NCBI GenBank assembly: GCA_025612375.1
Contig: JAAXKN010000001.1
Span: 352,669-416,668, forward strand
Length of the DNA stretch: 64,000 nt
Source of the DNA: Ignavibacteria bacterium
GTDB lineage: Bacteria; Bacteroidota; Ignavibacteria; Ignavibacteriales; SURF-24
Direction of reading: 5' to 3'
Both the position numbers and the translations under genes were made by a program. Position 1 is the stretch's first letter; the number at the start of each line of letters is the position of its first letter. Positions 1 to 64,000 of this stretch are shown here, piece after piece. Below the pieces are notes generated by a model, which was not told where the DNA came from, ran no database searches, and saw only the letters and a list, made by a program, of their open reading frames with translations.

Positions 1-89
1 CCTGAAGCCTTTGCGTGCGCAATAAGCTCGTCTAAGGGTATTGTACCCTGAAGAATAGAATAATATGAATGATTATGAAGCGACAACAT
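1..89 (-). CDS. DNA polymerase III alpha subunit-like (DnaE/DnaE2), N-terminal fragment cut by window edge
   Basis: On the minus strand an ATG at 87-89 opens a frame that runs off the left edge. It begins MLSLHNHSYYSILQGTIPLD and continues with ELIAHAKAS. This matches the start of the PHP domain of C-family replicative polymerases: an H-x-H motif followed by a serine-rich turn, then a G-T-x-x-x-x-E-L segment. It lies directly downstream of dinB in the lexA operon, where other bacteria often carry the error-prone paralogue dnaE2 (imuC). That placement suggests, but does not prove, a translesion rather than a replicative role. Only 29 residues are visible, so the DnaE1/DnaE2 question stays open. 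The start is preceded by a GGAA-type weak ribosome site inside a tandem repeat. Confidence 0.72.
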   Translation of the reverse strand, partial: MLSLHNHSYYSILQGTIPLDELIAHAKAS

Positions 90-143
90 CAGTTTTTCCG
101 TATCAGTTTTTCCGTATCAGTTTTTCCGTATCAGTTTTTTCCG
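87..143. repeat. Four tandem 14-bp units at the dinB/dnaE junction
   Basis: The unit tatcagtttttccg occurs four times head to tail (87-100, 101-114, 115-128, 129-143). The first copy starts with c instead of t and the last has one extra t. On the coding (minus) strand the unit reads cggaaaaactgata. The rightmost copy holds the last dinB codons and its TGA stop; the leftmost copy runs into the ATG of the next gene. Each copy therefore carries a GGAA stretch before a possible start site. Confidence 0.9.
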
Positions 144-1273
144 ATGGCAAGGGCCGTATAGCCATATTTATCCCTGAGCTCATTAACAGCACAGAGCATT
201 CTTTTTCTTCTTGATATATCGGCATCAAAAAGGCTTTCCTGTTCGGCAGATTCGCAGAAGTTGCTTAAGTGAATGCCTATCAGGCGCACTGCAACTCTTC
301 TCTGGCAGGCTTTTATAAAAAGGTCCAGCGCCGTCTTAAAGATCACCTGGTCGTCATCGGTCGGAATGATTGTTTTGGATCTTACGACTGTATTAAAGTC
401 TGAGTAGCGGAGCTTAATGCTCACGGTAGACGTCTGCCACTGCTTATTGCGGAGCGACTGGCAGATCTGCCCGTTGAGGTCAAAGAGAACCTTCTCCACC
501 CTTTTCTTATCCGAGACGTCCTCACTGAATGTATTTTCCTTTGATATGCTTTTTCTTTCAGATGCAACCGTAAGGCAGTCGTTCCCCCCTCCGTTGGCCT
601 TATTCCACAGGTCAAGCCCGTGCTTGCCGAAGGCTGTCGTCAGGTAGTCCGCCGAAAGATTTGCAATATCCCCCACTTTATAAAATCCCTTGCTGTTAAG
701 CTCTCTGAGCGTGACCTTTCCGACCCCGGGCAGAGCCTCGACGGGCATTCGTCTTAAGAATTCCTTCTCCATTCCGGGTACGACGAAGGTAATTCCGCGG
801 GGCTTCATAAAGTCCGAGGCAACCTTGGCAATTGTTTTATTGGTTCCTATTCCAATTGAGCACGGGAGCGAAAGCTCACTTAAGACCTTCTCCTGAAGCA
901 TACGGGCAAGCACGAGGGGAGGCCCGAAAGTCCCGCTGCATCCGGTAAAATCCATATAGAACTCGTCTACTGAAGCCTGCTCGATAAGGGGCGCATAACC
1001 TTCCAGAAGCCGTTTTACGGCCCTGGAATAATTTGTATACTCCTGGTGATGCCCGTGGAGGTAAATTCCCTGGGGGCAGAGCCTGAATGCATCGCGTATA
1101 GGCATGGCCGAATGCAGGCCGTAGCGCCTTGCCTCATAGGAGCAGGCGGCAACGACTCCCCTTCCGTGCGGATCGCCGCCAACGATAACGGGCTTTGCCT
1201 CCAAAGAGGGGTCGAGTATGCGCTCAACCGATATGAAGAATGCATCTAAGTCCAGGTGAAATATTGTACGCAT
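131..1273 (-). CDS. dinB: DNA polymerase IV (Y-family translesion polymerase)
   Basis: A Y-family polymerase of 380 residues that copies damaged templates. The catalytic carboxylates are visible: LDLDAFFISVE at the N-terminus and SVDEFYMDF near residue 103. The YEARRYGLHSAMP nucleotide-contact segment and a helix-hairpin-helix stretch (LPGVGKVTL) are also present, followed by the little-finger domain. A QESLF peptide near residue 345 resembles a beta-clamp-binding motif, although it is not at the extreme C-terminus. The gene starts 4 nt after the DUF72 stop and belongs to the lexA-led operon, so damage-inducible expression is expected. Length is normal for the family. Confidence 0.95.
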   Translation of the reverse strand: MRTIFHLDLDAFFISVERILDPSLEAKPVIVGGDPHGRGVVAACSYEARRYGLHSAMPIRDAFRLCPQGIYLHGHHQEYTNYSRAVKRLLEGYAPLIEQASVDEFYMDFTGCSGTFGPPLVLARMLQEKVLSELSLPCSIGIGTNKTIAKVASDFMKPRGITFVVPGMEKEFLRRMPVEALPGVGKVTLRELNSKGFYKVGDIANLSADYLTTAFGKHGLDLWNKANGGGNDCLTVASERKSISKENTFSEDVSDKKRVEKVLFDLNGQICQSLRNKQWQTSTVSIKLRYSDFNTVVRSKTIIPTDDDQVIFKTALDLFIKACQRRVAVRLIGIHLSNFCESAEQESLFDADISRRKRMLCAVNELRDKYGYTALAIGKN

Positions 1274-1277
1274 TTTC

Positions 1278-2165
1278 TCAGCCTGCCAGAGCTATTGGAG
1301 TAAGCCTCGGAAACGCCTTTAAGGCATTCAGAGGCACCGTAATCTTATTCCTTCCTCTAAGCATATGCATCATTTCAAAAGCATTCACAATCCCATAGGT
1401 ACTGGGATGGTTATTCATTACAACGTAAACATCCTTCACACTGTCGTAGATTTCTTTTATCTTATTTTCAATTTCCACCAGCTCGCCCGGCGAATAAAGA
1501 TACTTGTACCTTTCACTTGCCTGCTCATAGGTCTGACTTTTCCCGTAGTTATTCACAGACTGTTTCCATGCTTCCGTATTGCGCCCGTGGAAACGGAAGT
1601 AAGCACGGCTGTTTGTAATAACCGGTTCAAAAGCAACTGAGCGCCCGAGCTGCGGCTGGTCAATCGTGCAAAGCGAGATATCCAGCTCATGCAGAAAGTG
1701 ATATGCCTCCTCGTTATTCCATGAGGAATGCCTTACTTCCAGAAAGCGGTTACAGCCTCCGAAGATGTCGTTTAAGAGCCTTACGTGCTCAAGTGCCGCA
1801 GAGTTAAAGGCAAATGAATAAGGAAACTGTATGAGAAGTCCTCCCAGGCGCCCGGCAGCGGCAAGAATGTCCAGATTCGCCTGAACGGCTTTTATGTTTG
1901 CCCCTTCAAACTTCCTTGCGTGTGTAAAATCCTGGTGCAGCTTTACGGTAAAAAGAAAGTTATCGGCCTTCTCAACCTTCTCCACCCAGCCTGCAGCCGC
2001 TTTGGGGCTCAGGTAAGCGTAGTAGGTTGCATTGACCTCAACCATGTTGAAGTACCGGCTGTAGAATTCAAGCCAGTCGAAGCCTGCCGACTGTCCTTTC
2101 GGATAGAAGTTCGGGACCCAATCTTTGTATGACCATCCGGCTGTTCCGATATAGGTATTTGGCAT
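1278..2165 (-). CDS. DUF72 (YecE-type) TIM-barrel protein
   Basis: This 295-residue protein opens with the family signature GTAGWSYKDW...FYP, followed by the VEVNATYY segment, a LIQFPYSF strand and a FRFHGRN strand near residue 190. These are the conserved core of DUF72 TIM-barrel proteins. The biochemical role of the family is not established. It sits between lexA and dinB, 19 nt after lexA and 4 nt before dinB, so it is almost certainly co-transcribed with SOS genes. This context suggests a link to DNA damage or nucleotide metabolism, which is inference only. Confidence 0.9.
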   Translation of the reverse strand: MPNTYIGTAGWSYKDWVPNFYPKGQSAGFDWLEFYSRYFNMVEVNATYYAYLSPKAAAGWVEKVEKADNFLFTVKLHQDFTHARKFEGANIKAVQANLDILAAAGRLGGLLIQFPYSFAFNSAALEHVRLLNDIFGGCNRFLEVRHSSWNNEEAYHFLHELDISLCTIDQPQLGRSVAFEPVITNSRAYFRFHGRNTEAWKQSVNNYGKSQTYEQASERYKYLYSPGELVEIENKIKEIYDSVKDVYVVMNNHPSTYGIVNAFEMMHMLRGRNKITVPLNALKAFPRLTPIALAG

Positions 2166-2184
2166 CAGAGGTTCTCCTTCTTCT

Positions 2185-2811
2185 TCATGCTGTCTTCTTT
2201 TCCATGCTTCTGTAAACCCCCACTACAACGCCCGAGATCTTAAAGACGTGGCTTTTCTTTTGGACGATTATAGGAGCATATTCAGGGTTTTCCGAATGCA
2301 GCTCAATCCGGTCACTTTTCCTGTAAAACCTTTTTACCACGGCGGCGCCGTCCAGAATGGCAACCACGAAGTGCCCGTCGGCAGGAGTTATATTGGGGTT
2401 AACTATAACATAGTCTCCGCTGAAGATATAGGCATCCTTAAGGCTGTCCCCTTTTACGCGCAGAAGGAATGAGTCCCTGGGCATCCTTGCAATTGTAGGA
2501 AGCTCCACCGTATCTATGGCATCGGGATATATTGTAAGCGGGTTGCCCGCTGCAACTTCTCCCAGCACGGGCCTGGGTACAAAGTACTTATCCTCAAGTG
2601 TTATTTCTATTGAACGCGAGAGCCTGGGGTTTCTTTTTATATACCCTTTTTTTTCAAGGGCTCCGAGATGCTGCTGAACTGTAGCCCGGTTTTTATAGCC
2701 GAACTTTCCTGCAATTTCCGCCAGCGTAGGCACTATCCCCCTGGTGGTTCTTTCCTCTATAAGGAAATCGAGTATCCTCTTCTGAATTTCTGTCAGACTA
2801 TTATGCGGCAT
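2185..2811 (-). CDS. lexA: LexA repressor (SOS regulator, S24 autoprotease)
   Basis: This 208-residue protein has an N-terminal winged helix (residues 1-65) and a C-terminal S24 autoprotease domain. The cleavage bond is seen as Ala88-Gly89 in LGEVAAGNP, the nucleophile as Ser123 in GDSLKDA and the general base as Lys160 in AAVVKRF. All parts of the RecA-stimulated self-cleavage mechanism are therefore present. The start is supported by a GGAGGAG ribosome site just upstream (2818-2824). As first gene of the cassette it is expected to repress itself and the three genes behind it through the palindrome at 2882-2905. Confidence 0.96.
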   Translation of the reverse strand: MPHNSLTEIQKRILDFLIEERTTRGIVPTLAEIAGKFGYKNRATVQQHLGALEKKGYIKRNPRLSRSIEITLEDKYFVPRPVLGEVAAGNPLTIYPDAIDTVELPTIARMPRDSFLLRVKGDSLKDAYIFSGDYVIVNPNITPADGHFVVAILDGAAVVKRFYRKSDRIELHSENPEYAPIIVQKKSHVFKISGVVVGVYRSMEKKTA

Positions 2812-2881
2812 GACGCTCCTCCTGCAAACTGTATTTCTTGAATATAGAAGGATAATGTATGTCTATTTCTATTTATACAAC

Positions 2882-2905
2882 ATTACCATACATCTGTATG
2901 GTAAT
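2882..2905. promoter_or_regulatory. Candidate LexA operator: perfect 10-bp inverted repeat, 4-bp spacer
   Basis: ATTACCATAC (2882-2891), ATCT, GTATGGTAAT (2896-2905) is an exact inverted repeat 71-94 bp upstream of the lexA start codon. It touches the -10 element at 2904-2909 and covers the expected transcription start, where a repressor would block initiation. It differs from the CTGT-N8-ACAG and CGAAC-N4-GTTCG boxes of other phyla. Its assignment to LexA rests on position alone. Confidence 0.7.
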
Positions 2906-2940
2906 TTTAAAAAAGAAAATGTTATTTGTCAATATTGACA
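2904..2940 (-). promoter_or_regulatory. Promoter of the lexA operon with palindromic -35 region
   Basis: On the minus strand a consensus -35 TTGACA (2927-2932) is separated by 17 bp from TAAAAT (2904-2909, 5 of 6 matches to TATAAT). The -35 hexamer is part of a perfect 14-bp palindrome, TGTCAATATTGACA (2927-2940), which could be a second protein-binding site. Confidence 0.72.
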
Positions 2941-3014
2941 CGTTTATTTCTAAAAGAAAAATGAAATGATTGGTGTCAATAGAAAGGCAAAAGCCGGGAA
3001 ATACTGCATGGGGC

Positions 3015-3046
3015 AACCCCGCCATAAAGATCTAAAAGGCGGGGTT
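3015..3046. terminator. GC-rich hairpin between the lexA promoter and the hybrid kinase gene
   Basis: AACCCCGCC (3015-3023) pairs exactly with GGCGGGGTT (3038-3046) across a 14-nt loop. It lies 48 bp beyond the stop of the leftward kinase gene and upstream of the lexA promoter. It probably ends the kinase transcript, but there is no clear U-tract on either side, so it may act with Rho or only stabilise RNA. Confidence 0.5.
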
Positions 3047-3093
3047 TATGAAATATCAGGATTTATGAAGTCTCTTTCCGATGAAGTTTTATT

Positions 3094-6000
3094 TCAGATG
3101 ATCTTCTCCAGCGTCTCCATAACCTTGTCGCGCATGACCGGTTTGGAGATAAAGCCGTTAAACCCGGCCGCAATAAACTTCTCCTTGTCGCCGGCAAGAA
3201 TATATGCCGTAACGGCAATAACCGGGACGTTACGGTATCCGGGCAGGCGGCGGATTATCCTCAAGGCATCCAGGCCGTTATATTCCCCCTGAAGGTTGAT
3301 ATCCATAACAATAAAATCGTATTTATTCTCTTCAAGCAATGGCAGGGCAGCCTCAAAGCTGGCCACTGCATCCACGTGTTTAAGGTCTTTCATCTGCACC
3401 CTGAAGAGTATCTGTGAATCGACCTGATCCTCGACATAGAGGCACTGCAGGCCTGCAAGGTCAATCTTTGTATGCGGCTTTTCTTCTGCTTTTGCCCTGG
3501 GCAAAGTAACAGAGCCTGCAAAGCCATCCTTTATATCGGGGTCAAATACCTTAACCGGTTCATCCTGGTTAAGAGCCTCTTCAAGGCCGCCTGTAATCTC
3601 ACCCTCTTCAATTATATCCATATCCTCTTCGTTAACCGAAGAAGCCTGTGGGGCATAATCTCTTCTTTGAGCCTCATCCTGCCTGGAACTCTCCTCTGTA
3701 TGTGCACTTTGAAAGGCCTGCGGCTCATCCCCCTTCTCATCCGGCTTTTTATAAACAAGCGGGAACAGGAACCCGAATTCCGAAGGCTCGCCGGACCTTT
3801 TTACTACTTCAACTTTTCCCAAAAGCAGTTCAAGCAGGCGGCGCGCCAGGCGTATGGTAAGTTTGGAGACTCCGAAATCCTTCTTTATATTTTGTTCCTC
3901 AGCCGTAAAGAGCTCAGCTATGTTTTCAAGAAGATACGGAGAAATGGATCCTCTTCTGTCTTTTAAGCTTATGAGGCAACAGCGGTCGTCGTACTGGTAG
4001 GCCGAAATAAAAACACTCCCTTCCTTTGTAATACGCATGGCCATTTTCATAAACATTGCCAGGAAAGATTCCATGCGGTGCCTGTCGGTCTCAAAGTTCA
4101 GGGAAGTAGAGATTTTCCCGTAGTTGAACATGATTTTGTTTTCTGACATAACCCGGCTCAAGTCTTTCTGTAGCTCGTCCACGATCTCGGTAAAGAATAC
4201 CCTCTGCGGAATGATATCTACCCTGTTCTGTTCAATATGCGAATACTCCAGAACGGAATCCATGGTCTGCATAAGAAGCGTTCTGTTCTGGTTAATAATA
4301 TCTATCGACTCCTTCTGTTCCTGTGTCGGCGACTCAATGTTTTCAGTAAGCTCCTGAATAAAGCCAAGTATCACGTTCATCGGCGTCAGGATCTCATGGA
4401 ACATGCTCGACAAAAATCCTGGATCGATGCTGCTATGGGGCTTTTTAGCTAAAGCATCCTCCGTCTGCTTTTTATTTCCCGTATAGGAGACTTCGGCTTC
4501 CCTGCTGTTTCCGGCAGATTTTTTTGCTCTTACAACAACGCTAAATGAGCTCACCTGCTCATTGTAGTCAAATACAGGAATTGCAGAAAGGCTTACATCC
4601 AGAAGCGAGCCGTCGGACTTTTTTAGTTCAGCATCCAGGTTAACCGGCTTTTGTGACTTTGAATAGAAAATTGAAGTATTTATCTCAGCCCTGTATCTGT
4701 CAGAGGCCAGCGTAAGGAATGGGCGCATATCCAGTTCGGCCCTGGAGTATCCCAGAACGCTGGTAACAGAATCATTAACTTTGGTTATAAAGCCTTCCGG
4801 GTCGGTAATAAATATAAGGTCGCTTATGGTATTAAATGCAGCATTAAAGAACTGGGAATTTTTCTCAAGCTCTGCTTTCTGCGTTACATCCCTTACGATA
4901 TTGAAGTGTGCTTTTTTCCCCTGGTAATCGAATGTGGTTCTGCTGATTTCAACCAGGAGAGAAGATCCGTCTTTTTTTCTGTGCCTCCAGGGGCCGGTAA
5001 AAACACCCTCTTTATTGCGGGAACTGGAAGTATCCAAAAGTGTCTGAATGTCTTCCGGGGCATACAAATCCGTCAGATCCATCTGCAGGAATTCATGTCT
5101 GGAATAACCGTATACCTGCAGTGCAGCCTGATTCACATCTAAAAAACGCAGGTTTTCGATGTCATAAACGAACATTGGTTCAGGACTTGTTTGCATTAAG
5201 ATTTCGTACATCTTTTCCTTATTCCCTATTGTATTACTGTTAGCTGATAGACTCTTGTCCTCTTCAATAAAAAGCAAAAACCCTTCCGGTTTACCCCTGT
5301 AATTATAAATTTTTCTAAAGTTAAAAACAAAAGGAATTACTTTTGTGCCGGTTGTAATTTCCTTCTTCAGTTCCAGCTTATCCGGGCCCCCGCCTTTAAG
5401 AAACCTCTCAGCCTCAGGACCCAGGCCTGCCGGCATATACTGTACGAGGGGCATTCCGGGATCGAGCCCCGGGGTTTTTAAGTCTAAGAGCTCTCCGCTT
5501 TTACTTTTAACTATTCCGTCTTTGTCCGCAATTATTACCATTTTCGGCAGGCACCTGAGCGCATTTTCAAGAAGCTCAGAATTATTATCTTTCAGCACGC
5601 CTGCGGAAAAATTTTTCTGTGAAACGCACAAGGTAGCAATAACCTTGTTATCCAGGTCGCACAATGGAAGCTCAATTATTCGTGCGGCCTCGCCATTTAA
5701 CTGGTAAAGAGGAAATCCGTTTCTTATTACAGTATTGGCAGTTTCCTTTATATACTTATCTACCGAAAGAAGCATTTCGCTGAAGTGCCTGGGCACAAAA
5801 TCTTTTTCGTACTTTCCTTCTAGCTGCCCGGGCTTAAGGCCCAGGAACTGCGCAAAGAGAAGGTTGACAAGTATATATCTGCCTTCCGGGTCCTTCAGCC
5901 AGAAAAACTCATCCAGCCTGTTAATTTCATTTTGAATTCTGCTTTTGCCCAGAAAAGTAAAAGGAAAAGAAGATTTAATTTCATCAAAAACTTTTCTAAG

Positions 6001-6417
6001 GGCTTCATCTTTAATTATCTCCTTAAATTCCTTTGAGGAGAAATTAAATTCAAATTTTTCAGAATTTCTTTCAGCTTCCAGTACTTGGAAAGTGCATACG
6101 GCATAAGCGCTGCGGGTTTCATCCTCAAATGAAGAAATGGAGACTCCGGCTTCATTTCTTCCTCTTATGCCAAGAGAAAGAACCAGCCCCCCTGTTGTAA
6201 TAGTCTTTAAGGATTCTATGCTCTCCGAGATCTTTTGCTTAATTATCGCGGAGCTCTCAGCGTTAAAAAGTTCTGAAATATTCTGCAGGCTCTGGTATTC
6301 CTGCCTGATGAATTCGCCTTCAGAATTCGAGTGAAGAATTCTTCCGTCTTTATCCACGATAAAAGAAGGAACCTTCAGTCCGTTTAAAATTCTTAATATG
6401 TCTGTTTTTAATGTCAT
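3094..6417 (-). CDS. Multi-PAS hybrid histidine kinase with degenerate ATP-binding domain and C-terminal receiver
   Basis: This 1107-residue cytoplasmic protein has about five PAS-like modules in the first 640 residues; the clearest is near 400-520 with VNQAALQVYGYSRHEF. A HisKA-like helix with MFHEILTPMNVILG follows near 675, then an ATPase-like region at about 760-890, an acidic linker, and a receiver domain from about 985. The receiver is intact (YVEDQ, MDINL, VTAY, SKP). The ATPase region is not: the usual N-box Asn is missing (MESFLAMFMKMAMRI) and the G1 box reads LKDRRGS instead of DxGxG. It may be a pseudokinase or signalling scaffold. It follows the fibronectin lipoprotein gene by 75 nt, so it may be the last gene of the polysaccharide operon. 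Confidence 0.88.
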   Translation of the reverse strand: MTLKTDILRILNGLKVPSFIVDKDGRILHSNSEGEFIRQEYQSLQNISELFNAESSAIIKQKISESIESLKTITTGGLVLSLGIRGRNEAGVSISSFEDETRSAYAVCTFQVLEAERNSEKFEFNFSSKEFKEIIKDEALRKVFDEIKSSFPFTFLGKSRIQNEINRLDEFFWLKDPEGRYILVNLLFAQFLGLKPGQLEGKYEKDFVPRHFSEMLLSVDKYIKETANTVIRNGFPLYQLNGEAARIIELPLCDLDNKVIATLCVSQKNFSAGVLKDNNSELLENALRCLPKMVIIADKDGIVKSKSGELLDLKTPGLDPGMPLVQYMPAGLGPEAERFLKGGGPDKLELKKEITTGTKVIPFVFNFRKIYNYRGKPEGFLLFIEEDKSLSANSNTIGNKEKMYEILMQTSPEPMFVYDIENLRFLDVNQAALQVYGYSRHEFLQMDLTDLYAPEDIQTLLDTSSSRNKEGVFTGPWRHRKKDGSSLLVEISRTTFDYQGKKAHFNIVRDVTQKAELEKNSQFFNAAFNTISDLIFITDPEGFITKVNDSVTSVLGYSRAELDMRPFLTLASDRYRAEINTSIFYSKSQKPVNLDAELKKSDGSLLDVSLSAIPVFDYNEQVSSFSVVVRAKKSAGNSREAEVSYTGNKKQTEDALAKKPHSSIDPGFLSSMFHEILTPMNVILGFIQELTENIESPTQEQKESIDIINQNRTLLMQTMDSVLEYSHIEQNRVDIIPQRVFFTEIVDELQKDLSRVMSENKIMFNYGKISTSLNFETDRHRMESFLAMFMKMAMRITKEGSVFISAYQYDDRCCLISLKDRRGSISPYLLENIAELFTAEEQNIKKDFGVSKLTIRLARRLLELLLGKVEVVKRSGEPSEFGFLFPLVYKKPDEKGDEPQAFQSAHTEESSRQDEAQRRDYAPQASSVNEEDMDIIEEGEITGGLEEALNQDEPVKVFDPDIKDGFAGSVTLPRAKAEEKPHTKIDLAGLQCLYVEDQVDSQILFRVQMKDLKHVDAVASFEAALPLLEENKYDFIVMDINLQGEYNGLDALRIIRRLPGYRNVPVIAVTAYILAGDKEKFIAAGFNGFISKPVMRDKVMETLEKII

Positions 6418-6492
6418 AAATTAGTCTGCCGGGGCAACTCACACCTGGAGTGAACAAGTACTGAATTAAACCGGCACTTTCCCAAAAATCCG

Positions 6493-7461
6493 TTATTCCT
6501 TTGGTATTGTAACAGATATCTCATCTGACCAGTCAGATTTTCCCTCTCCTGTAAAAGCCCTGATCCTGTAGGTATAAATCTGATATGCATTCATCTGTTT
6601 TGTGTCCTCGTAATGACTGATGCTGGGAAGCAGGATGGCAAGCTGGGAATAATCGCCCCAGCCCTTGCGTTCAATTTCAAATCCCAGAATGCTTTCAGCA
6701 GCAGCAGGAAAGACCCAGTCGATTTTTACTCCGGTTTTCGAAGCCGAAGCAGTAAGGTTTACCGGGTGCGGGATCAGGCTGTTTGAGCCTGTTGTACCGA
6801 TAATATTGCTGAACTCGGATTTGATCGTGTCTCTGTAAGCCCTGACTTTGTAATAATAAGTCACGCTTTCAGAAGGCACCTGGTCGTTGGCTGTAGTATT
6901 ATTGCGCGGAATAGCCGTATATACTATATGGAACTGCCCGTCCTGTCCGTCTTTCCGCCATAATTCAAAACCGTCCTCATTATTCGAATTATCAGTCCAT
7001 GCAAGATTAAAAACAGTATTACTGTTTTCAAACTTTCTTAATGAAAGGTTCGACGGTGCACTTGGAGGCTCATGGCTCTCGGAGATGAACACGCCTGTTA
7101 TCTCCTTGCTTTTTGTCGAGTTTCCGCCGTCATCGTAGGCTACTATATAGTAGCTTACTTTTGTGTTTGTAAGTGTCGAATCCACATTCCAGTAGATTAC
7201 AGGATTTGTCCCGTCGGAGTTAGGATCGACGTGGCTGACAAATTTCCCGTTTACGTAAAGCTCAAAGTAAGCTATCCTCTGGTCATCTGAAGCGGCATAG
7301 CTTATGGCCTGTTTACCGACTGTCACTGTGTCGTTAACGCCCGGCTTGTAGACTTCCAGAATCGGAGCCAGTTTATCGGGTGAATTCGTCGAATCGGCGC
7401 AGCCTCCAAGCATAAAAGCCAGGAAGATTATACCTGTAATATGTAAATAAATATTTTTCAT
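6493..7461 (-). CDS. Fibronectin type III lipoprotein
   Basis: The protein has a lipoprotein signal peptide (MKNIYLHITGIIFLAFMLGGC, lipobox LGGC), an Ig-like beta domain (about residues 30-125), and two fibronectin III-like modules (about 130-225 and 230-320). FELWRKDG, YYYKVRAY and YTYRIRAF are typical fibronectin III strands. The start at 7461 is chosen over an in-frame ATG at 7494 because only the former has a ribosome site (GTGAGG) and gives a clean signal peptide. It is probably anchored in the outer membrane or periplasm. It follows the deacetylase-like gene closely and is likely in the same operon; a binding or structural role in polysaccharide export is possible but unproven. Confidence 0.82.
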   Translation of the reverse strand: MKNIYLHITGIIFLAFMLGGCADSTNSPDKLAPILEVYKPGVNDTVTVGKQAISYAASDDQRIAYFELYVNGKFVSHVDPNSDGTNPVIYWNVDSTLTNTKVSYYIVAYDDGGNSTKSKEITGVFISESHEPPSAPSNLSLRKFENSNTVFNLAWTDNSNNEDGFELWRKDGQDGQFHIVYTAIPRNNTTANDQVPSESVTYYYKVRAYRDTIKSEFSNIIGTTGSNSLIPHPVNLTASASKTGVKIDWVFPAAAESILGFEIERKGWGDYSQLAILLPSISHYEDTKQMNAYQIYTYRIRAFTGEGKSDWSDEISVTIPKE

Positions 7462-7521
7462 TTGAGCCTCACTTACGCCTGGCGTGCTTTTCATTTATTT
7501 TTTGTTTTGGCAGCCCAGGAA

Positions 7522-9420
7522 TTAAATTGAAGGACTGTCAAAATCAACAAAATATGAAAAAGCCTCACCGGCATCGATTTTTTCAATTTTTAATCTCAGC
7601 ACCTGGTTTTTTCTGTCAAAACTGTATCTGGGTATTTTTGTTCCAAATATATCAGATGAGAGCTGAATGTTAGCCATATCCCGGTTCAGGTTAACCTGAA
7701 CGATCACGTTTTTCACCTGAATATTGCCGGGGTTTGAGATTTCAACGGCAATCCTTCTTGCACTCCTCATTTCTGCATTTACTTCAAGATTGCTCTTTGA
7801 AAGCCACCAGTCCCTGACCTGTGGAGCGGTTGTTATCCATATATTCTTTTGCCTCATATACCTTATGAGCTCTCTTACAACATCCACGTACTGGGGCTGG
7901 CACTGAAAATCAGTATGCATCTTGAAGATGTAAAGCCCCCCTTCAAAAAGGAGCCTGTCTACGTCCTCTTCATACGTATAGACCTGAAATTCCTTTTCAG
8001 TAAGCCCGTAGTTCCTTATGACCTCGTAGTCGTCCCTTGCAGTCTTGGTAAAGGCAACAATTCTTTTGTCCCCTTTAATAATTGTTTTGGGCACCGACCT
8101 GTCAGTCAGTGAATCTGTCATTATATAGCTGTAACCCGCGTCAATCAGGGCTCTTACGGAATTATCGTCATAAAGGCCGTAGAGCGGAACGGCACCCTTT
8201 CCGGCGTGACCCGGCAGCCTTGATAAGCTGAGTTTGGACTGGTTAAAATGGTTCAGCTGCGTATTGTAATCGTAGAGCTTATTAACCGTGTCGTTTACAG
8301 AAGCCAGGTATCCCAGGTCGATAATAGAACCCAGCTCGCCGTAATTGTGCAAATTACTCAGAATATCCCTGTGTTCGTCTACAGCCGAGGGATCGGCAAA
8401 AAACGTCATGGGCACTTTTTCGGAATTTATAATGCCATAAAGGTTCTGCACATTGTATGCATTTGCACCGATAAAAGGCATAATAACGGCTGCCGATTCA
8501 TGGTTGTCGGGCCAGTCGCGTACAAAAGCCGTCGGCTCATAGGTCAGCCAGTTAATTGAATTCTGGAACAGTCTGCCGAAGTTGATGTAATCTTCCTTCT
8601 GGCCGATTACGGAGTTCAGTTCAAAACCCATCCACACGAATCTGCCGCGCCCGTAGGTGCCATAGGCAATTCCGGCACTTTTACTTACTTCCTCTCTTAC
8701 AAGTCCCAGTTCAGTTCTGAAGTTATACCAGAAACTTACCTGTACGGTCCTCGGGTCCAGGATCTCGCACTCCATGGGACGGTCCCAGGTTGCAATCTTG
8801 AGCGTATAGCCTGTAGGTATGCCGGCCGTAAGCGGAAGGCCGCCTCTCAAGGTATGGATCTTTGTATATTCCTCAGGCGTAATCTCCTTGGTGAATTTAA
8901 GGCCGAAAACCTCGCTGAAGAAATCCCAGCCTCTCCACTTGCCGTTATCTGAAAACGAGGAGGTTCCGCTGGTGGCAAAGACGCTGCCCCCTTTTTCTAT
9001 AAATCTTTTGATCTGTGAAACTTCCCTGTCGCTCAAGGATTTTGCCCCCGGCAGTATGAGGAGCTTGTACTTAAAGTGTTCTCCAAGTTCAATAGCCTGG
9101 TCGCTTATTACTTCGCCTTTAATCTTCGAGGCCTTGAGGAAATTTTTCCATGTATTGATGTTGTCGTTGAGCCAGGTACTTCCCTGGGGCAAAAGGTTTT
9201 CGGTATACCTGGAATACAAGATGGCGGCCGTAGGCTCACCCTCTGAGCTTAAGAAGCTGAGATTAGCCCTCGTAGGCAGGATCTCTGAGATGTTATAGTT
9301 ACCGTAAACACCTTTTATAATAAATAGGAATATGAGCACTGCCGCGGTCAGTATAACAAGGCCTGTCAGCAGTATCATAAGCTGATTTACTTTAATCCTA
9401 TTTACAGTTTTTATCGCCAC
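7522..9420 (-). CDS. Membrane-anchored glutamine-amidotransferase-like / polysaccharide-deacetylase-like protein, catalytic motifs degenerate
   Basis: This 632-residue protein has one N-terminal membrane helix (about 13-35) and then a periplasmic part. Residues about 60-290 look like a class-I-amidotransferase-like Rossmann fold (LLILPGAKSLSDREV, FIEKGGSVFATSG, YGRGRFVWMGFE). Residues about 310-540 resemble a NodB-type barrel (VPMTFFADP, RLPGHAGKG, ALIDAGYSYIMTD). The C-terminal 90 residues are a beta domain. The expected NodB metal-binding TFDD and HxxxH motifs are absent (MPFIGANA; NLHNYGELG), so deacetylase activity is doubtful. The start is GTG, overlapping the stop of the upstream gene by 10 nt, which suggests translational coupling. 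It sits behind a glycosyltransferase, pointing to exopolysaccharide modification or transport. Confidence 0.78.
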   Translation of the reverse strand: MAIKTVNRIKVNQLMILLTGLVILTAAVLIFLFIIKGVYGNYNISEILPTRANLSFLSSEGEPTAAILYSRYTENLLPQGSTWLNDNINTWKNFLKASKIKGEVISDQAIELGEHFKYKLLILPGAKSLSDREVSQIKRFIEKGGSVFATSGTSSFSDNGKWRGWDFFSEVFGLKFTKEITPEEYTKIHTLRGGLPLTAGIPTGYTLKIATWDRPMECEILDPRTVQVSFWYNFRTELGLVREEVSKSAGIAYGTYGRGRFVWMGFELNSVIGQKEDYINFGRLFQNSINWLTYEPTAFVRDWPDNHESAAVIMPFIGANAYNVQNLYGIINSEKVPMTFFADPSAVDEHRDILSNLHNYGELGSIIDLGYLASVNDTVNKLYDYNTQLNHFNQSKLSLSRLPGHAGKGAVPLYGLYDDNSVRALIDAGYSYIMTDSLTDRSVPKTIIKGDKRIVAFTKTARDDYEVIRNYGLTEKEFQVYTYEEDVDRLLFEGGLYIFKMHTDFQCQPQYVDVVRELIRYMRQKNIWITTAPQVRDWWLSKSNLEVNAEMRSARRIAVEISNPGNIQVKNVIVQVNLNRDMANIQLSSDIFGTKIPRYSFDRKNQVLRLKIEKIDAGEAFSYFVDFDSPSI

Positions 9421-9863
9421 TTTAGGTTTTCCCCTGTTTTGTTCTTATTAACAGGCACGTAGCCTTCGGAGGTATATTTCATGAATTTCTTATTTGTCGG
9501 ATTTTCTTCGTACTCAGCCTCAGGCTGCGCCTGATAGTTCTGACCTGAGCGCGCCTGCTGTGCAGATGTACGGCTCTGGGGCGTCTGCTGGGCTGCAGCC
9601 GGCCTGAATTCAGGAGTTGGCCTCTGGTACTGTTCCTGCTGCTGCGGGTAGGCCGGGGCAGCCTGCATTGCAGGAGTGCCCTGAGGCACCATGGCCTGGT
9701 TTGGCGTAAAGAGCTCGGCTTCTATATACCGCGGGGCAGGTGCGCCCGAGGTGCGCCCTTTCCTTTCACGCATTTTATACAGTATATAAGCTCCAATAGC
9801 GAGTATAAAGGTGCTTATAGTAGCGACCAAAATAATAAATGACAGTATCGGAATCAGTTCCAT
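9411..9863 (-). CDS. Small membrane protein with Pro/Gln-rich cytoplasmic tail
   Basis: This 150-residue protein has one N-terminal transmembrane helix (about residues 4-30, ending in the basic KMRERKGR) and a low-complexity tail rich in Pro, Gln and Ala with no recognisable fold. It lies between the glycosyltransferase (24 nt upstream) and the deacetylase-like gene (overlapping its stop). In position it recalls small partner proteins such as PgaD that activate family 2 polysaccharide synthases, but there is no visible sequence similarity. No function is assigned. Confidence 0.75.
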   Translation of the reverse strand: MELIPILSFIILVATISTFILAIGAYILYKMRERKGRTSGAPAPRYIEAELFTPNQAMVPQGTPAMQAAPAYPQQQEQYQRPTPEFRPAAAQQTPQSRTSAQQARSGQNYQAQPEAEYEENPTNKKFMKYTSEGYVPVNKNKTGENLKWR

Positions 9864-9887
9864 TTTGTACCTCTCTGTTTTTCAAAA

Positions 9888-11282
9888 TTATCCATTTCCT
9901 ATTCTTTCCAGTTTTCCCCAATTCATCTCAATGCCCAAAAACTCTTCAACTGTAGCCATAGCTTTCGTAATATCGATCATCAGAATAAAAATCAGCCTGT
10001 AGACAAAAGCATAAGGGACCAGACGGATGTCCTCCTTTTCAACTGCCACGCAGTAAAGCGCTGTCATAAGGTCCAGCAGTGCAATGCCGGCCCACCAGAA
10101 TGCCAGAAGGTTACTCATTCCGTAAACGAGTGCAACCACAATAAAGAACAGGTTTGCAAATATATTCATAACCGGCCATATCAGGGCCTCGTAGAACATG
10201 GACCACAAGACCAGTGAATTGCCGAAATTAAGCGTCGGATTAAACAGGTGCCTTTTATGTTTCAGTATCGACTGAAGAATGCCTCTTGTCCATCTGTATC
10301 TCTGTTTCAGAAGCTGATTTAAGGTTTCAGGAGCTTCTGTATAGGAGACGGCATTCTGCTCATAATAGATCTTCCATCCGGCAGCCATTATATTCAGCGT
10401 CAGATCCGCATCTTCGGCAAACGTATCGCTTGAGTACCATCCCGCGTCCTGTATGGCTTTCTTCCTGAAAATGCCCACGGGACCCGGTATTATGTTTACA
10501 AGCTTTATCAGGCTCTGAGCACTTCTGGGCATATTGAGGCCTTCAACGTATTCCAGTGCCTGAAGGTCCGTTAAGATCTTCTTTCTGTTCAGGACTTTAA
10601 CGTTTCCTGCTACGGCGCCGATTGAAGGATCCGTGAAGTGTTTTATGCCGTACTTCAGAGTATTTGTTGAAAGCTGCGAATCCCCGTCCATGCAAAGCAC
10701 AAAGTCAGCCTTTGAATACTGTATTCCTGCATTCAAAGCCTTTGATTTACCCCCGTTGGGTTTATTTATGACAGACACCCTGACACTTTCAACCCTGCCT
10801 TTATGAACTCCAACCAGTTCCTCAGCAACTTCCTTTGTATTGTCTGTCGAGCCGTCGTTTACAATTATAATTTCATAGTTCGGATAATCCAGCTCCAGGA
10901 GCGATTTAACTGAATTTTCAAGCACCTTCCCCTCGTTGTAGACAGGAACAATAATGGAAACAAAAGGAAAGAAGTCGCTTTTATTCTCCACGGTGTATTT
11001 GGTGATATAGAGGTATGCCATTATCAGGGTTGAAAAATACCTAAACAAGAGGACAAAGAGGAAAATCACCAGTGAAACGATGGAAGAAAACACAAACAGG
11101 TTGCTGTATGAAAGGCCGGTTATCGGCAGAGTAATTATTATGGTTACAATCAGTAAAAAGGATACAATTCCCGTGGAAACTATTGTAGCCATCAGCTTAT
11201 TACCCGTGCCGCTGTCTTGACGCGGTTTTTCAAAATTATCCAGGATAATTTTTCCGCGCAGTATTTCTTTGTTTTTTCTCAT
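9888..11282 (-). CDS. Family 2 processive glycosyltransferase (PgaC/IcaA-like polysaccharide synthase)
   Basis: This 464-residue inner-membrane enzyme has two N-terminal membrane helices (about 30-85), a GT-A catalytic domain, and C-terminal helices (about 350-430). The catalytic signatures are complete: VPVYNEG and IVNDGSTDNT (UDP-sugar site), MDGDS (DxD), TFAEDADLT and QRYRWTRG (Q/RxxRW of processive synthases). It most likely polymerises a beta-linked N-acetylhexosamine or related sugar and moves it across the membrane. It heads a leftward operon with the small membrane protein, the deacetylase-like protein and the fibronectin lipoprotein. The acceptor and product cannot be told from sequence. 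Confidence 0.9.
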   Translation of the reverse strand: MRKNKEILRGKIILDNFEKPRQDSGTGNKLMATIVSTGIVSFLLIVTIIITLPITGLSYSNLFVFSSIVSLVIFLFVLLFRYFSTLIMAYLYITKYTVENKSDFFPFVSIIVPVYNEGKVLENSVKSLLELDYPNYEIIIVNDGSTDNTKEVAEELVGVHKGRVESVRVSVINKPNGGKSKALNAGIQYSKADFVLCMDGDSQLSTNTLKYGIKHFTDPSIGAVAGNVKVLNRKKILTDLQALEYVEGLNMPRSAQSLIKLVNIIPGPVGIFRKKAIQDAGWYSSDTFAEDADLTLNIMAAGWKIYYEQNAVSYTEAPETLNQLLKQRYRWTRGILQSILKHKRHLFNPTLNFGNSLVLWSMFYEALIWPVMNIFANLFFIVVALVYGMSNLLAFWWAGIALLDLMTALYCVAVEKEDIRLVPYAFVYRLIFILMIDITKAMATVEEFLGIEMNWGKLERIGNG

Positions 11283-11374
11283 GTTATTTGTCTTTCTGTT
11301 AACAAAGTGTCAGTTGACTTTTCATAATTTCCAGAATGGGTAGAATATTCCCTTAAACTTTATCCAGATTAAAT

Positions 11375-11457
11375 ATTCAATTTTGATGCCAACCAAATTG
11401 ATTGTTTTTAATATAAATACTTTATAAAAGAAGGGCGCTCTGTTTCGATTTGAGACA
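11375..11457 (-). promoter_or_regulatory. Upstream region of the polysaccharide operon: weak sigma-54-like element and TGT-N11-ACA repeat
   Basis: On the minus strand 11375-11392 reads TTGGCATCAAAATTGAAT. It has the GG and spacing of a -24/-12 promoter but GA instead of the near-invariant GC at -12. About 50 bp further upstream TGTTTC-gattt-GAGACA (11441-11457) is an imperfect dyad of the TGT-N11-ACA type seen in some enhancer-binding sites. The pairing is suggestive but weak. The intergenic stretch 11283-11623 is otherwise AT-rich, with no gene. Confidence 0.3.
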
Positions 11458-11519
11458 ATCCGAAGAGCACTGCTTCATTTTGGACAAGGAAAATTAAATG
11501 AAAAAAATTTGAAATACAT

Positions 11520-11532
11520 ATGTAATTTACAT
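11520..11532. promoter_or_regulatory. Perfect 13-bp palindrome upstream of the rightward CMD-CHR-moa genes
   Basis: ATGTAATTTACAT is an exact dyad 92-104 bp before the GTG start at 11624. It is a candidate operator for the rightward operon; the cognate regulator is not known and none is encoded next to it. Confidence 0.4.
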
Positions 11533-11623
11533 CATTAGACAATATTATCCTTAGGAAAAGATCACAATCTTGCACTTAGAGGATTTATATTTTATTTTAA
11601 CAAAAGACAAACCAGAGGTTAGA

Positions 11624-11968
11624 GTGGCAGGAATACCAAAAAGATACCAGAAGTTTACGGAGGATTACCCCCAGGTTGCCGAAGCATACGAAAAGCTGGG
11701 AGAGGCTGTCCACCAGGCAGGCCCGCTTGACGAAAAGACACGGGCGCTCATTAAGCTTTCTATTTCCCTGGGTGCTGGTATGGAAGGGGCGGTTCACTCA
11801 CATACCAGGAAAGCCCTTAAAGCCGGGGCTACTTGTGAAGAAATCAGGCATGCTGTAATGCTGGCACTGCCAACTTTGGGACTCCCTTCCACAATGGCCG
11901 GTATGAGCTGGGTGGATGAGGTGCTGGAATCAAAGGATAAACCTGAGGCCGCAAAGGTACAGCCCTAA
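11624..11968 (+). CDS. Carboxymuconolactone decarboxylase-like (AhpD-fold) protein without CxxC
   Basis: The protein has about 114 residues and the AhpD-like all-helical fold. The family core is seen as LDEKTRALIKLSISLGAGMEG followed by AVHSHTRKALKAGATCEEI. The redox CxxC pair of AhpD is absent: the equivalent stretch reads MEGAVHSH, with Glu and His residues retained as in a non-redox subgroup. The start is taken at GTG 11624 because AGAGG lies 6 nt upstream; an in-frame TTG at 11570 lacks such a site. It is followed after 5 nt by the CHR transporter, so the two are probably translated from one message. Confidence 0.8.
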   Translation: MAGIPKRYQKFTEDYPQVAEAYEKLGEAVHQAGPLDEKTRALIKLSISLGAGMEGAVHSHTRKALKAGATCEEIRHAVMLALPTLGLPSTMAGMSWVDEVLESKDKPEAAKVQP

Positions 11969-11973
11969 AAAAG

Positions 11974-12498
11974 ATGCTTAATAATTTACTCGAGCTTTTT
12001 ATATCTTTTCTGAAGGTGGGCGGTTTTTCCTTCGGGGGCGCTTATTCACTTATCCCCCTCATTGAGGCCGAAGTTGTTCAGAAACACCAGTGGCTCAGCC
12101 ATAACGAGTTCATTAAGGTCCTCGGCATGGTGGAAGTGGTTCCGGGAGCTATCTCTGTTAAATACGCAACCTATACGGGCTACAAAGTTGCGGGTGTCTG
12201 GGGAATAGTTGCAGCCAACCTGGGGAATATGTTCATGCCGGTTGCCCTTATCAGCCTGGCGGCTTATTTCTACGCCCTCTTTGAAAAAAATAAGTACGTG
12301 TTTAAGAGCTTTGAAGGTGTAAAGTTTGCCGTCATCGGAATGATTATGGCAATCATGGTCCGTTATATCTTTTCCAGCTTTACAAACTGGAAGGGAGTTC
12401 TTTTCATCATGCTCGGATTTGCCCTTACCTACTGGCTGAAACTGCATCCTATTGTAATTGTGATCGGTGCGGCTTTAGCTGCTTTGCTGGTTCTTTAA
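11974..12498 (+). CDS. Single-domain (half-length) CHR-family anion transporter
   Basis: This 174-residue membrane protein is one CHR domain. The signature is FLKVGGFSFGGAYSLIPLI, then WLSHNEFIKVLGM and VVPGAISVKYATYTGYK, with about five or six membrane helices. Characterised CHR proteins export chromate, either as a two-domain chain or as a pair of short chains; here no second short chain is present nearby. It is followed after 40 nt by moaA, so it may share a transcript with the molybdenum-cofactor genes. Chromate, molybdate or another oxyanion are possible substrates; the sequence does not decide. Confidence 0.85.
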   Translation: MLNNLLELFISFLKVGGFSFGGAYSLIPLIEAEVVQKHQWLSHNEFIKVLGMVEVVPGAISVKYATYTGYKVAGVWGIVAANLGNMFMPVALISLAAYFYALFEKNKYVFKSFEGVKFAVIGMIMAIMVRYIFSSFTNWKGVLFIMLGFALTYWLKLHPIVIVIGAALAALLVL

Positions 12499-12538
12499 TT
12501 ATATAAAGTTTCTGGATGTAAGATATTTTGGGAATAAT

Positions 12539-13540
12539 ATGTCACTGGTGCTTAAAGACAGATACGGCAGGATTCATGATTATTTAAGAATTTCTCTTAC
12601 CGACAGGTGTAATTTTAACTGCATCTACTGCACCCCTCAGATGGAAGAGGCAAAAAAACTGGATAAAAAAGAGATCCTGGCCTTCGATGAGCTTTTAAGA
12701 CTAGTCAGAATATTTACTACGGAATTTGGAATAAGGAAGATCCGCTTTACGGGCGGTGAACCGATGGTAAGAAAGGATATTATAAAATTTTTCGAAGCGC
12801 TCTCCCCCATTCAAAAACAGACCGGGTTCGAATTTGCAATTACAACTAACGGGGCACTCCTTCATGGCAACCTCCCTGCATTGAAAAAAGCAGGACTTAA
12901 CAGGGTTAACGTAAGCCTCGACTCACTCCGCCCTGAAGTTTTTCGTTATATTACGGGTTCGGACAAGCTTGACCAGGTGATCAGAAATATACTCTCCCTT
13001 GAAGAAGAAGGCTTTAAGAACACTAAGATCAATACCGTAGTAATAAGAAACCTCAACGATACCGAGGCCGCAGATTTTATAGATTTTTTCAAACGCCGCG
13101 AGATAACTGTAAGATTTATTGAGTTCATGCCTTTCCAAAATAACGGCTGGAAGAAGGAATCATTTGTAAGCGCTGAAGAGATAAAAAACAGTATAGAGAG
13201 GCGCTTCCACCTGGATAAAACTGAGGACAGGCATCAGATAGCCGAGCTCTACCAGGTAAGAGGCTTTAAGGCAAAGGCAGGCTTCATAAGGCCCATTTCA
13301 CGGCATTTCTGCTCTGAGTGCAACAGGCTCAGGCTGAAGGCAAACGGAAAGATGAAGCTGTGCCTGTTTGATCCCGCGCAAAATGAAATTGACCTGAAAG
13401 AACTCCTGCGTAAGGGCAGCAGTGATGGTGAAATTATTAAATTAGTTTCAGAATCCCTGAGCAATAAAGCAAAAGAGCACCCCGGCATTTACTCCCTCGC
13501 TCTGGGAAATAAAAATTCGATGAAGAATATCGGAGGCTAG
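12539..13540 (+). CDS. moaA: GTP 3',8-cyclase, molybdenum cofactor biosynthesis protein A
   Basis: This radical-SAM enzyme of 333 residues converts GTP to 3',8-cyclo-GTP, the first step of molybdopterin synthesis. The SAM cluster motif is TDRCNFNCIYC (CxxxCxxC), followed by RFTGGEP. The second cluster that binds GTP is at the C-terminus (HFCSECNRLRLKANG...LCLF). The chain ends in Gly-Gly, as active MoaA proteins do. Length is normal. It is followed after 8 nt by moaC, the enzyme of the next step. Confidence 0.96.
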   Translation: MSLVLKDRYGRIHDYLRISLTDRCNFNCIYCTPQMEEAKKLDKKEILAFDELLRLVRIFTTEFGIRKIRFTGGEPMVRKDIIKFFEALSPIQKQTGFEFAITTNGALLHGNLPALKKAGLNRVNVSLDSLRPEVFRYITGSDKLDQVIRNILSLEEEGFKNTKINTVVIRNLNDTEAADFIDFFKRREITVRFIEFMPFQNNGWKKESFVSAEEIKNSIERRFHLDKTEDRHQIAELYQVRGFKAKAGFIRPISRHFCSECNRLRLKANGKMKLCLFDPAQNEIDLKELLRKGSSDGEIIKLVSESLSNKAKEHPGIYSLALGNKNSMKNIGG

Positions 13541-13548
13541 CAAAATAT

Positions 13549-14028
13549 ATGGGTAACTTTTCACACCTTGACGAATCGGGCAGGGCTAAGATGGTAGACG
13601 TTACAGAAAAGCCCGATACTGAGCGCACGGCACTGGCCTCGGCAGAAGTGCTTTTGACAGACGGGATATTTGAGAAAATAAAGAACAATGAAATTGGAAA
13701 AGGAGACGTACTTACTGTAGCCAAAATTGCCGGAATTCAGGCCGCAAAAAAAACTTACGAGCTTATCCCCTTATGCCACAATATATTCATTTCAAATGTT
13801 ACACTCTCTCTGGAATTAAACGAGGCAAAGAAATCTGTAAGTATTACTGCAGAAACAAAAACCGTCTCCAAAACAGGCGTTGAAATGGAGGCCCTCACGG
13901 CAGTCAGCGTTGCGGCACTTACGGTTTTTGACATGTGCAAGGCAATAAGCAAATCTATGGTAATAACAGACATCAAGGTACTCTCCAAAAGCGGGGGCAA
14001 AAGCGGGAACTATACGCATGGAAAATGA
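13549..14028 (+). CDS. moaC: Cyclic pyranopterin monophosphate synthase
   Basis: This 159-residue protein completes the MoaA reaction by making cyclic pyranopterin monophosphate. Family motifs are HLDESGRAKMVDV at the N-terminus, IPLCHNIF (LCH motif), TGVEMEALTAVSVAALT and DMCKAISKSM near the C-terminus, which includes the active-site Asp and Lys. It overlaps the following MOSC gene by 11 nt, implying translational coupling. Confidence 0.96.
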   Translation: MGNFSHLDESGRAKMVDVTEKPDTERTALASAEVLLTDGIFEKIKNNEIGKGDVLTVAKIAGIQAAKKTYELIPLCHNIFISNVTLSLELNEAKKSVSITAETKTVSKTGVEMEALTAVSVAALTVFDMCKAISKSMVITDIKVLSKSGGKSGNYTHGK

Positions 14029-14491
14029 AAAAGGCAGAATAAGCGCAATTTCCATCAGCACAAAAAAAGGAATTCCAAAGACGAATGTCCCTTCAGCCAG
14101 GCTTATTGAAAACTTCGGCCTTGAAGGGGATGCCCATGCCGGTAACTGGCACAGGCAGGTAAGCCTCCTTGCCCTTGAAAGCATTGAAAAAATGAGGGCT
14201 AAAGGACTCCCCAGTCTCCGCGCCGGCGCATTTGCTGAAAACCTGACTACAGAGTTCTTGAACCTCCCTGAAATAGGGATAGGGACCAGGATCAGGCTGG
14301 GGCGTGAGGCTGAAATTGAGGTTACACAGATTGGAAAAGAATGCCACACGCACTGCGCCATTTATCAAAAAACTGGCGACTGCATAATGCCCAGAGAAGG
14401 TATTTTTGCCAGGGTAATTAAGCCGGGTGAAATTTTTATAGGTGATGATATTCTGGTCTTTGCTGAAATGGAAAAAGAGAGCCTGAAATAA
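14018..14491 (+). CDS. MOSC-domain protein
   Basis: This stand-alone MOSC domain of 157 residues (beta-strand fold of the molybdenum cofactor sulfurase C-terminal family) shows GLEGDAHAGNWHRQVSLL, GAFAENLTT, and the Cys-containing IGKECHTHCAIY. The conserved Cys is thought in this family to carry sulfur or bind the cofactor. It is the third gene of the moaA-moaC transcript. In some bacteria this domain is fused to a MogA-type domain; here it is free. The likely role is late handling or transfer of the molybdenum cofactor. Confidence 0.88.
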   Translation: MENEKGRISAISISTKKGIPKTNVPSARLIENFGLEGDAHAGNWHRQVSLLALESIEKMRAKGLPSLRAGAFAENLTTEFLNLPEIGIGTRIRLGREAEIEVTQIGKECHTHCAIYQKTGDCIMPREGIFARVIKPGEIFIGDDILVFAEMEKESLK

Positions 14492-14500
14492 GGGACTTCA

Positions 14501-14521
14501 GCCTGCCGGGGCCTCCCGCAG
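14501..14521. terminator. Hairpin between the convergent moa and mob/moe genes
   Basis: CTGCCGGG (14503-14510), loop gcct, CCCGCAG (14515-14521) form a GC-rich stem with one bulge in the 61-bp gap between converging genes. It may terminate both directions, though the flanking U-tracts are poor. Confidence 0.4.
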
Positions 14522-14552
14522 CTTAAAGGATAAATATAATACTAAAAACAAA

Positions 14553-15194
14553 CTAACTCACGCCAGCATCACCTGTCAGTTTTGACTTCACGTATTCAAA
14601 CTCTTCCCTGCGGTTCATGTTGTAGTACATATCATCTGTAGAAAAAGGCAGGCCCGAGGCATCTATTACTTCAGCGCCCAGGCTGTCTGCAAGCTCAAGA
14701 ACGCTGCACCTTCTTTTTTTCTGTTCAGGGAACCTTTCTTCATTAAGGTCTTTCCTTAATAAAATCTTTTCAGCCTCAGGTATGCAGCTTTTATGGTAAA
14801 GGCCGCAGAGCTGCTGAATAAAGCCGCCCGCGCGGGCAATGGTAATCATCTTACCTGTCCTGTAGTTAACCAGATATTCAATCATTTCCCTTTTCATCAG
14901 CGGAATATCTGAGGCTATTATAAAACACTTGTCTGTTCCGGAATTTTTCAGGGCTGAATGTATGCCGGAGAGAGGACCCCTGCCGGGATAAATATCCCTG
15001 AATGTCTGAAGCTTTAGAAAGCCGTACTCTTCAGGCTCATTGGTAATGAGTATTACTTTGCTGAATAAAGAATCCAGCAGATCCTTAACCCTTTCAATTA
15101 CGGTCCTATCCCCAATCTTCATGAGAGATTTATTTTCCCCCATGCGGGTACTTTTTCCGCCGGACAAAATTGCGGCAGTTATATCATTATACAT
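14553..15194 (-). CDS. mobA: Molybdenum cofactor guanylyltransferase
   Basis: The protein has 213 residues and a nucleotidyltransferase fold. The GTP-binding signature is AAILSGGKSTRMGENKSLM, followed by GPLSGIHSAL and FIIASDIPLMKREMI (metal-binding Asp). It attaches GMP to Mo-molybdopterin to form the bis-guanine dinucleotide cofactor used by DMSO-reductase-family enzymes. Its start overlaps the end of moeA by 16 nt, so the two are coupled. Confidence 0.93.
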   Translation of the reverse strand: MYNDITAAILSGGKSTRMGENKSLMKIGDRTVIERVKDLLDSLFSKVILITNEPEEYGFLKLQTFRDIYPGRGPLSGIHSALKNSGTDKCFIIASDIPLMKREMIEYLVNYRTGKMITIARAGGFIQQLCGLYHKSCIPEAEKILLRKDLNEERFPEQKKRRCSVLELADSLGAEVIDASGLPFSTDDMYYNMNRREEFEYVKSKLTGDAGVS

Positions 15195-16384
15195 TCCACT
15201 TCCTCGCCCTTTAAGGGGTTTGTTCTTCCCTCTTCAATCGTAATAAGACAGTTTGACATGCTCATCTGCACCAGGTTGCCGGAGGACTGAAGTCCAACGG
15301 AACTTACAGAGAGTGTACCGTTTTCGTCCTTACTGACATATCCCCTTATAAAGTGCCTCTTTGAATCGGTTTTCTTTATGTCGTTTTTAAGGCTGGCCTT
15401 AATTAAGGGAATCTCCCTGCTTCCAAAACATTTCATGACGTTTGTTTTAACAAGCAGGTAAAAAGTAACCAAAGAAGAAACAGGGTTGCCGGGAAGCCCG
15501 AAAACAGGCTGGACAGCCGGGCCATTTTCCCTTAAGCCGAAAAGGACCGGTTTACCGGGCTTTATATTAATCTTATGAAAAAGCGTCTTAATACCCAGTT
15601 GGCTTAAAACTTCCCCTACAAAGTCATATTTTCCGACCGAGACTCCCCCGGTTGTAACCAGCACGTCGCAGTTATCAAGGGCATTACTGACTATGGACTT
15701 AATCTCATCTTTTTGATCCTTTGCAATGCCGAAGTTAACCGGGATCATGCCCATCTCTTTTACTGCGCTCAGGATTGAATAGAGGTTTGAGGCCCTGATT
15801 TTATCTCCCGCGGGCACATGAGCAGCGTCAATAAGTTCATCCCCTGTTGCAAGAACCCCTATTTTAAGCCTTTCCAGGACCTTAACTTCCACTTTTCCGC
15901 AGGAAGCAAGTGCCGCAATCTGTGGGGCTTTAAGGAAGGAATTTTTACTTACAGCAACCTGCCCCTTCAGGAGGTCCTGCCCCCTTTTTGAAACATTCAT
16001 CCCTAAGGTAAGCCTGGCATTGGTATTCAGGATTACATTCTGTTCTCTTATAAATACGTCTTCAACAGGTATTACAGTATCAAATCCCCCGGGAAGCCTG
16101 GCTCCGGTCATAACTGCAAGAGCCGAGACCCGGTCAGCGCTTATTTGGCTGAAATTTCCAGCCGCAATCTCTCCTTTTATGCTCCAGTTTCTGATGCCGG
16201 GATCAAATTTCACGGCAAAACCGTCCATGGCTGAGCTGTTAAATGGCGGAAGATCCACATCTGAAATTACGTCTTCTGCAAGTGTCCTTCCTTGTGCATC
16301 AGAAAGGCTGACATACTCGGTCCTTAGCTGAAGAGTTTTCAGTGTATTATAAATTATTTCATTTGCCTGGCTGAAGCTTATCAT
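15179..16384 (-). CDS. moeA: Molybdopterin molybdenumtransferase
   Basis: This 401-residue protein inserts molybdate into adenylylated molybdopterin. It shows the N-terminal MoeA motif LPPFNSSAMDGFAV, the AAGNF and MTGARLP segments, the MoCF domain with LVTTGGVSVGKYDFV, and GLPGNPVSS. Length is typical for MoeA. It is the first gene of the leftward mobA pair. moaD, moaE and mogA/moaB are not in the window, so the pathway must be completed elsewhere. Confidence 0.95.
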   Translation of the reverse strand: MISFSQANEIIYNTLKTLQLRTEYVSLSDAQGRTLAEDVISDVDLPPFNSSAMDGFAVKFDPGIRNWSIKGEIAAGNFSQISADRVSALAVMTGARLPGGFDTVIPVEDVFIREQNVILNTNARLTLGMNVSKRGQDLLKGQVAVSKNSFLKAPQIAALASCGKVEVKVLERLKIGVLATGDELIDAAHVPAGDKIRASNLYSILSAVKEMGMIPVNFGIAKDQKDEIKSIVSNALDNCDVLVTTGGVSVGKYDFVGEVLSQLGIKTLFHKINIKPGKPVLFGLRENGPAVQPVFGLPGNPVSSLVTFYLLVKTNVMKCFGSREIPLIKASLKNDIKKTDSKRHFIRGYVSKDENGTLSVSSVGLQSSGNLVQMSMSNCLITIEEGRTNPLKGEEVECIMI

Positions 16385-16482
16385 AATCCTATGTAATGTT
16401 AAGATACAAACACTATTAAATTAACAAGAAATGACTAAACAAGAAAGCTTATGATGTTTAGAGTGGGCCGGCAACAGGAAAT

Positions 16483-16519
16483 AAAAAAAATGCCGCCCAC
16501 ATTTACGGGACGGCATTTT
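16483..16519 (-). terminator. Rho-independent terminator
   Basis: On the minus strand a stem formed by TGCCGTCCC and GGGCGGCA (16491-16515, one bulged base, 8-nt loop) is followed by eight T residues (16483-16490). It ends leftward transcription coming from the polyferredoxin gene at 16721 and insulates moeA. Confidence 0.82.
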
Positions 16520-16522
16520 CAG

Positions 16523-16687
16523 GACTCCCTTTGGAGGAATAGCTGACAGGAGTCATCTTTATTTCAGCGATTTAATCGGTCGTGATTTCCGGGGAAGCCT
16601 TTCTACAAGGCTTTTCCTGAAAATATTTTAATAAAACCTGAATGATAAATCAATAAAGTTTCACTCTTATTTCTTTTATCATTCAGG
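16523..16687. other. Structured intergenic segment with three hairpins, no gene
   Basis: Between the stop at 16721 and the terminator lie three potential stems. They are a perfect 13-bp inverted repeat (16637-16649 with 16675-16687, 25-nt loop), an 11-bp stem with two G-T pairs (16591-16601 with 16607-16617), and a 6-bp stem (16523-16528 with 16549-16554). With the terminator they could form a long structured 3' untranslated region or a small RNA. No known riboswitch consensus was recognised. Confidence 0.45.
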
Positions 16688-16720
16688 ATTGTGATCTATA
16701 TCAAGCTCAGTTCTGCAGCA

Positions 16721-18691
16721 TCAGATCTTTTCATCTTCATCTGCAGCAAGATCCGCAGCTTTTACTACCTTGCCCTCAGGCTTAATATGGAAAGGATTTG
16801 GAATATCCTTCGTCTGAGTATCGCTTGTAAATATGGTCAGTACAGGCTTTACAAGAGCTTTTTTAATCTTTTCCACATTCGTTTTCGAAGGGTCAAAATA
16901 AACTATTGCACTTGGCGCATCCAGGTAGCGGGTTGAGAAACGTACGATTCCCTGATCAGCCGACAGGTGGCTTGTCAGAGAGCTGAAGCGCTGTCTAAGG
17001 GCAGGACTTGCCGCCTCAGGCATAGTGAAGACAAGGGCTGAAAGCTGTGATTTATCGTAAGTCTCATAATCATTGAATACCCTGTCGTACAATCTGAATA
17101 TGCGCTTTTTGTAGTCCGGAATTGAAAGGCTTCCGAGCTGTTTTCCGTCATCCTGAACTTCAAAATCTATCTTGACATTCTGAATGAGCTTTCCAAGCTG
17201 AACCTCAACTTCCTTCAATTCCACTTTCTGTTTTATTTTTACAGGGTTGGTCTTTGAGGCGTCATAGAATACGGTAAGCATAATCGGCTCGCCGTAGCGT
17301 GTTTCAAAGCCATAGACATTAGGATCCTGCTTGAGGGCACTGGCAAGATAAATAAAGTCGTAAAGGTCAAAAAGGTGGTTAACCCCAACCTGCCACATGG
17401 CAAGGTTTGTTATTGAAGGATCCTTTATCGGGCGGACTTCCTGCTTTGTCGGTGTGAACAGGGAAGCCTTTACCTTCTGTTCCGAAATTTTTGACGGATC
17501 ATAGTAAATCTTGACCGCATGTGCGCTTGCCCAGGTATCCAGTCCCACAATGCCTTCAACGGTTTCAAGTTTGCCTTTTAAGGCCATGGAGCTGCTGAAG
17601 CATTTAACATTCTTTAATCCCGAGCGCTCATATGTAGCAATATTTGAAACCGAGGCAAAATTTCCCCAGCGCTCGGCTATAGTGGTAAAGTTGAGCTGGC
17701 TTGCTGCTCCAAGGCTTAAGAAAAGGATAACAACAAAAGCCACAGGAGCCAGATGCTTTAATGATTTCTTGTTGTTAATTGAAAGAGTATTCTTGACCGG
17801 GCATGTATTGACACAGTCAGTGCAGAGCGTGCAGTCAATATGGTTTACCTTTTCAAACGTTGAAATCTTAATTCCCTGCGGGCATTTCTTGTCGCACAGA
17901 CCGCATGAAGTACACCTGTCCATGTTTCTTGTTACCTTTGGCATCGGGCTCAGGAAGCTTCTCATGAAACCAAGTTCTGTAATTAAACCCGAGGCTGCCA
18001 GGCCGCCAATGAGCCACGTGTAGCTCAGGCCGGGAATGCTGTACTTAGCTATGATGAAGGCAATAATAACGATGCCCGAGCCGATTACATTCATAAATAT
18101 GTTGCTCATTGCGCCAAGCGGGCAGAGGTATTTGCACCAGAAGAGCCTGAAGAATACTGCACCCAGAACTGCAAGAATAAATGCAGGAATTGACAAATAA
18201 AGAACTGTGTCCGGATTGCCGAACAGGTTTGCCGATGCAAAATAGGGGTCAAACTCCTTGCAGAAAAGTTCGCTTGAAGTCATTGTAAAATACATTGCCA
18301 GGAATAAAATAACGTATTTGAGCGCCCGGAAAGGCCTGTCCAAAAATTTCGGCATTTCGCGGCGTATTTTCAGTTTATCGCCCAGCCTTCCAAGCCATTC
18401 CGTCACAGTACCTATCGGGCAGGCAAAGCTGCAGAAGAGTTTGCCAACCAGAAGGACGCCTATTATAAGTCCTATACCCAGGGCCACCTGCACCTCGCCC
18501 ATTGTACAGGCCATAGTACCCTGGCTTAACTTGCTCATGAAAGATTCGACTCCGCCATAGGGGCAATATTTTTCAAAGTCGGCCGCATACCCCCTGTCAA
18601 AAGCCGGTCTTACAGCTACATATCCAACTAATCCCAGAAAGATAAACTGGAAGATGAGCCTGATTTTGTTTTTCATATGAAATTTCTTCAT
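16721..18691 (-). CDS. NapH/NosR-type polyferredoxin membrane protein with three C-terminal HMA-like repeats
   Basis: The protein has about 656 residues. The N-terminal half has five to six membrane helices with two CxxxCP motifs (FCSFACPIG and WCKYLCPLG) typical of NapH/NosR-type electron-transfer proteins. A cytoplasmic 2x[4Fe-4S] ferredoxin follows (CTSCGLCDKKCP, CTLCTDCVNTCP, about 255-310) and then another helix. The C-terminal 290 residues hold three ferredoxin-fold repeats, each ending in a variant of YDPSKTxxxKIKxxL. The first begins VKCFSSS, where an HMA domain would have CxxC. The start is taken at ATG 18691 because of an upstream GGGAG; an in-frame TTG lies at 18724. It may pass electrons from quinol or ferredoxin to an extracytoplasmic acceptor; the repeats may sense or bind a metal or partner. 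Confidence 0.82.
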   Translation of the reverse strand: MKKFHMKNKIRLIFQFIFLGLVGYVAVRPAFDRGYAADFEKYCPYGGVESFMSKLSQGTMACTMGEVQVALGIGLIIGVLLVGKLFCSFACPIGTVTEWLGRLGDKLKIRREMPKFLDRPFRALKYVILFLAMYFTMTSSELFCKEFDPYFASANLFGNPDTVLYLSIPAFILAVLGAVFFRLFWCKYLCPLGAMSNIFMNVIGSGIVIIAFIIAKYSIPGLSYTWLIGGLAASGLITELGFMRSFLSPMPKVTRNMDRCTSCGLCDKKCPQGIKISTFEKVNHIDCTLCTDCVNTCPVKNTLSINNKKSLKHLAPVAFVVILFLSLGAASQLNFTTIAERWGNFASVSNIATYERSGLKNVKCFSSSMALKGKLETVEGIVGLDTWASAHAVKIYYDPSKISEQKVKASLFTPTKQEVRPIKDPSITNLAMWQVGVNHLFDLYDFIYLASALKQDPNVYGFETRYGEPIMLTVFYDASKTNPVKIKQKVELKEVEVQLGKLIQNVKIDFEVQDDGKQLGSLSIPDYKKRIFRLYDRVFNDYETYDKSQLSALVFTMPEAASPALRQRFSSLTSHLSADQGIVRFSTRYLDAPSAIVYFDPSKTNVEKIKKALVKPVLTIFTSDTQTKDIPNPFHIKPEGKVVKAADLAADEDEKI

Positions 18692-18753
18692 CTGAAACTG
18701 TCTCCCGAAAAATTTACTTTTCAAATAATTAATAATTCAAAGCCGGAAAATCC

Positions 18754-18780
18754 ATCCCCGGGGTTTTATTCCCCGGGGAT
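18754..18780. terminator. Strong 10-bp GC hairpin between the M16 peptidase and polyferredoxin genes
   Basis: ATCCCCGGGG (18754-18763) pairs exactly with CCCCGGGGAT (18771-18780) around a 7-nt loop. It sits in the 102-bp gap between the M16 stop and the next start. On the minus strand it is followed by GGATTTTCC, a poor U-tract, so it may attenuate rather than stop the upstream transcript. Confidence 0.55.
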
Positions 18781-18793
18781 AAGAGATTATCAC

Positions 18794-21616
18794 TTATAAT
18801 TTGTCGACCAGATGATCCAGTGAGTGTTCCTCAATTGGGCCATCAACTACAAGAATAAATTTATCAAGTGTGAAGTATTTTTTAGCCACACGCAGCACAT
18901 CATCCTTTGTAATTGCAAGAATTCTCTGTCCTTTCTTGTCGAAGCTGTCCAGAGGTCTCTTGTCGAGAATGAGGTCCCAAGTAATGCTTGCAACGTCATC
19001 CGGTGTCTCTATCATTAAAGGAAGCAGGCCTAACTGGCGGTTTTTGGCAGCAGTGAGTTCCGCATCGGTAATTCCGCTTTCGAGGAGCTTTCTGATTTCC
19101 TTAAAAATACCTGTTATTACCTTCTCAACATTCTTAGGTCCTGTTTTAGTGTTGAATTTCCAGTATCCAATGTGGTCTGTAGGAGCCCAGAATTCGCTCT
19201 TGAGGCCGTAAATTAAGCCCTGCTTGTCGCGGAGCTCAATACCCATTCTGGAAGTAAGCGCGCTTGAAGCAAGTATATAGTTAAGAACTGAGATTGTTTC
19301 CTTTTCATCCGGGTCAACGTTATTAAAAGGACTGAAGCCGAGGTTGATAGTGCATTCGGTGTAATCCTTTTCAGGGAACACTTTAATTTCCTTGTCTGAG
19401 AGTCCCTTAGCCTCGGGAATTTTAACTGTTTCCGGAGTCTTGGTCGGGTTCTTCCACTGGCCGAAGTGCCTGTTGACGAGCGCCTTCATTTCTTCAGGTT
19501 TCATGTCGCCAACCATGAGGATGATCATGTCCTCGGGGCGGAAATATTTTGAATGCAGGTTTTTAATGTCATCAAGAGTAATGCTCTTTACCGTCTCTTC
19601 TGTAGGCTTTACCTTTGAGTACGGGTGGCCGTCATAAAGTTTATTGTACATATAGTAAAATGCCTGCATGCTGGTCTGCTTCATCTGGTTGCGGGCAGAT
19701 ATTTCATATCTGGGTTTTACCTTTGCTAGGTCTTCCTGCCTGAGTCCCGGATTGGCTACAATGTCGAATGAAGTCTGCATCATTTCATCAGCATTTTCCT
19801 TCAGAGAGTATCCCTGGAAGGTAAATCCCCTGTAGCTGCCGCCGATCTGGAAACTGAATGGAACAAAAGCCATCCTCTCTGAAAGAGAGTCATAGGACAT
19901 AGTCTGTGTACCTCTTGACATAACATCGCCCAGGACGTTGCATATGCCGGGCTTCTGGCCTTCATTCGCTTCAAGAATGTTGCCGCTTTCAAAGCGTCCG
20001 ACTATAGTAAGAGTTGGAGTCATATGGTTTTCAATTGCGTAGAGTGTTACGCCGTTATCCAGCTTCATTACGTTAATTGAAGGCATTATTGCCTTGGGCT
20101 TAATAAGTTCATCAAGACTGTTGCCGCTGACTATATTATAGAGGTCGAGAGGCGACTTATAATAGAACTCATTTTCAGGAAGCAGGTTGTTTATATCCTG
20201 CTGATCTGTATCAGTTTTCTGTTCATCGATATCTTCTTTTGCAGCGGCAACTTTTTTGTTTTTGCCGTCCTTGGATTTTGGAATCAGGTAACCGACGGTA
20301 ACTTTTTCCTGTCCGAAATACTTATTCATAACCCTGATGATATCATCCTTTGTTACGCTAAGCACTCTTTTGGAAAACTCGCCCAGGTACTCATGGCCGA
20401 AAAATGCTTCATAGCGGCTTATTCTTGAGCCAATGTCTGTATTCTTTGTATATGAGGTAACTTCACCAAACTTAAACCTGTTCTTCACCTTCTGGAGTTC
20501 ATGGTCCGAAACAGGTTCTGTCTGCATGCGTGTAATTTCCTCCCATACCATCTCTTCGGCACGGTCCATGCTGCTGTCGGGTTTCATTCCGACACCAATT
20601 GAGAAGAGCCCCGGGTCCTTGGTCATTCCGAATCCGCCTGAGGCCATGGAAGCTATCTGAGCTTTTTCGACTAATCTTTTATAGAGTCTTGCATCCCTGC
20701 TTTTTTCGCAAAGTATCATACCTGCAACCCTGAGAGCAGCAGCATCTGAATCAGCATAAAGAGGAGCATGGAATGACATCCTGAAAGAGCAATCGGAAAT
20801 ATCGCTGTGCTTAACCGTAAATGACTTGCGTACTCTCTGCGGCTGTTCAACCGCATAGATATCCTGTACTTCCGGTCCCTTAGGAATTTTTTCATAATAC
20901 TTCTTTACAAGGCCGAGCATTTTGTCTGTTTCAAAATCACCGACCAGCACAAGAAAAGCATTGTTTGGAGTATAGTAAGTTTTATAATATTTGTATGCAT
21001 CGTCTCTTGAGATGTGGGCCAGGTCACTCGGCCATCCGATAATAGGGTCACGGTTTGGATGACTGTCGTAAGCAACAGAGTTCATGGTCTCTGAAAATAT
21101 ACCGTTAGGGGTACTTTCAGATCTCATTCTTCTTTCCTGCTTTATTACTTCCACTTCCGGCTTGAATTCATCAGGTGCAAACGTGCTGTTAAGCATTCTG
21201 TCTGATTCGATATCAAGGGCAAGTTCAATTTTGTTCTTTGGAAGATACTCATAGTAGCTCGTCATATCGTTTGCTGTAAAAGCATTAAAGACGCCTGAAT
21301 TTTCGCTTATCTTCTTGGATACGGCACCCTTGCCGTACTTCTTTGTTCCCTTGAACATCATATGTTCAACAATGTGGGAAATGCCTGTTATGCCTAGCCT
21401 TTCATTCCTGGAACCAACCTTGTAAGTCAGCTGGTGATAAATTAAAGGGGCGGTATGCCTTTCCATTGTAAGCACCACAAGGCCGTTTTTCAGGGAATGC
21501 TTGTAGAGCTTGCCTTCCTCGTAGGTGGCCTTCTGCGCCATACTTACCTGGGATACCAGGATAAGAGCCAAAACAATTACTGAGAATTTTACCTTACAGG
21601 TAATGTTTTTCCTCAT
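18794..21616 (-). CDS. M16 zinc metallopeptidase, two-module secreted form
   Basis: This 940-residue exported peptidase has a signal peptide ending VSMAQ at about residue 28. The first M16 module carries the inverted zinc motif HIVEHMMFKG (HxxEH), with a downstream Glu in the ALDIESDRM segment region. The second module (about 510-940) keeps the fold (FRPEDMILMVGDM, YILASSALTSRMG) but has no HxxEH, as is normal for the inactive half. A Lys/Asp/Gln-rich linker joins them. It probably degrades peptides in the periplasm. It follows the M28 peptidase gene by 44 nt. Confidence 0.92.
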   Translation of the reverse strand: MRKNITCKVKFSVIVLALILVSQVSMAQKATYEEGKLYKHSLKNGLVVLTMERHTAPLIYHQLTYKVGSRNERLGITGISHIVEHMMFKGTKKYGKGAVSKKISENSGVFNAFTANDMTSYYEYLPKNKIELALDIESDRMLNSTFAPDEFKPEVEVIKQERRMRSESTPNGIFSETMNSVAYDSHPNRDPIIGWPSDLAHISRDDAYKYYKTYYTPNNAFLVLVGDFETDKMLGLVKKYYEKIPKGPEVQDIYAVEQPQRVRKSFTVKHSDISDCSFRMSFHAPLYADSDAAALRVAGMILCEKSRDARLYKRLVEKAQIASMASGGFGMTKDPGLFSIGVGMKPDSSMDRAEEMVWEEITRMQTEPVSDHELQKVKNRFKFGEVTSYTKNTDIGSRISRYEAFFGHEYLGEFSKRVLSVTKDDIIRVMNKYFGQEKVTVGYLIPKSKDGKNKKVAAAKEDIDEQKTDTDQQDINNLLPENEFYYKSPLDLYNIVSGNSLDELIKPKAIMPSINVMKLDNGVTLYAIENHMTPTLTIVGRFESGNILEANEGQKPGICNVLGDVMSRGTQTMSYDSLSERMAFVPFSFQIGGSYRGFTFQGYSLKENADEMMQTSFDIVANPGLRQEDLAKVKPRYEISARNQMKQTSMQAFYYMYNKLYDGHPYSKVKPTEETVKSITLDDIKNLHSKYFRPEDMIILMVGDMKPEEMKALVNRHFGQWKNPTKTPETVKIPEAKGLSDKEIKVFPEKDYTECTINLGFSPFNNVDPDEKETISVLNYILASSALTSRMGIELRDKQGLIYGLKSEFWAPTDHIGYWKFNTKTGPKNVEKVITGIFKEIRKLLESGITDAELTAAKNRQLGLLPLMIETPDDVASITWDLILDKRPLDSFDKKGQRILAITKDDVLRVAKKYFTLDKFILVVDGPIEEHSLDHLVDKL

Positions 21617-21660
21617 TTACTACTCCATACAATAAATTGATAATTAATAGAATTACTGCT

Positions 21661-23412
21661 TTACTTACTTTTCCTGCCCTTTCCCATACGGCTCTGTGAC
21701 TCGCGCACAATTTCAATTCTCTCATCCATCGATACTTCTTTAAATGCAGGCTTTACGGTTTCATTTCCGGTAATCCACGCGGTCAAATATGCCAGTTTCG
21801 TAACATTCACTGCTTTTTCAACATCAACTTTCTCCAGATCATCTGTCGGCATATGACAATCCTCATGCATACCGCAAAAGAAAAACAACGACGGGATTCC
21901 TTTCCTCAGAAAGGGACCCTGGTCACTGGCCATTGTATAAAGGCCAGTGTTATAGAACAAATTCATTGACAGTTTCCCGTTGGCCCTTTCAGCAATCCTG
22001 ATGAGCTCCCGGCTGTAGAACGCCCCGCCAAGGAACAGGTCATTCCTTCCATTACGGCTGATCATATCCAGGTTAAGCATTGCCACGGTTTTATCCAGGG
22101 GCTTTAATGGCTGCTCATTCACATAATATTTGGAACCAAGCATGCCGCGTTCCTCGCCCGAAAAGGCCACAAAAAGGATGCTCCTTTTGGAGGGGTATTT
22201 TGAAAATGCTTCTGCAATCTCCAGCATTCCCGAGACCCCGGATGCATTGTCATCTGCCCCGTTGTGGATTTTCCCTACGTTTTCACTAATCCCGGATCCG
22301 TATTGCCCCAGGCCAATATGATCGTAGTGGGCGCCAACGACTACAAATTCATCCTTCAGGACGGGGTCGCTTCCTTCAATTATTCCTGCAACGTTCTGCG
22401 CATTTAAGATCTCTTCATCAAAAGAGATATCGAAGCTCACGTTCCTATTTGCAAACTCAAAGGACCCCGGACTCAGGCCTTTGTCTATGTCTTCAAGCAC
22501 TCCTTGCAGATTTCGCTCATTCCCGTCAAAAAGCTCATTCAGGATCTTCCCGGAGGCATAAATTACCGGGATCTTCTTCTTCTCCTGTCCCGGCAGTGAG
22601 AATATGTCCCTCTGTAATGTGTGCAGAAACTTTTCATACTTAATGCTTAGAGGAGGCTCATTTTTAAAAGGTGAGCTCACAATAATTACGGCCAGGGCTC
22701 CTTTTTCTTCTGCCAGATCGGCTTTCCTCAACGGGTTACGGTAGAGTACATTCCTGGATTTTGAAAACAGGCTGGCTGTATCACGTTCCTGCGGGAATCC
22801 GTCTACTATCAGTACAATTTTATCCTTCACGTCCAGGCTTTTTCCATTTTTGTCCACGTAATCGCTGTAGCCGTTTTCACCCTTATCTATTCCATAGCCT
22901 GCAAAGACAACAGGAGCCGAGATGCTGATGTTTTCAGGAATAGAGAACTGGACGAGAAAGTCGTTCAGATACTTAAATGACTGCCTAAAACTGCCTTGTG
23001 GAAAATTCCGTGTAACAGAAAGGCTGTTTTTGTCCGAAATTTTGGACCTCTTTATCACGAACTTTTGAAAATAAGGGTCATTTACAGAAGCATCTTCAAA
23101 AGGCACTAAGTTGTTTTCATCCTCACCTTCAGCACTTTTATGCACCACCTTTTTAGGTGTTGTAAATAAAGGCTTAAGCCCGAGAAGCCTGAATTTTTCA
23201 GCTATATAATCTGCCGCCTCAAGATTCTCCCTGCTTCCCGAGGGCCTTCCCTTCATGCTGTCTGCGGCAAGAACAGAAATGGTCTTATAAATTTCCTTTT
23301 TGTTTATTGTTGAGAGCCCCTTTTCATATCCCTCAGGGATCTGTGCAAGAGTTCCTCCGTGCATTAAAATAAAGCAGATAAAACCGGCAGATATCATTTT
23401 TAGAGGCTGCAT
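21661..23412 (-). CDS. M28 family zinc aminopeptidase with PA-like insert
   Basis: This secreted protein of 583 residues has a signal peptide (cleavage after GGTLAQ). The M28 zinc ligands can be followed: GAHYDHIG, HNGADDNASG, FSGEERGMLGS (Glu-Glu pair), LNLDMISR and EDCHMPTDDLE. A protease-associated-like insert precedes the catalytic core (about 165-310). It most likely trims N-terminal residues from peptides outside the cytoplasm. A ribosome site AAGGA supports the start. The neighbouring genes are a type IX cargo protein and another peptidase, which suggests joint handling of extracellular peptides. Confidence 0.92.
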   Translation of the reverse strand: MQPLKMISAGFICFILMHGGTLAQIPEGYEKGLSTINKKEIYKTISVLAADSMKGRPSGSRENLEAADYIAEKFRLLGLKPLFTTPKKVVHKSAEGEDENNLVPFEDASVNDPYFQKFVIKRSKISDKNSLSVTRNFPQGSFRQSFKYLNDFLVQFSIPENISISAPVVFAGYGIDKGENGYSDYVDKNGKSLDVKDKIVLIVDGFPQERDTASLFSKSRNVLYRNPLRKADLAEEKGALAVIIVSSPFKNEPPLSIKYEKFLHTLQRDIFSLPGQEKKKIPVIYASGKILNELFDGNERNLQGVLEDIDKGLSPGSFEFANRNVSFDISFDEEILNAQNVAGIIEGSDPVLKDEFVVVGAHYDHIGLGQYGSGISENVGKIHNGADDNASGVSGMLEIAEAFSKYPSKRSILFVAFSGEERGMLGSKYYVNEQPLKPLDKTVAMLNLDMISRNGRNDLFLGGAFYSRELIRIAERANGKLSMNLFYNTGLYTMASDQGPFLRKGIPSLFFFCGMHEDCHMPTDDLEKVDVEKAVNVTKLAYLTAWITGNETVKPAFKEVSMDERIEIVRESQSRMGKGRKSK

Positions 23413-23473
23413 TTTTTCCTTAGTTCATATTGTTCGGTTGTTAAAGGCAGAAAAGTAATTTCCTGCCTATAAA

Positions 23474-25702
23474 TTATTTTATAACGGACATTTTCCGGGT
23501 TAGGATGTTTCCGTTTACGTTCAGAGAGTAGAAATAAATTCCGCTTGAAAGTCCCGCGGCATTAAAAGTCATCTTATATGTACCGGCATTCTGGGTTTCA
23601 TTTACAAGGCGGCCTATAAGCCTTCCAAGCATATCATATACATCAAGCCTGACAGAGCTTAATTCCGGTATCCTGTACTCAATTACAGTTGAAGGGTTGA
23701 ATGGATTCGGATAATTCTGCATCAGGCTGTATTTTGAGGGAGAAATATCCATTGAACTTTTAACGTCCACTGTCGCATTGTTTGTGAACACTGCCCCTCT
23801 GGAGCCGCAGATCCACAGCTTTCCCCCTTTATCCAGTGTGACACCGGTTACAGATTCACTTGAAGTAAAAACTGTAGTATCTGTAACCCACGTCCAGCTC
23901 TGTCCACCATCGTTTGTCTGATAAATTCCTAATTTCTTCGGGGTGCTTATGTAAGATCCAACGGCCCAGCCTTTTAACTGATCCTGGAATGTGAGCCCTG
24001 TAAGGTTTTCAGTCAGGCCGTCTGCCGCAACATAATTCCAGTTTGCGCCGCCGTCAGAAGACTTGAACATGCACTGATTGCCCACAGCAACGGCATCAGT
24101 CGGATTCAGGAAACTTATTTTAAGAACGTGAGGTGTTTTCCCTGAGGGTACTCCGTTAAACTTTGAGGCAGTCCACGTCTTTCCGCCGTCAGCGGTATAA
24201 AGGCCTTTAAGCCCCTCGGCAACAATGGCTCCCCTGTTCTCATCCCCGAAGGCAACGTCCTTTAAGTTGGCAAGCAGAATATTTGTTTTTATATCCCAGC
24301 TCTGGCCCCCGTCGGTAGTTTTATAGATTGCATCTACTTTGGTCCCGGCTTTCCCTACAACGTATCCCTGGAGTTCGTTAAAGAAATAGATGCCGTAAGA
24401 AATCGTGGTGGCGTCCGCAGTGTCAGAAACAACGGCTTTCCACGTATTTCCGCCGTCAGTGGTCTTTGCAATCATCCTGTAACTAAAGGATGCATAGCCG
24501 ACGTTGTCATTCAAAAAAAAGATGTCCTGTATGTCAGGGGAAATATGATTTATCCTCAAGTATTTTGCATTCCACGAGTTACCGCCGTCGGTGGACTTAA
24601 AGAAAGCGCCGTCACTTCCGGCGGCATAAGCCGTTTTATCAGAAGTAAACTGAATTGCACTTAGTGAGGCACCGGGAATTTTCATCTGATGCTGCCAGGT
24701 CGTCCCGAAGTCCGGCGAGTACAATATAAGGCCGCCGCTTCCGCATACCCAAACGTTATCCCCAACTCCTGAAACCGCATTCAGAGTAGTGCCGCATGGA
24801 ATTTCCACGGGGATCCAGGTTTTGCCGCCGTCGCTGGTTCTGATTATGACGCTTCCTCTTGTACCTCCCCCGGCAGCAATTCCGTTATTTGCATCCTTAA
24901 AGTAGAGGCCGTTCATATTTTCATAAGTCCTGTTTGACGCGTCCTGAACCGAAAACTGCCATGTCGCGCCTGCATCAGTAGATTTAATAAGTATGCTCGG
25001 CTGCATGCCTATGATGCTTCCCCAACCCGCGGCGTATATATTCTTTTCATCCACCGCATATACGTCCTTTACGTCATATTTCGTATAGCTGAAGCCTCCG
25101 AACGGGGCGGGAGAAGACTTAGCCCAGGTTATTCCGTCTGCCGTGTAATAAATATCCGTTGCAGCAGCTCCTGTGGCAACGGCGTGAGTGTTATTCCAGA
25201 AGGAAAACTTATTCATCTTTATTCCGGTAAGTGGAAGAACAGTATTCCACGTCAGGCCGCCATCCGTTGTCCTCAGTATGCCGTATTCACTTATGAGTAT
25301 CCAGCCCGTCATTTCATCCTGGAAATAAACCGACTTTATTTCATTAGTCGTATTGCTGATGGCCACGGGATTAAAGCTCGCCCCCCCGTCGGTTGTCTTA
25401 AGGAGCCTGGCACCCGTCCCTGCAATAAAGCCTGTATTGCTGTTTACAAAAAATATTTCCTTCAGGTCTCCTGCCCTCTGGTCCCTGTAAATTTCTTTCC
25501 ACTCCTTTCCGCCATCGGTCGTTTTATAAACGGTGCCGTTGGCGCCCGAGGCAAAGCCGGTTGACTGATTTAAGAAATAAATTCCCTGCAGGCTCTCCAT
25601 CGGGGAGGGCGTTATTTTTCTCCAGTCCCCTGAGAACAGTGTTGTAAAAGGCACGGCAAAAAGAATTGTGCACAGTAATACCGAACGGATAAAATTCTTC
25701 AT
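23474..25702 (-). CDS. Secreted Ycf48/BNR-repeat beta-propeller with type IX sorting domain
   Basis: This 742-residue exported protein has a signal peptide (about 1-25) and at least eleven Ycf48/BNR-type repeats of the form TTDGGxTW (for example TTDGGKEW, TSDGGKTW, STDGGNSW, SSDGGANW). They are spaced about 45-60 residues apart and imply one or two beta-propellers. The last 85 residues form a type IX secretion sorting domain (YSLMQNYPNPFNPSTVIEY, then YDMLGRLI and GIYFYSL). The protein should therefore cross the outer membrane and be attached to or released from the surface. Function is unknown; binding of protein or glycan is plausible. Confidence 0.9.
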   Translation of the reverse strand: MKNFIRSVLLCTILFAVPFTTLFSGDWRKITPSPMESLQGIYFLNQSTGFASGANGTVYKTTDGGKEWKEIYRDQRAGDLKEIFFVNSNTGFIAGTGARLLKTTDGGASFNPVAISNTTNEIKSVYFQDEMTGWILISEYGILRTTDGGLTWNTVLPLTGIKMNKFSFWNNTHAVATGAAATDIYYTADGITWAKSSPAPFGGFSYTKYDVKDVYAVDEKNIYAAGWGSIIGMQPSILIKSTDAGATWQFSVQDASNRTYENMNGLYFKDANNGIAAGGGTRGSVIIRTSDGGKTWIPVEIPCGTTLNAVSGVGDNVWVCGSGGLILYSPDFGTTWQHQMKIPGASLSAIQFTSDKTAYAAGSDGAFFKSTDGGNSWNAKYLRINHISPDIQDIFFLNDNVGYASFSYRMIAKTTDGGNTWKAVVSDTADATTISYGIYFFNELQGYVVGKAGTKVDAIYKTTDGGQSWDIKTNILLANLKDVAFGDENRGAIVAEGLKGLYTADGGKTWTASKFNGVPSGKTPHVLKISFLNPTDAVAVGNQCMFKSSDGGANWNYVAADGLTENLTGLTFQDQLKGWAVGSYISTPKKLGIYQTNDGGQSWTWVTDTTVFTSSESVTGVTLDKGGKLWICGSRGAVFTNNATVDVKSSMDISPSKYSLMQNYPNPFNPSTVIEYRIPELSSVRLDVYDMLGRLIGRLVNETQNAGTYKMTFNAAGLSSGIYFYSLNVNGNILTRKMSVIK

Positions 25703-25723
25703 TTATTTACCGGATCCAAATTG

Positions 25724-27190
25724 TTAAAAACTGTTTAATCTGATTGTTGCAGCTGCACTTAAGCGGTCCCTTGTAAGGTCCGTGTAGCCCGAAGGGGACA
25801 TGTTGCCATACTGCATTATGAAATCCACATTTGCTGCTCCAAAGGCCTTGAAGCCCAGGCCCAAAGAGGCAGAATTAAGAACAACGTCCTTTCCCCCGGT
25901 TATGAGGTCAACCTGGTCTTTACCGTAATTGTATCCAGCTCTTAAGTATATGTCGCCATAAACTTTTTTCTCAGCACCCAGGCGGACTACGCTGTTTGTA
26001 CTTGAAACGTTAAGGAACTTTGTATCAATATATTTTGAGGAGTCGGCCTTTATGAGTTCAACTTCATAGTCAAAGCCCAACAGAAGGTCCAGAGGCTGAA
26101 CGTTATACGTGGCGCCGAAGCCTGCGGCAGTTCTTTTAAGGTTCCACTTCCAGAGCAGAAGATTAAGCTCCGAATTTTTGGACCACGAGTCGTCCTTGGA
26201 ATGCATTAAGTCGGCTCCCAGAGTAAGACCAGGCGAGACGTGGTATCTGGCCTCAAACTGGAGGCTGTAGTTTTCAAAGCTGGAGTAGCCTTCTTCAAAC
26301 TCCTTGATACTCTGTCCGCGAGGCATAATTGCCCTTGTTCCTGAAACGGTATAATCCCCCTTCAATGCAGTTTCCAGGTCCTCAGCAGGCCTGAAATAGA
26401 TTTGTGTGCCGAAACCATTTCCCTGGTCGCGGATCTTCTCCTCAACGGATGATTTTCTTATTGAAGTTGAATAAGTCTCGCCCCTGAAGTTAAAAATTTC
26501 AACCTCAGTCTGAGCTATCACGTTTCTCATTTCGAGCGATTCCTGGCTGTCGAAGATCCTGTAGTCAGCGCCTAGAACAAGGTTATCCGAAACTGAATAT
26601 GCCAGTCCCACTTTTCCGCCGACATTCCTGTAAATGGTCTTTGCAAGGGAGTATATATTTTTTAATCCGTCGAGCACCTGGTAATTTGCCTCAGCACCCA
26701 ATAGCAGCCCGGGCATGAGTTCAAAGCTATAGGCAAAACCTACAGAAGGCCCGTCGTACCTGAAATTCCCGGTCGTGGAATCGGTCGGTAAAAAAGCCGA
26801 ACCATCATAAGGATTGCGCTTTATTGACCTGTAGATGTCGCGTCTTTCCTCGTAGCTGTAGGAAGCTGTGCCGAGGAATGTGCCATTTTTGCCAAGAGGT
26901 TTTAAGCCCGTAAATGACATTCCGCCTTCATTGGATTCTTTAGAATCATACGTCCTTTTATAATCACCCCACTGCCTGTCATATGAAGGAGTAATCTTCA
27001 GCCATACTTCTTTCTCGTCATTTATAAGCCAGGCAGGATTCTTTCCGAAGTCATAAAGGTTCAGCGAGTTATCCTGGTCTATTAGCCCGTACTTAATTCC
27101 GCCTAATGAATTCATTCTGACATTCTGTGCTTTTGAAACAGAGACAAGCACGCTGAATGTAACAGCTATTAGAAGTAAACTTTTCTTCAT
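25724..27190 (-). CDS. Outer-membrane beta-barrel protein
   Basis: This 488-residue protein has a signal peptide (cleavage after VSKAQ) and alternating polar/aromatic strands through its length (for example FLGTASYSYEERRDI, GGKVGLAYSVSDNLVLGADY). It ends in LSAAATIRLNSF, a terminal aromatic residue typical of barrel proteins. It resembles barrel proteins found next to DUF4876 lipoproteins and TonB receptors in Bacteroidota (possibly the DUF6850 family); that family name is from memory and not verified. It lies immediately before the type IX cargo gene, 21 nt away, in the same direction. Confidence 0.75.
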   Translation of the reverse strand: MKKSLLLIAVTFSVLVSVSKAQNVRMNSLGGIKYGLIDQDNSLNLYDFGKNPAWLINDEKEVWLKITPSYDRQWGDYKRTYDSKESNEGGMSFTGLKPLGKNGTFLGTASYSYEERRDIYRSIKRNPYDGSAFLPTDSTTGNFRYDGPSVGFAYSFELMPGLLLGAEANYQVLDGLKNIYSLAKTIYRNVGGKVGLAYSVSDNLVLGADYRIFDSQESLEMRNVIAQTEVEIFNFRGETYSTSIRKSSVEEKIRDQGNGFGTQIYFRPAEDLETALKGDYTVSGTRAIMPRGQSIKEFEEGYSSFENYSLQFEARYHVSPGLTLGADLMHSKDDSWSKNSELNLLLWKWNLKRTAAGFGATYNVQPLDLLLGFDYEVELIKADSSKYIDTKFLNVSSTNSVVRLGAEKKVYGDIYLRAGYNYGKDQVDLITGGKDVVLNSASLGLGFKAFGAANVDFIMQYGNMSPSGYTDLTRDRLSAAATIRLNSF

Positions 27191-27383
27191 CTATTTTTAC
27201 GCTCCTGCACTTTTCGCTTTTCTTAACTTTCAGTTTTTCTTATATGATGCAAGGATCATATTTATTAATTCCGGCCCAGATAAAAGGCAGAGTAGAACTT
27301 TATATTCAATATTTGCAAGAGGACTTAATAAAAAGCCTACTCATGCCTTTATCTTAGGAGAGCAGCAATCTTTTATTTCGTAA

Positions 27384-28514
27384 TTATTTCTGGTATCCCG
27401 GTGTCGGGTAGGGTATAATTTCCCAGTCCAGCGACGCGTCGTTTGTATCCACCCCCGGCTCCCTCCTCTGCATGGATCTGCCGCTGTACATCGGGGGGCA
27501 GAGAATGGATCCCCTGTCAATTCTGTAGTCCAGTGTTTTGTCGGAATTAGTTGTCCTTTGATATTCCATACCGTCCAGGACTGTTGAAATATCCACACCG
27601 TCCTGCCAGTTCTCGTCTTTACCATTGGCTATTACCACGATGTCACCCGTAAGCCCAATCATAAAGTCAGTTGGCCTATCCGGGCGCATGTTAATAAGAT
27701 TAGGAACGTTAGGGTTGTCAATATCCGTAGCAGAATACTGGCTGTAGAACTCCCAGTCGGCATGCGACAGGTCCACACTCGTGCTGTAATTTTTCTTATG
27801 GTTCATGGCGTTTTGTGCAATGACAAGAAACTTTCCGGGAGGGAAAGGATAATTCTTTTCGCCGTATTTGCCAGGGAATTTGAACATAAATGTCGGACCG
27901 TCAATGTCCCCGTCATTGCCTTCATCGGCACCGGGGCCCTTGTGGCCCTCGCTGATGCTGTTGCTTGCAAAGCGCATTACCATCATTCCGTCCAGGTATT
28001 TGACGCTGTCGCTCGAGTTATAAAGTTCAATAAACTGGTCATAAAAGTAAAGGTTGCTTACAGGGCCCACGGCATAGACCTCATTTATGGCTATACCGGA
28101 ATTGGAAACAGATTTGGCAATGATGGTATCAACAGCAACTTTTTCCATTGATGTGGCAACTGAAAGCTTTGTTCCCACCAGAGTTATTGATTTGTCCGAC
28201 GGGTGCTGCATTCTTACCGACACGTTGTAAACCGCGCAGGGAAGGTCGTTTAATTCCATGATGCCGTTGGCATCTGTACTTTTTACCAGTACACCGTATT
28301 CGCACTGCAGAATCACCTTTGCATTGGCCATAGGAATATAGTGCGGCACAGAGTCGGTTGAACTATTATAGAAGGCTTTCAGAATCATTTTTGATTCCCC
28401 GTCAGCCATCAGCGGAGCCTTTTCAGCACATCCCTGCATCAGCGCAATCAGGAGAAAGGCTATAGGCAGTAAAATTCTTTTCATCATTGTTCTAATTCTT
28501 AAAATATTTTTCAT
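27384..28514 (-). CDS. DUF4876-type surface lipoprotein
   Basis: The protein has 376 residues and a lipoprotein signal peptide (LLIALMQGC). An Ig-like or carboxypeptidase-regulatory-like beta module (about 40-130) is followed by a domain with AINEVYAVGP and YFYDQFIELYNSSDSVKYLDG, which resembles DUF4876 and lamin-tail-like modules of Bacteroidota. Its ATG overlaps the TGA of the TonB receptor (ATGA) and is preceded by GGAGG, so translation is coupled to the receptor. It is probably the surface partner that helps the receptor capture its ligand; the ligand is not known. Confidence 0.82.
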   Translation of the reverse strand: MKNILRIRTMMKRILLPIAFLLIALMQGCAEKAPLMADGESKMILKAFYNSSTDSVPHYIPMANAKVILQCEYGVLVKSTDANGIMELNDLPCAVYNVSVRMQHPSDKSITLVGTKLSVATSMEKVAVDTIIAKSVSNSGIAINEVYAVGPVSNLYFYDQFIELYNSSDSVKYLDGMMVMRFASNSISEGHKGPGADEGNDGDIDGPTFMFKFPGKYGEKNYPFPPGKFLVIAQNAMNHKKNYSTSVDLSHADWEFYSQYSATDIDNPNVPNLINMRPDRPTDFMIGLTGDIVVIANGKDENWQDGVDISTVLDGMEYQRTTNSDKTLDYRIDRGSILCPPMYSGRSMQRREPGVDTNDASLDWEIIPYPTPGYQK

Positions 28515-31513
28515 TTGCGGCCTCCGTTAAACAGGTCATCCAAAATACAGCTGAATTCTATTCCATAGAACAGATCGGGATTCCTTGGGGATTCCGATAC
28601 GGTAGTCAGCGAAGTACGCGTTCTGAAGATTGCCGGATCATCCAGGAAATTATTCACATAAAACGATATTTCCGCATCCCTGGAAAGAGACTTGCTTATG
28701 CTCAGGTTAAAGAGCCACTTTGGAGTCTTGTGCTTCATTGAACGCTGAAAGTCATAGGTCCACTTGTCGGTTTCAGAGAGCAGGTTATAATCTTCATACT
28801 CCCAATCGAAGGACTGTGAATTCTCAAATACCGTCTCCTCGGCTCTCAGCGTGACCCAAAGACCAAGAGGCGGAAGTGTGTATTTCATGTAATAGTTAAT
28901 CTGCAGCCTGTCTCGCCAGCTGTCACCCGGTGAGAATGTAAATGCCATCATAGAATCTGTTCCCAGGCCTGAAGGCATATAGTTAGGGATTTGTCCCTTG
29001 GTTATGTCGGGAGTAAAGTCGTACTTAATTATGCTCCTTCCTGTATTACTGCGGTTATAGGAGCCTGTAACTTCAAAGTTCATGTTAAGAGGTTTAATCT
29101 TGTTCGTCCTCAGTGCAAACTCCACTCCCTTTGAAATTGTCCAGCCCATATTCTGCGGCTGGTCATATGAGGTAATATAGTATGCTTTTTTTACCCCGTT
29201 GTCATCAAGCACTTTAATGAAAGGGACCGACTGGCTTTCGCTTTCATTTCTTCTTTCCTTGTAGTAAGCTGAAACAGTGGTTCCAAGGAAATTGAAAAAC
29301 TTGTGGTCGTAGGCGGCTTCAAACTGGACCTCTCTGTAGCCTTTCAGCTCAGGAGCGCGCAAGTCGAATCTGTAAGCGTAATTCTTTCCGTCCACGGGAT
29401 TTCTCCATGCATAGTATGAAGGCCGCTTGTAAATAGTACTCATTGCAGGGGACTTGGAGGTTGTACCCGCGCTCAGCCTCAGCTGATTGTACTTTGAAAA
29501 ATACACCATGAAGTTCGCTCTGGGATTCAGGAAGGACCCCTGGTGGCTTTTTACCAGGTCCCCGTCTCCCCAGAGTCCTTTAGCATTGAACTGGAACGGG
29601 CGGTACATTTCATACCTCATGCCAAGGACCAGGTTGTAATCGAAGATGAAGTGCCAGGTCATTTTATCCTGTGCATAGAGGCTTGTAAGAAACTCTCCCG
29701 GTATGTCACTAAAGCTGTAGGACCTTTCACCCGATTCGGGCCCGTAGTAGTTCAGCACGGAATCAAGCTTTACACCTTCGCCTGTATTGGCGTCGTACTG
29801 GATTTCAGTTCCCAAAAGGAGGTTGTGTACAACGTCACCCGTAAAGAGCACCTTATTGTATTCAAGTCTTCCCCCGATATTCCATTCGTTGCCGCGGGTC
29901 TCCTGTTTGCCGATGTATGAAGAAATTGTATCTCCGCTTGCCAGAATCAGAAGGGCGGAAACAAGCTTTGACCTCATGGTATTTACTTTCTTGAAATCAA
30001 TATTGGCATTGTATTCAAGAGATGAAGTACCGTTATCGAATGTGTATTTGCCCCAGCTCGAATATCCGAGCGAGAATCCGCGGTTGTAATTCTTTGTCTG
30101 ATAAACGTCACCCTTCGGCTGCTCTTCGTCGAAGATCATCTGGCCGTTTATCTTGTGGTTAAGGGTAAACTGGTTGTCAAACAATGAGGTTGTGTAAATG
30201 CTCTGTGCGGTTATACGCGTATATTCGTCACCCTTGAGCCTCAGATCCCTTTCACTTCTTGCAACGTTTAAATTGTAGCTTAAGCCGCCCTCACCCAGGT
30301 TAAAGCCGCCTCCCAGGTTGGCTTCACGGGTGTCAGGGTTATTTTTCAGCTTCAGGCGGTTGGGCTGGTATCCGCTCTTTGTCTTAATATTAATGACGCC
30401 TTCGGTAACATCTCCATACCTTACTGAAGGCAGGCCTGTAATAATTTCAATTGATTCGATGTTATCTGCAGGTATTGTTCTTAAGTCAACTCCCCCGCCC
30501 ACGTTGGGAGTTCCTGTACTTTCATTGTGCATCATGTCGAACTGCATGTTTGCATTATTTGAAACAGGAGATCCATCTATAACAACCAGAGTTCCAAGCG
30601 CCGAGAGCTGGTCCGTGTCGTCGCCGCGGACAGCCACCTGGCCGGTTTTTCCGATTCCCGGGTTTTCAGTTTTCTGCACGCCGGGCACCAGGTCGAGCAC
30701 ATCCTTAATACTGGATGCCTGATAGTGCTCAATCTCGCCGCTGCTGATTGTGGTCTTTGTTGAAACATCCGTTGGCAGCAGCTCGGTTTTTCCAACCACT
30801 TCAATGCCGCCGATCTGGAAAGCCGAGGGTTTGAGTGTAAAATCCACCTCAACGGTTTTTCCATCACCGATTGTAACATTCTTTACGGAGGATTCGTAGC
30901 TGACAAAGGAAGCCTTGATTGTATACTGGCCCGGCTTTACGCCTTTTATGATATAGTTCCCGTTGAAATCAGTTGAGCATCCGGCACCGTTTTCAAGGAG
31001 GACCACGTTGGCCCCGAGCAGGCCCTCGCCTTTTTCATCCCTTACAACACCTTTAACCGCGCCGCTTTTCAGCGCTGCGGTTTTCTTCCTCATGAGCACT
31101 ACCTGGCCTTTGCCAAATTCCTTAAAATCTATATTGCGCCCCGAGAGGACCATATTAAGGACATCCTTCAGGGGCTCATCCACCACATCCACGTCCATGC
31201 GCTCTTTATCCAGCAGGGCGTCATTATAAACCAGCTTTACGCCTGCCTTTTTGGCAATAGTCTGCAGGCAATCGCATAGTTCCCTGTTTTTAAGAGAAAC
31301 AGAAACCGGCACCGTAAGGCAGGAACCGGGCATGCTCATTTCCTGAGGTATGGCCTGATCATTTAACGAAGACTGGTCGTCCAGGTTCAGAGATCCCACC
31401 CTGAGGCCTTCGGTATCCTCAGAGTCTTCAAACCTTTGCGCTAATGCCGCATCCTGAAACAGGATCAGGACCAGAAAAATGACATAATAAAAGAAGATCT
31501 TCATAATCTTCAT
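28511..31513 (-). CDS. TonB-dependent receptor with N-terminal STN signalling domain
   Basis: This outer-membrane receptor of 1000 residues has a signal peptide (about 1-25) and an STN domain (about 68-140, VSLKNRELCDCLQTIAKKAG), which contacts FecR-type anti-sigma proteins. A carboxypeptidase-regulatory-like domain follows (about 150-235, VRDEKGEGLLGANVVL), then the plug (about 250-375, SVRYGDVTEGVINIKTKSGY) and a large barrel. It has the SusC-like domain order. The upstream FecR and ECF sigma genes make it the trigger of a cell-surface signalling circuit: ligand binding outside is signalled to the sigma factor. No SusD gene is adjacent; the following DUF4876 lipoprotein may take that place. 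Confidence 0.92.
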   Translation of the reverse strand: MKIMKIFFYYVIFLVLILFQDAALAQRFEDSEDTEGLRVGSLNLDDQSSLNDQAIPQEMSMPGSCLTVPVSVSLKNRELCDCLQTIAKKAGVKLVYNDALLDKERMDVDVVDEPLKDVLNMVLSGRNIDFKEFGKGQVVLMRKKTAALKSGAVKGVVRDEKGEGLLGANVVLLENGAGCSTDFNGNYIIKGVKPGQYTIKASFVSYESSVKNVTIGDGKTVEVDFTLKPSAFQIGGIEVVGKTELLPTDVSTKTTISSGEIEHYQASSIKDVLDLVPGVQKTENPGIGKTGQVAVRGDDTDQLSALGTLVVIDGSPVSNNANMQFDMMHNESTGTPNVGGGVDLRTIPADNIESIEIITGLPSVRYGDVTEGVINIKTKSGYQPNRLKLKNNPDTREANLGGGFNLGEGGLSYNLNVARSERDLRLKGDEYTRITAQSIYTTSLFDNQFTLNHKINGQMIFDEEQPKGDVYQTKNYNRGFSLGYSSWGKYTFDNGTSSLEYNANIDFKKVNTMRSKLVSALLILASGDTISSYIGKQETRGNEWNIGGRLEYNKVLFTGDVVHNLLLGTEIQYDANTGEGVKLDSVLNYYGPESGERSYSFSDIPGEFLTSLYAQDKMTWHFIFDYNLVLGMRYEMYRPFQFNAKGLWGDGDLVKSHQGSFLNPRANFMVYFSKYNQLRLSAGTTSKSPAMSTIYKRPSYYAWRNPVDGKNYAYRFDLRAPELKGYREVQFEAAYDHKFFNFLGTTVSAYYKERRNESESQSVPFIKVLDDNGVKKAYYITSYDQPQNMGWTISKGVEFALRTNKIKPLNMNFEVTGSYNRSNTGRSIIKYDFTPDITKGQIPNYMPSGLGTDSMMAFTFSPGDSWRDRLQINYYMKYTLPPLGLWVTLRAEETVFENSQSFDWEYEDYNLLSETDKWTYDFQRSMKHKTPKWLFNLSISKSLSRDAEISFYVNNFLDDPAIFRTRTSLTTVSESPRNPDLFYGIEFSCILDDLFNGGRK

Positions 31514-31552
31514 AAAGTGTCCCCAAATTGCTTTTCACTTCTCAATTAATGT

Positions 31553-32689
31553 TTAACGAACAACTATCAGCTTTCCTTCCCTTTTAACATCCATATCCAT
31601 AGTAAGCGAAATCATTGAAAGAATATTATCCAGCGAATCTGATTCAAAAATTCCCGTAAGAGTTTTATTTTTTATGAACTTATTTTTGTATACGACTTGC
31701 ACGTTATAAAAGTTTTCAATTTCATTCATGACCTCTGTAAGCGGGGCATGAACAAATGAAAGCTTGTTATTGCGCCAGGCGGTATATCTGCGTATATCCA
31801 CTTTAACCGGGGTGCTGAAGCCGCTTGCCGGACTGTAAGCCACCATTTCCCCTTTCGGGACGCTTACAGGCTCGTCGAGGTTCTTGTAGGCTTTTACTTT
31901 CCCCTGTGTAACAACAAGGTTCAGCTTATTCCTGCGGTATTTCAGGTCGAATTCCGTTCCCACCACTTCTGTATAAGTCTCACCGGTCTTTACAATAAAA
32001 GGCTGCAGCCTGTTATGGGCCACATCGAAATAGGCCTCTCCCAGAAGCTCCACTTCCCTTTTGGGGCCTGAAAATGTTTTGGGATAAACCAGCCTGCTGT
32101 TGGAATTCAGATAGACGATGCTGCCGTCAGGCAGAAGAACCGTACTTCTTTCTCCTTTCAGGTTGACCTTTTCAATCAGCCGGGGAGATAAAACCGCCTG
32201 CTTTACAGGCTCTTTGACGCCCTGGCTGTTTACCCTTGCAAAAAGGTAGTAAACACAAAAGACCACGGCTATTGAAGCTGCAATCCTGAGCGAAGAGTAC
32301 AATATGCTGCTCCAGCTCTCTTTCCAGGCGCCGCACTTTTCTTCCTCAGCAATTTTTTCTTCAATTTTTATTTCTTTTTCAGCATTTTTGATGCTTTTTT
32401 CGCCCTGTGAAGGGACTATCAACGGGTATTCAGATTTCCTGTTTTCTACAGATTCTAAAGAGGCAATTCTGCTTTTTATTTTCATGAACTGCTCTTCAGC
32501 CGGCGGGGGTACAGGAAGCTTTACGTTGCCGATATTGTCCCAAAGGAGAATGAAATTTCCAAATTCCTCCTTATGGTCCTCTGATTCCTGCAGCCAGCTT
32601 TCGAAGAATTCTCTTTCTTCCAGGCTGACCTCATTTTTGATGACCCTTACCAGAAACTGCGAATCAACTGTTTTTGGGAAAAACTTCAT
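31553..32689 (-). CDS. FecR-type anti-sigma/sigma-regulator protein
   Basis: This single-pass inner-membrane protein has 378 residues. The N-terminal cytoplasmic part (about 1-120, with a Glu/Lys-rich stretch near 85-115) would bind the sigma factor, and the membrane helix is at about 125-150. The periplasmic FecR domain carries GERSTVLLPDGSIVYLNSNS near 180. The C-terminal 70 residues are an STN-like/DUF4974 module (LTEVMNEIENFYNVQVVY). It relays the state of the TonB receptor to the sigma factor. It lies between the sigma gene (90 nt) and the receptor (39 nt). Confidence 0.94.
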   Translation of the reverse strand: MKFFPKTVDSQFLVRVIKNEVSLEEREFFESWLQESEDHKEEFGNFILLWDNIGNVKLPVPPPAEEQFMKIKSRIASLESVENRKSEYPLIVPSQGEKSIKNAEKEIKIEEKIAEEEKCGAWKESWSSILYSSLRIAASIAVVFCVYYLFARVNSQGVKEPVKQAVLSPRLIEKVNLKGERSTVLLPDGSIVYLNSNSRLVYPKTFSGPKREVELLGEAYFDVAHNRLQPFIVKTGETYTEVVGTEFDLKYRRNKLNLVVTQGKVKAYKNLDEPVSVPKGEMVAYSPASGFSTPVKVDIRRYTAWRNNKLSFVHAPLTEVMNEIENFYNVQVVYKNKFIKNKTLTGIFESDSLDNILSMISLTMDMDVKREGKLIVVR

Positions 32690-32779
32690 TTATATTATCT
32701 TTCTATTTTGTACTTATATTACACCCTGAGAAGGAAAAAGTACTATGCAGGAAAGCTTTTTCGGGATGAAATAATCCGG

Positions 32780-33334
32780 CTAATCCAGGTGGGCGCTAAG
32801 CCTTTTTTTCAGTATGGAAATGGCCTTATTCATCTGGTTCTTTACGGTCTGAAGTGAAATCTGAAGGCTTTCGGCTATTTCTGAATATCCAAGGTCCTCA
32901 TAGCGGCTTAAGATAAAAATAGCACGGCAGCGCTCGGGCAGTGTATTGATTGCCTTCTGGAAATCATCCATGAGGAATGCCTGGTCGTATTCCTTTTCCG
33001 GGTCGCGGCAGATTGTCACTAAAAGTTCTTCCTGGTTATAAATGGGCTGCAGGGGCGGTTTGCGTGTTGCATGGTTAATTCCAAGATTGCGGGCAATCCT
33101 GAAAAGCAGTGCAGTAGGTGAAAACGAAGTATCCAGCTTTTCCCTTACCTGCCAGAATTTGATGAAGGTATCCTGCGTCAGGTCCTCGGCTGCCTGTCTT
33201 TCACTGGTATAGTGATAAAGGAAACGGAATACGGAATGCTGGTAAAGGCAAAAGAATTCTTCAAATGCCTCTTCGTCGCCGCATTTAATCTGGTAGAGTA
33301 ATTTTACCCGCTCTTCCTCTAACTGCTGTTCCAT
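32780..33334 (-). CDS. ECF-subfamily RNA polymerase sigma factor
   Basis: This 184-residue sigma-70 family protein has only regions 2 and 4. Region 2 is at about 22-90 (AAEDLTQDTFIKFWQ) and region 4 at about 125-180 (INTLPERCRAIFILSRYEDLGYSEIAESL, then a helix-turn-helix with VKNQMNKAI). It groups with Bacteroidota-type ECF factors controlled by FecR. It is expected to drive the FecR-TonB receptor genes and perhaps the genes down to 16721. No consensus for its target promoter could be derived from one locus. Confidence 0.94.
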   Translation of the reverse strand: MEQQLEEERVKLLYQIKCGDEEAFEEFFCLYQHSVFRFLYHYTSERQAAEDLTQDTFIKFWQVREKLDTSFSPTALLFRIARNLGINHATRKPPLQPIYNQEELLVTICRDPEKEYDQAFLMDDFQKAINTLPERCRAIFILSRYEDLGYSEIAESLQISLQTVKNQMNKAISILKKRLSAHLD

Positions 33335-33482
33335 TATCCGTTTTAAGCCTTAATAAGGAAAATTTTTTGGCAACATACGGCAATTCCAACTTTCGCACAA
33401 CAAATTTTTTTATTTATTTTAAAATTCTTCTCCCGGATGAAAAATTTTGCAGGTTTATTTAAAGAATATAATACTATAGGAT

Positions 33483-33550
33483 ACGCAGTCCGGTTTTGCT
33501 GATTTTGACAGATAAGAATTAATGCCGGAAATTACCACCCGGGACTGCGT
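33483..33550. other. Long-range inverted repeat upstream of the ECF sigma gene
   Basis: ACGCAGTCC (33483-33491) is exactly complementary to GGACTGCGT (33542-33550) across a 50-nt loop. It lies 150-215 bp before the sigma start codon, between the terminator of the hydrogenase operon and the AT-rich leader 33335-33480. It could fold in the sigma leader RNA or be a spaced operator. No riboswitch family was recognised. Confidence 0.4.
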
Positions 33551-33587
33551 GAAAGGTGCTGCGGTTTGGATTTCAAATTCCTGCAAA

Positions 33588-33615
33588 TAAAAATAAAGCC
33601 GGACATATGTCCGGC
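33588..33615 (-). terminator. Terminator of the hydrogenase operon
   Basis: GCCGGACATATGTCCGGC (33598-33615) is a perfect palindrome. On the minus strand it is followed by TTTATTTTTATTTG. It lies 39 bp after the hydA stop codon and is the expected end of the long hyd transcript. Confidence 0.8.
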
Positions 33616-33653
33616 CTTCATTTGCAATTGAGGCTCTAGCAGTTTACTTCACG

Positions 33654-35531
33654 TCACGCGATTGATTTACCGCGTTTTACGTAGTGAGTATGAAGCAGGT
33701 GATGTGAAAGCTCGCTGCAGGGACCTTCTGTCAGGAAGTTCTCATAAATATATTTCACGTAAGGGTTCTCATGCGACTTTCTGAGCGTGAGCCCTTCATC
33801 CTCGGCGTAGATTGCCTCTGCACGTTTTTTCCTGATCTCTTCTGAAGTCGGTATTGGCTGCCCTCCTCCGCCAAGACATCCGCCGGGGCATGCCATGATC
33901 TCTACAAAATGAACGTCGCTAAGTTCACCCTTCTTCAGCATTTCCATGACTTTCTTTGCATTTGCAGTGCCGTGGGCAACAACAAACTTCAGTTCCACGC
34001 CTTCCAGGAAGCTGTATTCAGCCTTTAGATCTTCAAGTTTAACCGAAGCCTGCTTTATACCTTCAAAGCCGCGGCATGGGGTTATATTCAGGTTCTTAAA
34101 GGGAACTTCCCTTCCGGTTACGAGTTCATAGACAGTTCTTAAGGCAGCTTCCATAACGCCGCCCGTTGCTCCAAAGATGAGTCCTGCTCCCGAGGCATCT
34201 CCAAAAGGTTCATCGAAATGGCTCTTCGGCATTTCAGGCAGGTAAATGCCTGCTTCCTTGATCATCTGTGCAAGTTCACGCGTCGTAAGGCCGTAGTCGA
34301 CGTCCTTGAAGCCTGAGGCTCTCATTTCCGGGCGGTTGCATTCAAACTTCTTTGCCGAGCAGGGCATCAGTGCAACCGAAACTATGTCCTTGGGGTCTAT
34401 GCCCGTTTCCTGTGCGTAGAAAGTTTTTATGACGGCTCCGAACATCTGCTGGGGTGACTTTGCGGTTGAAAGGTAATCCAGGTATTCTGGATAGAAGTGT
34501 TCTATAAACTTTACCCAGCCCGGTGAGCATGAAGTAAACTGAGGCAGCCTGACCGACTCATCGCCAAGAACGATTGCTTTTTTAAGGCGGTTTAAGAGCT
34601 CCGTGCCCTCTTCCATTATTGTGAGGTCGGCTGTAAAGTTTGTATCGAAAACTCTGTCGAAACCTATTCTGCGCAGAGCCGAATTAAGCTCCCCGGTCAG
34701 TGAATGCCCGGGTTCCAGGCCGAATTCCTCTCCTATTCCTGCCCTTGGCGAAGGAGCCGTCTGAATTACCACGTGCTTTTTCGGGTCATCAATTGCCGCC
34801 CAAAGCTCATCCGAAGGGTCATTTGCACGCAGGGCTGCCGTAGGACAGCGGTTGATGCACTGCCCGCAGTTTATGCAGATTACATCGGCAAGAGGCTTAT
34901 CGAAGAATGTGCCTATGTGTGTTTCGTGCCCCCTGTCAATTGCTTCAAGAACACCTACTTCCTGGAGGTCGATACAGGTTCTTACGCATCTTTTGCAGAG
35001 CACGCACTTATTCATGTCCCTTATTACCGAGGCTGAAGAACGGTCAACTTCATATCTGGGTTTGTCCAGATGTCCGAAGTTGTACTGATCCACACCGTAC
35101 TCCTTGGCAAGCTTTTGGAGCTCGCAGTTCTGGTTTCTGAAGCATGAATAGCATTCGCCGTAATGCTCGCTTAAGAGCAGGTCAATTATATTGCGCCTTG
35201 CCTTTCTTACCATTGGAGTGGAAGTGTGGATTTTAATCGGAGCAGTTATCGGGAACGTGCAGGAAGCCTGCAAAGTACGAATGCCCTCTACCTCAACAAC
35301 ACACACCCGGCAGACGCCGGCAACGCAAAGGTCATCGTGATGGCACAGTGTAGGAATGTGGATCTGGTTCTGCCTGCAGGCCTCAAGTATAGTTGTTCCA
35401 AGGGGAACGGAAACCTTCTTCTCATTTATCTCAATTGAGACCGTGCCGCCTATGGTATTGATATCCTTGGGTTTTTCAACAATATGAGGCTTCTGGCTGA
35501 CGGGTACCCTGCTTGTATCTTTACTTTCCAT
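33654..35531 (-). CDS. hydA: [FeFe]-hydrogenase catalytic subunit HydA, first copy (HydA1)
   Basis: A modular [FeFe]-hydrogenase of about 625 residues, trimeric group A3 type. In order it has an N-terminal [2Fe-2S] domain (CHHDDLCVAGVCRVC), a His/Cys-ligated [4Fe-4S] site (HYGECYSCFRNQNC), a two-cluster ferredoxin (CVLCKRCVRTC, CINCGQCINRCP), and the H-cluster domain. The three H-cluster motifs are TSCSPGW, MPCSAKKFE and EIMACPGGCLGGGGQP. The second Cys of the usual TSCCPxW is Ser, unlike in HydA2. The C-terminal small-subunit segment (YIYENFL...HHLLHTHY) is fused. The start is taken at ATG 35531 because GGAGG lies 5 nt upstream; it overlaps the hydB stop. With HydB1 and HydC1 it forms an NAD(H)-linked hydrogenase. 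Confidence 0.94.
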   Translation of the reverse strand: MESKDTSRVPVSQKPHIVEKPKDINTIGGTVSIEINEKKVSVPLGTTILEACRQNQIHIPTLCHHDDLCVAGVCRVCVVEVEGIRTLQASCTFPITAPIKIHTSTPMVRKARRNIIDLLLSEHYGECYSCFRNQNCELQKLAKEYGVDQYNFGHLDKPRYEVDRSSASVIRDMNKCVLCKRCVRTCIDLQEVGVLEAIDRGHETHIGTFFDKPLADVICINCGQCINRCPTAALRANDPSDELWAAIDDPKKHVVIQTAPSPRAGIGEEFGLEPGHSLTGELNSALRRIGFDRVFDTNFTADLTIMEEGTELLNRLKKAIVLGDESVRLPQFTSCSPGWVKFIEHFYPEYLDYLSTAKSPQQMFGAVIKTFYAQETGIDPKDIVSVALMPCSAKKFECNRPEMRASGFKDVDYGLTTRELAQMIKEAGIYLPEMPKSHFDEPFGDASGAGLIFGATGGVMEAALRTVYELVTGREVPFKNLNITPCRGFEGIKQASVKLEDLKAEYSFLEGVELKFVVAHGTANAKKVMEMLKKGELSDVHFVEIMACPGGCLGGGGQPIPTSEEIRKKRAEAIYAEDEGLTLRKSHENPYVKYIYENFLTEGPCSELSHHLLHTHYVKRGKSIA

Positions 35532-36744
35532 TACGACCTCCGTAACCATTTTTATTGAATATTTCCTCTTTAAAGTTTTCAAGAATGGATAAGAATGCGT
35601 TCGGGCTCGACTGTCCCAGACCGCACTTAGAGGCTACCTGCATGGTTTTGCCGAGTTCTTTAAGTTTATTCAGCTGGCTGAAGGTGTAAGTTCCCTTTTC
35701 CAGCTTTTCGATACCCTCAAGCAGCTTCACGTTTCCAATCCTGCACGGAGTACACTGCCCGCAGGATTCTTCGACAAAGAATTCCATGAAGTTCCTTAGT
35801 ACCTTCAGCATGTTGCGGCTCTCGTTAAAGATCATTATTGAACCGCCGGTTGCCGCGTCCTCATAGGCCAGGCTCCTGTCGAACTGGCTTTTGGGCACGC
35901 ATATGCCCGAGGCGCCGCCGACCTGTACGGCTTTTGTATTCTTTGCGCCAACAATTTCCAGGAGGTCTTTTATTTTTGTCCCCCACAGGAGTTCATAGAC
36001 TCCTGGGCGTTCGCAGTCGCCCGAGACAGAAAAAAGCTTTGACCCGGTGGATTTATCGGTCCCGAACTTTTTAAACCACTCTCCCCCTTTTACCACAATG
36101 TGCGGCACACTGGCCAGTGTCTCAACATTGTTTACCACAGTAGGCCTTCCCATGTAACCGGTATTAACCGGGTAGGGCGGTCTGTTTCTGGCTTCGCCGC
36201 GGTTTCCTTCGAGGGATTCAATTAAGGCTGTTTCCTCGCCGCAGACGTAAGCGCCTGAGCCAAGGCGGATTGTGATGTCAAAGCTGAAATCCGGGTTTCC
36301 AAGTATATTATCACCAAGGAGGTTATCCAGCCTCATCTGTTCAAGATAGTCCTCGAGCGCTTTAAGCATATATTCATACTCGCCCCTGAGGTAAATTATT
36401 CCCTGCTTTGCTCCAAGCGTAAAGCCTGCAACAACAATGCCGTCAAAGACAAGTTCGGGGTATTCAAGAAGTAGCACCCTGTCTTTGAAGGTCCCCGGTT
36501 CACCCTCATCGGCATTACAGACGATAAATTTTTCTTCCGATTTTGATGCTGCCACGAGCATCCATTTTGTAGCTGTCGGGAACCCGGCGCCTCCGCGTCC
36601 TTTTAGTTTGGATTCCCTGAGTTCAAGGAGTACGTTCTCCCGGCCAATCTCCAGAGCTTTTCTGATGCCGTAACCGCGCGTATAGCTGGAAAACAAAACA
36701 GCCCCTTCGCGCTCTGCGGCGGGTTTATTTCCGTTCAGTTTCAT
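35521..36744 (-). CDS. hydB: NuoF-like flavoprotein subunit HydB, short form (HydB1)
   Basis: This 407-residue FMN/NAD(H)-binding subunit is homologous to NuoF. It has KGRGGAGFPTATKW (FMN loop), NADEGEPGTFKDR (NADH site), GAYVCGEETALIESLEG and the cluster motif ESCGQCTPCRIG with a later CGLGQ. It lacks both the N-terminal [2Fe-2S] thioredoxin-like domain and the C-terminal 2x[4Fe-4S] ferredoxin seen in HydB2. In bifurcating HydABC enzymes those extra centres contribute electron branches, so this complex may have a simpler, possibly NADH-only chemistry. It is coupled to hydA by overlapping codons and follows hydC by 8 nt. Confidence 0.93.
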   Translation of the reverse strand: MKLNGNKPAAEREGAVLFSSYTRGYGIRKALEIGRENVLLELRESKLKGRGGAGFPTATKWMLVAASKSEEKFIVCNADEGEPGTFKDRVLLLEYPELVFDGIVVAGFTLGAKQGIIYLRGEYEYMLKALEDYLEQMRLDNLLGDNILGNPDFSFDITIRLGSGAYVCGEETALIESLEGNRGEARNRPPYPVNTGYMGRPTVVNNVETLASVPHIVVKGGEWFKKFGTDKSTGSKLFSVSGDCERPGVYELLWGTKIKDLLEIVGAKNTKAVQVGGASGICVPKSQFDRSLAYEDAATGGSIMIFNESRNMLKVLRNFMEFFVEESCGQCTPCRIGNVKLLEGIEKLEKGTYTFSQLNKLKELGKTMQVASKCGLGQSSPNAFLSILENFKEEIFNKNGYGGRNGK

Positions 36745-36752
36745 ATTGGCTC

Positions 36753-37226
36753 CTATTTGATTTCATTTAGAATATTAATGGCTTTTTCGGGTGTCAGGTG
36801 AGTATAAACCTTGTCGTTTACGATCATTGCGGGGCCCTGATCACACATTCCAAGACAGTTAGCATATTCTAAAGTTATCCTCTTATCCCTTGTAGTTTGG
36901 CCGAAAGTAATTCCCAGTTCCCTTTCAACAGCCCTGGCAACCGCCTCTTTGCCCGACATGTCGCAGGCAATTGTCTGACACAGACGTACAATGTTTCTGC
37001 CCTGAGGTTCTGAATGAAGAAATGAATAGAAAGAAACTACGCTGTATACTTCAACAGGATGAATATCCAAAAGCCGGGCAATTTCCTGCTGAACAAAGTC
37101 ACTTATATACTTGTGTTTTCTTTGCACTGCCTGGAGTATCGGGAGGAGGGCTGAACGTTCGGTCCCGTATTGATCCACAAGGCTTTCAACTTCTTCTGTC
37201 AACGAGTTTTTTTCCAGTACCAGCAT
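36753..37226 (-). CDS. hydC: NuoE-like [2Fe-2S] subunit HydC, first copy (HydC1)
   Basis: The protein has 157 residues. A helical N-terminal part (LPILQAVQRKHKYISDFVQQ) is followed by the thioredoxin-like [2Fe-2S] fold with four Cys in VRLCQTIACDMSG and ANCLGMCDQGPAM, the NuoE/HydC pattern. It would carry electrons between the HydB flavin and the hydrogenase clusters. It lies 4 nt after the response-regulator gene, so signalling and catalytic genes share one message. Confidence 0.93.
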   Translation of the reverse strand: MLVLEKNSLTEEVESLVDQYGTERSALLPILQAVQRKHKYISDFVQQEIARLLDIHPVEVYSVVSFYSFLHSEPQGRNIVRLCQTIACDMSGKEAVARAVERELGITFGQTTRDKRITLEYANCLGMCDQGPAMIVNDKVYTHLTPEKAINILNEIK

Positions 37227-37230
37227 TTTT

Positions 37231-37611
37231 TTACTCCTTAACCTGGTTGACCAAAAGTTTTTCTACTTTTTTAATTAGTTCATCCGGAGTGATCGGCTTT
37301 TCTACAAAGTCATCCACAGGAACCATTTCACCTACGCCATAATCCATTCCTATAGTCTTGGAAACCGATGAATACATGATTATGGGAGTGTGGATGTTTT
37401 CCCTTCTGAACTTCTGTGCAAGGAAGAACCCGTCATCAGGCTCATCCATCATTACGTCCAGGATGATAAGGTCCGGGTTGTGCTTCAGTACAATTCCATA
37501 GCCGTCGTTGGGATTTGTAGCTGTAATTACCTCATATCCTTTCGATTCCAGAACCAGCGTACTGGCATCAAGAATATCCGGATCATCATCAATGATTGCG
37601 ATCAGTGCCAT
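37231..37611 (-). CDS. Stand-alone response regulator receiver (hydrogenase locus, first)
   Basis: This single receiver domain of about 126 residues has the acidic pair in IIDDDPD, the phospho-acceptor in IILDVMMDEPDDGF, the switch Ser in MYSSVS and Lys in VEKPI. There is no output domain. The start at 37611 is preferred to the in-frame ATG at 37617 because the GGAG ribosome site is 7 nt from the former and only 1 nt from the latter. The MDEPDDGF stretch after the acceptor resembles MEEHDSGF in the receiver at 39413, suggesting that the two are related and may serve the same kinases. Confidence 0.9.
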   Translation of the reverse strand: MALIAIIDDDPDILDASTLVLESKGYEVITATNPNDGYGIVLKHNPDLIILDVMMDEPDDGFFLAQKFRRENIHTPIIMYSSVSKTIGMDYGVGEMVPVDDFVEKPITPDELIKKVEKLLVNQVKE

Positions 37612-37795
37612 AGGCATTCTCCAATTAAAGTTATTAGAAGTTATTATTTAGGACGAGTGAGATTTATAATTACGGTCAATTATCCGGAAATAAAGAATCT
37701 TCTTCAGACAATCAGTTTTCAGACAATTATGCTTCGGGAAATAATATTACAGGAGTAAAGCTTCAGGAAAAAAATACCGGCTGAAACCTTTCGGG

Positions 37796-39298
37796 CTAAG
37801 ACGCAATTCCGCTCTGCTTGTTGATGCTGAGCGGCAAGTAGACCGAAAAGGTTGTGCCCTCACCGGATTTACTTTCAACCTCAATCTTCCCTGCATATGA
37901 GTCAACTATGCGTTTTACAATTGACAGCCCCAGCCCGGTGCCGCTGATACCACGGGTTTTATCGTTTTTCACCCTGTAGAATTCCTGGAAGAGTCTGGAC
38001 TTTTCTTCTTTTGTCATGCCTATACCGGTATCAGAAATCCTGGTAATAATATAATTGCCCGAGCTGCTGATGCTTATGTCAATTGAACCGTTGTCTTTAT
38101 TATATTTTACAGCATTGCTTAGTATGTTTGTAAAGAGCCTGTTAATTTCATTCTGGTCAGCCTTGAGTTTGGTTCCCGGAGAATCGATGTGAAAGTTGAC
38201 GGTAATTTTTTTCTTGTGGAGTTCAAGTTCGAGGAATTCGATAATGGATCTGACAGTCTGACTGATTTCAAGCTCTTTAATTTCGCGCTGTGTTTTCTTG
38301 AGTTCCATTCTGGAAATATCCAGCAGGTCGTTTACCATTACAACCAGGTTCTGCAGCCTTGTGTAGGATCTTTCAAGGAAGTCCTTCTGCTGCTCTGGTG
38401 AAACGTTAACTTCGTTGTCCAGAATTATCTTAAGAAAACCAATTACGGCTGCAATGGGCGTTTTCAGCTCATGCGCCACCATGGAAACGAACTGTGACTT
38501 TATGGCTTCAACCTTAACGGATTCCGTTATATTTCTTATTACTGTAACAACGCCTGCCAGCGATCCGTCCGCATGCGGAACAGGTGAGCAGGTGGCCTCA
38601 ATAACCAGCTCTTTGTTAGGTTTGAGCTCAATCTGTGTAGAATATGAATTCGGGATGTAGGTTTCGGAATCAATGAATTTTTTGATGATCTGTGTAATTT
38701 CATCAGGAAGGATTTCGAGGATTACATCCCCGATAAATATTTCATGAAGATCCAGGTACTTCAGGGCACTGGAATTATAGAGTACCAGTTCACCGGTCTT
38801 GTTTACTACCAGCGCTCCCTCGGTAATTGAATCAATTATGGTTTTTAATCTTGTCTTCTCATAGGCTATCTCCAGGAGCCTCTCCTCCCTCTCTTTTCTC
38901 AGCCTTTCGGCCTCCAGTATTAAGAGGCGCTTCTCATAGCCTTTCCTGAGCTGGAGAAGGAGTTCGTCCGGAGTAAACGGTTTGGGAATGTAGCTGTAAG
39001 CACCCAGCTTTGTGGACTCAATTGCAGTGTCATAACTTGCATATGCAGTTGCAATAAAGCATACAGTATTCGGATTTGCCTTACGGATCTCCTTGAGCAC
39101 CTGGATGCCGTCAATATCAGGCATCCTGAGGTCAATGATAGCCAGATCAAACTCGTTCATCTTGGCCAGGCGGATCCCTTCGGTTCCGTTTTCCGCAGCC
39201 TCGGCATAAAAGCCTTCGCTTTCCAAAAGACGCTTTGTGCCGAGCCTGAGTCCCCTTTCATCATCCACAATCAGGACATGTGGTTTATGGTTTTCCAC
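37796..39298 (-). CDS. Receiver-PAS-histidine kinase
   Basis: The protein has 500 residues and no membrane helix. An N-terminal receiver (about 7-120; VDDERGL, AIIDLRMPDIDG, IPKPFTPDELL) precedes a coiled-coil stretch and a PAS domain (about 150-260). The HisKA helix follows with FVSMVAHELKTPIAAVIG, then a complete ATPase domain (NILSNAVKYN, ISDTGIGMT, GTGLGLSIVKRIV). The receiver may be phosphorylated by another kinase in the locus, perhaps the sensory hydrogenase kinase, making this a relay node. It lies inside the hydrogenase operon between two single receivers. Confidence 0.92.
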   Translation of the reverse strand: MENHKPHVLIVDDERGLRLGTKRLLESEGFYAEAAENGTEGIRLAKMNEFDLAIIDLRMPDIDGIQVLKEIRKANPNTVCFIATAYASYDTAIESTKLGAYSYIPKPFTPDELLLQLRKGYEKRLLILEAERLRKEREERLLEIAYEKTRLKTIIDSITEGALVVNKTGELVLYNSSALKYLDLHEIFIGDVILEILPDEITQIIKKFIDSETYIPNSYSTQIELKPNKELVIEATCSPVPHADGSLAGVVTVIRNITESVKVEAIKSQFVSMVAHELKTPIAAVIGFLKIILDNEVNVSPEQQKDFLERSYTRLQNLVVMVNDLLDISRMELKKTQREIKELEISQTVRSIIEFLELELHKKKITVNFHIDSPGTKLKADQNEINRLFTNILSNAVKYNKDNGSIDISISSSGNYIITRISDTGIGMTKEEKSRLFQEFYRVKNDKTRGISGTGLGLSIVKRIVDSYAGKIEVESKSGEGTTFSVYLPLSINKQSGIAS

Positions 39299-39412
39299 TT
39301 GTTTTCCCTTTTTTTATTTTAGGAACATATTTCAGAACAGATGATGAATTTAAAGCCAGATACTTATCCCGGATAAATTTACGAATAATAATTGATATAC
39401 ATTATATAAAAA

Positions 39413-39826
39413 TCAGGCCACAGTTTCAAAGAAATGCTCCAGTTTTTTAAGGAGCTCTTCAAAAACTATAGGCTTGTTGAGCACTGCATCGCACTTTATC
39501 CATTCCTTCTCCTCGCTTGTAGAGGAGCCGAATTTATAGCCCGTAAGGTACGTTGCGCTTGTAAGAAGAAATACGGGAATATTTTTTCCGTAGGGATCTC
39601 TTTTTATCCTATGGCAAAGAATGAAACCCGAATCGTGCTCTTCCATGATAAGGTCTAAAATTGCGGCATCAGGCTTTTCTTTCTTAAACTCGTTCCAGCC
39701 ATCTTCCACGTTTTCAGCTGTAATAATTTCATAGCCTTTGGATTTCAGCAAGATCGTATGCTGTTCAAGAAGATCAATATCGTCATCAACCAGAAGAATT
39801 TTTTTTACTTTTTCGTGAACTGACAT
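39413..39826 (-). CDS. Stand-alone response regulator receiver (hydrogenase locus, second)
   Basis: This single receiver domain of 137 residues has ILLVDDDIDL, the phospho-acceptor in AAILDLIMEEHDSGF, the switch Thr in LLTSAT and Lys in LNKPIV. It has no output domain. It lies 12 nt after the sensory hydrogenase-kinase gene, which makes that kinase its most likely phosphodonor. Its similarity to the receiver at 37231 (the MxExDxGF stretch) points to duplication or shared partners. Confidence 0.92.
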   Translation of the reverse strand: MSVHEKVKKILLVDDDIDLLEQHTILLKSKGYEIITAENVEDGWNEFKKEKPDAAILDLIMEEHDSGFILCHRIKRDPYGKNIPVFLLTSATYLTGYKFGSSTSEEKEWIKCDAVLNKPIVFEELLKKLEHFFETVA

Positions 39827-39838
39827 TTATTCAACTCC

Positions 39839-41830
39839 TTAGTTCATAATAGTTTGATTGTTAAGATGAGAAGGAAGCTTCAGCGTGAATGTAGTCCCCT
39901 CACCCAGTTTACTTTGAACCCCAATGTCTCCTCTGTGCATTTTTATGATGCCATAGGTTATTGCCAGGCCGAGGCCTGTGCCCTTTCCCATTTTCTTTGT
40001 AGTAAAGAAAGGGGTAAACAGCTTACTTAAATTTTCTTTTGGTATGCCGCAGCCCGTATCCTTAAATTCCACGACGAGATATTCCTCCTGCCTCAATACC
40101 CTTACAGATACATTCTTATCTTTCTTGTCCTCAAAAGATTCAAATGCGTTGTTCAGGACGTTAAGGAACACTTCCTTAATCTGGTCGGCATCGGCTTCAA
40201 TAACCGGTTCTTCAGCCGTATTTTCCAGGACTATCTTTACGTCCTTATAGACCGGATTAATGGAAAAAGCCTTCATGATCTTGGATAAAAGCTCCCAGAT
40301 ATTGATTTTCGAAAGTTTCAGCTTCCCCTGACGCGCAAAGTTCAGAAGATTAGCTACAATATACTTGCAGCGGTTGGTCTCATCGATTATCATGTTGAGA
40401 TCTTCCGTGTACTGATTGCAGCCCGAGACCTTCGACCATTCATTCCTGAGCATGGATGAATAGAGTAAAATTGTGCCCAGAGGGTTATTTATCTCGTGCG
40501 CCACACCCGCGGCAAGCTGCCCGATTGAGGCCAGCTTTTCTGCCGAGTGGAGCTGCTCCTGCGTATTTTTCAGCTCATCATAGGCTTTTTCAAGCTTGTC
40601 AATTAAATACGGCAGGCACATTTCATCCTCAGCCAGACCCTTTGCAATTGCAACGGCATACTCACGGCATGAAACATAGCCGCAAGCCGTGCAGTTGAGC
40701 TCATCCTGCTTTTCAAATTTATTAGAACGGGCCAGTATTTCCTTTATCTTCTCTTCAGAAGGCATCGGCTTTCTCTGGTTTTTCGAAGAGAAATTCCTCC
40801 TGAAACTGATATTCCGGCTGTTGAAAATGTTGCTTTTCCACAAATGCTTGTCAACGTTGTTGATCTTTTCTTCGCAATACTTAATGACCTTTTCCCTTTT
40901 TGAGTAGTAATTAAGGTCACTGTCAATAGCCGGGCCGCTGATGCACCCCTCGCAGAAAAGTATGTCAACAAATTTCGAATTAATGTTTCCCTGCGCTATC
41001 TCGTTGAGTATTTCAAGCACTTTGTCCTTGCCTTCAACAACAATGGTCTCTTTGGCAAGAATGTCGTTCGAAATAGAAGCCGTCTTCAGGAGTCCGCCCG
41101 CAAGAGGGAAAACCTTTCCCATATGTGAGTGCGGCGGGTCAAAATCGTCATCCGGAAGGCCGGAAAGCTCAATTTTCTTGTTCCTGAAGATTTCCTTCAG
41201 CTCTGTAAAGGTAAGAACGGCATCAATTGCGCCTGACACCTCGTCGTCTATATACTCGCTTTTTTTTGCAACACAGGGCCCTATAAAGACAACCTTAATG
41301 TCTTTTCCCAGGTTGGCCTTCAGGTATCTTCCCATTGCTATCATGGGAGAGACGATTGTAGCCAGGTTCGGCACCAGCTCTTCACGATATTTTTCAATAT
41401 AGTTATAAACAGCCGGGCACGACGAACTGATTATCGTCTTGCCATTAAAGGATTCCATTTCCCGGGAATAAAGCTGCCCTATCAGATCAGCCCCGAATGC
41501 GGTCTCTGCAACCGTCTTAAAACCCAGAAGACGAAGTGCAGCAGGCAGCTTTGTATAGCTTTCGGGAAAAGAGGCGGCAAACGACGGAGCAATTATGGCG
41601 ACGGCCTTACCTGTGGTAAGTATATCCTCAAGTATAACCTCAATGTCGCTTTTTATCTGCTTTGCCTGCTGTGAGCAGACTTTCAGACAATGCCCGCAGC
41701 TGATGCACCTGTCCCCGATGACCACAGCCTGACCATTGACAACCCGGATAGCAATAGCAGGGCATTCTCTGATACAAGAGTAACATCTTTTGCATTTCTG
41801 CCCTATTGTGCTTACAATACTTTTGCCCAT
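39839..41830 (-). CDS. Sensory [FeFe]-hydrogenase-like domain fused to histidine kinase
   Basis: The protein has 663 residues and no membrane helix. An N-terminal 2x[4Fe-4S] ferredoxin (CKRCYSCIRECP, CISCGHCLKVC; about 12-55) is followed by an [FeFe]-hydrogenase large-subunit domain (about 70-335). A four-Cys Fe-S module follows near 380-405 (CTACGYVSC...MC), then HisKA (VAHEINNPLGTILLYSSMLR) and a complete ATPase domain (NVLNNAFESF, DTGCGIP, GKGTGLGLAI). The H-cluster motifs are altered: SSSCPAVYN without the Trp, IGPCVAKKSE, and LFCEGCISGP with CxxC instead of CxxxC. All four potential ligand Cys remain. This is the layout of a putative H2 or redox sensor of the histidine-kinase-linked hydrogenase group. 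It is embedded between hydA2 and a receiver gene. Confidence 0.93.
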   Translation of the reverse strand: MGKSIVSTIGQKCKRCYSCIRECPAIAIRVVNGQAVVIGDRCISCGHCLKVCSQQAKQIKSDIEVILEDILTTGKAVAIIAPSFAASFPESYTKLPAALRLLGFKTVAETAFGADLIGQLYSREMESFNGKTIISSSCPAVYNYIEKYREELVPNLATIVSPMIAMGRYLKANLGKDIKVVFIGPCVAKKSEYIDDEVSGAIDAVLTFTELKEIFRNKKIELSGLPDDDFDPPHSHMGKVFPLAGGLLKTASISNDILAKETIVVEGKDKVLEILNEIAQGNINSKFVDILFCEGCISGPAIDSDLNYYSKREKVIKYCEEKINNVDKHLWKSNIFNSRNISFRRNFSSKNQRKPMPSEEKIKEILARSNKFEKQDELNCTACGYVSCREYAVAIAKGLAEDEMCLPYLIDKLEKAYDELKNTQEQLHSAEKLASIGQLAAGVAHEINNPLGTILLYSSMLRNEWSKVSGCNQYTEDLNMIIDETNRCKYIVANLLNFARQGKLKLSKINIWELLSKIMKAFSINPVYKDVKIVLENTAEEPVIEADADQIKEVFLNVLNNAFESFEDKKDKNVSVRVLRQEEYLVVEFKDTGCGIPKENLSKLFTPFFTTKKMGKGTGLGLAITYGIIKMHRGDIGVQSKLGEGTTFTLKLPSHLNNQTIMN

Positions 41831-41898
41831 TGCTCTCGGATTCTACCTGGTTATGCAAACAATATAAAGCTGAACTTAAAAACTACCTGCTGTACCTT

Positions 41899-43635
41899 TT
41901 AACCGACACTGTTCTTTAGGAGTTCTTTTCTGTCGGTATACGTAGTATGCAGAATTTCATGCGATTTATGGCTGTTCGGCTCCTTGAAAAACTCCTTATA
42001 GATGGTTTTTACCGCCTCGTTATCATGGCTCCTGCGGCAGGCCATCTCTGCATCTATTTCATAGAGAGCTTTAATTCTCTTTTGTACCTTTTCAGGCTTG
42101 TTGTGTATCGGCTGTCCCCCGCCGTTTATGCAGCCGCCGGGGCAGGCCATAACTTCAATGAAATCGTATTTTGACGTGCCATTCTGAATTTCGTCCAGAA
42201 CAGGACCGACGTTTCCGATTCCATTGACAACAGCAATATGTAATTCCATACTATCGATCTTTACGGAAGTTTCTTTAATGCCCTTGAGTCCGCGTATGTC
42301 TTCAAACTCAAGCTTTTCAAGCTCGTTTCCGGTAAGTATGTGGTATGCTGTTCTAAGGGCCGCTTCCATTACGCCGCCTGAGGTTCCGAAGATTACGGCA
42401 GCGCCGGTTGACTCCCCTAGCGGGTTGTCGAATTTGTCTTCGGGAAGATCGCTGAAATCGATTCCGGCCATTTTGAAATACCTGACTAGTTCGCGTGTTG
42501 TCAGAACTGCATCTACGTCCTGCATCAGGACTTCAGAGAGTTCCGGGCGGTCAGATTCAAATTTCTTAACCGTGCAGGGCATGATGGAAACAACAAATAT
42601 ATCCTTCGGGTCAAGCCCCATCTTCTTTGCATAATAGGTCTTTGTTATGGCGCCAAGCATTTCATGAGGCGACTTGCAGGTTGAAATGTGTTCAAGCATT
42701 TCAGGCCTGTTCTGCTCAATGTATTTAATCCAGCCCGGGCAGCAGCTTGTAAACATCGGGAGCTTCTTATTATTCTTGATCCTGTTGACCAGCTCCGTCC
42801 CCTCTTCCATAATTGTAAGGTCTGCGGCAAAGTTTGTGTCAAAGACCTTGTCGAAGCCGAGGCGTTTTAAGCCCGTAACCAGCTGTCCGGTAACGTTTGT
42901 GCCCATAGGGAGGTTGTATTCCTCACCCAGTGAAGCACGCACTGCAGGAGCAACCTGAGCGATGGTAAATTTTTTCTTGTCGTTCAGAGCGTATGCCACT
43001 TCTTTAAGAGCGCTTCTTTCCCTCAATGCTGCCGTAGGGCAGACGAGTATGCATTGCCCGCAGAGTATGCATTCGCTGACATTGATCCCTTTGTTGTACG
43101 GGGTCGTAACTATGCTTGAAAATCCCCTGTTTGTAAAGTCAATTGCACCTACTTTCTGAATCTCATTGCACACACGGACGCACCTGCCGCAGAGTATGCA
43201 CTTGGCAGGATCCCTTTCAATTGAAGGGCTTGAAACGTCGATAGCATGTTTTTTGGTTTCTCCTGCGTAGCGGTGTTCTCTTACGCCGTACTGTTCGGAG
43301 AGGTCCTGCAGCTCGCAGTTCTTGTTGCGGACGCAGACGAGGCAATCCTGCGGATGATTTTCAACGAGCAGTTCCACAATGGTTTTTCTTGCGCGCCTTA
43401 CCCTCGGGGAATTTGTTTCAACCACCATTCCCTCATAGACCGGATAAGCACAGCTTGGGATGAGTCCCCTCTGCCCTTCGACTTCCACAACGCACATACG
43501 GCAGGCTCCTGTGGGAGTCAGATTCTTCAGATGGCATAAAGTAGGCACATGTATTCCCACAGATTTTGCAGCATCAAGAATTGTCATTCCTTCTTCTGCA
43601 TTAACTTTAATACTATTTATGGTTAACTGAACCAT
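41899..43635 (-). CDS. hydA: [FeFe]-hydrogenase catalytic subunit HydA, second copy (HydA2)
   Basis: This hydrogenase has 578 residues and the same module order as HydA1: [2Fe-2S] (CHLKNLTPTGACRMC), His/Cys cluster (HPQDCLVCVRNKNC), two-cluster ferredoxin (CILCGRCVRVC, CILCGQCILVCP), and the H-cluster domain. The H-cluster motifs are the classical ones: TSCCPGW, MPCTVKKFE and EVMACPGGCINGGGQP. A fused small-subunit tail ends in HEILHTTYTDR. A GGAG ribosome site supports the start. It is followed by the sensory hydrogenase-kinase gene and preceded by the long hydB, with which it probably forms an electron-bifurcating complex oxidising or making H2 with ferredoxin and NAD(H). Confidence 0.95.
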   Translation of the reverse strand: MVQLTINSIKVNAEEGMTILDAAKSVGIHVPTLCHLKNLTPTGACRMCVVEVEGQRGLIPSCAYPVYEGMVVETNSPRVRRARKTIVELLVENHPQDCLVCVRNKNCELQDLSEQYGVREHRYAGETKKHAIDVSSPSIERDPAKCILCGRCVRVCNEIQKVGAIDFTNRGFSSIVTTPYNKGINVSECILCGQCILVCPTAALRERSALKEVAYALNDKKKFTIAQVAPAVRASLGEEYNLPMGTNVTGQLVTGLKRLGFDKVFDTNFAADLTIMEEGTELVNRIKNNKKLPMFTSCCPGWIKYIEQNRPEMLEHISTCKSPHEMLGAITKTYYAKKMGLDPKDIFVVSIMPCTVKKFESDRPELSEVLMQDVDAVLTTRELVRYFKMAGIDFSDLPEDKFDNPLGESTGAAVIFGTSGGVMEAALRTAYHILTGNELEKLEFEDIRGLKGIKETSVKIDSMELHIAVVNGIGNVGPVLDEIQNGTSKYDFIEVMACPGGCINGGGQPIHNKPEKVQKRIKALYEIDAEMACRRSHDNEAVKTIYKEFFKEPNSHKSHEILHTTYTDRKELLKNSVG

Positions 43636-43671
43636 TAGAATCTCCTACTATTTCGATTTAATCGGAAAAAA

Positions 43672-45657
43672 TTAGTTTATCTCAATAGCCTTAAAACGGC
43701 AGCTTTCGAAACACATGCCGCACTGAATGCATTTATCCTGAATAATGTAGTGTGCCTGCCCCTTCTCTCCGGCAATGGCTTCATTTGGACATTTCTTCAG
43801 GCAAAGCCCGCAGCCCGAGCAGATGCTGTTGTCTATGGTAAATGTCAAAAGCTCCTTGCAGACTCCTGCAGGGCATTTCCTGTCGTAGAGATGAGCTTCG
43901 TATTCTTCCTTAAAGTACCTTAAGCCTGAAAGGACCGGGTTTGGAGCCGTCTGCCCGAGGCCGCAAAGAGAGGTATCTTTTATCACGTCGGCCAGGCGCT
44001 GCAGGTGAACAACCCCCTTGAACCTTTGCAGCTGGTCCAGTTTGTCCTTTGTATTCTTGTAGCTCCTTGGAATTCTTTCAATTATTTCGAGCATGCGCTT
44101 TGTTCCTTCGCGGCACGGCACGCATTTTCCGCAGGATTCGTTCTGTATAAATGAGAGGAAGAATCTTGCTATGTCAACCATACAGGTATCTTCATCCATT
44201 ACTACAAATCCGCCTGAACCCATCATGGCACCTACGGTTTTGAGAGATTCATAGTCAACCTGTGTCTTAATGACGCTGTCAGGAAGGCATCCGCCCGAAG
44301 GGCCTCCTATCTGAACAGCCTTAAAGAGCTTGTTGTTTGGAATTCCGCCCCCGATCTTGAAGACCACGTCTTCAAGCGTAACTCCCATAGGCACTTCAAC
44401 GAGGCCCGAGTTCTTGATTTTGCCGGAAAGCGCAAATACTTTTGTTCCCTTGCTCGATTGCGTACCGATTGAGGAGAACCAGCCTGAGCCTCTGGCTATT
44501 ACGGCAGGCACGTTGGCAAAGGTTTCAACGTTATTTATGATGGTCGGCTTACCCCAGAGCCCTGAATTAGCCGGGTAAGGGGGTCTGGGCTTCGGCATTC
44601 CGCGCTTGCCTTCAATTGAGGCAATAAGTGCCGTTTCCTCGCCGCAGACAAAAGCTCCGGCACCTTTTTTAACTTTCAGGTCAAAGCTGAAATTGCTGCC
44701 AAGTATGTTCTTACCAAGCAGTCCGTATTTCCTGCACTCTTTAATTGAGTTTTCCAGCCTTTCAATTGCAAGCGGATATTCTGCACGGCAGTATATATAG
44801 CCGTTGGTGGCTTCAATTGCATAGGCAGCAATGAGCATTCCTTCAATTATCCTGTAGGGATCGCTTTCCAGGACTGAGCGGTCCATGAATGCACCCGGAT
44901 CGCCTTCATCAGCGTTGCAGATGATGTACTTTACGTCGCTCTTATTCTTAAGGGCGAGTTCCCACTTCTTTCCTGTAGGAAATCCGCCGCCGCCGCGTCC
45001 CCTTAGTCCACTGGCCAGGACTTCCTTTACAACGCCTTCTGGTTTCATGAGGCGCAGGACTTTGTCAAATCCTTTGAAGCCTCCTACACTTAAGTAGGCG
45101 TCAATTGATACAGGATCGATAATTCCGCAGTTTTCAAGTACAACTTTAAGCTGATGCTTGAAAAACGGGTCTTCGTTGATGTTTGGGACTTCAGGAGTGG
45201 ATTTTCCGTGGGTTCCTAAGAGTTTTTCCTTGAAAACTCCTTTTTCCACTATTGTCCTTTGTATGAGCTTTGGGACAATTTTAGGGACAATTTCGCAGTA
45301 CGAAATTCTGTCCTGTCCGGGGAGTTTAATGTCTACAATTACTTCTTTCGCACAGTAGCCTATACAGCCTGTAGCTACGATGCGGGCATTGATATTAAGT
45401 CTTTTTAATTCATTTACGATAGCCTCTTCAACTTTTTTCGCCCCTGATGCCAGTCCGCAGGTACCCATTCCAATAAAAATTACAGGAAGGTCGTGCTCCT
45501 TAAAGGTCAATTGTTTGTTCAGGCTGATGAACTTTTCCTGACATTCGGAATTATGGTGGCAAAGGGGGCCTTCGGTGCAGCATGTAACAAATTGGCTGCA
45601 CGGTTTTTCTAAGCTGTGCCAGCATTCATCACAGCATTTATCCAGAAAGGTTTTCAT
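43672..45657 (-). CDS. hydB: NuoF-like flavoprotein subunit HydB, long form (HydB2) with Cys-rich N-terminus
   Basis: The protein has 661 residues. A Cys-rich leader (eight Cys at positions 8, 9, 12, 20, 26, 27, 33 and 39) is followed by a thioredoxin-like [2Fe-2S] domain (about 50-135, MGTCGLASGAKK, ATGCIGYC). Next come the NuoF core (RGRGGGGFPTGKKW, NADEGDPGAFMDR, GAFVCGEETALIASIEG) and the cluster motif ESCGKCVPCREG. A C-terminal 2x[4Fe-4S] ferredoxin ends the chain (CSGCGLCLKKCP, CIQCGMCFESC; about 605-655). This is the full bifurcating-type HydB. The Cys-rich leader is not part of the usual domain set. Its start overlaps the hydC stop by 4 nt. Confidence 0.94.
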   Translation of the reverse strand: MKTFLDKCCDECWHSLEKPCSQFVTCCTEGPLCHHNSECQEKFISLNKQLTFKEHDLPVIFIGMGTCGLASGAKKVEEAIVNELKRLNINARIVATGCIGYCAKEVIVDIKLPGQDRISYCEIVPKIVPKLIQRTIVEKGVFKEKLLGTHGKSTPEVPNINEDPFFKHQLKVVLENCGIIDPVSIDAYLSVGGFKGFDKVLRLMKPEGVVKEVLASGLRGRGGGGFPTGKKWELALKNKSDVKYIICNADEGDPGAFMDRSVLESDPYRIIEGMLIAAYAIEATNGYIYCRAEYPLAIERLENSIKECRKYGLLGKNILGSNFSFDLKVKKGAGAFVCGEETALIASIEGKRGMPKPRPPYPANSGLWGKPTIINNVETFANVPAVIARGSGWFSSIGTQSSKGTKVFALSGKIKNSGLVEVPMGVTLEDVVFKIGGGIPNNKLFKAVQIGGPSGGCLPDSVIKTQVDYESLKTVGAMMGSGGFVVMDEDTCMVDIARFFLSFIQNESCGKCVPCREGTKRMLEIIERIPRSYKNTKDKLDQLQRFKGVVHLQRLADVIKDTSLCGLGQTAPNPVLSGLRYFKEEYEAHLYDRKCPAGVCKELLTFTIDNSICSGCGLCLKKCPNEAIAGEKGQAHYIIQDKCIQCGMCFESCRFKAIEIN

Positions 45658-46148
45658 TGTTCGCTCGTAATTTGTTCTTCAATTTTTTCTGATGAGACTT
45701 CTGAAGCAGTATATTTTTTCAGGATTCTCGGGATGTCCTTTACGGTTGCTCTGCCGTAATAGTCATCATTTACAACAATAACAGGAGCAATACTGCATGC
45801 TCCGATACAAGCTACAACTTCCAAAGTAAAATTCTTATCTCTTGTGGTCTCCCCTGCCTTGCAGTTCAAGGCTGTTTCCAAAGCAAATAACAGGTTTGCT
45901 GAACCTTTCACGTGGCATGCTGTTCCCCTGCATACTCTTATGATGTTTTTCCCAAGGGGTTTTAATCTGAACTGGTTGTAAAAGGTAGCAACTCCATAGA
46001 TCCTGCTCAGGGGCATATCAAGAAATTCGCTAATATCCATCAGAGCTGATTCGGGTAGGTAACCATATATATTCTGCACCTCTTGCAGCAAGGATATTAA
46101 ATTGCTTTTATCTTTGGGAGGATAATTGGAGAAAATGTTTGAATGCAT
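45654..46148 (-). CDS. hydC: NuoE-like [2Fe-2S] subunit HydC, second copy (HydC2)
   Basis: This 164-residue NuoE/HydC protein has a helical start (LISLLQEVQNIYGYLPESAL), then the thioredoxin-like [2Fe-2S] fold with VCRGTACHVKGS and VACIGACSIAPV holding the four ligand Cys. It is the first gene of the 12.5-kb leftward hyd operon and lies about 30 bp behind a sigma-54-type promoter. Confidence 0.94.
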   Translation of the reverse strand: MHSNIFSNYPPKDKSNLISLLQEVQNIYGYLPESALMDISEFLDMPLSRIYGVATFYNQFRLKPLGKNIIRVCRGTACHVKGSANLLFALETALNCKAGETTRDKNFTLEVVACIGACSIAPVIVVNDDYYGRATVKDIPRILKKYTASEVSSEKIEEQITSEQ

Positions 46149-46180
46149 CTTAATACCTATGTTTGGTTTGCTATGACTTT

Positions 46181-46196
46181 TGCAATTAATGTGCCA
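46181..46196 (-). promoter_or_regulatory. Sigma-54 (-24/-12) promoter of the hydrogenase operon
   Basis: On the minus strand 46181-46196 reads TGGCACATTAATTGCA, a full match to the consensus TGGCAC-N5-TTGCA, with GG and GC 10 bp apart. Transcription would start near 46170, about 20 bp before the hydC ATG. Activation would need an enhancer-binding ATPase, which is not encoded in the window. Confidence 0.85.
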
Positions 46197-46264
46197 TTTT
46201 TCGCCCCCTCATTTTTAGCTCAAAATGGGCACATATGAGTTTTTATGACGGATACTTATTGTGA

Positions 46265-46301
46265 ATTTTTCTAACAATAACTATTATTTTCCTAACAATA
46301 A
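46265..46301. promoter_or_regulatory. Two direct repeats upstream of the sigma-54 promoter (candidate activator sites)
   Basis: ATTTTTCTAACAATAA (46265-46280) and ATTTTCCTAACAATAA (46286-46301) differ at one base and are 21 bp apart, two helical turns. They lie about 70-105 bp upstream of the -24 element. A CTTATTGT/ACAATAAG dyad also spans the region. Position and phasing fit binding sites of a sigma-54 activator. Confidence 0.6.
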
Positions 46302-46385
46302 GAAAAGGAAAAAGTACAATAAAATTGGACCTCTGGTGCAATTTGGGCGGATAATCTTGATTTTATGTGGAAAAAGAAATGAGAA

Positions 46386-46417
46386 GCCCTGAATGCCGCC
46401 AATGGGGCATTCAGGGC
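46386..46417 (-). terminator. Terminator of purE
   Basis: GCCCTGAATGCC (46386-46397) pairs perfectly with GGCATTCAGGGC (46406-46417), a 12-bp stem with an 8-nt loop, 38 bp after the purE stop. On the minus strand it is followed by TTCTCATTTC; on the plus strand by CCTTTATTTT. It separates purE from the hyd promoter. Confidence 0.75.
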
Positions 46418-46454
46418 CCTTTATTTTAGAATTGCTCAGGACCGGAGAAGGTTA

Positions 46455-46946
46455 CTAGCCGATCGCATTGTTTTTTGCCGCAGATTCTTCTGCAAGTTTC
46501 TTCTTGTAATTCTTTACTTTCTCAAGCAGGCCCTTGTCCTCCACTGCCAGGATCTGTATGGCAAGAAGAGCCGCGTTTTTCGCTCCCCCGATAGCTACCG
46601 TAGCTACAGGAATGCCTGAAGGCATCTGAACGATGGACAGCAGTGAGTCCAACCCGTTTAAGGATTTACTTAAAATAGGAACTCCTATTACCGGCAGCGG
46701 AGTGTATGCCGCGGTTACACCCGGAAGATGTGCTGCCCCTCCGGCGCCTGCAATAATTACCTTAATACCCCTGTTTATGGCCTCTGTAGCATATTCTGCC
46801 AGCATGTGAGGTGTACGGTGTGCCGATATGATCTTAAGCTCGAACATGACGCCGAACTGATCGCAGACACTGGCGGCTTCTTTCATTACGGGCAGATCGG
46901 AATCGCTTCCCATTATTATAGCTATTTGCGGACTGAAATTTTCCAT
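46455..46946 (-). CDS. purE: N5-carboxyaminoimidazole ribonucleotide mutase
   Basis: This class I PurE has about 163 residues and converts N5-CAIR to CAIR in purine synthesis. Motifs are [43 protein letters not shown] and [21 protein letters not shown] (the substrate-binding loops). The start is taken at ATG 46946, which has AGGA upstream; an in-frame ATG at 46982 has none. purK is not adjacent. It appears to be a single-gene transcript with its own terminator. Confidence 0.94.
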
Positions 46947-47046
46947 GTTTTTTCCTGAAATTGTTGCTTTCAAAAGATACATTCAATTTAAGAAAGATTC
47001 AATTTTCTCCTATTGCACTTTAGCCAGCAAAAGAAAAAAACAGGAC

Positions 47047-47079
47047 AAAAAAAAAGGAATACCCGGCAGGGGGTATTCC
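47047..47079 (-). terminator. Rho-independent terminator of the GIN-domain gene
   Basis: GGAATACCC (47056-47064) pairs with GGGTATTCC (47071-47079). On the minus strand the stem is followed by nine T residues (47047-47055). It begins 22 bp after the stop codon. Confidence 0.88.
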
Positions 47080-47101
47080 ATTTTATTAAAAATTATGCGC
47101 C

Positions 47102-47770
47102 TTATTTTTCAGTAATTGAACCGATGCCTGAAACGCTTCTTCTCACATTCTTGGGGTTTCCGTAGTAATCCAGGCTTCCCACACCCGATATGTCGGCTCT
47201 TAATTCCTTAGAGGCGTAAACCTCGGCCTTTGAAGCGCCGCTGATTTCCACATTGGCGTTATCTGCAAGAAGGTCACGGGCTTCCACTTTCACGGCACCC
47301 GAGAGGCTTAGCCTCAGCATGCCGGTTTTGCCCGAAAGATACATTTTCCCGGCACCGCTTGCATCGAGCTTAATCCTGTCGTTATTTACGTTTTCAACCG
47401 TTATGTTGCTTGCCCCGGAAGTTTCCACTTCATCAATATTAGAAGCCGTAATATTTACCTTTATCTTTTTCTTCGGGTTTATGCTCTTTGTATTATAAAT
47501 ATGCAAAGTATTTCCGCTGATTTCCGATTTTATTAGCGGCAGAATATTACTTTCAGCACTTATCGTCACACCCGGAGTAGAGCCGCAGGTGATATTTACC
47601 TCATATGCTCCACCAATATCAACCGCGTTAAAATCGCTCAAAGAGCGTGTTTCTTCCCTGCTTATGCCGCTTCCTCTTACACCGCCAAAGCCGTGGCAGT
47701 TGAATCCGAAACCGTGGCAGCCGGCAAAAACGAGAAATAATAATGCTGAAGCCAGTAAAACTCTTTTCAT
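47102..47770 (-). CDS. GIN-domain (DUF2807) lipoprotein
   Basis: This 222-residue lipoprotein has signal peptide lipobox VFAGC. It is followed by two right-handed beta-type modules rich in small polar residues (DFNAVDIGGAYEVNI, SGASNITVENV, LDASGAGKMYLSG, ISGASKAEVYA), as in the DUF2807 family (head GIN domain). Members are common in Bacteroidota and are thought to lie on the cell surface; their role is not established. It has its own terminator and appears monocistronic. Confidence 0.88.
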   Translation of the reverse strand: MKRVLLASALLFLVFAGCHGFGFNCHGFGGVRGSGISREETRSLSDFNAVDIGGAYEVNITCGSTPGVTISAESNILPLIKSEISGNTLHIYNTKSINPKKKIKVNITASNIDEVETSGASNITVENVNNDRIKLDASGAGKMYLSGKTGMLRLSLSGAVKVEARDLLADNANVEISGASKAEVYASKELRADISGVGSLDYYGNPKNVRRSVSGIGSITEK

Positions 47771-48048
47771 ATGTCCTCCATGCTTAAAATCTTGACCCTT
47801 CTGGAAATTTAGACGCAGGAAGTTTCAGGAAGTTCTAAATTAAACATTTTTTTTTCATTTAGCCATGAATGGAGCCTGAGGAACAGTTCAATAACTTTTG
47901 GACTTCTTTCGATAGTAAAGTCCCGGTAAACCCGGTTTTTTTAAAGAAAAATATTATATATTTGCTGAACCATTTCAAGCAGCAGGCTTAAAGCCCGGCT
48001 CAGATCGCAAAAGGTCCAAAACGAAGTAATTCTTGAATTTAAGATAAT

Positions 48049-51000
48049 ATGAAAATTAAAGATATAAACGGCACAGGTTCCATTGACTTAAGAGAGCTCA
48101 TAGCAACGGCATACGGGCACTTAAGGAACGGAAGATTTCAGGCGGCGCTTGAGACTTCAAGACAGGCCTACGAGGCAATGCCAAATGACAGCAGCGCAAT
48201 TATCTGCCACGCCTGGGCGCTTCTGGAGAACGGCAGCCCCGCCAAGGCTCTTGAACTGGCAAACCTGGCTGTGGAATCTGACGAACACAGTTTTAATTCG
48301 CACCTCTACAGGGGCCTTTTCCTCAGCCGTATGAGTATTTACGAAGGAGCCTTAAGCGATCTTGACGTTGCAGTTAAAAACGAGGAATATCTCTTATCGA
48401 TGGCTTACTTAAGCCGGGCAAGGAGCCTTGCCGGACTGGGAAGGTACTTTGAAGCCCTGGAGGAGATGGAAAAAGCCATACTGGTCTCGGGGGAGAATGT
48501 CCCGGATTTTAAGGAGCGCAAAAGATGGTACAGAATTGCAGCCGGATATAACGACCTCTTTGAAGAAAAGGCAGATGCCGGAATAGAGCAGCTTGAAGAG
48601 GCTGAAAAGGCGCTCAGCTTTGGCGAGAACTGGTTTACGCTTCTTATTGCAGGAAAGATCATTTCCAATAAATTATCAGGAAATGTTTCTGAAGAGATGC
48701 TCCAAAAGGCACAGATACTGGAACTGCGCGCGATGACTGCTCTTTTTCAATACCTCCCCGCCCTGCAGAAAGCAGAAAAATTAAAAGAAGGCCTCCGGGG
48801 AAATGTGGAATTTAAGGCCATTTATGTTGAGCTTTTAAGGCTCTGCAGTAAAAAGAATAATGATGATCCGGAAAGCCCTCTTCCGGCAGAAAAAGAGCGT
48901 GAGGATTCTCAAAACGCCAAAGAAAAGCCTTCTCCTGAAATTGAAGACAAAAATAACGGGGTTATAAGCCTCCGTAAAAGAATAGATTTTAAGAGCCACT
49001 CAAACCCCTTCGCGGAGTTCCTGGATGCTAAAATGTTCCCGTTCAGCTCCAACACAAGCGGAGAAATTAAAAGATACCTCGTACAGTTCAGCGCCCGGAA
49101 TACATCCTTTATCGGAACGGAGCTTCTCCTAAGTAACCCGTTTTACCAGACGAGGGATTTCAGCCTTTCCGGCGAGGCTCTCTGGTACCTGAACGGAGAG
49201 GAAATAGGCCGGAACAGCTTCAGCGTCTTTATTGATAAGTCTTGGGAGGAGGCAACTTTCGTCCAGTACTGGGGGGCTGAGGTTCCGGGATACTGGGAAA
49301 AAGGACAGGCTAGAGTTGAAATCCTTATTGATGAACATAAGGTATGTGAACGCTGGTTTTTAATTTCCACAACTGAAATTGAGCAGTCGGCTGAAGCAAG
49401 ATATCTGCCCGATGAAACTGAAACCCTGCCCGGGGAGCCTGATCCCGTCCCGGAGATAAGTCCCGTTAAAGTTAACCGGAACTACTCTTACCTTCCGCTT
49501 CCACAGGAGGAGGAGCCGCTTGAGGTTCTGCTCCAGAATCTTGATAGCCTTACGGGGTTAAATAAAGTTAAAGAAGCTCTGAGGGATTTTATCAGCTATC
49601 TTGAATTTCAGAATGAAAGGCAAAGGCTGGGCCTTAGCAGCAGCTCAAACTTTACGCTGCACTGTGTTTTTCAGGGAAACCCCGGTACAGGTAAAACAAC
49701 TGTAGCCCGTATGCTGGGAAAGATTCTTAAGGCGATGGGTTTTCTTGAAAAAGGACACATCGTTGAAGTGGACAGGGCCGGCCTCGTGGGACAGTATATA
49801 GGCGAGACCGCCATAAAAACAGACAAGCTTGTATCGGAAGCCATGGGCGGCGTGCTTTTTATTGACGAGGCCTACAGCCTGGTTAAAAAGTCAGGCGGCG
49901 GGCAGGATTTCGGCCAGGAGGCAATTGACACACTCTTAAAAAGGATGGAGGACCATAAGGGTGAATTTGTGGTCATTGCAGCAGGTTATCCCGAGGAAAT
50001 GCAGGCTTTCCTTAATTCCAACCCGGGACTAAAAAGCCGCTTTACACACAGCTTTGACTTTGAGGATTATTCACCCGAAGAACTTCTGGAGATATTTAAG
50101 GCAACAGCTTCTGCCGAGGAGTATACTCCAAGCGAAGAAGCCCTTGAAATGATAAAAAAAGAATTTACGCGCCTTTACAGGAAGCGCGACAAATCTTTCG
50201 GCAACGCCCGTTTGTCCGGCAGGTTCTTTAACGAATCCAAGCTTCAGCTGAGCAGAAGATTTACCAGGCTAAGCGACCAGGAAAAGTCAAAACAGGCTAT
50301 GATGACGATTACTGAAGAAGACATAAAAGCGATCCTTTCAACAGAAAAGGAGAAAAATGTTTCAATCCCGATTGATGAAGAAGCTCTCAGCCGTGCTCTG
50401 GAAAAAATAAACAGCCTTTCAGGAATTGAATCCGTTAAAAAGGAGATCTCCGAGACCGTAAAGCTAGCCAGGTATCTGGCAAGCCAGGGAGAGGATCTGA
50501 ATAAAAAGTTCTTATCGCACCTTGTTTTCCTTGGCAATCCCGGAACCGGAAAAACAACAGTAGCCCGTATATACAGTGAAATTATTTCAGCCCTGGGGAT
50601 CCTGCCCCGCGGGCATTTAGTTGAGGCCGACAGGCAAAGGCTGGTTTCAGGCTATACAGGGCAGACGGCCATTCAGACCTCGGAAGTTATTGACCAGGCT
50701 CTTGGCGGCACACTTTTTATTGACGAGGCCTACAGCCTGGTTAAAAAGTCGGGCGGCGGGCAGGATTTCGGCCAGGAGGCAATTGACACACTCTTAAAGA
50801 GGATGGAAGACGACCGCGACAAGTTTATTGTTATTGCCGCCGGGTACACCGATGAAATGAAAAATTTTCTGGAGAGTAATCCCGGACTCAGGTCGCGCTT
50901 TACAAAAACCATTACATTTGAGGATTATAACCCCGACGACCTGCTTGAGATAACGCTTTCCATGGTCTCCCAAAAAGGCTTCTCACTTGAAAGTGATGCA

Positions 51001-64000: not shown

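Follow-up and report, generated by a model that had tools for sequence, protein, structure and literature searches.

Ten adjacent genes on the minus strand of the window (the whole 64,000-nucleotide stretch of DNA that was analysed) encode two HydABC-type [FeFe]-hydrogenase trimers and, between them, four signalling proteins. With a probability of roughly 0.5, we consider this locus to be a two-gear hydrogen control operon, in which two joined modules would be co-transcribed from one sigma54-type promoter and each trimer would have one of two stand-alone receivers as its dedicated regulator, Rec1 for HydABC-I and Rec2 for HydABC-II.

The open reading frames run from 46148 to 33654, all on the minus strand, and in transcription order they are hydC-I, hydB-I, hydA-I, hydS, rec1, a REC-PAS kinase gene, rec2, hydC-II, hydB-II and hydA-II. 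Set I is transcribed first and set II last; the initial annotation had numbered them 2 and 1, respectively. Open reading frame and domain calls bear out that annotation in the number of genes, their strand, ends, families and order. The hydC-I gene (45654..46148) encodes a Trx-like [2Fe-2S] subunit of 164 amino acids (PF01257, 6e-52), hydB-I (43672..45657) a protein of 661 amino acids, and hydA-I (41899..43635) a group A [FeFe]-hydrogenase catalytic subunit with the motifs TSCCPGW, IMPCTVKKFE and EVMACPGGCINGGG. These are followed by hydS (39839..41830), which encodes an [FeFe]-hydrogenase histidine kinase, and by rec1 (39413..39826) and rec2 (37231..37617), which encode the stand-alone receivers (PF00072 in both cases). 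Between the receiver genes lies a REC-PAS-HisKA-HATPase kinase gene (37796..39298), which begins with GTG and whose product has no hydrophobic segments. The last three genes are hydC-II (36753..37226; PF01257, 2e-49), hydB-II (35521..36744), whose product is short at 407 amino acids, and hydA-II (33654..35582), which encodes a second group A catalytic subunit and for which an ATG located 11 or 17 codons further in may be the real start. The junctions, in order, are a 4 nt overlap, gaps of 36, 68, 12, 114, 178, 4 and 8 nt, and a final hydB-II/hydA-II overlap of 11-62 nt that is set by the choice of hydA-II start. The wider gaps of about 115 and 180 bp that had been described are therefore present, but intermediate ones of 36 and 68 nt occur as well, beyond the 0-20 nt described for most junctions.

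The two trimers differ in kind, a feature that the initial annotation missed. In the enzyme comparison of PMC7311640, bifurcating HydB subunits have extra Fe-S domains, the residues A/M and F, and the sequence GGPSG, whereas in NADH-only subunits T or S together with K, S or A replaces A/M, Tyr is present, and GGPSG and the extra Fe-S domains are absent. HydB-I carries a CCxxC prefix, a Trx-like Fe-S region, a NuoF/FMN domain, an NADH_4Fe-4S domain and two C-terminal [4Fe-4S] domains, along with A/M, F and GGPSG, and thus has the sequence marks of bifurcating HydABC (Bfu, group A3). These marks, including both C-terminal [4Fe-4S] domains, are complete in 45 of 47 sequences, the exceptions being one that lacks GGPSG by pattern (L073) and one contig-end fragment (L123); a count of 46 of 48 included a paralog. 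That paralog, the HydB of a third set in the same genome (L081), also has complete bifurcating marks. HydB-II has neither the Trx-like N-terminus nor the C-terminal [4Fe-4S] domains, and its residues are T/K, Y and GGASG, as in NADH-dependent non-bifurcating HydABC. The same three marks occur in all 40 sequences from relatives and in 19 of 20 further loci from genomes without full-length HydS. On these features, HydABC-I is predicted to be electron-bifurcating, with NADH and ferredoxin as partners, and HydABC-II is predicted to be NADH-only. Both HydA-I and HydA-II score above the NCBIfam cut-off for group A6 'NADH-dependent'. HydA-II has the motif TSCSPGW, and loss of function through this variant is rejected because the solved HydA1 chain 7q4v_A, which we take to be from the active Acetobacterium woodii enzyme, has the identical motif.

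HydS contains two [4Fe-4S] domains, an H-domain, a Cx2Cx4Cx16C motif (C380, C383, C388 and C405) and a HisKA-HATPase module, and it has no membrane segments. The proton-relay cysteine is lost, with L1 reading SSSCPAV. This loss and the C-terminal Fe-S motif place the protein among putative sensory [FeFe]-hydrogenases of groups C and D, and HydS probably senses H2. Pfam searches at E 0.01 reveal no PAS domain in HydS, and because none follows the Fe-S domain the protein is not assigned to group C (M2f). The kinases have the phospho-accepting His and the ATPase motifs, and the receivers have the Asp, Thr/Ser and Lys residues of two-component proteins. These active residues are conserved: Asp58, Thr89 and Lys118 of Rec1 are present in 47 of 47 sequences, and Asp54 and Lys107 of Rec2 in 43 of 43. 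The two receivers form separate clades, and each clade has invariant positions in addition to the phosphorylated residue.

In front of hydC-I there is a sigma54-type -24/-12 element, TGGCAC-N5-TTGCA (46181..46196, minus strand), that begins 48 nt before the start codon. It is the only exact match in the 64 kb, where 0.08 would be expected, and on this element the locus classes as a sigma54-dependent operon. Among loci with hydC-I as the first gene, 13 of 50 have a sigma54-like element in front, compared with 0.58 in shuffles, and in 11 of these 13 it is positioned 32-66 nt upstream of the annotated start codon. A terminator-like hairpin with 10 pairs and a T-rich tail is located 3' of the last gene (33595..33618, minus strand). 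At the upstream boundary, another, strong hairpin (46384..46419) has T-rich sequence after it on both strands, with 14 pairs on the minus strand and 12 on the plus strand. The hairpin scan gave 26 sites, whereas shuffled sequence yields 17.1 (sd 4.4), and a single site therefore carries little weight. Beyond the terminator-like hairpin, genes for an ECF-type sigma factor, FecR and a TonB-type receptor directly adjoin, and these are taken as a separate unit.

The exact sigma54 element in front, the hairpins at both ends, the tight conserved spacing and the low enrichment of sigma54 elements before internal genes, except for the membrane kinase gene found in relatives, make it likely that the ten genes share one transcript, as had been proposed. 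Internal sigma54 promoters were rejected because counts are near shuffle level, the maxima being 6 of 47 for the membrane kinase (1.21 in shuffles) and 3 of 57 for hydC-II (0.63). One sigma70-like 11-of-12 match is located before the REC-PAS kinase gene (39429-39401). Rex operators were also rejected on comparison with mononucleotide shuffles: 10 of 46 loci versus 7.15 before hydC-I, 7 of 40 versus 5.0 before hydB-II, 10 of 42 versus 6.2 before the membrane kinase, 12 of 56 versus 6.7 before hydS, and 15 of 43 versus 6.15 before rec2. In some f4 loci rec2 and hydS are divergent, and one inverted repeat in the gap between them enters into the counts for both genes.

Any sigma54 promoter requires an activator, and therefore transcription is controlled too. 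One possibility is that control is exerted on transcription only, with the relays ending on an NtrC-type sigma54 activator encoded elsewhere and the receivers acting as relays or phosphate sinks that never touch the hydrogenases. The exact element in this operon is consistent with such a scheme, as are the sigma54-like elements of family f3, whose modules are mostly split. These elements occur before hydC-I (3 of 11), hydS (4 of 6) and rec2 (3 of 4, all three with 2 mismatches). Likewise, in the data of PMC5492636 on Melioribacter, the hydrogenase proteins are listed under fermentative conditions only, and the transcript upregulation stated there concerns another set, MROS_0634. However, no sigma54-like element was found at the hydC-I-first loci of f8 (0 of 7) or f4/f21 (0 of 10), families that nevertheless retain the receivers and kinases. 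No HPt domain was detected in the operon by Pfam. Among the 25 largest clusters of flanking genes there is no conserved DNA-binding neighbour other than an NtrC-like gene at 4 loci (named by eye), nor any hidden maturase or regulator. The only broadly conserved neighbour in these clusters is the membrane kinase; the commonest families otherwise, an ispE-like one and a set of proteins of the repeat type (both identified by eye), occur in 15 genomes each. Rec2 also accompanies the enzyme genes where HydS is missing. We therefore regard purely transcriptional control as somewhat unlikely.

Comparison of gene order within the class, which had been suggested as a check, reveals that all ten genes occur in the same order in 20 of 50 HydS-bearing genomes, and one more locus is cut by a contig end. 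Such identity argues that the order is more than chance. The locus is composed of two joined modules: module I comprises HydCBA-I, HydS, Rec1 and the REC-PAS kinase, and module II comprises Rec2, HydCBA-II and a six-helix membrane kinase that is encoded elsewhere in this genome, at G000:C30:48404-49780. In relatives, the gene 3' of hydA-II had been a candidate NtrC-type regulator, but it encodes this histidine kinase, which has six hydrophobic segments, a weak PilS-like Pfam match and no DNA-binding domain.

The initial annotation proposed that the four signalling genes form one phosphorelay in which H2 sensed by HydS balances both hydrogenases. The conserved kinase and receiver residues and the sensory Fe-S signature of HydS are in keeping with the H2-reading part of this proposal, and all four genes stand together in the 20 complete loci. 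The single relay fares less well. A rec2-hydC-hydB-hydA-II unit is present in 20 genomes without full-length HydS, followed by the membrane kinase in 16 of them, and HydS, Rec1 and an intact REC-PAS kinase are all absent from these 20 chosen loci. In four (L213, L214, L215 and L218), remnants of module I adjoin the kept module II, the pattern that a deletion of HydS, Rec1 and the bifurcating half would leave. Conversely, module I stands without hydB-II-hydA-II at 9 class loci, with a divergent rec2-hydC-II pair beside it at 6 of them, and it also occurs as a unit in Calditrichaeota and Neomarinimicrobiota (L141 and L147, from a set of 80 loci of which 19 were annotated: L133-L148, L169, L189 and L202). 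One phosphorelay over both enzymes is thus improbable. Because module II occurs without HydS in 20 genomes, four of them with scars of module I, Rec2 appears to belong with HydABC-II and not with a common HydS relay.

Another explanation is that these genes are together only through a convenient fermentation-gene promoter and that the receivers serve unrelated processes. This seems very improbable given that, of the 71 class genomes with Rec2, 51 have its gene contiguous with hydCBA-II (adjacency read by hand from coordinates) and that the receivers are separate clades with their own invariant positions. The 51 consist of 31 loci from HydS genomes and the 20 from genomes without full-length HydS; the latter were chosen because coordinates placed rec2 beside HydA-II, and therefore their 20 of 20 does not add independent evidence. 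Of the remainder, 6 genomes have no HydA-II that could be found and 14 are not contiguous, namely 13 of family f8, including G005 (short contigs) and G209 (HydA-II not among the matches listed), and G187 (different contigs). More in line with the convenient-promoter explanation, Rec2 is retained at five f4 loci that have no adjacent HydABC-II, four with the membrane kinase (L055, L056, L059 and L087) and one alone (L085). HydA-II was not found in their genomes, and thus Rec2 can have another target. In favour of a dedicated receiver for HydABC-I, the Rec1 gene is directly 3' of hydA-I in 8 f4 loci with HydS elsewhere. Against it, in five f3 loci (L047, L050, L052, L053 and L084) Rec1 remains beside HydS and hydCBA-I is found elsewhere, and in L076 the hydS-rec1-REC-PAS kinase group is separate from either trimer; the trimer is thus not the only partner of Rec1.

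How a dedicated receiver might act in the two-gear operon is suggested by its architecture. According to Pfam, neither Rec1 nor Rec2 has an output domain and none of the ten genes encodes a DNA-binding output domain. For this reason, and given the lack of a conserved DNA-binding neighbour in the clusters above, each phosphorylated receiver most likely binds its own hydrogenase, a direct contact that we infer along with H2 sensing by HydS and the pairing of kinases with receivers. Perhaps H2 and the signals read by other kinases would set the flow of H2 through each route. We tentatively propose, at less than even odds, that a dedicated CheY-like receiver binds and gates each NADH-linked [FeFe]-hydrogenase, such that the cell could change between bifurcating and NADH-only enzymes without new transcription. 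No receiver-hydrogenase fusion was found, as the open frames of 72 class-wide Rec2 matches are 95-220 amino acids long. In the literature searched, there was no report of a phosphorylation-switched receiver that gates a hydrogenase.

HydABC-I shares its domains and residues with the solved chains 7p5h and 7q4v, presumably HydABC of Thermotoga maritima and Acetobacterium woodii, respectively. To our knowledge, neither of those systems has a second NADH-only trimer or a dedicated receiver beside it. A study of Ruminococcus albus, by its title, reportedly concerns bifurcating, non-bifurcating and sensing hydrogenases and is a likely precedent. HydB-II resembles Syntrophomonas wolfei Hyd1ABC and Syntrophus aciditrophicus HydAB, described in PMC7311640 as NADH-only, in its T/K, Y and non-GGPSG sequence and its lack of extra Fe-S domains. 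In contrast to the enzymes compared there, the NADH-only trimer here is encoded in one operon with a trimer of the bifurcating type and is accompanied by a receiver of its own. HydS resembles TmHydS (group C) and TamHydS (group D), as described in PMC8163306, in its two N-terminal [4Fe-4S] domains, its Cx2Cx4Cx16C motif and its lost proton-relay cysteine, and it shares with TmHydS a Gly at the position of Met353 of the prototypes. It differs from both in that no PAS domain was found and the histidine kinase follows straight after the Fe-S domain. Hydrogenedentota BfuABC-T clusters (PMC11406978) likewise have sensory [FeFe] proteins with a kinase or PAS domain beside HydABC and a non-bifurcating subtype II without B3B4 and B5 domains. 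However, the subtypes there are separate clusters, and the words receiver and response regulator are absent from the main text. By gene numbers, Melioribacter roseus MROS_2480-2482 and 2487-2488 appear to be the same locus (PMC3534657, PMC5492636), with hydCBA-I, four genes, a fused hydC-hydB-II and hydA-II; a class genome with this fusion (G153, L048), presumably M. roseus itself, has the full gene order. In the passages on these hydrogenases, they are called bifurcating, and the sensor, the receivers and their partnership go without discussion.

A search for hydEFG maturases, also suggested earlier, gave a mixed result, which counts in part against the initial proposal because their absence had been named as a refutation. 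HydE and HydG are present above cut-offs in this organism's own genome (L080), but in this draft of 140 contigs the best HydF match, at 85 bits versus a cut-off of 325.55, covers the GTPase part only. Hydrogenase maturation is therefore only putative. HydG and HydF were both not found in 29 of 50 genomes, although the H-cluster ligand motifs persist; the HydF search used a threshold of E 1e-60 across the 50 and a laxer one only in this organism's genome and in 10 others. Their apparent lack in many relatives raises the question of how, or whether, H-clusters are made.

The retention of this arrangement in relatives suggests that hydrogen is made or used in two ways, between which the cell shifts. 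Bifurcating and NADH-only hydrogenases run at different H2 pressures, and therefore a single promoter that governs both types, together with a likely H2 sensor, offers a genetic handle on the choice that fermenters make between them. The pattern of one receiver per enzyme makes a direct test possible, and an effect of each phosphorylated receiver on its trimer, if confirmed, would represent a new way to control a hydrogenase.

There are ten genes in the string, which runs along the minus strand of the window from 46148 to 33654. By Pfam and NCBIfam they encode HydC, HydB, HydA, HydS (an [FeFe]-hydrogenase histidine kinase), the stand-alone receiver Rec1, a REC-PAS-histidine kinase, the receiver Rec2, and a second HydC, HydB and HydA. 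The open reading frames and their families thus bear out the order of two HydABC sets around four signalling genes given in the initial annotation. Hairpins lie at both edges of the string. Past one of them, on the same strand, is a trio of ECF-type sigma factor, FecR and TonB-type receptor (28511-33334) that we take as a separate unit. Upstream (46455-52056) are purE, which encodes AIR carboxylase, a gene with DUF2807 and one with three AAA domains. Since these also lie near the operon in relatives (10, 11 and 8 genomes, respectively, window counted), the position of the locus looks inherited. The best HydS matches among named records include Stygiobacter, Melioribacteraceae, Melioribacter roseus and Ignavibacteriales MAGs, in support of the placement in Ignavibacteria.

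Trimer I is here the one transcribed first and trimer II the one transcribed last, the reverse of the numbering in the initial annotation. Within the window they share 47% identity in HydA, 42% in HydB and 35% in HydC. HydB-I has 661 amino acids, comprising a CCxxC prefix, a Trx-like Fe-S region (assigned via alignment to solved HydB chains), an FMN/NADH domain and two C-terminal [4Fe-4S] sites. HydB-II has 407, with the FMN/NADH part, its single Fe-S site and nothing else. The residue criteria that the available text of PMC7311640 gives for telling bifurcating from NADH-only beta subunits separate the two cleanly. The bifurcating marks (A/M, F, GGPSG and both C-terminal Fe-S motifs) are complete in 45 of 47 HydB-I proteins, the two others being one missing GGPSG by pattern (L073) and a fragment at a contig end (L123). 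The NADH-only marks T/K, Y and GGASG are present in 40/40 HydB-II proteins plus 19 of 20 additional ones. By these residues, HydABC-I is predicted to be bifurcating and HydABC-II NADH-only, such that the trimers would differ in kind.

An ortholog of HydS, in one case split into two frames, is found in 50 of 245 Ignavibacteria genomes, and the loci of all 50 were examined, with the window's own genome represented by the window. The full ten-gene order occurs in 20, including one with hydC-II and hydB-II fused and another in which hydS is split and a contig end truncates hydA-II; the start of one further locus is also lost at a contig end. Module I (HydCBA-I, HydS, Rec1 and the REC-PAS kinase) occurs without hydB-II-hydA-II at 9 loci, 3 from genome family f3 and 6 from f8, the latter with rec2-hydC-II divergent alongside. 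Module II alone (rec2, hydCBA-II and a membrane kinase) is found at 5 loci of HydS-bearing genomes. The pair rec2-hydC-II is separated from hydB-II-hydA-II at 7 loci (all f8), hydA-I is followed directly by rec1 with HydS elsewhere at 8 (all f4), and hydS through hydA-II stay together with hydCBA-I elsewhere at 5 (all f3).

Rec2 orthologs are more widespread (71/245 genomes), and by coordinates they closely precede HydA-II in the same orientation in 51 of the 71. Full-length HydS is lacking in 20 of these 51. The corresponding 20 loci, selected for Rec2-HydA-II adjacency and HydS absence, all have rec2-hydC-hydB-hydA-II. The membrane kinase follows in 16 (15 within about 330 nucleotides, L218 at 1.7 kb), and three of the other four have a different kinase preceding rec2. 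The membrane kinase has six hydrophobic segments and a weak PilS-like match; matches of at least 263 bits occur in 46/50 HydS genomes, with the copy of the window's genome on contig C30. Remnants of module I precede module II at four of these loci (L213, L214, L215 and L218). At L213, in genome G049, hydC-I and the final third of the REC-PAS kinase are retained ahead of rec2, and only parts of hydC-I remain in the other three genomes, G130, G093 and G145. We read these loci as having lost the bifurcating half together with HydS and Rec1 in one block while keeping module II. At L215, hydA-II itself reads as two overlapping frames.

HydS opens with two [4Fe-4S] sites at its N-terminus, followed by an H-domain, the motif Cx2Cx4Cx16C (C380, C383, C388 and C405) and a kinase, and these cysteines are invariant across the 48-49 orthologs covering them. 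It resembles the putative sensory [FeFe]-hydrogenases of PMC8163306, as described in its available text, in having Cx2Cx4Cx16C, a Gly in ligand motif L2 and no proton-relay cysteine. However, Pfam finds no PAS domain in HydS, which sets it apart from typical group C proteins. HydS is a probable H2 sensor.

An exact sigma54 element, TGGCAC-N5-TTGCA, is located at 46196-46181 on the minus strand, beginning 48 nucleotides before hydC-I. It is the sole exact match in 64 kb, where 0.08 are expected. A relaxed pattern (one mismatch, Y at position six) gives 3 matches in the window versus 4.82 expected, and we therefore rely on the exact match and its location alone. Among relatives, sigma54-like elements precede 13 of 50 hydC-I-first loci (0.58 in shuffles), a set including four module I remnants of which two match. 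By family, these are 1/2 in f1, 9/20 in f2 and 3/11 in f3, with none found in f8 (0/7) or f4/f21 (0/10). They also occur at hydS-first (4/17; shuffles 0.44) and rec2-first loci (5/33; shuffles 0.49), but hardly at internal genes except that of the membrane kinase (6/47 versus 1.21). One sigma54 transcript therefore likely covers the operon in the window, in agreement with the proposal that both hydrogenases share a transcript. Given a sigma54 promoter, the activator must be encoded elsewhere. The available text of PMC5492636 lists M. roseus hydrogenase proteins of both sets at fermentative conditions only. In f4, a family in which the hydC-I element was not found, the divergent rec2/hydS gap of three loci (L055, L085 and L087) carries an inverted repeat, TTGTGA...TCACAA or TCACTA, possibly a Rex or CRP/FNR-type operator.

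The window's genome encodes further [FeFe]-hydrogenase proteins. A third HydABC set (L081, contig C2, 86000-103000), whose HydB likewise carries bifurcating marks, is accompanied by a 575-amino-acid sensory-type [FeFe] protein, a SpoIIE-type phosphatase, a Rex repressor and two more genes with Rex-like domains, which would represent a DNA-binding style of control. On contig C10 (L083, 6300-8666), a protein in which an MCP signalling domain accompanies an [FeFe]-hydrogenase domain and Cx2Cx4Cx16C could serve as an H2 chemoreceptor. Its Fe-S motifs, the only features compared, recur in frames of five more genomes of the class (L245-L249).

Of the hydEFG maturation genes that the initial annotation proposed to seek in this genome, HydE and HydG are present and adjoin each other, but no HydF was found above the cut-off (best match 85 bits, GTPase part only). 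Among the 50 HydS genomes, HydF is detected in 20 (E 1e-60), HydG in 19 (E 1e-80), both in 18 and neither in 29. A lax search (E 1e-4) still finds no HydG in the 31 genomes lacking it; it yields four HydE genes, matched through the HydG search and not HydE's own model. The lax HydF search covered four of 30 HydF-lacking genomes, namely the window's own, G173, G113 and G032; the last two are one-contig assemblies with completeness ratings of 99 and 100%. In G119 and G180, HydF is present and HydG was not found; there the HydF gene precedes hydC-I by a few hundred nucleotides in the same orientation (L045 and L051). In genomes with neither maturase, the H-cluster ligand motifs L1 (TSCCPGW or TSCSPGW) and L2 are present in 27/27 HydA-I and 19/19 HydA-II, and L3 in 26/27 and 18/19, the exceptions being one sequence with an undetermined stretch and one cut by a contig end. 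A pattern search for a further motif, [ST]GGVMEA, fails in 8 of the 27 HydA-I proteins, compared with 2/18 from genomes with both maturases. Because all eight are from f4, HydA-I of this family may have drifted. All three maturases are essential according to the available text of a review (PMC6212873). Either maturation follows an undescribed route, or the proteins serve a purpose that does not need the complete cofactor, or the maturases have diverged so far that the searches missed them. Giardia and Entamoeba are not known to have these maturases either.

Rec1 and Rec2 fall into two distinct clades; their phosphorylation sites are conserved, and further positions outside these sites are invariant. 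Pfam finds no output domain in either receiver and no HPt or DNA-binding domain among the ten genes, and no broadly conserved regulator gene was found around the operon in relatives. The initial annotation envisaged a single common phosphorelay. Direct control, in which each hydrogenase would be acted upon by its own dedicated receiver, fits better, because there is one receiver per enzyme and the two are kept together through rearrangements; the Rec2-HydABC-II unit stands without HydS at the 20 chosen loci. Against this, five f4 loci retain Rec2 with HydABC-II not adjoining, and six f3 loci (L047, L050, L052, L053, L076 and L084) keep Rec1 together with HydS, with HydABC-I located apart. Operons that combine HydABC with sensory hydrogenases and kinases are already known (PMC11406978 and PMC8163306), and the Melioribacter locus was published as two hydrogenases (PMC3534657), as far as the available text of these sources goes. 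No description of a bifurcating and NADH-only pair with one receiver each was found in the open-licence literature searched.
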